A stretch of 64,000 nucleotides of DNA, taken from assembly GCF_037975245.1 (NCBI RefSeq), contig NC_092562.1, positions 14,393,521-14,457,520 of the forward strand, read 5' to 3'. Made by a program: the position numbers and the translations under genes. Of this stretch, positions 1 to 64,000 are shown one piece after another. The notes beneath the pieces are model-generated. The model was not told where the DNA came from. It did not search any database and saw only the letters and a list, made by a program, of their open reading frames with translations. Origin of the DNA: Apostichopus japonicus. Its lineage: Eukaryota; Echinodermata; Holothuroidea; Aspidochirotida; Stichopodidae. Position 1 is the first letter of the stretch. The number at the start of each line of letters is the position of its first letter.

Positions 1-265
1 CGTTTCCGGCCATCTGGGGGTTTGAAAAACTCAAAATTTTCTTGTACGCTCCGCGCCAACCGATGGTGGCGCTCCGCTTAGATAGTCTCTACACATTAGC
101 CCCCCCCCCAATAATTTTCCCGTTCCGCCGCGCCTGGAGGGGCACCCCTCCCCTTAGACCCCTCCCCATGACATTGATCCGTATCCACCTAAGTGCCCCC
201 CCATCAAATGCTGGTGCCCCCCCTGTGCCCCCCCCCCCAGACTGAAAAGTCTGGTGACGCCACTG
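1..265. mobile_element. hAT-type MITE relative, cut by the window edge
   Basis: It contains the family core (ACGCTCCGCGCCAACC, TGGTGGCGCTCCGCTTAGAT), C runs, and a right end GACGCCACTG. Confidence 0.65.
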
Positions 266-721
266 GCTATAGGGTTTATAATACTTTCCCTTATTATATC
301 CTCTCTGGTATTATTTCAATCACTGGAATTATTTATAAATCATATAAACGTTTACATTTCTAATCAAATTTGTTAACATTCGTAGTGCAGGCATACATTA
401 CCAAATCAATGAACACATAGAGAGAGAGGGGCCAGGAAGGGGTCCATGGTCCCGCACTGAGTTACATAACGAGTGAATCCAAGCCCCTGTAAGGGTTATA
501 TTTCATTGTTACCCTTACCCAAAACTCTTGTTCTGTAGAGCGAGAAGACTTTTAAAGTCCCGCCACAGTGGTACAACGGATTCCCGGAACAAGGAGCATC
601 ACACATGGTGGTAGGCAAATATCGCAGATTTCTAACAGGTCCAGTAAATATGACACAGTGGCACTTAGATCCATGGAGAAGGCCCGCGTACGTATGTCCC
701 TATAAATAAAAAATGAGTGAA
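266..721. other. No gene seen
   Basis: AT-rich sequence between a MITE and a SINE; no coding frame, RNA or repeat is recognised. Confidence 0.5.
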
Positions 722-967
722 GGAGTGTTAGCTCAGTGGTTAACGCCGGTGCCTTTCAATCATAAGGTCCCCAGTTCGGGTCACTCCCAGATTAATGTCT
801 GTCGTCCAATTACAGAGTTGTTGACAATTAACAATTCATAATCATGGACGTTAAATATGAAGGCAAGAGGCTGACTTCGGTCAGCTTGCGGTTATGATAA
901 GCCAATGAGGCTTCTTCGCGAATTCCTGCTTGCAGGAGGATCTAATATACATACATAATACATACAA
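722..967 (+). mobile_element. tRNA-derived SINE, family A, copy 1
   Basis: The tRNA-like head has an A box (TTAGCTCAGTGGTTAACG) and a degenerate B box (AGTTCGGGTCACTCC). The shared body follows, including GAGTTGTTGACAATTAACAA and GGACGTTAAATATGAAGG, and the copy ends in a CATA-type tail (ATACATACATAA). An internal Pol III promoter is expected for the family. Confidence 0.85.
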
Positions 968-1255
968 TTCGACTTACATAAATTCCTGTCGTGTCGCAAG
1001 ACTTTTAAAGTTATGCATACAGTTATAAATATGGGTAATGAATATGCAAATTGTACCAATACTGTTGACCTTTGACTGATTTCCTGTAGAACCGGATGTC
1101 GAGATTCGCATATATTCCTTCGTTCAGATAAATTTGTAAATACTTTTAGTAGTTTCACATCGTGAGTGAACCTTGAGTGTGAGTAGTTCCGTGGTGACCA
1201 TTTTAGCCGATTAAAGAATTATTGGTGTGAAGAAGACCCTTAAATGTATTTATAC

Positions 1256-2632
1256 CTTTTTATTACATTTGGTAAGACATCTCTCGACAGTCATCTTTGG
1301 GCTGATTTCTTCGAATACAATCGTTAAGTTGGTTCCAATGTAGTTAAATAAATTGATACATCCTCGATATGTACCCGGGGCAGCTGAGAAATTAGACCAC
1401 GTTTGGAATGTTTGACCAAATGCACCACCTATTGAAGAAGAAAAAATGACCATAAATAATAAAATAGCCAGTCTGGTGGGTGACCATATATACAGGACGA
1501 TCAATATTCCTAGTCTTGCATGTGGAATGCAGGACCCTGCTATACGCAGATGTGTATCACCGCTGTACAAAAACAGACAGTGACGTCAGTTATTTGTACA
1601 ACATCTTACAGTGAGTGAATAGTAACATATAGCAGCATTTAATTTCCCAGTGCCATTTTATTCCGGAACTTCCTAGTGTCCTTACGATAAAGTAAGGATT
1701 CCCATACTCAAGATGGATCCTAACCGAATGGTAACATATATAATCTAACAATAATTCCTTTTCGTAAATATTTAATATATAATATATTGATCCTAATAAT
1801 ATCAAGACCTCTATCGCTATTTTTTCCCCTTTTCTTTTGGAAGCTTCATTATATACATTGCCTACAAGGTTCAATAGTAGAATCAAAATACTATGAGACT
1901 TTGATCCACTTCTAAGAGAAACGTCCTGAGGTTTATCACCGTAAGACTATTTACGAATACATTAAGATTATACTTATACTATACCAATATGCACCACCTT
2001 GCACCAAAGTCATTTGCTAGCGCCGATATAAAGTTAATACCCAGATTCTTTCAATCTTAAGGTCAAGCAAATACTGTAGTGACCGAGCAGTAACAGAACA
2101 AACTAAAACACATGCAACCAACAAAGAATGACACAAGACAAGTTGACAGCTTGGATGCTGGAGGAGCTCTGGTTTGTATTATCCTCTTGTAACATCATCT
2201 CCAACATACATAACAAATTAACACTCACATAAACCAACACCCTAGTATAATACAATCCTATTGGTAGGTGGAAGACCACTGACCACTCCCACTTGGTCAT
2301 TCCATCTCTCACAAACATCTACACCTGTATAACATGTGATATCACACCAGAGTGTGTGCACCTGGGTACTCTCCAATTGACCTGGCTATAACAACTTCCA
2401 AACATAACTCAAATTACAGTGTAAACAATAGACAGAATACCAACAATGCCATAGATGGCTATCCTCAGTGGACTAGAACAAACAGTGACCAGAACAGTCT
2501 AATAAATGCCAGCAAGTACAAAAGACTGGCCAAAGATAGGATAAATAAGCTAGGACCCTACAATACAACACCAAAAGGTAGCTTTTAAAGATGAGATTCT
2601 CAAGTATTTTCAAGCCTAACTGAAAATATTAT

Positions 2633-2675
<43 letters not shown>

Positions 2676-2899
2676 CCTATATACTTACCGGACACCAGTT
2701 CACCGTAGTACTGCTGGCTCCCTTCTCCGGCATGTGCATGTCCCTCCTGAAGCAACCGGTTGGTCCTCCTCAAATACCCCTTGCGATCTACATTTTTCCT
2801 TATCTCGGCGAGGAAAAAAATCGGCACGACGAGAGACAGGCTAAATAAAGAAAGACATCCCGCCAACAAGTTACCACTGATTCTATTGGTGTTTACCAT
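1256..2899 (-). CDS. Type II membrane protein with WSC domain, 5' part of gene (2 exons)
   Basis: Exon 1 (2689-2899) starts at an ATG and gives 70 residues plus one base: a short cytoplasmic tail, a membrane span at about residues 11-31, then a basic stem. Its donor reads CCG|GTAAGT. Exon 2 (1256-1428) follows a strong pyrimidine tract ending in AATAG and is in the matching phase. It encodes YRGC, a spacer, then MTVERCLTKC, the Cys pattern of a WSC domain, which in this family is a small carbohydrate-binding module. The domain is incomplete; the donor at its end (AAG|GTATAA, phase 0) leads off the left edge. A TM-stem-WSC layout is known in WSCD sulfotransferases and in peptide O-xylosyltransferases, and I cannot tell which this is. 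An upstream ATG at 2965 would add 22 residues before the span; I prefer 2899. The splice join is predicted from sequence only. Confidence 0.55.
1429..2688 (-). other. Intron of the WSC gene
   Basis: It lies between two phase-matched exons. It contains the TA microsatellite and an open frame of 78 codons on the plus strand (2352-2588) with no recognised similarity. Confidence 0.5.
2637..2673. repeat. (TA)n microsatellite
   Basis: Uninterrupted TA repeat in the intron just after the WSC gene's anchor exon, within 20 bases of its donor. Confidence 0.9.
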
Positions 2900-3549
2900 A
2901 TTGCCTGTCACGCATAATATGTCCTGCAAGTAGATTTCATAACGTATGTGCTTAGTTTGAGTCAAGAGTCAAGTATTTAACACTATGTACTCTCCGAAAT
3001 ACCTTTATCTAAACACTATATGGTATACGGCCTTGCCCCTTGACTGAGTGGACTGTGCATGGCCCTAATCAAGCTTTAACCGGGAAAGGTGGATCCAGAT
3101 AAAAGGACGTCAAACACTAAGGATCGACAAAACGGTATTTGAATGGATGATGGGTGAAGAAAACAAAAATCAATAACATTCAGAATAGGAATAGTAACTA
3201 AGGCTTAGGGAACAGTCTATGGCTCTGACGTCACTCTCCAATCTGGAAATCGTTCGCACCACATCCTCCCTTTATTACAATTCAATTTGGTTTCCAGACA
3301 AAGGGAGTACACGACAAAGGGAATTTTATAGGGGGATTAAACGCATTAACATTTTAAGGTGATGTTACACAGATAACATTAACTGACCTACCGATTTTAC
3401 TGAACAATATAATCCTGTCCGAGCTGATTGTCGTTATCTCTCAGTTATTAACACATAGTTATGTCACCATGGAGATATGATACTGTCATATCAGACCTTC
3501 TGTGATCAGAAATTGAAGGCGTATTACGTACGTTGTTGAAGTTGAAAGC

Positions 3550-4100
3550 GTAACAAGCTGTTGGTTAGGCCTCATCTGAAGTATGCTGTGCAGGCTTGTA
3601 ACCCATGTTTTGCCATGGATAAGGAAATACTCGTAATGGTTTAGGGGGGGCTACTAGGATGATTAAAGAGTGTTCCTTATGATAGGCGGTTGCAACTGTT
3701 TAATCTCACTACACTGGAGCTTAGGAGGTTACGTGGTGACTTGATTCAGGTTTTCAAGATTGTGTATGGTTTTGACAATTTATCCTTCACTAACTTGTTC
3801 ATGGTTGCTAATAGTAGTTGTACCAGAGGTCACTGTCTTAAACTCCAAAAGTCACAAAGGAGGATTATTATTCGGCATAACTTTTTTTCTAATAGGGTTG
3901 TGAATGAGTGGAAGGGTTTGTCTGAGAAAGTTGTACTTGCAAGTAGTGTGAATGGGTTGAAGATTGCTTTGGACAAGCACTTTAAGCATTGTAATCGGGT
4001 CTGAGTGTTTGTGTCTTCAGTTCTTTCTCTCTCCTATAGGGTTCTTGATGGGGACTGAGTGTCCCTCCTGATCACTTTTTCTACTAAATTTAACTAAATT
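3550..4100 (+). mobile_element. CR1-like LINE 3' end fragment
   Basis: It encodes a broken CR1 tail (RRLQLFNLTTLELRRLRGDL, FKIVYGFDNLSFTNLF) with a 104-codon open part at 3690-4004. The 3' UTR has GGGGACTGAGTGTCCCTCCT. Confidence 0.75.
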
Positions 4101-4539
4101 ATTGCGTAACACAACGCTAATATTTATGACATTAAAAAATCCTTGTCCAATTTTTCAAACCCTCATGCATTTAATGCCTTATGGCAAAAGTATGATTTTT
4201 ATGAAGTTTTAGTGATATTTTGCATCTGACAACAACACAATGATTTATCATTTTACTGTGACAATTTGATTTGTAAATGTTGTTATTTTTCTTGATTACA
4301 TTGTAAATTATTTCTTCATATTTCAATGATACTACTGCGACAAATGTGTTTTATTTCGATGAAATTCTGGATACTGATGATATTGGTAGCTCAGCAAAGA
4401 TTTCTAAATGTATCACATATCAAGGGATTTACCACATATCAAGTTTATTACGTAATCACATATCCAGGCTAGATCAGCAAGAAGATAATGATAGAAAAGT
4501 AAATATAATGGAAGATTAGCTACCATGCTGATGTATGTA

Positions 4540-4790
4540 TGTGTGTATGCGAGTGTGTGTATGTATCTATGTATTTTAGATCTTCCTGCAAGCAGGAACT
4601 CGCGAAGAAGCCATCATTGGCTTATCAAAGCCATAAGCTGACCAAAGTCAGTCTCTTAGATTCATATTTTAACGTCCATGATTATGAATTGTCAATTGTC
4701 AACAACTCTGTAACTGGACGACATATACATTAATCTTGGAGTGACTCGAACCGGGGACCTTATGATTGAAAGGCACCGGCGTTAACCACT
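4540..4790 (-). mobile_element. SINE family A, copy 2
   Basis: It reads in reverse from a TGTATGTAT tail to AACCACT. The last bases of the tRNA-like head are missing. The B box (GGTTCGAGTC on the minus strand) is intact. Confidence 0.85.
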
Positions 4791-4799
4791 GTCTGGTTG

Positions 4800-5810
4800 T
4801 CTTGATAGTCTTGTTAAGACCCTATATGGTGGCATACTCCTATTAGAGTCTATATCAATCCGCTCGATTGTTCTCCTTCAGGAAAAGTGCCAAAAAGCAG
4901 CAGGAGAACATCTTTTGTGACCTGTTATCAATCATAATCTAGTTTTTTGTGGCTTTCATGTTGAAGAGCATGAATGGAAGCTTACATGTGGTGAAAAAAT
5001 TGGGTCAATTGAGGCAATTGTAGACCCCTTTAGGCTTCCCAGGAGCAGCGTAGGAAATTTGTTTACCACTGAGTGAAGAGGTTTGTTTACAAGTGACGAA
5101 AACTTCCGGCTCGGATAGCAAAAAATTTTCACGGTCAAGGTACGGAAAATTGATGGTGCCATGAAAGGCCAACTTGTCAGCTATCCGGTGATGGGTAGCG
5201 TTAAGCTAGTGAAAACTTCTATCTAGACTTAGAGACCACATTACTTTTGTGATTTAGTGTGTAAGTCAATGGGGCTTTTAATGGGCGTATGCTACCATAT
5301 AGTATGAACAGTTATAGTGTACCTTCTTTTTCAAGAAGGAATTTTGCCCGCAGCTATTGCTATACTGCCCAGAGAACGCCCGCGGCAACGCTTTCGATAT
5401 ATACTCCTCGGGCATGTCAAAAACAGTGGGCAAGCACATTCGTGGTAGGCAGAAACGGACTCTGAGGCGCATATATAGTTGCGCGCGAGAAAAAGAGTTT
5501 TACAAACGACTTGGCCAAGTCTACCATGATGACATTACAGACCACTAACTTTGATTCACTTCCCGTATTAAAAGGAAGGGTGTCTTCAGTCAAAAATAGG
5601 TTAACATTCAATCACAGATATATCAAATTAGGGACAAGATATTGATGTGGGGTTTTAAACTTATATTATGAAATATATTTCTCTTTTTCGTTTCTCAACA
5701 AGGAAAACTATGGAGTCACTTTTACTGACCTTCCAAGATTACTACTCAAAAATGTATATTACATGCCAATGTATATTACGAGTAAAGTCCCTGGGATAAA
5801 TCTTACGGCA
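4800..5810. other. No gene seen
   Basis: Overlapping short frames on both strands at 5278-5611 give peptides of about 63 residues with no known motif; I treat them as chance. Confidence 0.4.
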
Positions 5811-5819
5811 CGATGTATG

Positions 5820-6045
5820 AATTAAGCGTATCTAAGCGTAGCGCCACCATGCGTTGGCGCGAAGCGCACAAGAAAATATTGGCTGAAAATGCCTCCCAGA
5901 TCGCTGGAAAACTTCCCAAGCCTTGTAAATTGCATCTAAGCATTTTCTATTTTGAAATTACTAGCGATATCATAAAAAAAATATATGCTCAAGGAGGGGG
6001 CGGTCGCCCCCTTCGCCCCCCCCCCCACCTACTTGGCTACGCGCC
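5820..6045. mobile_element. hAT-type MITE relative
   Basis: It carries the core in the opposite sense (TCTAAGCGTAGCGCCACCAT, GTTGGCGCGAAGCGCACAAG) and a C run at 6018-6028. A fragment of the same core lies at 12700-12770. Confidence 0.5.
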
Positions 6046-6312
6046 TGGTCACATATCCGTAGTCAATGCATGCTAAGTTCTTCAATACCTCCCTTATTTA
6101 CGTTCGGGGAAACATTTCATACTGTAGTTTGATTTTTGCTCCATTATCTGCCATCGGAATATCCCTTTAACTTTTAACATATGTTGCTAGCAGTTTCACG
6201 ACATTAATGCTTGCATGTACAATATTAACCACCACACATCCTCCGGTCTGGTTAAGTATGGTCAACCACTATCATTCCTAAGAAGAAACGACATTCTTTT
6301 GACCATCGGTTT

Positions 6313-6500
6313 TCATTTAGGGGATAAATACGAAGGGAACCGGTCTTAAATTTGATTTGAGACCGATGATGACGTCATCGAGGAGGCTGAGCGGACCGAG
6401 GCGATAGCCGAGGTCCGCTGCCCTTCTCGATGACGTCATCAGAGGTCTCAAATCAAATTTAAGACCGGGTACCCTCGTTTTTATCCCCATTCATAAATGA
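6313..6500. mobile_element. Fold-back element of 188 bp with two CRE palindromes
   Basis: The arms are about 70 bases long: CGGTCTTAAATTTGATTTGA is repeated reversed, and so are the outer GGGGATAAA parts. TGACGTCA occurs in each arm (6370-6377 and 6431-6438). The loop, CGGACC..GAGGTCCG, is itself a smaller palindrome. Confidence 0.75.
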
Positions 6501-6896
6501 CCCTCACAAATGTTAGAAAACCGCATTTTTTCGCAAATTTTTGCTGATCTGTATTTAATTCTCCTAATGCCTCCCTTGATCTTTTTCCAGAATGACGTAA
6601 TAGTAACCTCATTGTAAAACAGCATTTTCTTCCGACGAACATTAAGAGTGAAAAAAATACGAATGAAGCAGTGTCGTTTGGTCTTAAATTTTTGTACTTT
6701 TATCCATTCAAACACTAAAAAATGGAGGCAAATGCAAATTAAATAAGTACAGATGAACAAATTTCTAAAGATAACATTGTAAAACGTTTTTTTGACCTAT
6801 CAGGTCAAATTGCGCAATAAACAGATGCTGAGTTGTGTGTGTTCTGGAAAGTCCGTAAACACTACAACACAGTTAGGATAGCAACGTTGCTTGTTG

Positions 6897-7271
6897 CTAA
6901 CAATCTTTTGAGTAGAACTCGTCTATCCCTGGTCGGTACATGAACCGTTCAAATAAACGTTTACTGGACCTGAGAATGAGCAGTTTTTGAAGAGGTTCCG
7001 AGCTCCATTGTTCGACAGGTGTTTTTGTAGTAACCGCAGTGTTATTGCGAGTCTGAAAGATCGTTAGGCCTAGTCCCTGGTCAGTAATGTCATTACTGCT
7101 AGTAGTAGTAGTGCTAACGTTATTGTTAGGCTTAGCAACAAGGTTTCTACTGTTACTAGTGTCAACATTGGACGCTTTACGCTTCGGTTCTTCGTTGAAG
7201 CACCTCGATAAGGGTGCTGACATTGACTCTAGCCCAAAATTAAGCTCAAAATGAATCCCTAAGTCATTCAT
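6897..7271 (-). CDS. Hypothetical ORF, Ser/Thr/Asn-rich
   Basis: This is an open frame of 124 codons with ATG at 7271 and stop at the left end. The middle is low complexity (Asn, Ser and Thr runs). The C-terminal part is basic and ends with GIDEFYSKDC. There is no signal peptide, membrane span or known motif. It lies between the WSC gene and the fusion enzyme gene, on the same strand. It may be a chance frame or a single exon. Confidence 0.2.
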   Translation of the reverse strand: MNDLGIHFELNFGLESMSAPLSRCFNEEPKRKASNVDTSNSRNLVAKPNNNVSTTTTSSNDITDQGLGLTIFQTRNNTAVTTKTPVEQWSSEPLQKLLILRSSKRLFERFMYRPGIDEFYSKDC

Positions 7272-7560
7272 GTTACTCGAAGTATTTAGCTGGATGATTT
7301 AAGAAGTACGTACAGTGTGTATTGAGACTCTGTGTGTGTGAAAACATATACAGTACTACTGCTGTAACTGATTGAAAGTAGGCTATATATACTGTACAGT
7401 GTTCTTTGCAATTTGGAAAATTTCTTTGCCCATAAACATATTTGCATATACTCATTGCATGTCTTCATTTCTTTTAATTATGACGTCATGATTGCCACGG
7501 CAACAAACCAGTGTTTGTCTAACATTTCGATCCTGAAGCAATTCTCCTCTCTATACACTC

Positions 7561-7591
7561 GACCAGTCTCGAATCGCATTCGAGACTGGTC
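7561..7591. repeat. Perfect 14 bp inverted repeat with 3 bp loop
   Basis: GACCAGTCTCGAAT, then CGC, then its exact reverse complement. No T run follows and no host gene is known nearby, so this is only a structural call. Confidence 0.8.
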
Positions 7592-8888
7592 CAGTATACA
7601 GGAAGTTTGTTTAGGCATTTATGAATGCAAAGTAACTTATGTTATAAATCATAAGCGTATGATTGCGACGTAGGAGGGGGGGGGGGAGAGTCTGAGCGGA
7701 CCAGGAGCCTATGCCACTATCCCGAACCTCTTTTTTTAATCCTAGGAATGCAGTCCACGACGTTATTCGATCGTTCAGCTAGCGAACGGACAGCCAGACA
7801 ATCAATTCATTATTGCTTGAATCTTTTTTTTTTTTTCTTTCTTTTTTTAAGGATATTTAGTAGAAATTCCCTATAATTCGATAAAGTTTTGAAATTATAC
7901 TGGACATGAAACAGACGAACTACCAAGATATATTCCATGCCAATGAGAAAATTTGACATTATTTAAGAAACTCGTCGAACTTTGGGGATAAGAAGTCGAA
8001 ATTGCGAGGAAAAATATATAAAAAAAAATAAAACAAATTTCGTCATAGAAAAAAAAAGTCATAAATCTTGAGATAAATTACTCGTAACATTCTGATAAAT
8101 CAACATTTTTATTTTAAAAATATATATGTAAATTAAAAGAAGTAAAATCAAGGAAAAAGAGAAGATAGTACCTTGGGGGATGGGGAGGGGGGGTGAGATG
8201 TTAAGCTTAATTCCGGTGTACGAAAGTCTATGTTTTGAGAATGTCGTCGTAACATGACAGAATAAGGACAGATTTAAAGTTAACGAGACGACATAGCTGA
8301 ATACAGACACTTCCCCTTGAAGTGCTCAATGCAGTTCCAAACTTAATATCGGAAAATTGTGTTATTTTGAAATTTGAGACTATAGTATTCTCATTTTTTG
8401 AAATAAAAAAAACTTCACTAGTAAACAGATTTTAGTACCAAGATTTCCAAAAGCGTTACAAATCAGGATTTTTCAAGGATTTTCTAGTGACAAATATTTC
8501 TGAAACTTATATTGAAAAGAAAAATATTCCAAACTGCTAGTTGGAAATCGCCATCTTAATATTTTGCTCCTAACTCGATATGTGATTGATTGAATGTAAC
8601 CTATTTTGACTGGGTAAACCCTCAACTATACTGAAAGAAGTTGGATCACAGTGGGGGATATGTGATGGCATCTGGGGATATGTTCTCCCGCTAGCTTTAC
8701 TCAGGATATTATTTCCACCCACGCCTCCCTTAAAAAAAATTGATTTATAATTGTAACCTGACATATCATTAACTGGTAGGTCGCGTGGTCAAACTGATTG
8801 ATAGTACAAGTTCAGTTTGTTCATACCGTTTTAATTTTGAATAAATTTGACATCATTTGAATCTAAATATCATTTGCATATTTATAAT
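7592..8888. other. No gene seen
   Basis: AT-rich with T and A runs; a G run lies at 7675-7685. No feature is supported. Confidence 0.4.
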
Positions 8889-9162
8889 ATGTGTGTATGT
8901 ATGTATATGGGTGTGTGTGTGTATGTATGTATTTTTAGATCCTCCTGCGAGCAGAAACTCGCAAAGAAGCCATCATTTGGCTTATCATAACCGCAAGCTG
9001 ACCAATGTCAGTCTCTTAGATTCATATTAGACGTCCACGATTATGAATTGTAAATTGTCAACAACTCTGTAACTGGACGAAATATACATTAATCTTGGAG
9101 TGACTCGAACTCGGGACCTTATGATTGAAAGGCACCGGCGTTAACCACTGAGCTAACACTCC
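8889..9162 (-). mobile_element. SINE family A, copy 3
   Basis: Full-length reverse copy: TGTATGTA tail, body, then GAGCTAACACTCC as the end of the tRNA-like head. It lies downstream of the fusion enzyme gene. Confidence 0.85.
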
Positions 9163-9885
9163 TACAGTGGTGCGCGCATGGGACGTGGTGGAATGAGGGG
9201 AAATCCGACCCCCCCCCCCCCCGCATCCCGGACTGATTTAGATATAGGGGCCGAAATCATATAGAAAGACCTTGTAGAGGCGAATCAAGTATTTTATAAG
9301 TATGGGTGCTGCCCTGGAATCATTGAAGCCGTGTACCCCAGAGAGAAGTAAATAATTTATAGACGCCAAGTGATCCATACTGGTGCATAGTTAGACCACA
9401 ACTTCTGAGCTATATTAGAAGCTGGAACGCAAGGTTATGCTTATAAATACTTCATGTGAGCATCAAAGGGAGAGGCAATGTAACCTGTATATAAGTAATA
9501 GATCCTCGACTGAACCATTTTCCTCGGACTGAATCATTGCCGCACGCCCGACTGGCGAGGAGAGTTTGGGATCACCCCCCCCCCCATCCCTCTACCCTTT
9601 ATTTCATTTTAAACTTCATACAAACACTCCACTTAATAAAATTTAAAATGTATTTAAAATGTAAAAAATATATTCGATTTATATTATAACAAAATATTTA
9701 AAATGAATGCTAGTTTATGTATTTATGTACATCACCCCACCCCACATCCCCTCCCAACCCAATCATCCTTTCCATCCAAGAAAATTGCTCAAAAACTACA
9801 ACAAGCAAAAGCAACATTGCTCATACAGAACGCAATTATGTTCAACACATTGCAATATGGCTGACAAAAATTGCGAAGTACTATA

Positions 9886-11711
9886 CTACTGATTGGATAA
9901 GCAAGTGTCGTGAAGAAACTTGTTTAATAGTGACATTATTTGCGCTCTTGTTATGGACATGACTTGAGTTTGATTGAGTCCTAAGGGCAAAGATGTTAAT
10001 ACTCCTGCTTTCAATATGACAGAGATACTGCGATGGGAGTAATGTACAGCTATGGGCAACTGTGAGGGATCTGGCCGTCTCATCTGGAATTCTTTGGATG
10101 TACTATTGCAACTGAATGGCACCTGAAATACGGTTTCGACTTGCTCTACTAAACTAAAAATGTCTACTAATCCATCTGACAAAAACTGAGCAAAACATAA
10201 CATATCTGACACGTGAGGTTTACCTACAGCTATAAAAGTTGGATTGGACTGCCACTCGACTTCACCCATCAATCTCGCCACACGAGTATAATCGTTGCTG
10301 GTGCCATATACTAACGCTGGAACAATGCCTTCATAGATGGTAAATGAATCCTTGAAAGGTGGCGAGCAAGCTGGAAACTGAAATGGTAGCACGTCAAAGT
10401 CGGACATCCAACCCCCGCCCACAGTAGCCATGGCGACGTATCTCAAAAAGCAAGACATTTCGTATTCTTTTCTATTTATTGTTGGTAACTGTTCAAATTT
10501 CGCTCGAAGACTCAGGTAATCTGGGTGTGTCTTCGCGTCCTCTTCGCTAAGTATACGAGGATTCCAACCGGCCAATGTCCACGATTCTGTCCATATTTGT
10601 AAGATTGCCGCCTGTATAATGCGCTCTTCTTCAGCGATCGCATTAATCTTTTGGAAGTAAGTATAAATGACACAATTCGTATTATTAGAGGAGGTAATAT
10701 CGTCGCTGTGGTAGCCTTTGCGGTCTGCGCGCATCTTGTGTGTAATATCGTCCCTTTGGCGTCTTGTAGTACATTCTTGATAGCGCGATGCGAGCGTATC
10801 CGGCGTTAAGTCTAACTCTGGGTTTTGCAGCTCCGAACTATCGTGAAGATTCATCGAGTAACCTAAAACACAAAAATCGATCGCGTAAAGATTGGTCAAC
10901 TTTGCCCAACTAGCTGGGTTGTAGTGTTTAGAACAATCGAGCTGAATCATTTCAGATTGCAAAGAAGATGTGTCCATATTTATTCTGCTGCCGAGGTCAA
11001 GGATACTCTGGTTCCAACTTTCAAAGACTAAGAGTTGATCCATATCAAATTTTCCCGAGGAACGGAAAAGCATACCGACTTGTGTTTGAAGATGTTCGTT
11101 ACTTTCAATGTGAACATCTCCGCCGGGAAAAAGAGATCTTTCCATGAAAGCTTCAAATGACGACGAGGTGACGTCATCAAAGAAAAAGCCCGCCAAATTA
11201 TTATCAGTTTTATGGTCAATCCACTCTTGAGATAAAACTTTCCAAACGGAGTGCAGTCGTGAACACGGATGACGGACTACGGCGAATTTGTAAAAATCTT
11301 GAAAGGCAATCGCGTCAAATTCGTCGATTTTATGGTATCCTCCTAAGGGATGTCCCCCCGTCACTCGTCTTTGATCGTCAAAAAGATATGACGTTTCGAT
11401 GACGTCGCCACCGGCGAGAGGGATATGAATAAACAACAGTTGGTGCTCTTCTGAGATTTGACTATATTTGGGTGCAATGGGGTATTGGAGGATAGATTTC
11501 GATGATCCTTTCTTGCAATATGGATGACCGGCTAGTTTATCAAATCCTGGACCGCAAACCCACGCGTTAGAATTGTCATTACGACATACTTGAGAGGGTG
11601 GATTATCTGCGTCACCTTTTTTAATGACCTCTAACGACCAGCCGTTTGGACAGTTTGCCATTAGCAAACCACCGGTACTCGTGGTTTCCACTTGATGATC
11701 GGCAACAGTAT
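9886..11711 (-). CDS. Terminal exon of a sulfotransferase-like / DXD glycosyltransferase-like fusion protein
   Basis: This exon has 608 uninterrupted codons after a split first codon. The acceptor is TTGCACAG just above 11711. No ATG lies near the 5' end (the codon at 11691 is GTG), so it needs an upstream exon. With the anchor exon at 16653-16878 the protein would be 683 residues. In that numbering a four-Cys segment spans 96-141. A Sulfotransfer_2-like domain follows: loop IHIPLAGGD at about 170-178 and 3'-phosphate motif VVRHPCSRLHS at about 220-230. After a linker, a second domain begins near 420 and has RYVAMATVGGGWMSDFDV, a DXD motif (D513, D515) as in GT32-like glycosyltransferases. 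The usual loop is PKTGG; here Lys is Leu, so sulfate transfer is doubtful. A minus-strand AATAAA lies at 9598-9603, about 280 bases after the stop. The expected location is the Golgi lumen. Confidence 0.8.
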
Positions 11712-11893
11712 CTGTGCAATAAAAAACAAATCATAACATCAACCTCAAATTAATATGATAAATATTAGTTAAAAATAATAGTCACTGGTGTTTTTAAAAA
11801 ATTTCAGAAAATAAGAGAGAAATCATTGTATATATATTTGCCTGCACGATCACAGAATATCATTGGAGGAATCGGAACAACTAGCGGTACAAT

Positions 11894-12490
11894 GTACCGT
11901 AAAAAGGGGTAACTTTGGCTGGTTTTAGGCTTATTTGTCGAATAAATAAAGAGTATAATAATAAAAAAAAACACGTTTCTTATGTTAAAAATGAACATTG
12001 GCATTCTTAGATATTTATATAGATCAAATTTGATGTAAATATGTGGTGTTCTTAAAACTTATGTGATAAGTAAACCCCAAAAAATGATTTTTACATTTGG
12101 GGCAACTTTGGCAGGTATATACAGTACTAAATCAATAGTATAAAAAAAATAAAAAAATATTCAATCAATTTTTTGGACATTGAGGGGGCTGGGATTCGAA
12201 GAAAAACTCTCAAAACCAAAAATAATACTTAGAGCGGCAATGGGAGCTTGCACAATATTTATGCAAATTAGCACATTATTTCCTAATTTCAATTGTTTAC
12301 AAATTATTTCAAATAGTATCTATCATAATAATCATGTTGGCAAAATGTTCTACCCTTTATACCCCCAAACATCACACGAAATCACAATATTGAAACACTG
12401 TCGAAAATAGAGGGCAGTCGGTCAATTTAATAAAACCCCTTAACTGCCAATATTACCCCGGGTGCCAACGTTACCCCGTTTTACGGTAAC
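11894..12490. mobile_element. MITE of about 597 bp with inverted ends, in the fusion enzyme intron
   Basis: The left end GTACCGTAAAAAGGGGTAAC and the reverse of the right end GTTACCGTAAAACGGGGTAA agree for about 26 bases. Further GGGGCAACTTTGGC and CCAATATTACCCC motifs repeat inside. I cannot place its superfamily. Confidence 0.65.
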
Positions 12491-12699
12491 ACGCCGGATT
12501 ATCTTGTAATATTAATATGGGGGTTGGGCGGGCGGATGGAGGAGGGGATCGGAATCTGAAGGCAAGTACTTTTGTGAACACTGTTTTTTTTTTTTTTTTT
12601 TTTTTTTGTAACCCGCTAAAAATTGGTTGATATTCATCACATCGCGTAAACGTAAACTAACTTATGTAATTACATTTACTATAAAATTGTATTTTATCT

Positions 12700-12770
12700 G
12701 GGAGGCATTTTCGGCCAAACTTTTCTTTTACGCTTCGCGCCAACACATAGTGGCGATACGCTTAGACAGT
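12700..12770. mobile_element. Core fragment of the hAT-type MITE family
   Basis: TTTTACGCTTCGCGCCAAC and TAGTGGCGATACGCTTAGA match the core seen at 1-90, 5820 and 21097. Confidence 0.45.
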
Positions 12771-12874
12771 TTGCCGACAGGCTTCGCTCTCCCCTTGGCA
12801 ATTTCCTCGCTATACGCGCCTACTAAGCGTATATGGACATGACGGTGTTACGATACGTGAGTATATATCACGGG

Positions 12875-13293
12875 TATAGCAAGCCATGTGGGACAAACAC
12901 CGCATAATATATCAGCGTATTAATTGGAATTTATACGCGTATATTATTAGCCAATCATATGGCTTAAATATATCCGCATATTAATTCGAATATATACACG
13001 TATTAATTCGAATATAGACACGTATTAATTCGAATATATACACGTATTAAATAGAATACATATGGGGATTAAATCCAATTTATGCACGGATTAATTCGAA
13101 TGTACACGAAAACACACTTCCGCTCTTGCTGTGTAAATATATCAACGATAAATATTTTGGCGGGCTTGCGAGATCGCTTCAAAAAGCGAAACTATACGCA
13201 TGTACAACACATGTATATTCAATTAATACGCGTATATATTCGAATTAATACGCGGATATATTATGCGGTGTTTGTCCCACATGGCTTGCCATA
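12875..13293. mobile_element. Palindromic element of 419 bp with 22 bp units
   Basis: Ends TATAGCAAGCCATGTGGGAC and its complement continue for about 38 bases. CACGGG flanks both sides (12869-12874 and 13294-13299), a 6 bp target duplication. Inside are about six 22 bp units around ATTAATTCGAATATATACAC and a CCAATCA motif near 12951. Confidence 0.75.
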
Positions 13294-13931
13294 CACGGGC
13301 CTCTTGGAAGTGTATCTCTACTACACAAGATCAGGGCTTGGGATGTTAAGTATACAATACCGATTACGACGTACATTGTGTTTCTGCCATTATTTGGCAT
13401 CTATAAACCTCTTTCAACAATCGTAATGTAGCGGTTGATTGATCAGGGATTCTGTTATGTAATTTGAGAGAAACGGTTATTCTAAAAGCGAATTCCATCC
13501 GCCGTCGGACTGTCTTTACTATATAGAACAGCATGATTGGTATTCTGGCGAAGAGATGCCTGATAGATAAACAAGTTGGATTATCAACCTGTTTTTCTTT
13601 TCCAAAGAGGAAATCTGCTAAAGTGCAAGCCAGGATAAAGTGCGTAGGTTTATTCATCTCAAAATTCCTATCGTTAAAGAACCTTCATTTCTAATTTTGG
13701 GCTCCCACAGTCTGTGTACTAGCTATACCCCCTCGCCTTCTACAATTTATTCGTCTACTTTGGGTGATAATTTAGGCACCCGGCATCCACCCCCCCCCCC
13801 CTACTTCTTCTACGTCTCTCTTCCTCTCTCTCTCGCTTGCTACACGGCCGAATGTCCCCATATACATAACGTCTTTTTAATGTGGGTCTTACCTAACCAG
13901 TAAGTTCACTATCACCTTATAACACCTATAG

Positions 13932-13965
13932 GAGAGTTAGCTCAGTGGTTTCCGCCGGTGCCTTT
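13932..13965 (+). mobile_element. SINE family A head fragment
   Basis: Only GGAGAGTTAGCTCAGTGG to GGTGCC is kept, then a poly-T run. Confidence 0.6.
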
Positions 13966-14178
13966 TTTTTTTCATACCTTTATTTGCAAACCTTAAAAGA
14001 GCTACATTAGAACATATAACGAATTATGGTTGTCTTTATAAGTAAAGCATTACTGTCTTGGTTGTTGAGACTAAAGAAGTGTTTCGCGCAAAAATCTGTA
14101 TGACTACGATCATCAAGGAAGATGCATTTGTTAAATCAGCAACCGCTAGTCGATCATTAATATCTTTAAAAACTTTTA

Positions 14179-14409
14179 GGAGTGTTAGCTCAGTGGTTAC
14201 CGCCGGTGCCTTTCACTCATACGGTCCCCGGTTCGAGTCACTCCAAGATTAATGTATGTCATCCAGTTACAGAGTTGTTGACAATTGACAATTCATAATC
14301 ATGGACGTTAAATATGAATGTAAGAGACTGACTTCGGTCAGATTGCGACTTTGATAAGCCAATGAGGCTTCTTCGCGAGTTCCTGATTGCAAGAGGATCT
14401 AAAATACAT
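14179..14409 (+). mobile_element. SINE family A, copy 4
   Basis: Complete copy with GGAGTGTTAGCTCAGTGG head and canonical B box GGTTCGAGTC. It lies in the intron between exons 16653-16878 and 9886-11711, antisense to the gene. Confidence 0.85.
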
Positions 14410-15326
14410 GCCATTAAGTTTTTAAAGACCATGGCGACTTTGGAGGAACAAGATCGCATCAAATACCTTTATCAATTTGTTTATCTCAATTGCTTGACAG
14501 TATTATGACGAAAATGTGTTCAACACCTCACATTATTTGGAAAATGTTATAAGTCGTACGTATCTTCCAAAAGACCAGCTGCTGTAGAATTTAATATTCC
14601 GTATATTATCCGAGGATTTTGTTCTTATAAGCCATTGAAAAGCAATTAATTCTCGTTAAGCCACTGGTCAAGATGGATTCAGTGCCTTTGTTCTCAAATA
14701 CTCTGTCGAATAGATCGTTGGTAGCTTGACTCATATAATTCTAAACAACACCTATTAGATGTCATGTATATTCCCTACGAAATGGGGAAAAAAAGCGAAA
14801 GTTAGGTCAATCTTCAAAAATAATTCCAAGCTTAACATCTCAAACTATAGACCCATATCCATTCTATACCGGTATTACCAGATTATCAGACTTGAGAAAA
14901 TACAACTTTCACAAAGTACCTTGAAAACTTACTACGAATTGCCCAGTCTGGTTTTAGAGAGAATCATTCATGCGAAACTACCCTCATTAAGATTATTGAT
15001 AAATGGATGGAAACTAACGACAATGGATACAGTATAGAGCCGTCTTTGTTCAACTTCGAAAAGTCTTTGATCTTGCTATAGGCCTAATCACAAATATCTT
15101 GTAACAAATGTGACATATGTATGGCTTTTCCGCGATAACACACTCAAATGGTTCGGAACATACCTTATACAGAAAGGGTGCAAAGTATACGTACATAGAC
15201 AAAGTTTCTTCTTTTTACCGAATATTCATAGTTTAATTCACCGTTTGAACTGGGATTATAGGACTTCGCATACAAAAGTTACGGTGCCAAATAGCCCCCA
15301 CAGTGCGGAAAAACTAGGGTTTCCAA

Positions 15327-15718
15327 CAGTGGCGGAGCTAGGGATATTGGTCAGGAGGGGCGAGAATGGTCTGTATAGGGCAATTTCGACATTATCTAAG
15401 CGGAGCGCCACCGCCGGTTGGCGCGTAGCGTATACAGAATTTTTCTGAGTAAAGATACTCCCTAGATCGCCAGAAATGACCCTTTCCGGCCTTGCTAATT
15501 TGCAGATAAACGAAGAATAAATAGGTGTCATCGCGAAATTACACCAACAAAATGTGACAAATGTCAATATAGGTAGATGAGAGCGCAATAAAAAAGTCAA
15601 TAATCGCGAATGAGTAAAAAGTGGTAAAGAGCTGAAAAGGGCGCCAGCAGTCCATTTGAGTCCGTCAGGGGGCATCGCCCCCCCCCCCCCCCCCGACTGT
15701 ATGGACGCTCCGCCACTG
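15327..15718 (+). mobile_element. hAT-type MITE, 392 bp, with 8 bp target duplication
   Basis: The ends are inverted repeats CAGTGGCGGAGC and GCTCCGCCACTG. The flanks 15319-15326 and 15719-15726 are both GTTTCCAA, a perfect 8 bp duplication, as made by hAT transposases. A run of C lies near the right end. It sits within a decayed LINE, so it is younger than that LINE. There is no coding capacity. Confidence 0.9.
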
Positions 15719-16035
15719 GTTTCCAAGTGTACTCTCATTGAAAATGTCCTAAAAAAAAAAATTTCATTTAAAATTGGCGTAAGGTTACCGAAATATATGG
15801 ATTAAGGCATACACCACCTGAAAGCTAACCGTTTAAGCTTTCAAAATATGGATGGTCCAATATGATTGACTAAATACACATGAGAAGATACAGGTCAAAA
15901 CACACACAAAATGGCTCTTGCGCTACACAGTTAAAGACCCTCACGGAGTGCCATGAGCGCTATGTTCCGTTATGCAATGGAAGTGGCCTCTGCAGGGTGC
16001 CACAACAGGGTTCAATTCTTGGGCCATTACTATTT

Positions 16036-16231
16036 CGCATCTTTCTTAGTTTAGTTTAGTTTAAAAATGTAAAAAAAAAGGATCAGGAGGGACACTTAAG
16101 TCCCCATCAAGGACTCTATAGAGAGAGAGAAAAAACTGAAGACACAAACACTCAGACCCGATTAGAATGCTTAACCTTGTCCAAAGCATTCTTAAACCCA
16201 TTGACACCTCTTGCAAGTACAACTTTCTCTT
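16036..16231 (-). mobile_element. CR1-like LINE 3' end inserted in the other LINE
   Basis: GGATCAGGAGGGACACTTAA and CACTCAGACCCGATTA match the 3' end of the copy at 49519, between the QGSILGPLLF and YADD pieces of the older LINE. Confidence 0.75.
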
Positions 16232-16652
16232 AATGACACAGTGGCCCTAAGCCTACACCACTGTCTTGTATAGGCATGTACGCGGATGACACAACATTAT
16301 ATTTATTCGATACTAATATTCAGGAACTAAACATGAAGATACGGAGGAAGATGTTTCTAACATAAAAAGAGTGGTGTATAAACAAAACCAATGGTAATGA
16401 ATTCAGTAATGAATGTTAACGAAACGATGTTAATATCTTCAAAGCTCAAATTTTCATAAAGCCCACAGTCGCATCATTTTTTTTCTACTTCGTTTTCCTT
16501 CATCTTTATATTCTGTTGCTTTTTCTTTCTTGCTTTAGTTTTTGGCTATTTGTTTACCTTAGTTTTACTTTTATGGGCATCGGGGGGAGATTAGCATTCT
16601 AGCTAACCGAGTTTTACCCTTCTGTCAAAAGTTAAATAAATATATAAATTAC

Positions 16653-16878
16653 CTGCAACGACTGTTAGTTCACTGGCACTTATCATTCTTGTTATGCTAT
16701 TCAGTTTAGCGTGTTTTTCTTGGCGATTAATTTTCCCTCCATGCAAGAAGGAACCTTCGTGGTTAAGAGGCAATAATGTTGGTCGTTCCAAGATTGTTAG
16801 GTAGAGAACACCGCAGAGGAACAACAAACACAAAAACAAATCCTTGAGATCAATACTATGGTGATATAGTCTTGCCAT
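16653..16878 (-). CDS. Membrane-anchor first exon (1a) of the sulfotransferase/glycosyltransferase-like gene
   Basis: From the ATG at 16878 the exon gives 75 codons plus one base. Residues about 12-30 form a hydrophobic span with the core FLCGVLYLTIL. A polar stem rich in Lys, Asn and Ser follows. The donor is GTTGCAG|GTAATT, phase 1. This matches the acceptor at 11711, where the split codon becomes GAT (Asp). The layout is that of a type II Golgi enzyme: short cytosolic tail, one span, lumenal stem. An in-frame ATG at 16962 would lengthen the tail. The intron to the next exon is about 4.9 kb and holds a 600 bp MITE, a 419 bp palindromic element, SINE sequence and a decayed LINE. No transcript is available to confirm the join. 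Confidence 0.6.
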
Positions 16879-16962
16879 CTCGGAATGTTCTAGTATGTAA
16901 TTAACTTTTAACACGAAGTATAGGTCAGTTTGACTTCTGAACGTTTTGGAAAGGCAGTCCAA

Positions 16963-19900
16963 CGAGGAGTTGTGAATCGTAACTAATTCTCAACGAATTC
17001 TCCAGTCCAGCGTGTGTTAGTCCCCTCTACATAAGGATTCCTTTCGGCATTATACTGGTCTGGTCTGCATCTGAAGTTTATGCACAGCAAACCACCTGTA
17101 TACGCGCAATTTAACGACGCACCCCTTTGTTGACACGAAACACTCATTTATCCGTATTAAATGATGCATGGAAGTATCTTATCACAGTACTTGTATCGGC
17201 ACATTCAAAAGAGCTATCTGTTTTGAGTAGGAGTTTTGCGATGGGACTTTTTGTAGATTAAGTCTCCATACGACCATACACAAAGAAAGCAAATCCGACC
17301 CTCTTCAAGGATTTATAGCGGTATACGTGTAGCCCACTGTACTACGATTATTGAATAAAACATTAGAAGGGTTAATCTGGGTTTTTTTCTTATTATTATT
17401 CCTTTTGCAATGGTTTATCATCATTTTATTTTAATGCTTCGACGTCGAAGAAGATCAAATATACGTTTACTGTTGGTGTAAACTAGTAAGGGGGATTGCA
17501 AGTGGTTTGAAAACATCTGTTTATTCCCTAGCAACCTTGGCATGTGACGAAGTGAGTATGTACTAAGTCGATGGAAATATCGCCTATAAATAATAATGGT
17601 CTCATGCATGCGTGGTAACAACATTCGATAAAACAGAGCCTTTTTCAGTGTATGTGTCAATACTGGAAACAGTGTGAATTCATGTTTACCAAAAATGAAT
17701 CATCTAACGATGCTTGGTTGTCAAAACATTATATCAATATAAAATTGTAGATATTTTCTGGGGGCGGGAGTGGGGGGTTGGAGGTAGTCTAGAAGAATCT
17801 CGCGATCCACTTATGGTGCTGATCATTATAATCAAACACTTTAACTGGGACATTCTCAGTCCCCCCCCCATCCCACCCCAGTCCCCTTACATCGTGGATG
17901 GTGATACCTGGCAAGTGACACAAGGTAAGAAAAACTTAAGAAATGTACCACATTCAAAAACACTTATAGGAAACGCCTATATAGGTTAAACTTATGGATG
18001 GTAGATTCTGAATTCGGAGGATTGAGTGACGGAGTGGAGTCTCTGTGTGTCGGTTATAGGTAGATGAGGAAAGTGCAGAAGTAGACTAGAGACAGGTAAG
18101 TATCGTCGATTTCAAGGATAGATCAAATATTTGTATAATATATAGGAAAGAAGAGCTGCCACGATGATACCATAGACCCATTCTACTATATGAATTACAT
18201 GAATAAGTGGCAGAATTAAGCCAATCGAAATATAGGTAACCGCCAGATTGAGATGGTACTTCCAACTAACAGAGTAGAATATGTTGATGTATGTTATGAT
18301 TATGATTATGTTTATGTTATGATGTATGTTATGATAGAGTAGAATATTTCTGTGCTTAAATAACAGAAGTGGTGACAGGGACGTAGCTAAGGCATGATGA
18401 TTGGATGGGGAGGTGGGGGGGGGGTAGTGGCTGAAAATCCAACTAGATGGGTTTTGAAGCCAGAAAATTCCGACTGCTGTCTTGTACCCCTCCCCCCCCC
18501 ACCCTCGCGATACTCATCAACGATACGGTCAGTGTCAGTCGGACACCCAATCTTTCGCGACTGCACTTTTGTTCTGAACTATTTTCGATATATTTGTATA
18601 CCCACTGGCACTCATTTCACAAACTTATTAGCCCCCTCCCCCTCCCCCACACCACCCCAGCCAAATATTTTTGTGAAAATTCGTTCAATATGCTGATAAC
18701 TTTTCGGGCACCTACTGAAAGAAAGATAATATGCAATGTGTTTTTCAGTGGTTAAACTTATATTAGTATTACTTTTAATATTGTAACGACTTCCCCAATA
18801 ATTATAACCAATATGGAAGGGTAATAAGACGGAAAATGATTGTATGTTATTGGCATGCGATGTAAAAACCGATGCATGCCTATATGATATGCACATTATC
18901 ATGTGGAACGCTCGAAAAATTTTGGTTATATTTTTCGGGCAAGTCGTTACAGCACCCCCCCCCCCCCCCCACCCATTCAAATTGGGCTCCTACGCATATA
19001 TGACGGTAGTTCTATTAGGCATTCTTTTTTTGGAGTATTCAAAATCATACGAAGTTTTGTACGGTGAAGTATAAGAATCGCGAGATATATTGGCAAGGAA
19101 AACGTGGTAAATATCACTGATTAAAGGTCAATTTTGACTGAAATATTTCAACTTTTAGGTCATGCACAATCACAGGAATAAATGAATAGGCCTAGATAAA
19201 CTAAAGTGCGACAGTTGGATATTCCAAATATCGTCCATGAGGCAATGCCTGTATACGAAATATCCTAAATCAGTGACGTAGGCAGTTTTTAAAATATGTT
19301 AGGGGGGCGGAAAACCGGTGGAGTTTGAGCTGTTGAGTCACCACAAGTAACTTAGTTTTGTAGATGTATGCTACGGTGGCCGAGGTGGTACCTTGAAAGT
19401 ATCAACTATTTGATATCAAAATTTCGCCTTTTTTCTAAACTGTACGAATGTCAGTTTTTCATCGAAAATTTCCCCTTTCGTGTCAAAAGTTTAGAGAAAA
19501 ACAGCTAAAAAGTAGAGTCATGAGTTACATGAGTTTATCAGTTGCCTGATTGCCTGGTTCCGCGGTTGCTCACTCCTTACCAATTATCCAACTCATGGGC
19601 GCAGATCAGTCTTGGATAATGGTGGGGGACGCGTGTCTGTTCTCTGATACTATAAGCGGTGCGCGACCATAATATGTTGGCGCGTTGCGTACAATACATT
19701 TTTGGCAAATATACCTCACACATGGGCGGCGATCCTGGGGGGGATGGGGGGATATATCCCCCCATGAAAATGGGTGGAGGGGATGTAATACACCATATCC
19801 CCCCACCAAATGCCAGGGATAAGAATATTTTCATGCCTACATTTATGCATCATCGTGAATGTACGGCTCTTTTTTATCTTCATTTCTCGCCTACCATAAA

Positions 19901-20082
19901 CGCAGTGCGATCTTTTCAAGTAAAGCGTCTTTATAAAGCAAGAATAGTTGACTGTAGGCTTCATTGGCCATATAACAACAAAATGTATAATTGCGCCCAC
20001 GGTATTGATGTAGTACATATATGCACCCTCATAGTATTCATATCATCGAGGTAAATGAATCTGGAAGATTCATGTCAATTGG
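16963..20082. other. Upstream region of anchor exon 1a, no gene seen
   Basis: It holds several C or G runs, and degenerate pieces such as CAGGGACGTAGC (18377) and CAGTGACGTAGG (19273) that resemble hAT MITE ends. A promoter for the exon at 16653 would lie in its left part; I cannot point to a core element. Confidence 0.35.
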
Positions 20083-20658
20083 GCGCGCGTACCATGCATG
20101 GAGGGTCATGTGATGTGTTCCAGGGTGGTACCAAACTGATATTTCTCTGTAGTAGTTCGAAAATAGTGTTAGTGACTTCGTGAAAGATTTGCACCAAGAC
20201 GGATCGAACATGGGAAGTAACGGCGTAAGAAGGTACTGGTACTTCAGGCCTACGAAATAGTGCTAATATGCTACCGGTAACGTTAGACATGCTGGCACAG
20301 AACAAGTACAGATCCTCTCTTTATTTCTATGGTACAGATACATTGGGCTTGCAGCGGGAAATGTCGATGTCTGAATTGTATTTCAAGGGTGAGCGTTTGG
20401 TGCTGTGGGGCAAAGTTTAGTTCAGTGCAGCCACGGAATTCTCCATGGAACAGAGCCTAATGCTGCTCAGCCGGAATATAGCTATCACGTTAGGCTACAG
20501 GCACGGTTATTGCTAGGTAACGGGTGTCGTCTGCTGCTCTAAGCACGCATACACATTTACGTACTAGTTGGGTGAAATCATCATGCGTAATGGGGAGAGT
20601 AAAATATTAGTACCGTCCTGGAACACATCACATGACCCTCCATGCATGGTACGCGCGT
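20083..20658. mobile_element. MITE of about 575 bp with ~45 bp inverted ends
   Basis: GCGCGTACCATGCATGGAGG and GGTCATGTGATGTGTTCCAG at the left recur reversed at 20614-20658. No target duplication is clear, and no coding capacity is seen. Confidence 0.65.
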
Positions 20659-21096
20659 TCGCGCGTATTTACTGTGTGATAGTTTCTCCAGATTCATTTA
20701 CAGGTACCTCGATGATTCATATAGGCCCTATAGTAGGCCTACACACGTACATGTTCCCTCGAACAGCTGAGAATCTCATATTACCAGGGTAATGCTTAAT
20801 ACACGTTTCACCTGGATGCCCTAGCAATCGGTACCTAGGAATGTAACTATGTGTAATTGTGTATTGCATGTGTATAGGCCTATAATAGCCTGCATGAGGC
20901 CATTTTCTTCATCGAATAATATAAAAGAGATCTCGAACATTCTAACGTAGCGCCTGAAACAAGATTGACAGGGGCAATTTTCCCAAAATAACACCCGAAA
21001 TTAAACAAAAAGTATTTTGGATCCTGATTATGAGATATTTCGGATATGATATCCTTATTTTAAAGTTGGGTATATGCCGCTTGGAAACCTCGGTAA

Positions 21097-21220
21097 GTGC
21101 CGTTTCCGGCCATCTAGAGGGTTTGTAAATCCCAAAATTTTCTTGTACGCTTCGCGCAAACTCATGGTGGCGCTACGCTTAGATAGTCAACAAGGTCATA
21201 TCCCCCCCCCCCCCCACTCG
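21097..21220. mobile_element. hAT-type MITE fragment
   Basis: It matches the copy at 1-90 closely (CGTTTCCGGCCATCT, CAAAATTTTCTTGTACGC, GCGCTACGCTTAGATAGTC), followed by a C run. No clear ends are seen. Confidence 0.6.
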
Positions 21221-22048
21221 GAAATACGGATCGCCGCCCATGACCTCACAGATCGACGGAAATAACACTTTCCAGACCCAATGATCCTCACAAACCTCCT
21301 TAAGTTTTAGATTTCATGGCTTAGAAATTTAGTTTGGGGAAATACATGGGCGTGTGCAGAAAAAAAAAAAAAAATAAGAGGACAACTAATCCAAGTAGAC
21401 TTTTGTATACGATGGGTCTGGGGTCCTCTCCCAGAAAACAATTATAGACTGCCGCAAATGCGATTTCCGTCCTATATTAAACAACTGTGGATAAATATAA
21501 TAATATGAGAACTAGTGATAAATTAAGTTACATCCACTTATATGAATGCTGCTCCTACATGCCCGTAAATATTCATCTTAGAAAGCTCATAGGTCTCACA
21601 GTACCATCACTACCATGAAACCTCAACTCAAACTAAAAGTTTAATACAATTTGAAATGCAGCATTTGGTCAAGAAAAATTGGTGGGGACACGGTATATCA
21701 TGTCCCCACCACTGAAAAAGTTGGTGGGGAAGCGTCCCGCTGTCCCCCACCATGATATGCGCCCATGATCCAACTGAATGGGTTAGCATTATACCGTGAA
21801 TTGCATCCCTTCTTGAAAAAGTGAGGGGACAGAAATATATACATATATCCCTAGTTTCCATAATGGAGGGGGGGTGACAGTGTCCCTCCCACCCCACACG
21901 TTCCAACGCTTAAGCAAGTTCCAACGCTTAAGCAAGTACCAACATCACATTCTTTATTATCGATAAGTCAACATTTCATTCACTTAGTTGATATACTTGA
22001 GCTAGCACCCTAACAACTCCCTGCTTGGATAAAGGTTAATTATTTTAC

Positions 22049-22316
22049 CTGTAGAAAAAACATCACCATCTCTTGTCATGTGTACTATTCCCTGAGTTCT
22101 GTCACGATTTCCATGGTGATAACTCTTCCCAGGAGGTGATGAGGAAATTAGCAAGGTGTCTCGTTGCCTCAGTGGCGGTTTAATTGAATTCCAGACTGCA
22201 AAATAGATACCACCGCATAAGAACATACTCTTTAAAGCGAAATTAAGTAACGACCGGTTTCTTACAGTAAAATTTTCCATCCCAAAAGTTTCGCAAACTG
22301 TGTGTCCGCGTTCCAA
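22049..22316 (-). CDS. Second membrane-anchor exon (1b), alternative first exon or relic of a paralogue
   Basis: The frame from the ATG at 22316 gives 89 codons plus one base and ends at TCTACAG|GTAAAA, phase 1, the same phase as the anchor exon at 16653. A hydrophobic span at about residues 24-42 carries SMFLCGGIYFAVW, which resembles FLCGVLYLTIL of the other anchor exon. A second ATG sits at codon 13. The polar stem contains Ser-Pro-Pro and His/Arg-rich stretches. It could splice to 11711 as an alternative first exon, or be the start of a tandem paralogue whose 3' part is gone. The evidence for coding is the span, the donor and the matching phase. Confidence 0.45.
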
Positions 22317-22399
22317 ACGTCTATAGTATACATGCAGAGTATGCGTGGTCGTTGTTACAATATTTCCACAGACACGACTGATGCATGTTTACTCTCCAC

Positions 22400-22590
22400 A
22401 GAATAAGAGAAAAAACAAAGAAAAAGAGAAGCCTTATGCGGATAAAGTAACATTGGTGTCCATTCCGAACTTCTAAAGGTCTTGTATATTTTAAGCAGAA
22501 AACCAAATGGAGCATCTCCGGGTATGTTTACTCCCAAACCTAAAAGCCCTGAGTCACTTGTCAAGTGTGTGTAGGAGGACAAACCTGCAA
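22400..22590 (-). other. Possible exon, product not recognised
   Basis: On the minus strand an acceptor-like TTCTTTGCAG is followed by an open phase-1 reading frame of about 60 codons, including LGVNIPGDAPFGF and FRSSEWTPMLLY. I do not recognise a family. It lies just upstream of the anchor exon at 22049-22316 on the same strand and could be the end of another gene or a pseudogene piece. Confidence 0.2.
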
Positions 22591-22857
22591 AGAATTACAG
22601 CTTCTTTACATGAAAATGAAAAGGAGAAAACAAACAAGCAAAAGAAAGAAGAGGCAGTCACTTTGAATAACACTGTGAAAGGCTGATGAGCAAAAGGAAA
22701 ACTGGCAAAAAGAAAGGAACTGGCATATGGAGGTTACAGCATACACGCAGTATAGCACTGTACAGTTTGTCATTAGTCAGGTGGAGTGAGCGAGGCTATA
22801 TACTCCCCAACCGTCGTCCATGGTAACTGGCCCACCATAAACAGTATGTATATATAT

Positions 22858-23060
22858 GTATTGGATGTATTTTAGATCCTCCTGCAAGCAGGTACTCGCG
22901 AAGAAGCCTCATTGGCTATATCAAAGCCGCAAGCTGACCGAAGCCAGTCTCTTACATTCATATTTAACGTCCATGATTATGAATTGTCAATTATCAACAA
23001 CTCTGTAACTGGACGACAATCTTGGAGTGACTCGAACTGGGGACCTTATGATTGGAAGGC
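22858..23060 (-). mobile_element. SINE family A, copy 5, head-truncated
   Basis: Reverse copy from the ATGTATT tail to the anticodon-arm region (GGACCTTATGATT), followed by a short ACATGCATACT repeat. Confidence 0.8.
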
Positions 23061-23462
23061 ACATGCATACTTTGGAAGGCACATGCATACTATGACACAT
23101 GCATACTGTGGTAATAACGTCCCCTTTCCTAAGGCCCTCTATACGCCGCTAGATTATTAACAAGCGAATTATGGTCACACCTCCAAATCTTTGAGGCCCC
23201 TGAACTTCCCTGAAGTATGCCCAGGCTAACCATTTCCCCTCTAACCCTACCCTCCTTCCTCCAATTGTATATATGTCTTCATCACACACACCATTCAAAT
23301 GTGTTGGCAGGCTAACACGGTATTTGGACTGTTAAATCAATTGCATGGTCATATGCCATGGAAGATACCACGCCTTGTACACATCTGAGAATGCAAGTAA
23401 GGGTTTATGATATTCTTCTCCCTCTGAGAGGTAAAATACTGACCCCCGGGAGGCGTCTGTTT

Positions 23463-24845
23463 GGAACGCCATGTTAACATTTATTCAATAGTTTAGAGAT
23501 ATCTTCAATTTAATTCGACATGTATCTGCAATTAATTTCAGATATCTCGAATTAAATTGAAGATATCTCGAATTATTTCAGATATCTCCAATTCAATTTG
23601 AGATATCCTGCAGTAATTGCATTTTCGATATCTTGAATTTTCTTTAAGATATCAAACTGATTTTTTTAAGATATCAAGAAATAAATTAAAGATATGTAAA
23701 ATGGAAAAACAATTTAGGATATCTCGAAGTGAATTCGAGATATCCAAAATTGAATTCGAGATATCAAGAAAAGAATTCGAGATATCCAAAATTGAATTCG
23801 AGATATTCAAAATTGAATTCGAGATATCAAGAATTCGAATTAGAGATATCAAGAATTCAAACTGTATAGCTTTAACAAGAAGAGCGAATCTAAATCGGCA
23901 AATACATTGCAGGAAAACGAGGCATTATCAAATTCGGTGGCTACTACTACTAGTACTAGATTGGTCTAGGCTACTAATACTAGGCTAGGCCTTATGGGTA
24001 TAACCCTAACTAGTAGTTCTTCGATTCCATTCTACTTATACGTACCAACCTACATGCGTATTGCAGACTGGCACGGTAGCGGGTCTTTCATTCAGTGCCT
24101 CCATTTAATCAAAGCCCCATTTATTTAGATGGACCACATAAACTATCGATGGGCTAAGCAGATAAATAAATGGTTTTCCTGCCCTCCACCATGCATTAGC
24201 AAATTTTCTTGATTTTCTTTCTTATCCGTCACATTTCTAGAATTCCAGCTGATGAATTTCCTTTGATTTCCTTAAGGTTTCCGTAATTTCACCTATATCA
24301 ACAAGTTTTTGAAATATACCTTCACTCATCTATTTTCCTCACAATCAGAAATTAATATCATTGAAAGTGAAAGTACTGCTAAGACTACTTATTCGCGTTA
24401 GTGCAATTAAGTAACCTTCGTAGCAGGTGTGGATATGTACATATTACATATGCAGCTAACCGGTGCAGTAGTAATATAAACGTCCGCCGTGCGGGCAAGC
24501 AGTTAAGAGGTCTTAAGAAGTCACATGTACCGGAAACTGAATTTCGGATATCTCGAATTCGAATTCTTGATATCTCTAATTCAATTTTGGATATCTCTAA
24601 TTGTATTGCCGATATCTCTCATTCAATTTTGGATATCTCTAATTGTATTGCCGATATCTCTCATTCAATTTTGGATATCTCTAAATCGAATTCTTTATAT
24701 CCCGAATGCAATTTCTGATATCTTAAATATGTATAAATAATTGATATCTGGAAATGAAATTAGAGATATATGAAAATAATTAGAGATATCCAAAAATTAA
24801 TGAGAGATATCTGTAATTGTTGAATCAATGTTAAAATGGCGTTCC
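23463..24845. mobile_element. Palindromic element of about 1.4 kb with GATATC/GAATTC unit arrays
   Basis: Inverted ends GGAACGCCAT.TTAACATT.ATTCAA lie at both borders. Both arms (23490-23855 and 24535-24820) are arrays of a 21 bp unit with GAATTC and GATATC (for example GAATTCGAGATATCCAAAAT). The centre, about 23880-24520, is unique, with no convincing gene. Confidence 0.7.
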
Positions 24846-25169
24846 ATTCGTCCGCGTTTCATAGCGGTTGGCGGATGAACGTCGAACGAAAGAACTATGC
24901 GGGTGTGAAACGCCGCGTTGAATATTTACAAATCAAGTAGTTATTGTAGTGCTCGTACGCGCTTCAATGTTGGCATTACTGGCCTGGTTAACGATACCTA
25001 CATGACTGGACGTTGAAACTTAAAGTTTCATATAAGCTCTGTACATTTGCAGAGGCTAGCTGCGTAGCCAACTTATTCTGAGCCTGTCACGGCGCTCACA
25101 AGCGCCCTCACTTTGTAGGTACCTACATGACTTTACTCCCTGGTGTGTTGTCCGCGCAAAAAATAACAC

Positions 25170-26196
25170 CATGAACAACCGAAAAGTTCTTCCTAACAAT
25201 GCAAGCAGTCCACGTGTACGGTAGGCCATACGGGAAATAATTGCTGATTTAATGTCCGTATGAACTAAAAATATTACCGGTAATAATTCTATTTAATACC
25301 GGCATTAATTCTCAGCCAATCACCATGTAGCTTCATATGCGGTATTCAATAGAATTAATACCGGCATTAAATATAATTAATACCGGCATTAAATATAATT
25401 AATACCGGCATTAAATATAATTAATACCGGCGTTAAATAGACCAATCACATTAGCGAATTTTGAAGCTGTTATCATGCATGCTATGAGCGAGTGTTGCTG
25501 TAGCGTGAAAGCAGCGCAGTTATTTCTGCTGTATAAAGCAATGGCACGCATGATAGACAAAGTACAACAGGTGCGTGATTTTCGTCGAGAAGCGAAGAAT
25601 ACCTGTAGGTTATTGACAAATTTTGACTCCCAATCCCACACAATCCGATGTTTGTTCGCAATGCTTTGAACCGGTTTGTTAATCTTCGATGAGCATAACG
25701 CTATGCTGAGCTTCGAAGACTCCTGAATCCGGATTTATATGGTACATATACGATTTATGCGGTACATAATTCGGATTTATGCGGTACATAAATACGATTA
25801 ATGTACCGCATAATAAGCATCGAGATGCGCTTATACCTGATTGGTCGATTTATGTCCGACATAATTCGTATTTACGTGGTACATAACTCGGATTTATGTC
25901 GGACATAATTCAGCAATTATGTCGGACATAACTCAGCAATTATTTCCCATGCGGCCTATACCATACACGTGCATTACAATACTGTCAATACTGCGTCTTT
26001 GCAGGCAAATACAGTTCTAGTTAAAAATAGTACCACTATGGTCAGAGCACTTGTGCCAGTCTGTGTGTATTTGCGGAAGTGATGAACAACCGAAAAGTTT
26101 TTCCTAACAATGCAAGCAGTCCACATGCACTACAATATAGTCAATACTGCATCATTGCAGGCAAATACAGTTCTAGTTAAAAATAGTACCACTATG
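25170..26196 (+). repeat. Direct duplication; one copy filled by the 749 bp element, one empty
   Basis: Copy 1 is 25170-25216 plus 25966-26040; copy 2 is 26081-26196. They share ATGAACAACCGAAAAGTT, CTAACAATGCAAGCAGTCCA, and TTCTAGTTAAAAATAGTACC. Copy 2 runs straight through the insertion point. Confidence 0.8.
25217..25965. mobile_element. Palindromic element of 749 bp with three kinds of dyad unit
   Basis: Inverted ends TACGGTAGGCC.. and its complement include GGGAAATAATTGCTGA. CACGTG flanks both sides (25211-25216 and 25966-25971). The left arm repeats TTAATACCGGCATTAA every 22 bases. The right arm repeats TTATGCGGTACATAA and TTATGTCGGACATAA at about the same spacing. The centre (25450-25720) is unique, with no recognised gene. 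An empty copy of the target lies at 26081-26196. Confidence 0.75.
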
Positions 26197-26455
26197 AGTC
26201 AGTACTCGTCTCCCTCAAAGCCTCCTAGCCTTGATTACGCCTTCCTTGTGTGGAAAATAATGTCTTTATTTATTAGTCTTAACTCGAATGGATTCATATC
26301 CCAATTCATACTTGGTGAATTAAAGATATCAGTTAACAACGCTATAATGACAAAGCAAAAAATGTTTAACTATACAGACGTCATGATACTTGCGGTTACC
26401 TGTGCTCGTCACTTCCGCATATACACACAGACTGGCACAAGAGCTCTGACCACAG
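26041..26455. repeat. Inverted repeat around the empty copy
   Basis: GTCAGAGCACTTGTGCCAGT to CGGAAGTGATGA at 26041-26086 recurs reversed at about 26402-26450 (CACTTCCGCATATACACACA, CTGGCACAAGAGCTCTGAC). Confidence 0.65.
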
Positions 26456-26599
26456 CGGCTTCAGCTGGAAGGGGGAGGGCTGTGTTGTTCCCCCTCCCGC
26501 AGATGGGTTAATTAACTCGCACGGCACTCTAGTAACCAGGGTTCCTAACCTAAGCCCCCCCCCCCCCCCCCCACACACACACACCCTCACATCATCACC

Positions 26600-29500
26600 C
26601 AGCTAATGAAGTCAAGCGGTTCTAGGGGGATTTCATTTAGTATCAAACTTTATTGATTTATCGTGAGTCTCATGCTGTAAGTTTTCTGTAATTTTGCTCT
26701 AGCGCCGATACAGATGCCCAATAGAGGGTTATATACCACACAAATTTGGGTTGTAAACTTCAACTTTATGAAGTTGCTGATTGGTTAAATTCACCCTTGC
26801 GTAACTAAGACGTCGTCTGCAGTCAGTTCCGCACTGATCAAGATCTGTACAACATATATTGTACAAAAACAATGACACTGAATTTAGCGAGTACGTACGT
26901 ACACACACATTACTTTCATTTTCCATCATTGCTACAACTATGCTAAAGCGGAAACAGAAGGAAAACGTACTTATGTTTGAAGTAAACTTTCGAATTGGTA
27001 TGACATGTATGACATGATTACTTTTATAACTTCGATGTTATGATGTTATTTTCTAAATAGCTTTTCTGTCTTCTATGAAACGTTAGAATTATCAAGCGTT
27101 TGTAACATTTCAAAATTAAGCTTAGCCTAGCCCTAGGCCTAACTGTTAGTGTTAGGCCTATTTAATTATTAGGGGTAGGACTGTAGGAGACAGAGTAATA
27201 GTTAGAACCTACGTTAGACATATGCTATGTCTAGTAAAAGCTTTTCCGAAAAGCCCTAACAACTTAGGTATATGTGCACATGGTGAGGCTATGTTTTGAC
27301 CTAGTTGACTGCAAATTCTGGACATCTTAGGATAAAGGCCAGCTTAAGCTTGCAGTGCAATTGTTCATTCAATTGTAAACATGCACAATTAGAAACTTCT
27401 GAGGCCAAAGTTATGTCTAGAGCCTATATATCCAGAACAGTACAAGCGGTAGGGCAAGGCCTAGTTTGAAAATATTTGTAATGATAAGGAACTTCTCTGA
27501 GCAATTGTGTAAATGCAAAGCAATATGAAAAAAATGTCCAGTCTTCACAGACAAACTGACCAATTTGAGAGTATAACTTGAGGTGTGTTAGTAGGTTAGA
27601 TTTGGCCTCTCCTTTGCTTGATGGTATCACAGGACTGTTTCGAAGAGATCATAACCTAGGTCTGTTGTCACATTTTAAACCAATACTAATAATTAAATAT
27701 GACCTAATTATGATATTCATGCAAATTATTCTATTCCTTGGAAGAATGGCATTTGTAAGAAAAAACAAGAAAGCAATTTTATGACAAATTGTTATCACTT
27801 TGAACACTTTGTGATTGCAAATTAATTGAGACAATCTCCATTTTAATGTGGATGCAGGTTTTAACCCAATAATTCTCTTTGAGTTAAATCATTGACCTGA
27901 TCTGTCATGTGTGTATGTCATATATGATGAAAAATATGTTGAAAATTAATAATGCATATTTATGATTTGTTACAAAATTTGAGAAGAACTATAAAATCTC
28001 AGTGTGTTTGCCAAATTTTAACTTTGACCTTTCCAGCTTAATTACTGCCCTAAAAGCTCAGTGAAAATAACACTGTTCTATGCAATTTTCATATTAATAA
28101 TCATTATTTATATTGAGTTATCTGTCGTTAAACATTTTGAGCTGAATAAAATTCGCTAGATTTTTTAACGAGTCCGTAGATTCTACAAATTTCAATCAAA
28201 CTTTGCAAGCATCAATGCACCAATCAAATCTCTGTTTTTTTACAACCGTTAGGCCTGTGTGCAAGCCTATGTTAGGTCCATATTTGAATAGTATCTTTCT
28301 TTCAGTCTTACTGATGTAGCTTGCAAAATTGTTTGATTTCCTTTCATTGCAAGGAATTAACAGGTGTTTTCAGACGTTTCCTCTGTGAAATTGGGTAAAA
28401 TAGTGGACGATAGGCGTATATACAGTGGGTTACATTTGTGCAATGAACATGCTGATATGGGCGGTTGCATAAGGGCAACAGAAAATAAATTTCTTTCCTT
28501 CGATTGCGACAGCTTTTCTCCATTAAACCCACCTGGTCAGAGTGCATTTAGAATAAGAAACATTGAATCTGCTTCGGAAGTTTGTTTTCCGAAATTCATC
28601 AGCAAACATAGATTGAGACTTTACTAAGCAAGAAGAAACAAGTAAAAAAAAAGAAGAATAAAAATAGTGAAAATCAGACATGAGCAACTTGAACAATATA
28701 CAGTATTTTATTGACCTGCATAAGTATTGGCAGAATCTCTAATTGTACAGCTGTAAATATTTTCATTTTCTAAAAACTACAAAAGTATGTTAAATTTTGC
28801 TTCTATTAAAAAGTCAAATTCAACTTAAATATCCTTTTGAAACTGAATGCATCTTAATAGGAATTACGACGCTTTTAACGAAAGTTGGAACTGATACCTA
28901 ATTTGCATACGTAATTCAGAACAGGAAACATGAAGGGGAAAAAAATCCTTGAAGTTGTCTATGTGCAGCTCTAACATTGATCTTTCCTGCTTGCTTCAAG
29001 TTCACTGTTGTCACAAGACTTAATAGCTTCAAGTGAAGTTATCTTGAAAATGGTATGTAGGAGTTGAATAAACCTTTCACCTGGCTGTCTATAGACGGAT
29101 TTCTCCTTTTACCGGCCAGAAGATAACATTCCTTTTTTCTATGATTTAATTGTAAGTTACAATACTGTAGTTGTTAAGATTGGACCATAATATAGAGCAG
29201 GAACAGGGAATGATTGCATGAGTAGAGGAATCCAGAGGCATGAATGTCATATTAGCGTCTAGAGGCATACGTACATGTCTACGTCGCATACAAACATACA
29301 TGTATCCTGGTGTTGTAACTATGGGCTAGTACTGGGTGTACCCGAAATCCCATGTGGGTGCGTATTCGGAATTGATGTAATCAAAAGTTGTTGTTATAGA
29401 TACATGAACTCAAGTTTGAAATATCATGATCATGTCCACTTCTGTTGCTAGATCATTGCCAGCAGATCAAATAACAATGACCACCTGATGAAGCCATGCA

Positions 29501-30512
29501 TGTGCAGCCAAACAGTATAGGCTTACTGTATGTACTTACAAAATTGCTACTAAATGACTAATGTAAATGTAATGTACCGTTAATGTTCAGGAAGATCAAA
29601 GATTCATCCAGAGTTGGGAATAAACATCATAATACTCATATACTTACTGACTGATGTATAATGTGTTTATAGTTACTTGTGCTACAAACATAATAATATA
29701 TATCTACATTAGTATAAATGTTTCAATTGGTGAAGTAGGATCTGTTGTTGCCCCTGAAAGTAGAGTTCAAATCATATATCCTGTTCATTGTGTTGTAACC
29801 ACAGTAATACAATAGAACTGAATTGCATACTTCACAATACAGGCTAGCATTTTTGTGAAGTACTTAGACTGCATAAAAGGGGATTTTTGGTAGAAAAACT
29901 CCAAACCAAAAGCCTGGAATTTAATAATGTGTGTCTTTTTTTTGGCTATGTACATTTTCGTGCAAAATAATTACAGGTGGCTTATAAGGTACTGTAGTGT
30001 GGAACAGATTTACCCAATAAGCTTGCTATGTCATGCACTATATATAGGCTAATGTACTTCAATCGAATCAGGAACTAAATTTATAAAGGGAATTTGTACA
30101 TATTTATTGCAGATGATATAGTCAACATAAATACAAAGCAGTGGTCATTAAATTACTGCATGTGAGTGGTTGATCTGTATTGGTGGAATCATGGTATTGG
30201 CCATCAATACATTTGTTGTGATATCGTCTGTTAATTCGTTGATACACAAACTTCTCTACAATGCAGTCAGCATTTGGTGTATGGGGATATATAGTCACCA
30301 CAGTGGCTTGTACTGGGAAGAGGGGTCAATAGCCAAGCTTGGGTGTGAGTGACCTTATTATCTGTGTGAGTGAAATATTTAAAATAATTTAGTAAAATTG
30401 TTGACAATATCCTTGACTGCGACCCAAGTATAGATCTGTGTACTAAGTAATAACAGCTTCTTTGAGTAATTAATAATCAACAATTTTCTCAAACCCACCA
30501 ATTATTAAGATA
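26600..30512. other. AT-rich stretch, one possible exon only
   Basis: Apart from the frame at 28364-28627 I see no coding signal and no clear repeat family. Confidence 0.4.
28364..28627 (+). CDS. Possible terminal exon, product not recognised
   Basis: This frame of 87 codons lies just after acceptor-like sequences (AACAG at about 28352 and TTTTCAG at about 28371). It ends in TAA and is followed by A-rich sequence with AATAAA near 28656. The peptide has four Cys and a mixed composition unlike the simple-repeat frames nearby (for example GCIRATENKFLSFDC). I see no known domain. It could be the last exon of a plus-strand gene whose other exons I cannot identify. Confidence 0.25.
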   Translation: MFSDVSSVKLGKIVDDRRIYSGLHLCNEHADMGGCIRATENKFLSFDCDSFSPLNPPGQSAFRIRNIESASEVCFPKFISKHRLRLY

Positions 30513-30518
30513 TATAAT

Positions 30519-31055
30519 CAGACCTGTCAACCTGTTTGACCCCAAAATAGGGAGAATAAAATTTTTCAGGGCCAAAAAATAGGGAGAACAAGGGGAAATT
30601 AGGGAGGTTGGTAATTTTCAACTGAAATGATATAAATACTCCTAAATAAGTATAGTCTACTTATGCAATACAGTGAGAGAATCATCCAATCAGTGTTTCT
30701 TGTTGTAGTTTACCGCAGCTCGCTTCGCTTTCTACAGGGTTTCTTTAGTAGGCTTTCATTTGGAACAATGAACAGTGGACTCTGGGTACTGTGACTTCAT
30801 GGCTAGTATGCTAGATATAGTCCCACCAAGCTTGAGACTAGTGACCGACTGTCTGTCTTGTTCTTGCGAACTACACTGAATAGCCTTTCCTGTTCAGCAT
30901 TACTGTGGGGAATTACATAGGACTAATCGTTGGCTATTTTCAGAATTGTCGCAAGTGATGAAACATTAAAAAACCGGGAGAATAGAATATGAAACCGGGA
31001 GATTCGAGTAAAAACCGGGAGTCTCCCGGTAAAACCGAGAGAGTTGACGGGTCTG
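30519..31055. mobile_element. MITE of 537 bp with TATAAT target duplication
   Basis: The left end CAGACCTGTCAACC and the reverse of the right end CAGACCCGTCAACT match. TATAAT flanks both sides (30513-30518 and 31056-31061). Near both ends are lines of GGGAGA / CCGGGAG motifs. Confidence 0.7.
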
Positions 31056-31777
31056 TATAATTGATGAAACTGAGACACCATTTTCCTACAAATTCTGGGT
31101 TGAAATGAGTGAGTCAGTAATGAATTTGATTCAGTTGTCAAATGTTTTGTTGCCAAGACACCAAGTATGTTCATATTAATATTAATGCTACAAGCAAACA
31201 TTTGGAAAACATCTTCTCTTTCCTTTTTTCTTTCACTTCTGTGTCATTAGTTGAAATTAAACTTGACTGAAATCAAGGTTAACTAATGAAAAAGATTAAT
31301 GTAGTCTTGTATCACTGTCACATAATCTCACAATATTGATCCGAATCAACTCAAAATTCTGCTTTCTGTATTAAGAGCAAAGAGACCACAAAACACTGTA
31401 GTGCACACAATGTGATCACTTTGGCTTAATTATGTCTGCTCACACATCTATGGCTTTAAATTTGATATTCACGTTCGATCCTATATGTACACATTTACAG
31501 TATGCATGTTACATCACAATTGACATACACATACACATACATTGACAACAGTGTTCAGCTTAAAAGTGAATGTCACACAGCATTTATCTGAACGTGCATT
31601 TGGCACTACGTTAACTTGTTTCCTTGCAGAAACGTTATTTAAGGCACATCCAGGAAGTTTGTGATAACAGTATCACAGAGCAGTGCAGAGCATTAATGTT
31701 TTCAATAATAGTTATTTGCAGCTTTACAGTACTTTCCATGTATTAATTTATTAGGAGTGTTATTAGGAGTGTAATTA

Positions 31778-32015
31778 GGAGTGTTAGCTCAAGTGGTTAA
31801 AGCCGGTGCCTCTCAATCATAAGGTCCAGAGTCACTCCTAGATTAATGTATGTCGTCCAGTTACAGAGTTGTTGACAATTCATAATCATGGACGTTAAAT
31901 ATGAGTCTAAGAGACTGACTTTGGTCAGCTTGCGGCTTTGATAAGCCAATGAGGCTTCTTCGCGAGTTCCTGCTTGCAGGAGGATCTAAATTACATACAA
32001 ATACATACATACATA
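31778..32015 (+). mobile_element. SINE family A, copy 6
   Basis: The head is preceded by three repeats of ATTAGGAGTGT (31752-31783). The B box is damaged by a deletion (GGTCCAGAGTCACTCC), so Pol III activity is unlikely. Confidence 0.85.
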
Positions 32016-35000
32016 ATTAATTGTTACAGTATGTAGTATGTAACAGTGTCGATGACATTTGAAAAGTATATCAACCAGAAAAATTAAAATAAACAAAGGA
32101 AGAGGACAACTCTATACAGTAGTTTTAGTTTTACTCTCGCTGTGTAGATTTGCTCATGAAATACTGCTTTTTTCCCCGTAAAATCAATCAATTGTAATAG
32201 ATGATTTACAAGTCTTTTGGTTGTATCAGCTGGGAATAATTTAGATTTAACTTTTGTGTTGCAGTTTTGAAAGCTCTGCATTTTTTCTGTACAAACAAGA
32301 TACTATGGTTCCTGCATGTGTAACAAAATGCTATACATCTTTGGTCTTGTATAGCAACCTGACAATTTTGCATTTAACATATATTGCGATTCGATACGGG
32401 ATAAATTGTTCCCTATCGCTGTTTTTACGCCACGCAAACTAAAGAAATCTAGACTATGGCTGTCTTTAAAATCGAACGTTTGCTTCAACCAGCAGAACGA
32501 TGGGTACATCTCACATTTCCCTTTACAGAAATATGGTCACCTTTAATGTCATTCATTATGTAGGAAATGCACTATTTCCATGTATTTCATGTGGATTCTA
32601 TATCTTCATGATATAGTGTGTTACTTGTAACTTTGTGTCACTATGAGTAAAATTCAAACCACCATGTAAATATATAAAGTGCTAAGTGCTACTTGTTTAT
32701 GATCTAGACATTGCTATTTACAGTTTCATCCTCCATCCAATGTGTGATTTCAATGATGGTTCCAGGCCTAATTAAATGTTGTCAGAATGGGATAACGGCA
32801 AATTGTTCTCTCCTTAGGAAGTTGATCCTGCTAAAAATTTCTGTTAAAAGCATTTCTACCTCTAAATAAAACTTCAAATTTGTAAGTTGTGTGAAAATTA
32901 GCAGCATGTAATTATTTTGCATGTTTACAGTAACTTCAAGCTGTGGTCATTACCATCTGAGACTGCATAAGACATGCTTGTATTACAAATTATATCCCAC
33001 CTTCCCTCCTTCCTTCCTATTATCCTTCCCCCCCTTCATATCCTCCTCCCAGTCAACCACCCTCAACCTCGCCCTCCCCTCCCACACTATACAGAACATT
33101 CCAGCCATCACACTTTGTTTGCAACTGCTTGTATGCACTAGTCATTAGTGCTGTTATAGGTATAACCAGCTTGCATAGCCTGCCATATAGCTAGCATCCT
33201 CCATATATTTCCTGCCCTAGCTGTGAAGCCCTAATATAGAAATTGGAAAAGCAAAGGGGAAGTTGTGAAATCACCACATGGAGGCATTGTGACATCACAC
33301 ATTAGGTGGTATATATGACATACAACTTGTACTTCATAAGCCCAGGAGCATGTGCTTGTTGCTCATTACCTTAAAAGCTACTGTCAAATAAAGTTAATGT
33401 ACAGTATGATGGGTCCAGGAATTCATGGGTTTATATCTCCTTAAGATTTGCAACAGACCTGTTAAGCCATGTAAGAAGTCCAATTTAAGGGTGGGGGTTG
33501 GGGAAGGGGCCACAATCAAAGCCAAGGGCAAGATAACTTATAATTGTGAGGTTTTTTACAAATGGTAGTTGCACAAATGAGGGAGATGGGAGGGGGAACA
33601 GTGGTCTATATGCCCCTCCATGCCCCAGCATGGCTATTGGCCAGGCTAATGCTACAACCGATTAATCCCTGTAGTAGATTCATAGTTTCATATTAATTGT
33701 TTGTCATCACACCAAACGGCTGAACCTCCCAGCCTACGCTATGGTGATATACGTCACCAGGCTTCATTCATTCTTGTATATATCTCACACTTGCCTTACA
33801 GTTATCCTATTGAATAGATGTGTGCATAAACCGGCTACCTCAGTGTTATTGTATTTTCTTGTGGTTCTAGAGTCACCACAATCCCAAAATAGAATTTGGA
33901 TAAATAATGGCTACAAAAAACACATGGAAGGTAAAAACTGAGTCTCATGTCCCTGTTTTTAACCATAGTACACATATCTGTGATTTACTGATTGATTCTT
34001 ATCATGATATTTTAGTGTACAATGTAGAAATATTCACTCTCTATTACTATACATGTGTACAAGAAACTACTCCAGATATTGAGCTACTAATGGATTAAGT
34101 AAGATTTTAATTATGTGGTACTTAAAATACAGTTAACATTGAAACAACCATTTGATAAATTAGGAACAAGATTTTGAGAAAGTGGGGATAACAACTCTCT
34201 TTACATACTATAAATTAATAGTCATATTGTCTGTCATATTGTGTTACAATCAGGATTGAGAGAAGAGTACGGTCAAAGCATCATGTCACATGGCTCGCAG
34301 TAATCTTGGCTATAGACGTTTGAATGTAAAAGAATATATACAGACAGAGCTATGATATAAGTAGTTCTATATTGAAGTGATGGTATACCATTAGTGACTA
34401 AAGGTCTTAAAAATTATATGTTTACTGGAATAGATGCTATATACCAGCTGGAAAAATGCAACAAACTGTGTTTGCAGACATTTATTTGAATCTGTCGGTT
34501 TATGCGTTTTTATCATACATGTTTGATTGATCGTTTCTACTGTAGTTTGTTTCATCAATTTCTAAATAAAGTGACATCAGATAGTGGCAGGGCAATCGTG
34601 GCAAACTTCACAAAATCGAACACTTATCAATGTAGACAGTAATGAAACACTGACCATTTATTAATAAAATATATTTTAAGGGTCATCAAGATTATGTTTA
34701 CATGTCGATGATATTGTCCAAAGAGAATCCATCTTGCTTACGATCGATACTTAATCACATGTATTTAAATGAGCCTGATAGCCTGTTATCACTGCTAAGA
34801 TGGCCAAGACTCTAAATTTTTTATGTTTAGAAAACCTACTGTACATTATGGATCAGACCTCCCTTTTATGAATTCTTTTTTGGCTTATTAAAACAAAAAT
34901 CAATATTCTTATGTTATTTGAGTGGTGTAGTGTATTGTATTATATGTCACTCTTTGCAGTTGCTGGAGTAATATTACACTTTCCAACATTCAAAGTTAAG

Positions 35001-35090
35001 TGCTATCCGTGTTGATTTCAAACTATGTATGTATGGATTGGCTACACAGTATGGTAGGAATTTTCTCTTTCATATACGTTGAAAATTGAA
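32016..35090. other. No gene seen
   Basis: AT-rich, with a CT-rich patch at 33000-33080. Short frames have no recognisable content. Confidence 0.4.
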
Positions 35091-35097
35091 GTGGTAT

Positions 35098-35437
35098 GAT
35101 ATGTGGTTTGTGGTATGTTATGTGGTATGTGGTATGTTATGTGGTATTTGGTATGTTATGTGGTATTTTGGAAGTTATGTGGTATTTGGTATGTTATGTG
35201 GTATTTGGTATCTTATGTGGTATTTGGTATGTTATGTGGTATGTTATGTGGTATTTGGTATGTTATGTGGTATGTTGTGTTTGGTATGTTATGTGGTATT
35301 TTGTATGTTATGTGGTATTTGGTATGTTATGTGGTATTTGGTATGTTATGTGGTATTTGGTATGTTATTTGGTATGTTATGTGGTATTTGATATGTTAAG
35401 TGGTATTTGGTATGTTATGTGGCATTTGGTATGTTAT
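35098..35437 (+). repeat. 19 bp minisatellite
   Basis: The unit GTATGTTATGTGGTATTTG recurs about 17 times with shortened variants. The unit has no stop codon in any forward frame, so all three frames stay open. Confidence 0.9.
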
Positions 35438-35895
35438 GCGTTAGTTTGAGGTTAGACAGCTCATATTATGCAGACTTCAGGGAATAATTTAGTGTTCATA
35501 TTTTGTGTAGTGCCAGGTAATTTTCAAGGTTCTGATCTTTGTGTGTTATAAAGTACTATATGATGTATCCAAAAAAAAGGTATACATCTTTGGACTTGTA
35601 CAGCTGTACTTTATCATTTTGCATCGCATTTTGTGATTTGATAACTGGATAAATTATTTTTTCGTTTTTGGTGTACACAAGTACAAGTACAAGTTAAGGC
35701 TGCCAGGATTGACTATATAATAATCCTGCACTATATATATCAATACAAGATTTCCAAAATGCCTGAGAACGATTACTACTGTATAACAGAAAGTTGCAAA
35801 CACATTATTTTTGTAAGTTATGAATACTGTATATATATTGTCAGCCAGTAATGCAAGTACTGCGCTACATATATACACATCTCACATTTATATCA

Positions 35896-36568
35896 GTAGT
35901 GTCTTGTTATTATTTGCCTACTGTATATTTCCTTTTCATTTAAGGTGGATTATATTGTGAAGTGGTATTTAAATACCAGCAGGAGGTGGCTTTGTATTTG
36001 ACAGCTATTGATCAATATGGCTGTTACTTGTATAATTTTATGCTTTTAAGTTAGAATTGCCTTACAGCATCTGATTGAATATCTGTAGTGTCTTGTTATT
36101 TTTTGCCTATATTTTCTTTTCATTGAATTATATTGTGAAGTGGTATGCACCAGCAGGAGGCTATTGTATTTTCCAGCTCTTCGTCAATATGGCTGTTAAT
36201 TACTAGCAGTAAATTGTATAATTTTATGCTAAAGTTAGAATTGCCTACAGCATCTGATTGAATATCTGTAGTGTCTTGTTATTTTTTGCCTATATTTTCT
36301 TTTCATTTAAGGTGAATTATATTGTGAAGTGGTATGCACCAGCAGGAGGCTATTGTATTTTCCAGCTCTTCGTCAATATGGCTGTTAATTACTAGCAGTA
36401 AATTGTATAATTTTATGCTAAAGTTAGAATTGCCTTACAGCATCTGATTGAATATCTGTAGTGTCTTGTTACTCTTTGCCTATATTTCCTTTTATTTAAG
36501 GTGATTATATTGTGAATAGGTATCCACCAGCAGGAGGCTATTGTATTTTCCAGCTATTGGTCAATATG
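35896..36568 (+). repeat. Tandem repeat, period about 184-191 bp
   Basis: Units begin with GTAGTGTCTTGTTA at 35896, 36084, 36268 and 36459, each with TATTGTGAAGTGG or a close form, CAGCAGGAGG and GTCAATATG. The last unit is interrupted at 36568 and seems to resume at 39480, with a degraded match to about 39700. Confidence 0.85.
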
Positions 36569-39479
36569 CAGTGTAGGACTTTCACGGTCGTCCGGTCGTC
36601 CGTGACGACTAGAAATTACGTCGGACTACCAAATCTTTCAAAATGTTGTGTGCTTGGTAGTCCTTCGGACGACCAAAAAAAAAGGAAGTCTTTGAAGAAT
36701 TATTGAGCCTAATTATATTTCATTAAAAACGAAAGTCAATTTAATTAAATAGTTTCTGAATAACACCCAAACCAAACATGAATTATTTAAAAACATGCGC
36801 GAAATATTAACTTTACAACATCGTTAGAAAAAAATCTTTTTGAGTCTCTAATGACGTACCCAGAAAACAAATGAGACTTGTGGCTAAATGTCAGTGCAAT
36901 GCAATTTGTACGGTGTTGTAACAACAGTCGATCAGACACTGACAGTCTATAGGCCGAATGAAAATGCATTGCTGGACAATGGGGGAAATCTAGCCTATAC
37001 TGCTGAATTTGTGACGCAGTTATAAGATATCCATGGAATATTTTCAGTATTGCTGTTATCTTCGACCACATGGTTGCCTAACAGCACACCAAGTCAATTG
37101 GGAAAATATAGCCTATACCGCTGAATTTGTGACGCAGTTATAAGGTATCCATGGAATACAGTAATGTTATTAGCGAAAAAAATACTGACAACTTTTTTAA
37201 TTCAAATTGTCACGAAACGGAAACTGAGGAAAATTTTAAAATGACAAGTTACTATATTACGTGATAAAATAAAAGGAGATTAAATCTGTTTTACAATCTT
37301 TAAAAAGTTACAACAAAACTGTCGATATTATGAAACAAACTACGTTCGGCAAAGCCCCATTTCTAGACTGCCTTAAAATGAACAGCGTGCACTATACATA
37401 CATCAGTTTACAACAACTGCAGTGTTTACCCCAAACATTTTTGGCACGTTTCCAAAAAACTTTTCATGTAGTAAACTATTTTGGCTCCACTCTAGAATTA
37501 ATAAGGTCAGTCAGTAAAGGATCGGTAAAGTTATGCGAAATATTATCTTAGACGTTCAAGAAAAGTAGTTAAATATCCCTGTAACATGAAGGTAAGTAAA
37601 ACACACCTCAAGCCAACCGACTCCTCCGCATGAACAAAACAATGTTCCCCATGATACACGAGGCACAGTCTATAACATACAGACATAGCACGATGTCAAG
37701 GCCCAATGGCTATAGTATGGGCATCTTTATGAAAGTAAACCTTTTAATCCCATGTTTTAGGCCACTAAGCATGATTAACTAAATGCTAAATATTTTTCCC
37801 ATGTCCTTTTGTAAAACGTCAACTTCGCAAAATACAATTAGTTGTGTTTTTGTTGTTACGTGAGATCCGTAACCGACGAAGTGGTTAGGCTATATACTAT
37901 ACACTAAACTATGGTAGGATATTAATTTTTCCCTTTTTGGTGGAAATTCTAGAAAATACTTTCTTTTCCCCGTGCTTAACACCAGATGTGGTCTGATGGT
38001 TTGTTCATAAATGGGTGAACTTGAGCCTTGTCTACATGACATTAGTTGCATTTAGCACGATATGCCAGTTTCGCGTGAATTTTTCGAAAGTATTTTGCTC
38101 GATCTTTCGTAAAGTTTGAAAGGTGTACCAACTTACTGTTCGTACACAATTGGTAATTTCTCTACTGATTTTCAGGGTTTTTTCTCTATACAGTCAATGT
38201 TGTAAAGGACGGGTTTTTTCGTTCAAAAGTTCAAAAGTCAGTAAATGAAGTTGATAAACTCTATTTCTTTTCAACTTTCTTAACCATGGAAAGCTAGAAT
38301 AACATTTACACATAAAACGGAGAAAGGATAATCGCATTTTTATAAACATTTATTTCAAATTTCTTTCACAAGAAATTATCGTCATTTGTTTAATCCCCAA
38401 AAAATATCGTTTTGAAAAAAAATTATCACGATAATAATCATTTTCGATATATCGCCCAACCCTACGTGATAGTCTCAGATACAATTTAAATGCATCTTTG
38501 TACCACCAGTGATTGTTGTCAAAATGTACATAACAAATATGAGACAAGGCCTAACGGTATGATATTTGAGTGCAGACATATGATAGTCTGTACCACAAGG
38601 TTCGTTATCTCTACACAGGGGAAAGTAAACGTTGCAAGTAATTGTTGTTAAACAACTTACTTCCTGTTCATTGAGCACTAAAAAATGCAAGATTGTTTGC
38701 AGACAATCGGTAGGGACTATTAGCCAATCAAACCACGGGAATCTTGGTAAAGCGTCATTGTCTATTTTTAGCATGAAAATCTCTGTAATGAAGTTTTGGT
38801 AGCCCTGTACCTTGCGGTTGATTGTTATGATATATTTATTTTCAAACAAGTTCAATGATCTGTAGGAGTAGGAGAACTTTTGATACTTGTCAGAAGAAGA
38901 AATAATGAAAGATGTTCATTCAAAAATATGTTTTGTTATGTTTCCCGTTGACCTAGTTGTGAGTGTGTACTTGGGGATTGCAAGCAATTTGAAGATTTTG
39001 CGTCCCTGGCCAAAACATTGCGTCCAGTACCCAGAATCCTGTGTTCGTAGCAATGCGGGAATACTTTCGTTATTGCTGTTATCTTAGACCACATGGTAGC
39101 ATACCTCAATGGGAATATCTTGCCTAACCATAGGTTTGCCCCCCCAAAAAATCACACTGCGTAGTATTTGGGTAATAAATAAGGAACCGGGAGGTATCGC
39201 GTCGGGCGGGTATCCGGGTACCCGGATACCTGGTGCAAACACTTTTTGAAAACAGTACACAATAACATGGTTATATATGCTAAACTAATAAAGCTTTGGT
39301 TGACACAATCAGATTGAGCACCAATATGTTTTGTCTTGTATTATTTGTGTTCATTTTCAATTTTGTTGGAAAATTTGGAAGGACTACCAAGTTTTTTGCA
39401 GGACTACCAAATATTTGAAAATCCTTGAAACTGGTAGTCCTTCGGACAACCTTCTCAAATACCTGAAAATCCAACACTG
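36569..39479. mobile_element. 2.9 kb terminal-inverted-repeat element, no transposase seen
   Basis: The left end is CAGTGTAGGACTTTCACGGT; the reverse of the right end is CAGTGTTGGATTTTCAGGTA. Both end regions carry repeated GGACTACCAA and GTAGTCCTTCGGAC motifs. ATATG flanks both sides (36564-36568 and 39480-39484). It splits a copy of the tandem repeat at 35896-36568; neighbouring copies show the unbroken site AATATGGCTGTTAA. A segment of about 80 bases is doubled inside (36985-37065 and 37098-37170). No frame exceeds about 130 codons and none looks like a transposase. Confidence 0.7.
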
Positions 39480-39699
39480 ATATGGCTGTATGTGTCATGC
39501 AGTTTCATCTAACTCAGCTGGCATATGGACCTAGGGATGGAACAGGCTGTGGAATTGTGTTTGTTATTAAAAAATATTATAAAAGAAAATATAATATTCG
39601 ATCCATATTGTGGCTGGCCCTAGGTTTGTTAAAAACAGGCTTGTTACTAGCAGTGACTTGTATGACTTTATGCTATATAGCTAGAATTGACTACAGTAC

Positions 39700-40804
39700 A
39701 TAAATATATCATTTTTCAGAGCTGCCAACTTAGTACGTTTTTTTTCATATTTTGTTCAGGAAATCATAATGTACAAATGTATCTTAAAAGTCTTTCCCCA
39801 AAATGTTAGGGAATTTTATTAACCTGTAATAGTAATAATATATAGCCTATGCATTGAAAAGAAATGGCTGTTGCAATCATAGAACATTCTTAAAGGTAGT
39901 CAGTATAGACCCCAAATTAGCACGCTGTAATTGCTAGAAGTTTTCAGAAAATACTTTCCTGGAGGTCTTTACTCTCCAAATTGTTCTCAGACAATTTTTA
40001 AGGAACACACAAGTTGACTGAATGTCCCAGTGAGGATAAATTTCTTCAAGGTTGTAATAAAAACAGTTTAAACATTTTAACCAAAGGTGACCATATTTGA
40101 ATATCTAACATATTTGGGGCCAATACAGCATACATTTAAACTGGCCATCAGAGTCATCCCGATAACCAGGCTAAAAATAATGTTTTATCATACAGTTGAT
40201 GTGTAAACTGTAGGAATTGGTTCGACAGCTCGCCATGGAGCTTAAAAGCATTGAAGGCTCGCCCCAAACCGCGTTCGGCCATCTGAAAAAGTTAACTTTC
40301 CGTTGCATGCAAGTGACGTTTTTTTTGTGTTGCTACACAATGCAGACAGTACAGTAATGAAACGTGATACCTTGTTATCTTTCGCTGGACCTGAGATATT
40401 CCATCGCTGTCTTGTTTGTACACTGTGCTGTGGGTATTGACCGCATACGTATGTACTGACTGTACACTAGTGTCTAATTACCGATGGTAGCAAGCTGTGT
40501 GTGTGTATTTTCCGGGATCGATGGTGGTGTCTAACACTTCTGTTACACCTCATTCGAAACTAGGTCAGATTACGGCATTATACGTTTCATTTTACGTGAG
40601 TCTTCACACCCTTTAATGCAAATTTAAGTTTTGAGCCTATCTTTGTCAACGCCAATCTCAGTCAGAATTAACTGTTTGAACACCAGTGGGCCTAAATTTG
40701 CACATGTCACACATTGTGGTCGGTGTTCAAACAACCTTTTACAGAGTTTCTCATTTCAGTTTGACTAAAATCAACAAACACACTTGAAAGTTGAGAAATT
40801 GCCA
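39700..40804. other. No gene seen
   Basis: Unique-looking AT-rich sequence up to the DIRS left end. Confidence 0.4.
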
Positions 40805-40820
40805 TATTTACTTCGTTCCT

Positions 40821-40945
40821 CGCTTACCTGTCTCCTCCCAGCCTTTGCACCCTCATTCTACCGCGCCTAGAATGTCCTGGTAACCTTTTAACACTGTGCA
40901 CCCTCTGTGACCCGGCTTCACGGGTCACCACCCTTCCTTCTCATT
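40821..40945 (+). repeat. Left inverted terminal repeat of the DIRS element
   Basis: It contains GTGACCCGGCTTCACGGGTC and TTTGCACCCTCATTCTACCG, and matches the right repeat in opposite orientation. Confidence 0.8.
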
Positions 40946-42304
40946 CTACCAACCAAAGCGTCTACTTCGTAATTTTTCGAGCGGATTTTTTCCACCGAAT
41001 TTCGTCCACTTTTGGTTCCTAGGATCGGAAATATTTTCCCATCCACTGTTCTTGGAAGTATTTGAAGTCTTTGCAGCCCGATAAGTATCCCTTTCTTTTT
41101 TAGAGAGGTTTTTAGGGCTGTTTTCGGGAGCGGCGTTCGCTCCGTTTTTTTCTGTGCAGAACTCTAGTACTGGTAGCAGTTCCGCGAATTGTTTACCATA
41201 GTTACGCTAGTTCCCGCCTTTTTTGGCTACACACGCTATTGCGTTAGTTCTTTCCCTCACCTGTTGTTTAGTTGTTAACTACTCTACTTCTCTTGTATTA
41301 TCGTGGCTTCATACGTTATATACATATATTACTTGTCCCTTCCTTGTTCCCAGGCTCGTTCCTGGTTTTTTCCCCACCTTTTTGTGGGCTGGCCTTATGC
41401 CTATTCTGTTACCTTGTAAGCCGCGGGCCTCTAGCCGAGGCACGGTGTTAAGGTAGTATCGCATTGCCCTCATACCATGTGTGTATATTTTATTATCCTT
41501 ATACCACATGTGTATATTATTTTATACTACATGGGTATATCATATTAAGGTAATTTTATAATTACATTTATTTGTATATGTTTACATTATACCTATCTCT
41601 TCCTTGTTAGCTGTTTTCCTCCCCAAAGAAGGGGGGCTTCTCCTATCATATTGTTAAGAAGTTGTTCCCTTAACTAGGGGTCATTCAGTCATGTCTAGGA
41701 ATCAGCTGAAATGCATTGTTTGCTCCATGTTCCGGCCAGTGAGGGCCGGGGATGAACTTGCCCTTGTCCCAAGTGCCGTACTTTTTCCAGGAGGGTTCCG
41801 TGTCTGGTGTGTTCCCAGTTCACCCCCATTCTTTGGCTAAATATCAATACCTGGCTAGCAGGACTTAGAATGTAGCTACAGGACATGCTAGACTTGCTCC
41901 CCAACCCCAGCGGCTCCCTAGTAGTGGGAGACCTAGTACAGATAGGAGAGGAAGAGGAAGGAGAGGTGGTGGAGAGGGGGCCGAGGAAGAGAGTGTGGAC
42001 AGAGAAAGAGAAGGGCCAGGCTCCGGCCAAGAGAAAAATTTTTGCCTTCCATGCTTTTCGGTACTTGTTCGCTTTTAAGTGTTGGGTTTTCACCTTTGTA
42101 GCGTACCTTGCAACCACGAGCCCCCTTTTCGCATTAGCGCGAATGGGCGGTTCTCGCCTTGTTTACATGTTCTTATCTGTACATGTTTTTATCTGTTATT
42201 TTTCTTATAAGATGTTTGCTCGTTTCATGTACTTCGTTACTTGGTCGCTTTTCTAAGTGTTGGTTTTCACTCTTGTAGCGTACAGTACTGATTTCGCTTA
42301 ACTC

Positions 42305-42440
42305 CCGTTGAAAAAAATAAATAAATAAATAAATAAAAAAAAAATAAAAAAAATGAAAAATAAATAAATAAATCAACGATCGATAACAAACGTTGAAAAT
42401 CGATAAAAAAAAAATTTAAAAAAAAAGTTGAAAATCGGTT
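42305..42440. repeat. A-rich simple sequence inside the DIRS element
   Basis: Runs of AAATAAAT, and GAAAATCGATAAAAAAAA-type motifs that repeat loosely. Open frames here are composition artefacts. Confidence 0.6.
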
Positions 42441-43054
42441 AAAAACGAATAATTTCGTTGACAAAATTAGACTACTGCGGGCACGGTTGTCAACGAAGTT
42501 CAACGAATTTTCCACGAAAGTTATCGCGATCAAAAACCGCAAAGGCATTTCTAGACTCCCCACCCCGCTCCTTCCACTCCCTTGTTTAGTTTACATTCTT
42601 ACGATAGACTACCTTTCCTAGTCTTTCTAACGTGAGTTTTTCAATCATGTACTCGGAGCCACTTGAATTATGTCAATTGTTTTGATGTTCCGCCCGGATC
42701 GGGCGGGGAATGGCCAGGATCCTTGTCCCAGAGGCAGGACCTGTAGCCCAGAGACCCTTGTTGGTCTAAATCTTGTTTACGCCAGCTCCTTGGCAAGAAT
42801 TATACACTTGGCTGGCTAGCAAGCGTTCGAAGCTCCGGGACAAACTGGACACCATCCCGTACCCCCAATGGTTCTCCGAGAAGGGAGGGAATTGTAGGAG
42901 AGACTGGAGGTGAGGAAGAAGCCAGAGAGTTGTTAAGAGATAGAATGGGGAGTGGCCAAGAACACATAGAGTGGCCCAATGGCTTGGCGCACTGTACTAG
43001 CTGATGTACGAGACTCCCCTTCCGGAGGAGAGAGATAGAGAGAGAGAGGAAAGA

Positions 43055-43255
43055 GTTTTTGCCCCCCAAGGTCCCGGCGGCGTCCGGATTGTATGACCAA
43101 GGGGGAAGGCAAGGGCAAGGCCTAGGCCAATGTAAAGCCCATTAGAAATTCCGACCGGAACCCAAGGTCCCGGCGACGTCCGGATTGTATGACCAAGGGG
43201 GAAGGCAAGGGCAAGGCTAAAGGCCAATGTAAAGCCCATTAGAAATTCCGACCGG
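43055..43255 (+). repeat. 97 bp tandem duplication inside the DIRS 5' part
   Basis: Two copies share GTCCGGATTGTATGACCAAG, GGGGAAGGCAAGGGCAAG and AAATTCCGACCGGAAC with very few differences. The GC-rich stretch that follows (43255-43560) also repeats at a looser level (about 120 bases). This is probably the gag region, but I found no convincing gag frame. Confidence 0.7.
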
Positions 43256-44009
43256 AACGGACAGAATGTCCGGGTCGAGGAGAGTGGTACTCGGCGTGGT
43301 ACGCACAGAGATGGGCTCCGGGAGCCCGGGTCCGGCGAGACCCCAGAGGGAGTGAAGAACCGAGGTTCCACTCCGGATCCGAGACCGGCCTCGAAGCCGG
43401 GAACCGGAGCTACAATTGACTGCTGGGTCCCGAGAGATGGGCTTCGGAGGACCCGGGTCCGACGAGACTCCATAGGGAGCCCGAAACCAAAGTCCCACTA
43501 CGGACCCAGAGCCGGTCCCGGAGCCGGGAACCGATGAGATCGATGACTGCTGGGCCCCAGAACGGGGAAGCAGGGGCAGAAACCCGGTCCGCAGACCTAG
43601 CTGGAGCCGCGGCCGATCCCGAGGGCCGACGAGAGTAACAACTGCTGGGCCCCCAGAGCGCCCAATCCGAAAAGAGAGCCGGCCCCGAGCGAGGTTCCCA
43701 CGGCGAAGGGAGATATACTTATCCCCAGCCTCAGAGAGGGAAGGACAAATACGGGCACCGAACACCCGGCCGCGACACCACGATCAATCCCAGACCAAAG
43801 AATGCAACCTGATTTGTCCCCGGTGAGGAACTTCTGGTTGAACGTCGGTCAACCTGTCCGGCCTAGACGACGGGGTTACAGAGGACGGTTACTCCCGCTT
43901 CCCAGAGGAGGAAAAGCCTTCTACATCGGGGGGATCGTTGCCCCCCGAAACTAGCAGCTTGTGCTGCGACGACAGGTTCGAATCAATTGCGGAAAAACAC
44001 CGCAACCGC

Positions 44010-45165
44010 TACACCTTTAATCGCTACACATCCCAAATGTGTTTAACAAGTACAGTACCAGCAGAAACCAGGACATGACATAGTTTTCCTGGGCATTCAT
44101 GGGTCAGATCCTCCTCGCTAATTATACTCCTCTCTAATTATAATTCATCGCCATATATCTAGGTTTAAAACCTCACTTGTGTTCTAAAACACTTGTGGAA
44201 CCCACTTTCAGAACATGTTAAAATGCGCAAGCCGAATATGTTAAAATGCGCAAGACTGAATGGTTTCAAACGGTTCTTGTGACGTACTCTCTCCGCTTTA
44301 ATATCTTGGCAAACTGCCAAAAAGAGGACTATCTCAAACATTGGCAAAGTGCCAGGAAAACGAAAACTTCTTAAGCCTTGGCAAACTGCCAGCAATGTGT
44401 ATAACGCGGTACATTTGTTAAGAGAGGAGGCGGGGCCAGGCAGTCACCTGGCTTGCCACGTGTGAGCTCAATGTTTGCTGCAACGAGCTGTCGACTATGT
44501 GAGCGATCCTATGGAATAAGCCTCTCTATTTCTCTGGTGAATTACCAAGACATACGCGTTAGTAAGTTGAATAAGGGGTAGGATAGAACCCCATCAAAGC
44601 TACAAGGGCTATCACGCTCCGAACATACGGGATACGCTCCATGAATAATGTTCGATGTTCCAAAACTTTAAGCAGAGTTGCACTTCGTAGCACCTGATAG
44701 GCTGGCCGTGACCATGCACTAGCTGGTTTCAATAGGAAGTTGGAAACTTTCACTGTACTACGATAGTGATACAATTCTCATCTCGATATGAAGAGACTTG
44801 AGAAGTAACAGGTACGTTAGCATAACATTTAATACGTTTTATAACATCAAATGTGGTGTTGTTGAAACGTCGACATAACGTTCTACGAGATTTTAATGTT
44901 ATATTAATGTCATATTCATGTCCTTACGAAATTTGTGTGGATTTACTAGCCTGAAAACGTTTCGGTGACATATTTTTTACACCGCAAATAACGTTATCAT
45001 AACAAAAGACGAAGCGTTTAATAACGCGTTTGTGTGTGATGAGTAGCTCCCCGGGCTCGGTTAAAGCAGCCAGGGATTTATGAGGTGGAATTTCTACAAA
45101 CCCACCCTCTCACCAACTTCACGGTCCCTGTTGGGAGTTTGTTTCTGATGAGTAGATCTATAGCC
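44010..45165. other. Stretch within the DIRS element with no gene seen; three NFI-like palindromes
   Basis: The base composition drops from GC-rich to AT-rich here, suggesting sequence foreign to the element. It holds TTGGC-N5-GCCA sites at 44306, 44341 and 44378, and a doubled TGTTAAAATGCGCAAG at about 44216 and 44237. No coding frame is convincing. Confidence 0.5.
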
Positions 45166-45171
45166 CAGTTA

Positions 45172-45412
45172 CTGTAGCTCAGTGGTTAAGGCCGGTGCCT
45201 TTCAATCATTAGGTTCCGAGTTGGAGTCACTCCAAGATTAATGTATGTCGTCCAGTCACAGAGTTGTTGACAATTCATTATCATGGACATTAAATACGAA
45301 TGTACAGTAAGAGACTGAATTCGGTCAACTTGCGGCCTTGATAGGTCAATGAGGTTTCTTCACAAGTTCCTGCTTGCAGGATGATCTAAAATACATGTAT
45401 ACATAAATACAT
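45172..45412 (+). mobile_element. SINE family A, copy 7
   Basis: The copy starts at TGTAGCTCAGTGGTTAAGGC, has a changed B box (AGTTGGAGTC), and ends in ACATGTATACATAAATAC. It lies inside the DIRS element. Confidence 0.8.
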
Positions 45413-45509
45413 ATATAGTTTTAGGAGTCACATACAGTATAACAGTTGTAGCACTGACCAAGATTCTGATGAAGCAAACTATCCATTCAGTACTCATTTT
45501 TCAAGAGCA

Positions 45510-45665
45510 CTGTGGTCAAATGGTGAAGGCAGTGGACTGGTAATCTAAGACTTGCAGTTTTGAGTCCTGGCCAGATCATCCCGTTGTGTCTTTGGACAAG
45601 GCATTTTATCTCCATTGCGTCTTTCCATTCAGGTGTATAAAGGGGGACCTGTAAGATAAACTGTC
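45510..45665 (+). mobile_element. tRNA-derived SINE of a second family
   Basis: The head has TGGTCAAATGGTGAAGGC and TTTTGAGTCC in the places of A and B boxes. The body TTTGGACAAGGCATTTTATC with AGGTGTATAAAGGGG matches a widespread invertebrate SINE body pattern known to me. It lies just before the recombinase frame. Confidence 0.55.
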
Positions 45666-45710
45666 AGTCGGGGGCTTTTTGGCTACCGCAATGAGGAGGG
45701 ATCTGTCTCT

Positions 45711-46650
45711 ATGTTTGACAGGTTATCGCTGATCAGGGTTATTAGGCGGGGAATGGTGCCAGAACAGACAGGTACTGCCAGCCGAGACCTCTCTGGCACA
45801 AGTGGTAGACTTCCTCACTCTCGCTTCGAGGAGGGAAAGCAAGTGTCAACCATCAAGAACTACAGGTTGGCAATTACCGCTATCCACCGCGGCTTCCCAG
45901 ATGGGTCCACCCCGGGCAACAACGGGGACATCACCCAGCCCATCAGGGGGATGGCAAACAGGCGTCCTCGGACCAGACGGCTCGCCCCCTCGTGGAGTCC
46001 ATCAGCAGCACTGCAGGCACTCACTAAATCACCATACGAACCACTGGCTTCAGCCTCGCTGGCAGCCCTTAGTAAGAAAACCCTTTTCCTGATCACCCTC
46101 GCGTCAGCAAGAAGAAGGAGCTGTCTCCACGCTCTGCCTACAAAGCAGAACCATATTAGGTTTGAGAACCACGGGAGAATGGTCCCCGATCCGTCCTTCA
46201 TACCCAAGAACCAGGTCCTTTCCTTCCTGCCGGGGGACATCTTTATCCCTGAAATAAAGACGCTTTTCCTCAGTCGCAGAGGACAAACTGTGGGGCCCAG
46301 TCAGGGCTCTCAAATGGTACTTAAACAAGACTCAACCCCTGAGAGGAACAACCATGTCCTTGTTCATACTACCCAGAGCACCTTTTTCAACGGTGTCTAA
46401 GGACACCCTCTCTCGGTGGCTGACGGAGATTATTCGCCCCTTCGCAGTTGGCACAACTTTAACGAGAGCCCATGACATTAGAGGAAAAGCGGCCTCGACA
46501 GCTCTTTTTGCAGGAGTCCCAATAGAGGTCATCCTTAAGGCAGCAGCTTGGCGGACACCAACGACGTTCGTCGCCTGTTACCTTTCAGACTCATTACAGG
46601 CTGAGGCGGCATTTTGTAGCGTGGTGATGCGAGATCCGACGGGTAAGTAG
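45711..46650 (+). pseudogene. Tyrosine recombinase of the DIRS element, frameshifted
   Basis: The first frame (45711 on) reads like the N-terminal part of DIRS recombinases (STIKNYRLAI, RRLAPSW) and includes the first catalytic Arg region LASARRRS. The second frame carries the rest: HDIRGKAAS (HxxR), the AAAW position, and a C-terminal Tyr in ACYLSD. The shift between frames lies at about 46255-46300. All expected catalytic residues are present, so the break looks recent. The start is uncertain. In the family the enzyme inserts the circular DNA copy. Confidence 0.7.
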
Positions 46651-46691
46651 GTCCCACCCCTTGGGCCTCCCACCATCGGGCAGTGCCACTC

Positions 46692-46790
46692 GGTGCAAAG
46701 GTTGGGGGGAGACAGGTAAGCGAGGAACGAAGTAAATACTCCAAAACTTACTGGTTTGGATATTTACGAGTGACGAGCTTACCTGTCTCC
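46692..46790 (+). repeat. Internal complementary region of the DIRS element
   Basis: The left half complements the left terminus and the right half complements the right terminus, with the joint near 46739. In DIRS1 this region templates circle closure during replication; that role is known for the family and inferred here. Confidence 0.75.
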
Positions 46791-47424
46791 ATTCCCGCCT
46801 CCCTCCCCCGAGGGGGGTGGAACACAGCCGGACGGAGGAGCGGTCGCATTGTCTTAACAAAACACCTTCTAGCATAGGCCAAGAGACCTGAGGAAAGGAG
46901 GTTCTACTACCGTACGAGCCCCCGTACCATCACCTATTGTTACCAGCGAGTTTGTTGCAAAGATAGTTTTATCTTGACCGGTAGTAACCAGTAGTAACTT
47001 GTAGTAATCGGTAGTAACTTGTAGTATCTCGTAGTAACTTAGGGCCACTATGAGTGACTTAGGGAAGAGTGTCTTAAAGTGTTTTATATATATATGGAGA
47101 AGCATTATATATATATTTCCTTTATAATGTTGATACTCTTTTTTCTTTTGTCTTTCTCCATTAAACACTACGGTGTTCAGGGCCTTGGGCCTACCTTGTA
47201 GAGTACCTTCTGCTACCTTTTTTAGAGCTAAGGGGTACAGGCGTGGACGGGGTCGTAGAGGGTAGCCCCCCTCCCCACAGGAAGGGGAGTACTACCCCTC
47301 CCGTTGGAAGCGTCAGAAATTCGATGTTAGGCTAGGAGTCGAGGGGGTAGCCCTCCCATTTGTCGGGAAGGACTACTACTCGACTCCAAGGCAGAGACCA
47401 CTTTGGAGGGGCTTTGGTCTCATG

Positions 47425-47560
47425 AGAAGGAAGGTTGGTGACCCGTGAAGCCGGGTCACAGAGGGTGCACAGTGTTAAAAGGTTACCAGGACATTCTAGG
47501 CGCGGTAGAATGAGGGTGCAAAGGTTGGGGGGAGACAGGTAAGCTCGTCACTCGTAAATA
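47425..47560 (-). repeat. Right inverted terminal repeat of the DIRS element
   Basis: It is the reverse complement of the left repeat over about 125 bases. The last 20 or so bases differ from the left end, and both versions are found joined in the internal complementary region at 46692-46790. Confidence 0.8.
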
Positions 47561-47575
47561 TCCAAACCAGTAAGT

Positions 47576-49402
47576 TTTTGAGTTTATAACAGAGAAATGG
47601 TGAAAGACTTTGTTATGTTATGCAATGTAAGTTTAAAGTCATAAAAATGCACTATTGATTTCTCATGCAATGAAGAAAGGTTGTTGATCATTGATCTTAT
47701 GACGCACGGTGCTTGGCCTAGGGTAGGTTTTAAAGCAACTGTATCGTAGCCATGAGCTACAGTAAGTAGCATTGGTTGTCTTATCTCCTGGATGTTGGTG
47801 TCTTCACGTTCTCGGATATGTCATCTCTTCATCTTCTCTTTTGTCTACCCCTCTTCTTCTTCTCCCTTTTCTTGGCTTTTTGTTGATTTTCCCTTCAGTA
47901 ATTGTTAAACTCTTTTTTGCGGGTTTAATTAACTTACATACAGATTTTGCCAAAATACTACTGTAGTTTTGTAGGAATAATACTGGTTTAAGATTTGAAA
48001 GTACTAAAGGTTGTCAGAGCAGCTATGATCTTAGGTTTAATGGCTGGGGTACATGTAAACCAAGATGGCTCCTACAGGTACTGCATGATAAATAGAGACA
48101 GGTGGTCAGTACTGTTGGTCCAACATGGCCCTAGTCTTTCAGGTTCTTAAACACAAACATGAGCACTGGTAATTATAATAATAATAATAATAAATGAGAC
48201 TTATATAGCGCCAAATCAGTAAATAAAAGTCACTGATCAAAGCGCTTTACAAAGAAAGTAAATTAATTTACAAAAGAACAAGTGAAAAAGTAACAATCAT
48301 TGACAGATGTCCATGAAAAATTTAATACCATATTTTATGATCTATACAAGTTGTACAAGTTTATAACAGTCTGGTGGAATATGAAAGTCTCACAAAACTA
48401 GCGGATGCATACTCTTCATGACCTCTAGCCATGTGATGTTGAAACAATTTGTCATCGTTGTAATGAGTCACCTCTACTGTGAAGCATTAGGCTTCATCTA
48501 GGATTAAATAATCCTATAATAAAGATGGAAATTGAGAAGTTTCCTTTTAAAACAGATATTAGTATTTCCTGGTGGTCTGCACTTTACCCAAAGGTTGAAA
48601 TTTGAGATGAAATTGTCCCAAAGTTAAAAGTCATTAAATTGTGTATTAAATTTGTTTTATTCATCTGAATACTTAGGAATATTAAGTACTGTATGTAGCA
48701 CACCTACGGTCCACCATTTATACAGTTTTATTATTTCCCTCACATAGATAACTGTAATACCTTATACATCTCATAGACTGTAAACTATTACATTTAAAGC
48801 AAAATTGAACACATGACAATTTGACTGTTTGTTACTATTTATATTATCTCACTCACTTGCATGTTATTGTGTATGTTATTGTTAATTAATTGGTACATTA
48901 GTATTCAATATCCACAGTGAAATTACCCACGAAAGGGATTGCAGCATTGGGTTCAATCAAATCTGCAAGTCGCTGACCGAATTTAACCTTCAAAGTAGTG
49001 CTTGTGAATTTTCACAGTACATTGTTTGTTGGTTTAGTTTACACCAATTTGAGAATTTTGTCACTATGGCAGTGTCATTGTACAGTACATTTCCAAGAAG
49101 AACAGACACACAAGCCAGGATTTTTCATGATTCATTTACGATACAACAGAGTACAGCTCAATTGCTTGAATAGAGCTTTTGTATTGTGAAGGAAGTAAAT
49201 GGGTGGAGGTAGCTGCATGGGGATTGTACATGGTTTATATTACACATTGGCATTTTTCAAAAATTTTAAAAAATTCACAGAAATTTATCATAGATCATAT
49301 CTGAGTTCTGCATTGCTTTGTTTATTTTATATGTCAGATCGTTTGTTGACAACATGAAATTATATATTTTTTTTTTCTTTCTATGGCCACGGTTTATTTC
49401 AG
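47576..49402. other. Upstream region of the DOMON gene
   Basis: It lies between the DIRS right end and the signal-peptide exon. It probably includes a 5' UTR exon and promoter, given the acceptor at 49402, but I cannot identify them. It contains the retroposon tail at 48180. Confidence 0.4.
48180..48260. repeat. Retroposon tail with (ATA)n and GCGCTTTACA
   Basis: ATAATAATAATAATAAAT is followed by GACTTATATAGCGCC and AAAGCGCTTTACAAAG, a common tail pattern of dispersed repeats in marine invertebrates. A similar tail lies at 55645-55720 (GTAGAGCGCTCTATC and an AAT run). Confidence 0.4.
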
Positions 49403-49494
49403 ATTAGACTAGTCAGCAGCCTGGACCGAAGATGGAGTCAACTATTCTGCCATTGCTTCTTACTGTGCTGTCACTGAGCAATGCTCAGGATCAG
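49403..49494 (+). CDS. Signal-peptide exon of the DOMON gene
   Basis: A pyrimidine-rich acceptor ends at 49402, then 29 untranslated bases, then ATG. The 21 codons encode a hydrophobic core (LPLLLTVLSLS) with a likely cleavage site after SNA. The donor is CAG|GTAAGA. The exon after it is 3.9 kb away, across an intron that holds an antisense LINE. Confidence 0.7.
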
Positions 49495-52400
49495 GTAAGA
49501 AGTTATTCATTGTTTAGTTTAGTGTAGTGTAGTAGAAAAAAAGATCAGGAGGGTCCCCAACAAGGACCCTATTGGAGAGGAAAAAAGACTGAAGACACAA
49601 TCACTCAGACCCGATTACAATGCTTAAAGTGCTTCTGCAAAGAATTCTTAACCCCAATTCACACTACTTTCAAGTACAACTTTCTCAGGCAAACTGTTCC
49701 ACTGATTCACAAGCCTATTAGAAAAAAAAGTTATGCCGAATATTAATCCTACTTTGTGACTTTTGGAGTTCAGGTACAACTACAGTACTATTAGCTAACA
49801 TAAAAAAGTCAGTGAAGGATAAATTGTCAAAACCATACACAATCTTGAAAACCTGAATCAAGTCATCACGTAACCTCCTAAGCTCTGGTGTGGTGATATT
49901 CAACAATTGTAACCGCCTATAATAAGGAACACTCTTTAAGGAACTAATCATCCTAGTAGCCCTCCTCTGGACCTTCTTGAGTACTTCCTTATCCCTAGCA
50001 AACTATGAATTCCAACCCTGCACAGCATACTCCAGATGAGGCCTAACCAACTGCTTTTAAAGCCTTACTACTATGTCCTCTTTCAGAAAACTGAAGTTCC
50101 TCTTGATCATACCTAAAACCCTATTACCTATTTTAGCAGCCTCAATACAATGTTTAGAGGGTTGCAGAGATGAGTCAATGTAGATAATACCTAGGTCTCT
50201 TTCGACAAAGACCTCCTGTAACTCCACACCATTAAGATTGTAGGTATATTTTTGGGTTCTACCAATATGCATCACCTTGCATTTATCAATAATAAAAAGC
50301 ATTTGCCACCCCTGAGACCAGGAAAAAGCCTTATCCAAATCCATTTGAAATTTCTCAGAATCGCTTTTGGAAGAGACCTCAGAATACAATTTGGTGTCAT
50401 CTGCAAACTTCTTAGCTGTACACAAAATATCCCTGTCAATGTCATTTATATAGGCAACAAACAGCAAGGGACCCAAAACAGACCCGTGTGGAACCCCACT
50501 AGTAAAGTCCTACCAAAGAAGAAGCATATCCTTTAATGACCACCCTCTGTTTCCTATTACCAAGCCAATTCTCGATCCAAGGCAGGAACTTCCCATTGAC
50601 ACCCATACTCCTCAGCCTAAGTAAAAGACGCTGGTGGGGAACTTTATCAAAGGCCTGGAAATCCAGGAACACAACATTTACAGACTTCTGCCTATTTAAT
50701 GAGCTTGTTACATCTTCCATAAACTCAAGATTATTAGTGAGACAAGACCTCTTTTAACAAAAGCCATGTTGAGACTCTCTGATCAAAGCCTGACTGCTGA
50801 AGTGACTGACCATAGACTTTTTAACAATAGACTCCATGACCTTAAAAACAGCACTAGTGAGACTAACAGGCCTATAACTACAGGGCTTAGACTTATCACC
50901 CTTCTTGAAAATTGGGGTAATCTTAGCACATCTCCAGTCCTTAGGGACATAACCTTCATTCATAAATTTACTAAAAACCAATGAGAGTGGAACGCAGAAA
51001 TGGTGTGCAAAAGTCTTCAACAAATACGGATGGATTGCATCAGGTCCAGAAGCTTTAGAAACATTTAGACAAAGCAGCTCCTTTAAGACAACCTCATCCG
51101 AAAATAAGACCGTATCCAGTTTAGGCCTATCACTGCCCCCCTGAAAATCTGGAATACTAGTCATACTGTATCTTCCCTTGTAAAAACTGACCCAAAAGAG
51201 TTGTTCAAAAGATCTGCAAGATCCTGACTATCAGTAACTATATTATCTGCCTGTGGTGCCCTAAGAAAATCTCATCTCATCTTTAACTTTCTGACCTGAC
51301 ATAAGAAAAGAAGGCCTTTGGTTTATCCTTAATATTTAGGGCAAGGCTATTTTCGAAATTTAATTTTGCATCAGAGACTAAGCGTTCTTCCTTCAGCTGA
51401 TAAATTTTAAACTTGGCCAAAAGAGATTCAGAATTAGTCCTCCTAAAACAACTTTCACATTCTACGTTTTTGCATAATTGCAAATCTAACTTTCTTATAT
51501 TCATCCAGGAAGGCATACTGCTTTTACGATGACGATTCTTCTGCATGGAACTTGATTTTCCATAATGACCTTTAACTTATCAGCTAAACAAATCCAAGAT
51601 TGAGAAGCACTCATATCTCTTAACAAATTAATCCAATCTGTACCCTTTAGTAAAGTTTCAATTGCCTCTGTATCTGATCTCGAAAAATCAGGGACTTTTT
51701 CCTTGCTAACAGAATTTAGGGCTTGCAAACAACATCAAATGCTAGTCTATCGTGATCGCTAGTTCTTAGTTTTCGTAGACCCTTCAAATCAACAACATTG
51801 CTTGGATCAGAACTCAAAACAAGATCCAGGATATTATCCCCCTAGGAGGGAAAGTAACATACTGATGTAAAATGCAATCTTACACAACATCTAGAAAGTT
51901 ACTACTCTTCCTACTACTGGAACCATCTATCCAATTAATGTCAGGAAAATTAATGTCGCCCATTATAACAACACCTGTAGCAGCCTTTCTAATTGAATCA
52001 AACAGCAAGAAAAATCTTGGCATAAAGTTGTATTGGTCCCAGTGGTGAGTAACACGGCCACAAAATTGTAACCGCATACTACTGTATCTCTTGGGCAGAT
52101 TTTAACAACTGGCTAAAGAAAATTGCCGGTGCTTAAAAATCTACAAGCTAAGATAATGTTTTCACTGGCATTTTCCAGAATATAACATAACCACAATTGC
52201 TATACAGGTTTTTGAGAGTTACCAAATAATATTTGATGATAACACAGGACTTAATTCTGTTAATTCTTTACCACCATTATGTCCAAAATGCCTACTAGCA
52301 GAAAATTACCAGTGTTTTTTTTTCCCCATGTGCTTTTTTTTTTTCTCGGCAAACAACAACTCCACCACCATTTAGCTATCCTGTAATTCAAGGCCTGCCG

Positions 52401-55400
52401 ACACAACATGCAGATGTAAGCATTGAAAACCGATGGATATGTACAGTAGTTATGGCAACATTTTGTCTCCTATAGCTGCCCAAAATCACAGTATGCATAT
52501 ATGTATGAACACAATTGCAAGATAAAATATTGGTACTCAGTTGCATATAATAGTGTCATATGCAATGTACATGAACTTGAATGCTTATTATGCTGGAATT
52601 GTATTCAGAAGCTCTCAGAATGACGGATTTGGAAGTGAGGGGAAGTGATTGTGATGGGTTACAGTAGGTGGGGAGGTGAGCTAACATGGAACCAAGTTTG
52701 GTGGGTACTCAGATTGTTGTGTATGGTTTGAAATGGAGACAGTCAAGAATATATACTGTTTGTTCTGGTTCTGCCAGATTCAACTATTTTCTCTGGTTCA
52801 CAGAATGTTATATACATAAAGAGCTCGGAGCATGTTTCTACACTATAATCCAGTACTTCAAATTGCATTTATCTAATTCTATTCCCCCTGATTAGTTTTA
52901 GTAACAGACAAGTTTACATCATGCATGCATTGATCCTGTTGTAATGTCCAAGGTATATGCAGTCGCTGTATGCTCTCAATATCCATACATACTGTACATG
53001 ATCCTTGGAACTGTAACAGCCATGCAAGCAGGAAGAATTTCTCAGAGAAGATTTCAATAGTACTGTATTAAAATTCTACTTTTTTTCTTGACTTTCACCA
53101 ATCATTTTATCTGTAGCTGGAACACTCAGCCTCTGGGATTTTACTGTTTAATTGATACTAAAGTTTAGTTAAAGATAATAGTGTCGATAATCACAGTGAC
53201 CTTAAATATCAATTTTCTGCTTCAACCATATTCTGACATTACCATTTTAAGAATCGAGTTGACACAATTGTCGATATGCTTCTTTATTGTTGTCGATTAG
53301 AAATCTTTAATTTCTCTGAAAGATGCTTCGTACTTGTCCATCCTCTTTCTTAATTGATTTGTTCTCTTTAACTCTGCAGAACGTTTTTGCTAGAGCCGTT
53401 TGCGGCAACTCAAGATTTTGTTCATCGAATCCAGTTGATTGTGATCCTCAGCAGCTGGGTGATTGCAATGCCTTTGCATCTTGGAAGCTTTCAAGTGATG
53501 GTACAAAGTTAGAGATGGGTCTGTATGCCCAGACTAGCAGTTATGTTGCTTTTGGTTTCTCTCGATCTCCCAGTATGGTTAGTTCATCAAAGTTTCTCAC
53601 AGTTTTCTTCATTCTGTGATTCATGTAAAATTGTAACTAAAGGTAACCAAGCTTGCTCAAGTTTTCTCTGTTATATCAATGTTTTCTTCTGCTCTTGTTT
53701 AATAAATTGTTCTCTAGCTGTGGTAAATCTGGCAGCTGATACACATAGGTACTATACACATGTTACATTTCTTCTTATTTGTCTAATTTTTTGTTTTATT
53801 TATCTTTTATTTTTATGAGTACCTTGTACATTTGCATATCAATAGGATCTAAGGGTCTATACTGTAGGCACATTTAAGACATTTCAGTATCTATACATAT
53901 TTCGATATGCTTCAGTAGGATATTGATGGGAAGGATTATAACTAAATTAATTATATATCTGGAATCTATAAGACTCAAAGTGGATGAGAGATCAAATGTG
54001 TTTGATGTATAGTACTGATGATGCATCAAAGGTGTATATGAGGTGCACAACATCAAGGTCAACCCTGACTATATAAGTGACTCTATAACTTGATGGAATG
54101 TTTTTGCCTTTCAATTAATGCATATAGCTCGATACCGATGTTTATGCTTGCACAGCTAACAGTGAAGTCATACGATCACGAAACAATGGTGGTTATGGAA
54201 ATGAACCTCAAACCCTGGTAAGACACTTCTAAGGTGAATGAATGTTGTAAAAGACGGGATGGTAAGGGGTCAAAGTGGAACATGTTGTCCGGTTGGGTGT
54301 GCCATGAATGATAAGGGGAGAAATTGCTTTGAAAATATCATTAAGTACCTCGCAGAGGAAACCTTTCATGAGAAGTTATGTATTACTTTAGTCTTACTTT
54401 AATAATTATAACTAATTCAATGTCAGTTTACATATATATTTGATTTAAAGTGAAAAAACGATGAGCCTGCAGATAAAGCAGCATTAGGCTGTGATAATAA
54501 AGTTTGAGGAAAAGAAAATGGGTGCTGCAGTGTGATGCTCAAACATCATAACAATGCAGGCCATTGGCTTGACTTAAAGTTTTAATCCAAATTATAGTGT
54601 TAGTTTGAGCTTGCTAGCTTTTATTCTGTGAATGATAGCATACTATCAAAATAATAAAATTGATGAAATAACTGTGTATTAACCTTCCTTTTGTGAGAAA
54701 GTCTATTTTCAATTATACTTTATACGGAATTTAATTAAGTTATTGACAAACTTGAAAGCAGTGTTTTAGAAAATAAACACATCGATAAAATATGTGGTGA
54801 CAGTTTAGTCTCAATCTATTTTCTTGGGTGAAAATAATTAATCTTCACTTAAATAAATAATTACACTTTAATAAATAATTAATCCTCACTTAACCAACAC
54901 CGGTGCCTTTCAATCATAAGGTCCCTGGTTCGAGAATTGATTGACTCCTAGATTAATGTATGTCGTCCAGTTACAAAGTTGTTGATAAATAACAATTCAT
55001 AATCATGGACGTTAAATATGAATGTAAGAGACTGGCTTTGGTCAGCTTGCGACTTTGATAAAGCCAATGAGGCTTCTTCCCGAGTTCCTGCTTGCAGGAG
55101 GATGTAAAATACATATACATACATACTTTTTCATATTTTCTTGTCTTCATTTTGTCTTCAGATGGGTGTTAGTGATGAAACTGTCGTGCAAGAGAATGGA
55201 GTGATTCATTGCCAGTTTTCCAGAGCTGTTTCTGTTGCTGGTGACGTGAACTTTTTTGATCTTTCTGATAGCAATGGCTATTATGTCATTATGGCATGGG
55301 ATGGTGGATTAACCCAAACTAGTGAGTATTACCAGTAGCATTGGAAGGGACTAGATAATGCAGGGCAAAATGGTCAGGATTTTGTATCTGGTTGTCCTTT

Positions 55401-58400
55401 TAACAAGGCCTGGATATTAACTCGATATCTGTTTTAAAAATTTTTAAAAAGTGCCATGATCGAGCAGAGTAAATAATGGATTGAAAGCAAATAAAAATGT
55501 TGAAGAAATGCTAAAAAGGGGTTCTTACAATCCATTTGATATTTATTTACTGCGCAGTGTGCAGTAATGTTTGTATTTTTTGCTTGTGTTTAGGATTGGT
55601 GTTTGTTTTCATTGTGTAGTTTATTTTTGTTTCTGTGAAGGGCTGTGATATTTTGTAGAGCGCTCTATCAAATACATAGTAATAATAATAATAGTAATGA
55701 TAATAATATCAATATGATACAGAGAAGAGAAGAAACATGTGCAAGCATGGGAGTTTGTACCCTCTTTGAAATGCTCCCAGTCCTCTGGTTTTTGCACAAA
55801 TTCTGCTCAAACTTTTTCTTTAACAAATCCCACACAGACATAAGTCTAAGAGTTTAAACTTACAATATCTTCATTACATGTACAGTAGTTATTCTGTTGA
55901 ATGATTGTCGAGAACTTTTGGTTTGAGGAAGATTTCAAGGAACTGCTGACACTGTTTAAAATGATGATCCATGCTGATTTTTTTTTTTTTAGTGGATGAA
56001 AGAGGATCAAAAAGTATCCTGGTGAAATTTGCATGCAATTTATACATGTAGCAAGTTTGAGCTAATCTTTTTCATAATCAGTGGACTTGAAGCAAACAGG
56101 TGTGATGTCATGGTAACACGCTTTGTTAACCATGGGTTGGGAAAGTCCTTCAAACTTAAACTAACAGAGTGTGATCATTTACAAAGTTAGCAATTCAACT
56201 AATGCCTGCAGTGTATTTGTATTGAAATGAATCCCATTAATTAAGTACAAAAGTGAGTGTAATTCATTTTCAAGTAAAACAAAACTTGTCAGTATGCTTC
56301 TTAGACATCACATCTGTTTGCCTCAAGCTTGGGGGGGGGGGGAGGGGGTGGTGCTGTGGGGTGCAAGGCAGGAATCCAGATTGTATAAACAACAAATTTA
56401 TTTGCTAAGGGTTCATCCACAGCTGGGAAAGTGGGTGACAGTTTTTTTTTATTTTATTGCAAAAGGATTGTTAGTATGTAGTAAAGAAGGTTAAGAAAAG
56501 CATAGATCTGGATTGAATGTCTTCACATATCAATCTTTATGTTATCCGAAATCCACATGATTTACTTGCTGAGTTTCATGTCAATTTCTCATATATATTC
56601 TTTTCTTTTCATTTTAACAGATAACCTCTCACAACATTTAACTTCAAACAGATTTTATGAGGACGAAAGGACAGATTTCACTCAAGTGCTGACGGTTGCA
56701 ACTGAGGTATCCAAATTAAAGCAAATATCTTGCATCTTCACTCTCTTCTTCTTCTCTTTTTGACAATTGTGTTTGCCCTTCGTCTTTTTTGATCAAGATG
56801 TTGCTCTGAGATGACATCTTTTTTTTCAGTTAGTTAATGAACTATATATATTTAGATATTAAAGATTTTAAAGTCATGATTCTTTGTAAAAATAAAGCTT
56901 ATTTGGATTACATCATTCCATGAACTCCCGGTCCAAAGTTATGTAACATTTAGCAACTAGGTAGACTAGGTACACCTATTTAGTAAGATTCAAGATTTCA
57001 TTTACCTCATCACAAGAACGCTATATCAGGCGTGACGATAATTTCGTAAATTATTGTGAGCCGATATGTTTTCGTAGTATGAAATTATGTGTATTTGAGG
57101 AGGATTAAAAATATTTGGGTTCCAGAAAAGGTGTAAATCTTGTTATGTTGTTTGATGTACAATAAAGGAGAAAAGCTAGTTCCCCTAGTTACCAATTGGC
57201 CGTTTTGGAATTTTTTACTTTTTTTTTCAAATTATTTGTATTGAAGTTTCTTCTTAGCATGGTAACTCAATACTTTATTTACATATATTTCTAAAAGCAT
57301 AACCAACTTATCTTCTGTTTATTATTTGTTTTTCCGTCTGCAAGCTCTTGTTTCATTCAGCATGACTTGTGTTGATGATTATAACATCCAGAATAAACTC
57401 CAATATGTACCGTGCTAAGGTCTTCAGACTTGATCCCATTTCACTAAACTCTCTTCTGCAGATTGTTGTTAAAGAAGTTTGGGAGAAGACTGTTTTTTTT
57501 TTTTGTATTTGGTAAAGAGAGCTACATATTTTAATGTATTTCAATAATTGTACATGAATATGTCAAAGCAGATGGCATGATGCCATCAGAGTTTTCTGAT
57601 TTGTAAAGTTTGACTTCTCGATGTCATTATTTACTAATTAATTAAGTTTATTAATTTTGTTTCAGCCTCCAGTAAACACTCTTCAATCCTCCACAAGTAG
57701 CAACACTGAGTCAGTCACAGGTGCAACACAGGTAAAAGCTCAATGCAGAAGAAAAGTGCCTCTCAATGTGTAGGATCTCAATCAAATTATTTTGGTAGAC
57801 TGTGTGCCTTGTTCAGATAGAAACCTCAGTATTGTCCGTGTACATAATGACAGTTGTACGAAAGCTTTTAGGATCAAGCCCTAGGGGATCTTTCATGAGA
57901 ATCTGATCCATAACCCATTAGACCCAACACCCCCCCACACCCATTAGCATTGATTCTCAGAATGTTTGAAGGATAGCTTGTACTGTGGACTTGAGGTAAC
58001 TTCATCTATCTTGTGTGTTGCCAAGCTTTGCAAAACTGCAGATCAATTTTTGTATTTGGTAAAGAGAGCTACATATTTCAATGTATTTAATTAATTGTAC
58101 ATGAATATGTCAAAGCAGATGGCATGATGCCATCAGAGTTTTCTGTTTGTAAATTTTTACTTGTCGATGTCATTATTTACTAATTAATTAAATGTATTAA
58201 TTTTGTTTCAGCCTCCAGTAAACACTCTCCAATCCTCCACAACTAGCAACACTGGATCTGTCACAGGTGCAACACAGGTAAAAGCTCAATGCAGAAGAAA
58301 AGTGCCTCTCAATTTGTAGGACCTCAATCAAATTATTATGGTAGACTGTTTGCCTTGTTCAGATAGAAACCTCAGTATTGTCAGTGTATATTATGACAGT

Positions 58401-61400
58401 TGTACGAAAGCTTTAAGAATCAAGCCGTAGGGGATCTTTCATGAGAATCTGATCCACAACCCATAAGACCCCCCACCCCCCCCACCCATTAGCATTGATG
58501 CTCAGAACGTTTGAAGGATAGCTTTTACTGTGGACTTGAGGTTACTTCATCTTCTTGTGTGGCCAAGCTTTGCAAAACTGCAGATCATTGTTTTCTCTTA
58601 GAAATTGAAAGCAAGCTAGCAGCCTAGTTCACACTTTTCAAAGAACCCAAAATGATGAACTGTAAGCTAACATCAACACTCATACCCACGTTGGCACAAT
58701 CGTATAGGAGAAGGCCCTTGATGTACAAGATGAATTGTTAAATTTTGCTTCAATTGTGATTTAATTTCTCAGCCAACATCAGTAGAAATGGAGGAGCCAT
58801 CTCCAACAGGAAGCACCCCATTGCATCAGGATGAGGTAAATCAGCTTTGGTGAAATGTTTTTCTAATTATGTTGAAAAACAAATCAAGTTAAATGATGAA
58901 GAAATTTAAAGTTAATTTGATTCAGTCTGCACATGTATGCTGAAAGTATTAAGAATTATGAAATGGTGTTTGTTGTTTTGTAAGTAATGTTTTTTTTCTG
59001 AGATGTCTATATCTTAGGTGAAGCTATGGTAAGAGTGGTAAGAACTTCTGTGATGTGGCCTTAAGGGTCCTGTTTTCTAAACCCCACCAAGAATAAAGAT
59101 TCTCTTGGCCTATTCAAAGTTGCTGATTTGCATTGTTGTTGAGCATGCAGAAAGAATCTTCTATGTTTTATTCCTGGTTTATGCATTGGGGGTTTGGTTC
59201 TTTTTACTGAATGGTTTTGAAAGAACTTTGTTCACCCATGATAGCAGCTGATTTGTGAGATGGTGAGTGAGAAGTGGTGTCTGCAATTCCCTCAGTATTT
59301 GAGAGTTGCCCTTGTTATATTTGAGAAATGAGTGAGATGCTGGGGTACATTTTCATCTGTCGGATAGGGACATCAAGTGACATTCCTTGGAGATGGAACG
59401 AGTGTGTCATAATACCCCCCACCTACCTGCTTCATAAATTTCTCAGGTGTGAATTGATGAGCTGAATGATATATCAAACAGGCAGGTTTTCTAAATGTCA
59501 CAGAATCTAGTCTACCAAACAGATCAAAATAATAACTGATATATGATTCTATGTTAAAGACGGGTGGATTAGTTTGGGGTGGAGAGGGGGGGGGTTGTTG
59601 CTTAGGGGTTGTTGTGATGGGCCACTGGAGGCAGCTGGAGGGTAGACTGTGGTCCTTATGTATCGAGGTCATAGTGAATACAACAGTATCACAGTCAAGT
59701 CTATATCTACTTATATTAGCTGTGTGTATTGAAGAGCGGTGGATTTTTGTGAAATGTTACTAACACCTAGAGGACTTTGCTTCCCTCAGAACCACTGACA
59801 TCATATAAGGCAATGGGAGAATATATTTTTTGCCTTTTTTCAGAGCCTCTTCTCTCAGTCAGTGTGTGATCAGAGCAGATTCTGCACATCTCGTCCAGCT
59901 GGTTGTGACCCCCAAGCAGATAATTGTCAAGCCTTCGCTTCCTGGGTACTGTCTGCCGATGACACACGGGTAGAATTTGCACTGTATGCGAAGAGCTCAT
60001 CTTACGTTGCTATCGGTTTCTCACCGACACCCAGTATGGTAAGTTGATCCCATATGTTGCTTTAATAGAACGTTTTAGTGGCCGACCAGAATGTGGAGGT
60101 ATTGATCGAGCTAGAGACACAAGTCTTTATTAGTCACAAGTCTTTATTAGATGAGGGAGATATTCTGAGATAAAAAATCTCGGCACACTCTTCTTCAAAA
60201 TCATGTTTACGTTTGACTAAAACTTATGTTGACCAGCTCTTCTGGAATCCAGTAGATTTTGTATGTTTGCATAGCTGTAAATGGCATGATGCGAAAAAAA
60301 GGAATTGCAAATTGTCATTCCTTTTTACCTTCTGTGGATAAATTATTTAAAATTATAAAAGGAAAATCAAGATTTTCTCAGCTTAAATGGTACATGGATT
60401 ATAAGTTACTTAAACTTCTACAATTGCCAGATTCTCTGAAGAAAATAGCTGTGATAGACATTCTCTGAACCCATTGGATGTAAAACCTGTACAGATTTAG
60501 ATATAAGCAACAACACTAGAAGATGTGAGAAAAGAACAACATAAAGTCTATTTTCTAATCATATTTCTGCTGTTGATGCTTTGCCTGGGGGGGGGGAAGA
60601 AGGAATCTATGCGATGGTGATGGGGTGTGTGTGTGTGTGCATGTATGTGACACTTCTTGTAAACACCGTAACTCAAATAGTTCATGGTGGATTAACTTCA
60701 TACTTGGTATCTGGATCCGTCTAGTTGGGTACAAGAAGCCTACTGTTTTCTGTGAAGTTCAATGATCATTTGTGGTAACCACAATATTTAACTCAAAAAG
60801 TAACTCTTTGTTGAACTTTATACATGGAATGCAGATCCAGCTTGGTGGGTACAAGGTGGGTACAAATTGGTGGAGGTCAAAGTTCATTTGCAGTCAACAT
60901 TTGAGTCAAAGTCTGAAAATCTTGTAAACATGATAACTCCAGAATTACATCTTTCTTGAATTTCATACATAGTATGTAGATCCAGCTTGGTGAATGCAAC
61001 AACCCTATTAAAATTGGTAGAGGTCAACAGGTGTCAAAGTCTGAAATCTTTTTAAACATAAATAACTCTAAAATTAAAGCTGCAATTAATATGTGAATTC
61101 TACAATGCTATGATTTTCTTTTAGTAAACATATTTTGGTCAAATTCAGTGCAGTTTAGTTTTGTGAAGGGGCTCCATAGGTCTTCAACATGACATTCAGT
61201 CATCCAGGATATGAAACCTGCTTCAAAGAGTTGATATTGATGGTCTTTGCTTTTAAACACACACAAGCAGACCCTTACCAGCTTTCATCCTCTTCGAGGG
61301 GTCAACACTTTGTATGTATGTTAGATCCTCCTACCAGCAGGAGCTCGCGAAGAAGCCTCATTGGCTTATCAAAGCCGCAAGCTGACAGAAGTCAGTCTCT

Positions 61401-63238
61401 TAGATTCATATTTAACGTCCATGATGATGAATTGTCAATTGTCAACAACTCTGTAACTGGACGACATACATTAATCTTGGAGTGACTCGAACTCGGGACC
61501 TTATGATTGAAAGGCACCGGCGTTAACCACTGAGCTAACACTCCTAGCTGAGCTAACACTTATCTCAAATGGTGTGAAAAAAATTGGCTTAAAAGGTCAA
61601 CAGGTTACCTCAAATGTTCTCAAAATTGGCCTTCATCTCTGTGATTTATACTGTGACTTTGGCTTTGGCAGCAGTGACAGAGCTAGGGGTATTGGTCAAG
61701 GGGGGCGAGAATGGTCTGTGGGGGCGCTTTCGACACTATCTAAGCGGAGCACCACCACAGGTTGGCAAGGAGCGTACAAAAATCTTTTGAGTAAAGATAC
61801 TTCCTAGATCGCCGGAAATGACCCTTTCCTGGCCTTGTTAATTTGCAGATAAACAAAGAATAAATAGGTGTCATTGCAAACAAAATGTGACAAATGTAAA
61901 TAGGTAGATGAGAGCGCAATGAAAAAGTCAATAATCGCGAATAAGTAAAAGGTGGTAAAAAGCTGAAAAGGGCGCCAGCAGTCCATTTGAGTCCGTCAGG
62001 GGGGCATTCGCCCCCCCCCCCCCCCCCCCGCCCCCACCCCCGCTGACTATATGGACGCTCCGCCACTGTTTGGCAGATGGTTGTGAAAATATATCAGAGT
62101 GTATAAACAATGTCATGTACTTCCCATTCATTAGTAATAACAATTGTTAAAGGAATGGTTGGTGGAAGAGCTGATTTGCTAGCTCAGCATTGGCAAAAGA
62201 AAATGTCCTTTTATTAATACATCTATGTGTATATATTTCACAAAGGAAGACAGTTCTTTAAGGATATTGGAACATTTTGGAATAAAAAATGCTATACTGT
62301 AAAATCCTTACCAGTGAATTAAATGGTAGATGCCCACAAAGAGAGTGCTATACATAAGAGCTGGAAATCTCTGATCAATTCTGGTTCTCACTTAATCCTT
62401 GGACAAATTTAAACTTGCTTGTTCTACATTAATTAGATAGTTTTGTGGAATTTTGAGCAATGGTTTATACCATAGTACTTGGGTTTAATAGTGTTTGGGT
62501 CAGGGTTACCATGCAACCAGATTTCCCCAGACATGTCCACTTTTTTTCTATTTTCTGTGAGCGTCTCGGTGTATTTGCAAAATGTTAAAATATACATCAA
62601 ATTTTTAGGTATTTCCTGCAGTTTTGTGATAAATACAGTGGAATGACTGCCTGGATTGCAATTTGGTCATCTAGCTAGGTCCAATTTTGAGCACACAAAG
62701 GCCAATTGTAGATTGCTGTGATACTAACAGAATAACCTATATAGTATCAATTTTAAAATACCGTTGTCAATTTACATTAGCTTTGAGTTGAAGGTAGGAC
62801 GCAAACATCAAATATGCAACATTAGTACAAATTAAAATTTTATTCATGGAAGATGTTTTGTACTAGAGGTAGAATGTTTATTAAATCAACAGAGGGCAAC
62901 TGACAGGGAAGTTGAAACAATTCGCTAAATAGCAAAGAAATTTGTTGGCTAAAAGGGGATCATTTGAACCATACAGTAACTTCTGGATAACAATGAATAT
63001 TTAGGAAATAAAGTTAGAATGTGGACAAATGAGATTTGGGTAATTAATAATTGATTGGACTCTAACCATGCAATTGGACTAAATATTTTTGCTATCTATG
63101 TGATATTACTCTATAAAAAAAATTAAAATAATATTTCTTCATTATATTTAGGATAACACTGACGTCTATGCATGTACATTTAATGGAGACGTGGTTCGTT
63201 CCAGGAATATGGGTTACAGTAATTCTGATAGAACATTG
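49432..63238 (+). CDS. DOMON-domain protein, ferric-chelate reductase 1-like, partial (10 coding exons, open at right edge)
   Basis: The coding exons I read are 49432-49494, 53380-53577, 54128-54217, 55162-55321, 56621-56706, 57666-57731, 58212-58277, 58773-58835, 59844-60038 and 63152-63238. All junctions are GT/AG and keep the frame; all are phase 0 except exon 4/5 (phase 1). The protein starts with a signal peptide, then one full DOMON domain, a linker of 65 residues, and the start of a second DOMON. The patterns CG/CD..RFC..P..CDP, CxAFASW, SSYVAxGFS and DTDVYACT recur in both domains and are typical of FRRS1-like proteins. In that family DOMON binds heme or sugar outside the membrane and is often followed by a cytochrome b561 membrane domain, which would lie beyond 64000. 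A 5' UTR intron is likely, because TTTATTTCAG ends at 49402. The exon model is my own reading; no transcript data are available. Confidence 0.8.
49519..52095 (-). mobile_element. CR1-like LINE, 5'-truncated and decayed, in intron 1 of the DOMON gene
   Basis: On the minus strand the pieces come in order: the end of the endonuclease (VIMGDINFPDINW, near 51950), an RT start (SKASGPDAIHPYLLK, PIFKKGDKSKPCSYRPVSLT), the middle RT (VFLDFQAFDKVPH), the catalytic FADDTK (near 50400), and the CR1 tail (RRLQLLNITTPELRRLRDDL). Stops and frameshifts split them. It is antisense to the host gene. The same 3' end occurs at 3550-4100 and 16036-16231. Confidence 0.8.
53380..56706 (+). CDS. First DOMON domain (exons 2-5)
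   Basis: Four exons together code for about 178 residues and one DOMON fold. Exon 2 carries four Cys and the strand SSYVAFGFS. Exon 3 carries DTDVYACT. Exon 4 carries a Cys and the core YYVIMAWDGG. Exon 5 closes with FYEDERTDF. Exons 2 and 3 have the same lengths, within one codon, and the same phases as exons 9 and 10, so whole domains were duplicated. Intron 3 carries a head-truncated SINE at about 54894-55130. Confidence 0.75.
54894..55130 (+). mobile_element. SINE family A, copy 8, in intron 3 of the DOMON gene
   Basis: Head-truncated at ACACCGGTGCC; the body and ATACATACATAC tail are intact. It ends about 30 bases before the acceptor of exon 4. Confidence 0.8.
57501..58588 (+). repeat. 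546 bp tandem duplication containing linker exons 6 and 7
   Basis: Two adjacent copies (about 57501-58046 and 58047-58588) carry one 66-base exon each with the intron sequence around it. The exons start at 57666 and 58212, exactly 546 bases apart. They encode nearly the same Ser/Thr-rich 22-mer (PPVNTLQSST..SNT..SVTGATQ) and differ at a few bases. Both keep intact splice sites and the frame. The close match of the introns shows a recent event. Confidence 0.9.
59844..63238 (+). CDS. Second DOMON domain, first two exons (9 and 10)
   Basis: Exon 9 (59844-60038, 65 codons) and exon 10 (63152-63238, 29 codons) mirror exons 2 and 3: four Cys, FASWVLS, SSYVAIGFS, then NTDVYACT and VVRSRN. Exon 10 ends TTG|GTAAGT. 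The 3.1 kb intron between them holds a SINE and a hAT MITE. The rest of this domain lies beyond the window. Confidence 0.75.
61312..61544 (-). mobile_element. SINE family A, copy 9, in intron 9 of the DOMON gene
   Basis: Full reverse copy ending in GAGCTAACACTCC; a short extra copy of the head end (TGAGCTAACACT) follows. Confidence 0.85.
61672..62068 (+). mobile_element. hAT-type MITE, 397 bp, in intron 9 of the DOMON gene
   Basis: Same family as the element at 15327 over its full length. The left end is CAGTGACAGAGC, the right end GCTCCGCCACTG. TTTGGCAG flanks both sides (61664-61671 and 62069-62076), a perfect 8 bp duplication. It carries a long C run near the right end. Confidence 0.9.
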
Positions 63239-64000
63239 GTAAGTACTTGACTTCGTGTACAACCTTTAAGAAAATTTTGTTAAGGTAATTAATGCATAAA
63301 GTAGGAATGAAAGTCAGCATGGGTAGTGCATGTGATGAAAGTTTGTACACTTTCAATAGTAATTAAGAAGCTTTTATAATAACTAGGAAGGTCATGGTGG
63401 AATTTCATAAAAAAGAATCTAGCAAGTTTGTGATGCTTCATTCTGAGTACCTACATACAAAATGAGGTTATGAAGGGTTAATTATGCAAATTTGTCTTTG
63501 TCTGCTGCCTTTGTCGTGCAACATAATGTTTTATTGTTGGTATTGATTCTCTTGTTATCCTATTAAAACCTACCATAAAAATGACCAGTAATGATGAGAA
63601 TAGGAACAACATCATTTCTAAAGTTCCAAAATCCCCGAAACTGAACTGCAGTCACTGGTGCTTCACAATCAAAATGTGCCATTAAATAGCGGTTAAAAAG
63701 ACTTAAGTAACATAAGGAGCAGTTTTAACAATCGTGAACAGTTCCAGAGATGGGTGCATGGCTGCAGACGCAACTGTGCTGTCCCCAAAGTGAGATCTTT
63801 TTGAATGGTTGTGCGATGTTGAACGAATGACTGGAATGCAGATTTACCACCAGGGTCCGATCCTTTTATAATATTACACAGACATTCTGGTGCGATGTTG
63901 CGAACATTTTGGTAGGTGCAGTTTATAAACAATGCATTGTGTGATGGGTAGCCAATGGATTGAATTAATCCTATACAAGCTTCAATATTTGGGCATTCCT

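Follow-up and report, generated by a model that had tools for sequence, protein, structure and literature searches.

Which function could be served by a single protein that carries both a sulfotransferase-like and a glycosyltransferase-like domain? This question is raised by a gene of the sea cucumber Apostichopus japonicus located in a stretch of 64,000 nucleotides (contig NC_092562.1, positions 14,393,521 to 14,457,520), here called the window. For most of the genes that produce the unusual sulfated fucans and the fucosylated chondroitin of sea cucumbers, we know of no assignment. A family of sulfotransferase-glycosyltransferase (ST-GT) fusions, with some ST sites complete and others broken, provides candidates for the synthesis of these sulfated glycans.

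Gene structure

An open frame on the minus strand (11730-9889) runs for 614 codons without a stop and contains a Cys-rich module, an ST half and a GT half, confirming the original prediction that one exon encodes both enzyme-like domains. The start codon ATG lies at position 16878, a GT donor follows at 16652, and an AG acceptor makes 11711 the first base of exon 2. Splicing in phase, predicted from these signals only, yields a protein of 683 residues, which is the length originally proposed.

16653..16878, minus strand: exon 1, 226 nt, with start codon, short tail, signal anchor and stem, ending at an in-phase GT donor
9886..11711, minus strand: exon 2 including the stop codon, residues 76-683, all three putatively luminal modules in a single open frame
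11515..11652, minus strand: Cys-rich module, residues 96-141, pattern CP.GW.LEV...QVCR...W.C..G..KL...P.C
7608..17576, no strand assigned: duplicated stretch, 98.98% identity over 10,019 columns to C2:13578001-13588000

The signal anchor encoded by exon 1 comprises about 19 residues (DLFLCLLFLCGVLYLTILE), and a hydropathy peak of 2.12 at residues 13-31 represents the highest 19-residue window of the whole protein. Four N-glycosylation sequons are present. A bacterial promoter scan around the start region gave nothing informative. Exon 1 falls within the duplicated stretch of about 10 kb, and a second gene copy (L002) sits in C2:13578001-13588000, about 823 kb from the window copy.

A family of fusion genes

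Genome-wide we found 23 matches to the protein. Twelve genes encode ST and GT together without any interruption of the frame and are spread over four chromosomes (C2, C16, C18 and C19); the ten other than the window gene and its near-copy are 36-45% identical to the window protein. Since the same order recurs in 12 unbroken genes, the fusion is real and not a chance frame, and the sea cucumber genome harbors a family of at least 12 such genes. The other relatives comprise six without GT, one without ST, one broken and one partly masked. According to the alignment the Cys-rich module is common to the fusions, the ST-only L014/L015 and the ST-less L022, and is missing from L018/L020. The multi-copy family, the broken loop for the sulfate donor PAPS and the viral relatives described below are features beyond those of the original prediction.

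The glycosyltransferase half

10033..10674, minus strand: GT-A half, residues 422-635, from model m00e200c9d647 and its fold matches
10393..10401, minus strand: DXD motif, Asp513-Phe-Asp515, within GGGWMSDFDV (residues 507-516)
10201..10218, minus strand: PHVSDM; H.SDM is mostly conserved among bacterial and viral relatives

The structure model of this half (pLDDT 91.3, pTM 0.89) places a GT-A fold at residues 422-635, close to the residues 420-640 where it had been expected. PDB matches of the model are mostly glycosyltransferases by title, the best being UGGT (7zle; Z 10.9, rmsd 3.5, 190 aligned), and include LARGE1 (7zvj; Z 10.7, rmsd 4.3, 190 aligned), glycogenin (1zcy; Z 10.5, rmsd 4.3, 193 aligned) and LgtC (1g9r; Z 10.1, rmsd 4.1, 187 aligned). 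Och1 (9n3s) holds rank 4 with E 8.6e-4 and TMq 0.34, among several GT families scoring similarly. Foldseek TM-scores are low even for the top PDB matches (TMq 0.34-0.42 in the four with E up to 1e-3), so this support reaches the fold class only. Both Asp residues of the DXD are invariant in 32/32 rows of alignment A6 and in all nine own-genome GT halves of alignment A2, and other GT-invariant residues are likewise retained in the window copy. By the model, the GT half has a GT-A fold with a DXD motif.

Pfam, PHROG and NCBIfam profiles gave chance-level matches only to the GT half, and no Pfam GT family was hit by the window protein at E 10 or by the 13 members of alignment A1 at E 1. The predicted likeness to GT32 thus extends no further than the GT-A fold, and GT32 as a family is unsupported: there is no Pfam GT match, and several families fit the fold similarly, with matches spanning UGGT, LARGE1, glycogenin, GT6 and Och1. 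Among these, Och1 is a member of family GT32.

The sulfotransferase half

10855..11439, minus strand: ST-type half, residues 167-361, with a phrog_3347 match and 47% identity to the L003 half
11404..11439, minus strand: altered PAPS 5'-phosphosulfate loop, LLFIHIPLAGGD, where ST-only relatives have FIHIPKTGGT
11335..11337, minus strand: Tyr201, at the candidate catalytic base position, which is His in 10/11 rows of alignment A8
11248..11280, minus strand: 3'-phosphate motif VVRHPCSRLHS, residues 220-230, with the PB motif PXXRXXS retained as PCSRLHS

Both motifs quoted in the original prediction, VVRHPCSRLHS and GGGWMSDFDV, could therefore be located. The phrog_3347 profile matches residues 93-294 of the exon protein with E 4e-6 (profile positions 6-218 of 219). 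Against Sulfotransfer_2 (PF03567) the window protein scores 17.5 bits over 26 residues, below the cut-off of 22, and the paralogues L003, L011 and L013 pass with 41.3, 38.2 and 32.5 bits. As phrog_3347 matches and paralogues exceed the Pfam cut-off, ST homology is secured; the Sulfotransfer_2 assignment receives its support from these two sources and not from the score of the window protein itself.

The PKxGGT loop reads PLAGGD in the window copy, with Leu in place of the PSB lysine and Asp in place of the loop Thr. Among the other PF03567 matches of the own genome, 35 have a readable loop, and 33 of these contain the lysine (20/20 and 13/15, counted by eye). The mostly conserved His of A8, a candidate catalytic base, aligns with HGH of HS2ST at a sub-threshold E of 0.035, similar to that of unrelated chains. 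Tyr at this position is weak evidence, because the eleventh A8 row, viral L131, also carries Tyr despite its intact loop. PF03567 is characterized by the PSB lysine, and its PB motif is defined as PXXRXXS (PMC11625862); NDST1 Lys614 contacts PAPS in docking (PMC3733922). With the PAPS-loop lysine and the mostly conserved His both lost, the window ST half should not transfer sulfate and is predicted to be a dead pseudo-sulfotransferase. A missing lysine does not strictly exclude activity, since L199 and L200, the remaining two of the 35 matches, lack it too and Stf0 has Arg in its place (PMC11625862). Death is also less sure for five fusion copies with the loop SKSGGE, which is altered but keeps the Lys.

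Between the window copy and L002 the ST half shows 2 nonsynonymous and 0 synonymous changes, the GT half 0 nonsynonymous and 2 synonymous changes. Given these changes the loss of the ST site may be young. In tandem copies the constraint on ST and GT did not differ significantly (Fisher p 0.26 on C2, 0.12 on C18). That the PAPS loop was lost several times independently is unsupported, as the ST tree needs only 2 changes and 4/14 of its branches are firm; L011 and L013 sit on long branches. A full-length structure prediction without alignment reached just pLDDT 35 and was set aside, so the structural model is confined to the GT half.

Bacterial and viral relatives

Most relatives of the GT half are about 200 residues long and are encoded on viral contigs. 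The closest, L109-L112, show 40-44% identity over about 150 residues and 35-38% over the aligned rows. This GT-A family, which escapes Pfam, PHROG and NCBIfam profiles, recurs in uncultivated viral contigs. Queries P0002, P0004 and an L071 protein retrieved no GT relatives from annotated phage records, and of 387 genomes in the phylum to which G001 belongs, the GT was found in G001 alone. ST relatives in viral contigs were not detected with alignment A4 or the L107 ST; the broader alignment A7 gave at least 325 encoding stretches among viral contigs, of which 80 were kept, and the L112 ST alone recovered only its own contig.

No single ORF in the 227 bacterial and viral loci that we examined carries both domains. 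Five GT contigs of bacterial or viral origin have an ST-like gene at a distance of up to about 6 kb from the GT gene, in every case as a separate gene. These contigs account for 6 of 147 GT loci (L026 and L113 share one contig), the 147 coming from two overlapping searches and hence from fewer distinct contigs. Conversely, 2 of 80 ST loci, the similar L226 and L227, have GT-like neighbors. Pfam confirms the ST neighbor at L111, L112 and L131 and reports nothing for L025; all four were in the ST profile seed and match by construction. Any tendency of ST genes to accompany GT genes is weak, and it was judged without a control set of unrelated viral loci. An ancestor of this echinoderm might have captured an adjacent phage or bacterial ST and GT pair, fused it behind a Golgi anchor and multiplied it, with the ST site decaying in most copies and leaving a pseudoenzyme whose task is to recognize sulfated acceptors for a GT-A family not described elsewhere; we regard this history as rather unlikely.

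Proposed function and alternatives

Slightly favored by us is that the window gene encodes a type II Golgi enzyme of the GT-A class whose dead ST half binds or presents the acceptor. The protein would be anchored in the Golgi membrane as type II with its modules in the lumen, and the C-terminal GT-A glycosyltransferase would be the working enzyme. The ST half would be a pseudo-sulfotransferase that retained homology and the 3'-phosphate motif, lost catalysis, and was kept as a luminal module binding an acceptor, perhaps a sulfated glycan, or presenting it to the adjoining GT. The earlier suggestion that one half only binds a substrate fits the window gene (Lys to Leu, His to Tyr, DXD kept).

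An unlikely alternative is that the window copy is turning into a pseudogene in both halves while other copies carry the family function. A near-identical second copy exists, one C18 copy (L012/L023) is already broken, and in the GT tree the window pair stands apart from the other own copies (support 89/82, not firm), but 614 open codons, the intactness of both copies and the retained DXD and GT-invariant residues speak against decay. Less probable still, the ST half could be a structural or dimerisation domain needed for GT folding rather than a binding module. Its homology indeed persists although the loop lysine is gone; however, L022 combines the Cys module with GT over 390 open codons and has no ST half, and together with the 227 unfused loci this indicates that a GT of the same family can exist without ST.

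Coupling of sugar addition to sulfation, the other function originally suggested, would require a bifunctional enzyme in which the ST half sulfates the sugar added by the GT, and to this we assign the next lower probability. Three fusions on C18 retain PKAGGT, His and RHPCSRL and thereby every tested ST residue, and the neighboring ST and GT genes on the five contigs hint that both activities serve one pathway. The altered loop and Tyr of the window copy argue against it, as does the full PKxGGT loop in just 3 of 12 unbroken fusions; among the fusions, transfer of sugar as well as sulfate is conceivable just for the three C18 copies. That two adjacent genes share a frame through an error of assembly or reading is practically negligible in view of the constant domain order in 12 unbroken genes on four chromosomes and the divergence of ten of them, and its chance-frame version is already refuted. 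The proposed acceptor-binding role of a dead ST half raises the question whether this half steers the GT to sulfated acceptors.

Comparison with known systems

CHST11/13/15 are described as expanded in a sea cucumber and tied to fucosylated chondroitin sulfate in PMC10213396. This is likewise a sulfotransferase expansion in a holothurian; unlike here, CHSTs are reported, and the main text of the paper does not contain 'fused', 'bifunctional' or 'glycosyltransferase'. PMC13390465 and PMC4483657 deal with separate bacterial genes and not with a fusion. Searches of the open PMC literature for an ST-GT fusion found nothing on point among the papers listed, which does not prove that none has been published.

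With Sulfotransfer_2 and phrog_3347 ('Galactose-3-O-sulfotransferase') the window protein shares homology across the ST half and PXXRXXS, and it differs by the missing PAPS-loop lysine, Tyr for the mostly conserved His and the fusion to a GT. It resembles GT-A glycosyltransferases (UGGT, LARGE1, glycogenin, LgtC, GT6, Och1) in predicted fold and DXD, whereas identity is only 5-14% in the listed fold alignments and no profile matches beyond chance. The viral L109-L112 have GGGWMSD.DV in common with it in addition to their sequence identity, but lack an ST or Cys module in frame. NDST combines a deacetylase with a sulfotransferase, and LARGE1 combines two GT domains. Like these, the window protein would be a type II anchored chain with two domains of the kind that modify carbohydrates; unlike them, it joins ST to GT, and one of its domains looks dead.

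Gene model and fusion family

The original prediction placed a sulfotransferase-like (ST) and a glycosyltransferase (GT) half on a single exon, which we found just as described, with 614 open codons on the minus strand (window 11730-9889). The predicted length of 683 residues was borne out by the matching phases of exons 1 and 2, and we infer an intron between 16653 and 11711. In the protein the ST motif occupies residues 220-230 and the DXD motif residues 507-516.

Splice signals of the window gene
16878-16653, minus strand: exon 1, beginning with ATG and followed directly by GT
11711, minus strand: first base of exon 2, preceded by a T-rich stretch and AG

We searched the genome (671,581,487 bases, 35 contigs) with the exon protein and obtained 23 matches. 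Counted from the reading frames at these matches, 12 genes encode both ST and GT in a single uninterrupted frame. Apart from the window gene and its copy, the ten fusions share 36-45% identity with the window gene over the matched parts. The ST-GT architecture is a family rather than an accident.

Family members (locus; chromosome; description; PAPS loop where read)
L001, L002; C2; window gene and its copy; PLAGGD
L004-L008; C2; fusion genes in a tandem array; SKSGGE
L003, L009, L010; C18; fusion genes; PKAGGT
L011; C19; fusion gene; PHTGSH
L013 (GT half in row L017); C16; fusion gene; PQTGGL
L012 and L023; C18; rows of one broken copy
L016; C19; end of the ST half and GT half readable
L014, L015, L018-L021; six ST loci without a GT match nearby; PKTGGT
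L022; Cys-rich (Cys) module and GT, without ST

With 18 of the retrieved bacterial and viral rows chosen as outgroup, the GT tree united all 15 own GT rows in one clade (100/100). L022 is placed inside the C18 fusion group (99/97), so that loss of the ST half is its simplest explanation.

In the C18 fusions L009 (1069-3126) and L010 (1138-3138) a variable NPHS/SNPH repeat separates the Cys module from the ST half. Immediately downstream of the latter gene (L010:3188-4516) lies an open frame judged reverse-transcriptase-like by eye.

Duplication and divergence of the copies

The second copy of the window gene (L002, also L108; G000:C2:13580285-13582126) lies on the same chromosome at a distance of about 823 kb. 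It is a recent segmental duplication or an assembly duplicate, because the 10 kb surrounding the window gene are 98.98% identical to C2:13578001-13588000; the copied stretch thus measures at least 10 kb. A dispersed repeat of about 200-260 bp, which matches parts of L108 at 85-93% identity, occurs at six window sites (718-966, 4531-4791, 22859-23062, 31775-32013, 54900-55114 and 61311-61546).

Nonsynonymous to synonymous changes (N/S) were 7/3 in ST versus 11/14 in GT among the C2 tandem copies (contrast not significant, p 0.26), and 21/20 versus 56/29 among the C18 copies (not significant, p 0.12). Between L003 and L010 dS falls from 0.219 (Cys module) through 0.096 (ST) to 0.007 (GT), a mosaic of the kind that gene conversion would leave.

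The glycosyltransferase half

Pfam, PHROGs and NCBIfam gave chance-level matches only (E 0.016 or worse) for the GT half and its bacterial and viral relatives. A model built from 31 of these relatives reached pLDDT 91.3 and pTM 0.89. At E 1.3e-4 to about 2e-3 and TMq of roughly 0.3-0.4, its top Foldseek matches in the PDB were LtpM, LARGE1, Och1 and GT6 enzymes. A second structure comparison returned one tied group.

Structural matches to the GT model
UGGT (7zle): Z 10.9, rmsd 3.5, 190 aligned
LARGE1 (7zvj): Z 10.7, rmsd 4.3, 190 aligned
Mimivirus R699 (9dyt): Z 10.7, rmsd 3.7, 173 aligned
Glycogenin (1zcy): Z 10.5, rmsd 4.3, 193 aligned
LgtC (1g9r): Z 10.1, rmsd 4.1, 187 aligned

As modelled, the GT half is of the GT-A fold. 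Membership in the family GT32, to which it was originally likened, is unsupported, given the chance-level profile searches and fold matches tied among several glycosyltransferases. Both DXD aspartates are invariant across the 32 rows of the GT alignment; the viral relative L080 has DYG in place of DXD, and in some other viral relatives the DXD takes the form DSD or DAD.

The sulfotransferase half

The window protein matched Sulfotransfer_2 (PF03567) with 17.5 bits over 26 residues, below the Pfam threshold, which related copies exceed; phrog_3347 spans its ST half at E 4e-6, and the C2 copy L004 gave no phrog match at E 0.1. PF03567 was matched at E <= 1 by 12 of the 13 aligned family members, all except L022, where the ST half is missing.

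Loop readings across the 12 fusions show the PAPS-loop lysine retained in eight and the full loop in three. The 3'-phosphate motif is retained in the window gene. The window gene and L002 have Tyr, and L011 has Gln, in place of a histidine found in 10 of 11 rows of the ST alignment; this position is weaker evidence than the lysine, because viral L131 has Tyr too despite its intact loop.

The control consisted of 36 further PF03567 matches of the own genome, picked from 76, whose loops we inspected by eye. All 20 of the first batch have the lysine; in the second batch L209 ends short of the loop and 13 of the remaining 15 have the lysine, giving 33 of 35. The two matches without it, both outside the fusion family, are L199 (G000:C19:23098700-23099800) and L200 (C19:30908100-30909300). 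In excerpts of PMC11625862 the signature of PF03567 consists of the 5'-phosphosulfate (PSB) lysine, which is Arg in Stf0, and PXXRXXS, and an excerpt of PMC3733922 has Lys614 of NDST1 contacting PAPS. From the lost lysine, the control and this literature, the window ST half is therefore predicted not to transfer sulfate. The C18 copies may still be able to do so.

Relatives in bacterial and viral DNA

Relatives outside the own genome were sought in prokaryotic, phage, plasmid and viral collections. In genome contigs the GT profile found two loci, L024 (Planctomycetes MAG contig) and L025 (Verrucomicrobiaceae MAG). Two scans of viral contigs gave 122 and 140 encoding stretches, 80 of each being retained in overlapping sets. 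A GT-A family without above-chance PHROG, Pfam or NCBIfam hits thus recurs in uncultivated viral contigs (L026-L105, L109-L173). Closest among the 80 of 140 retained were L109-L112 (40-44% identity over about 150 residues). Among the matches listed, bacterial and viral GT frames span 186-322 codons. The L024 contig (1-6138, filed as Planctomycetes bacterium TMED75) appears phage-like by eye, judging from a portal-like ORF of 717 aa and the ORFs that follow it; its GT gene may therefore belong to a phage.

None of 147 GT and 80 ST loci held both domains in one ORF. A sulfotransferase gene follows the GT gene after about 0.7 kb in L111 and 1.4 kb in L112, with scores of 42.2 and 47.9 bits, respectively, above the PF03567 cut-off; such neighbourhoods are uncommon (6/147 GT loci, 2/80 ST loci). 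With L003, L004, L013, L014 and L018, five of the six ST halves compared, the best viral ST outscored all 36 other own-genome PF03567 matches (33.1-69.7 versus 26.9-38.1 bits); for the window ST half both scored 29.6 bits. Against the other STs of the own genome, viral STs reached as much as 42.0 bits. In an ST tree of 36 rows, leaving out six near-copies of the family and 16 matches of the second control batch, a branch (95/100) separated the fusion family and four viral STs from 20 other own STs, although long branches meet in this tree. From these scores and this split, capture of a viral or bacterial ST-GT pair is possible, as judged against prokaryotic, phage, plasmid and viral relatives, but the scarcity of ST-GT neighbours tempers this reading.

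Proposed function and comparison with known systems

A signal anchor would place the window protein in the Golgi, where the GT-A half, through a metal bound at DXD, would transfer the sugar of a nucleotide-sugar donor; the acceptor would be bound, but not sulfated, by the ST half. An essential structural role of the ST half is opposed by L022, which has GT without it.

Judged by title and abstract, none of the papers listed in searches of the open PMC library describes a sulfotransferase-glycosyltransferase fusion, in sea cucumbers or elsewhere. Excerpts of PMC10213396 report expanded CHST11, CHST13 and CHST15 in Stichopus monotuberculatus, an expansion cited in PMC13228809, and PMC11468063 concerns brown algae; the excerpts of all three describe no such architecture.

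In a 484 kb uncultured phage (LR756508.1; L107:832-2698) three consecutive ORFs appear sulfotransferase-like by eye. Their loops read IPVATNG, IPKNAGT and VPHAAGT, with the lysine in the middle ORF only, a loss that parallels that of the sea cucumber fusion family.
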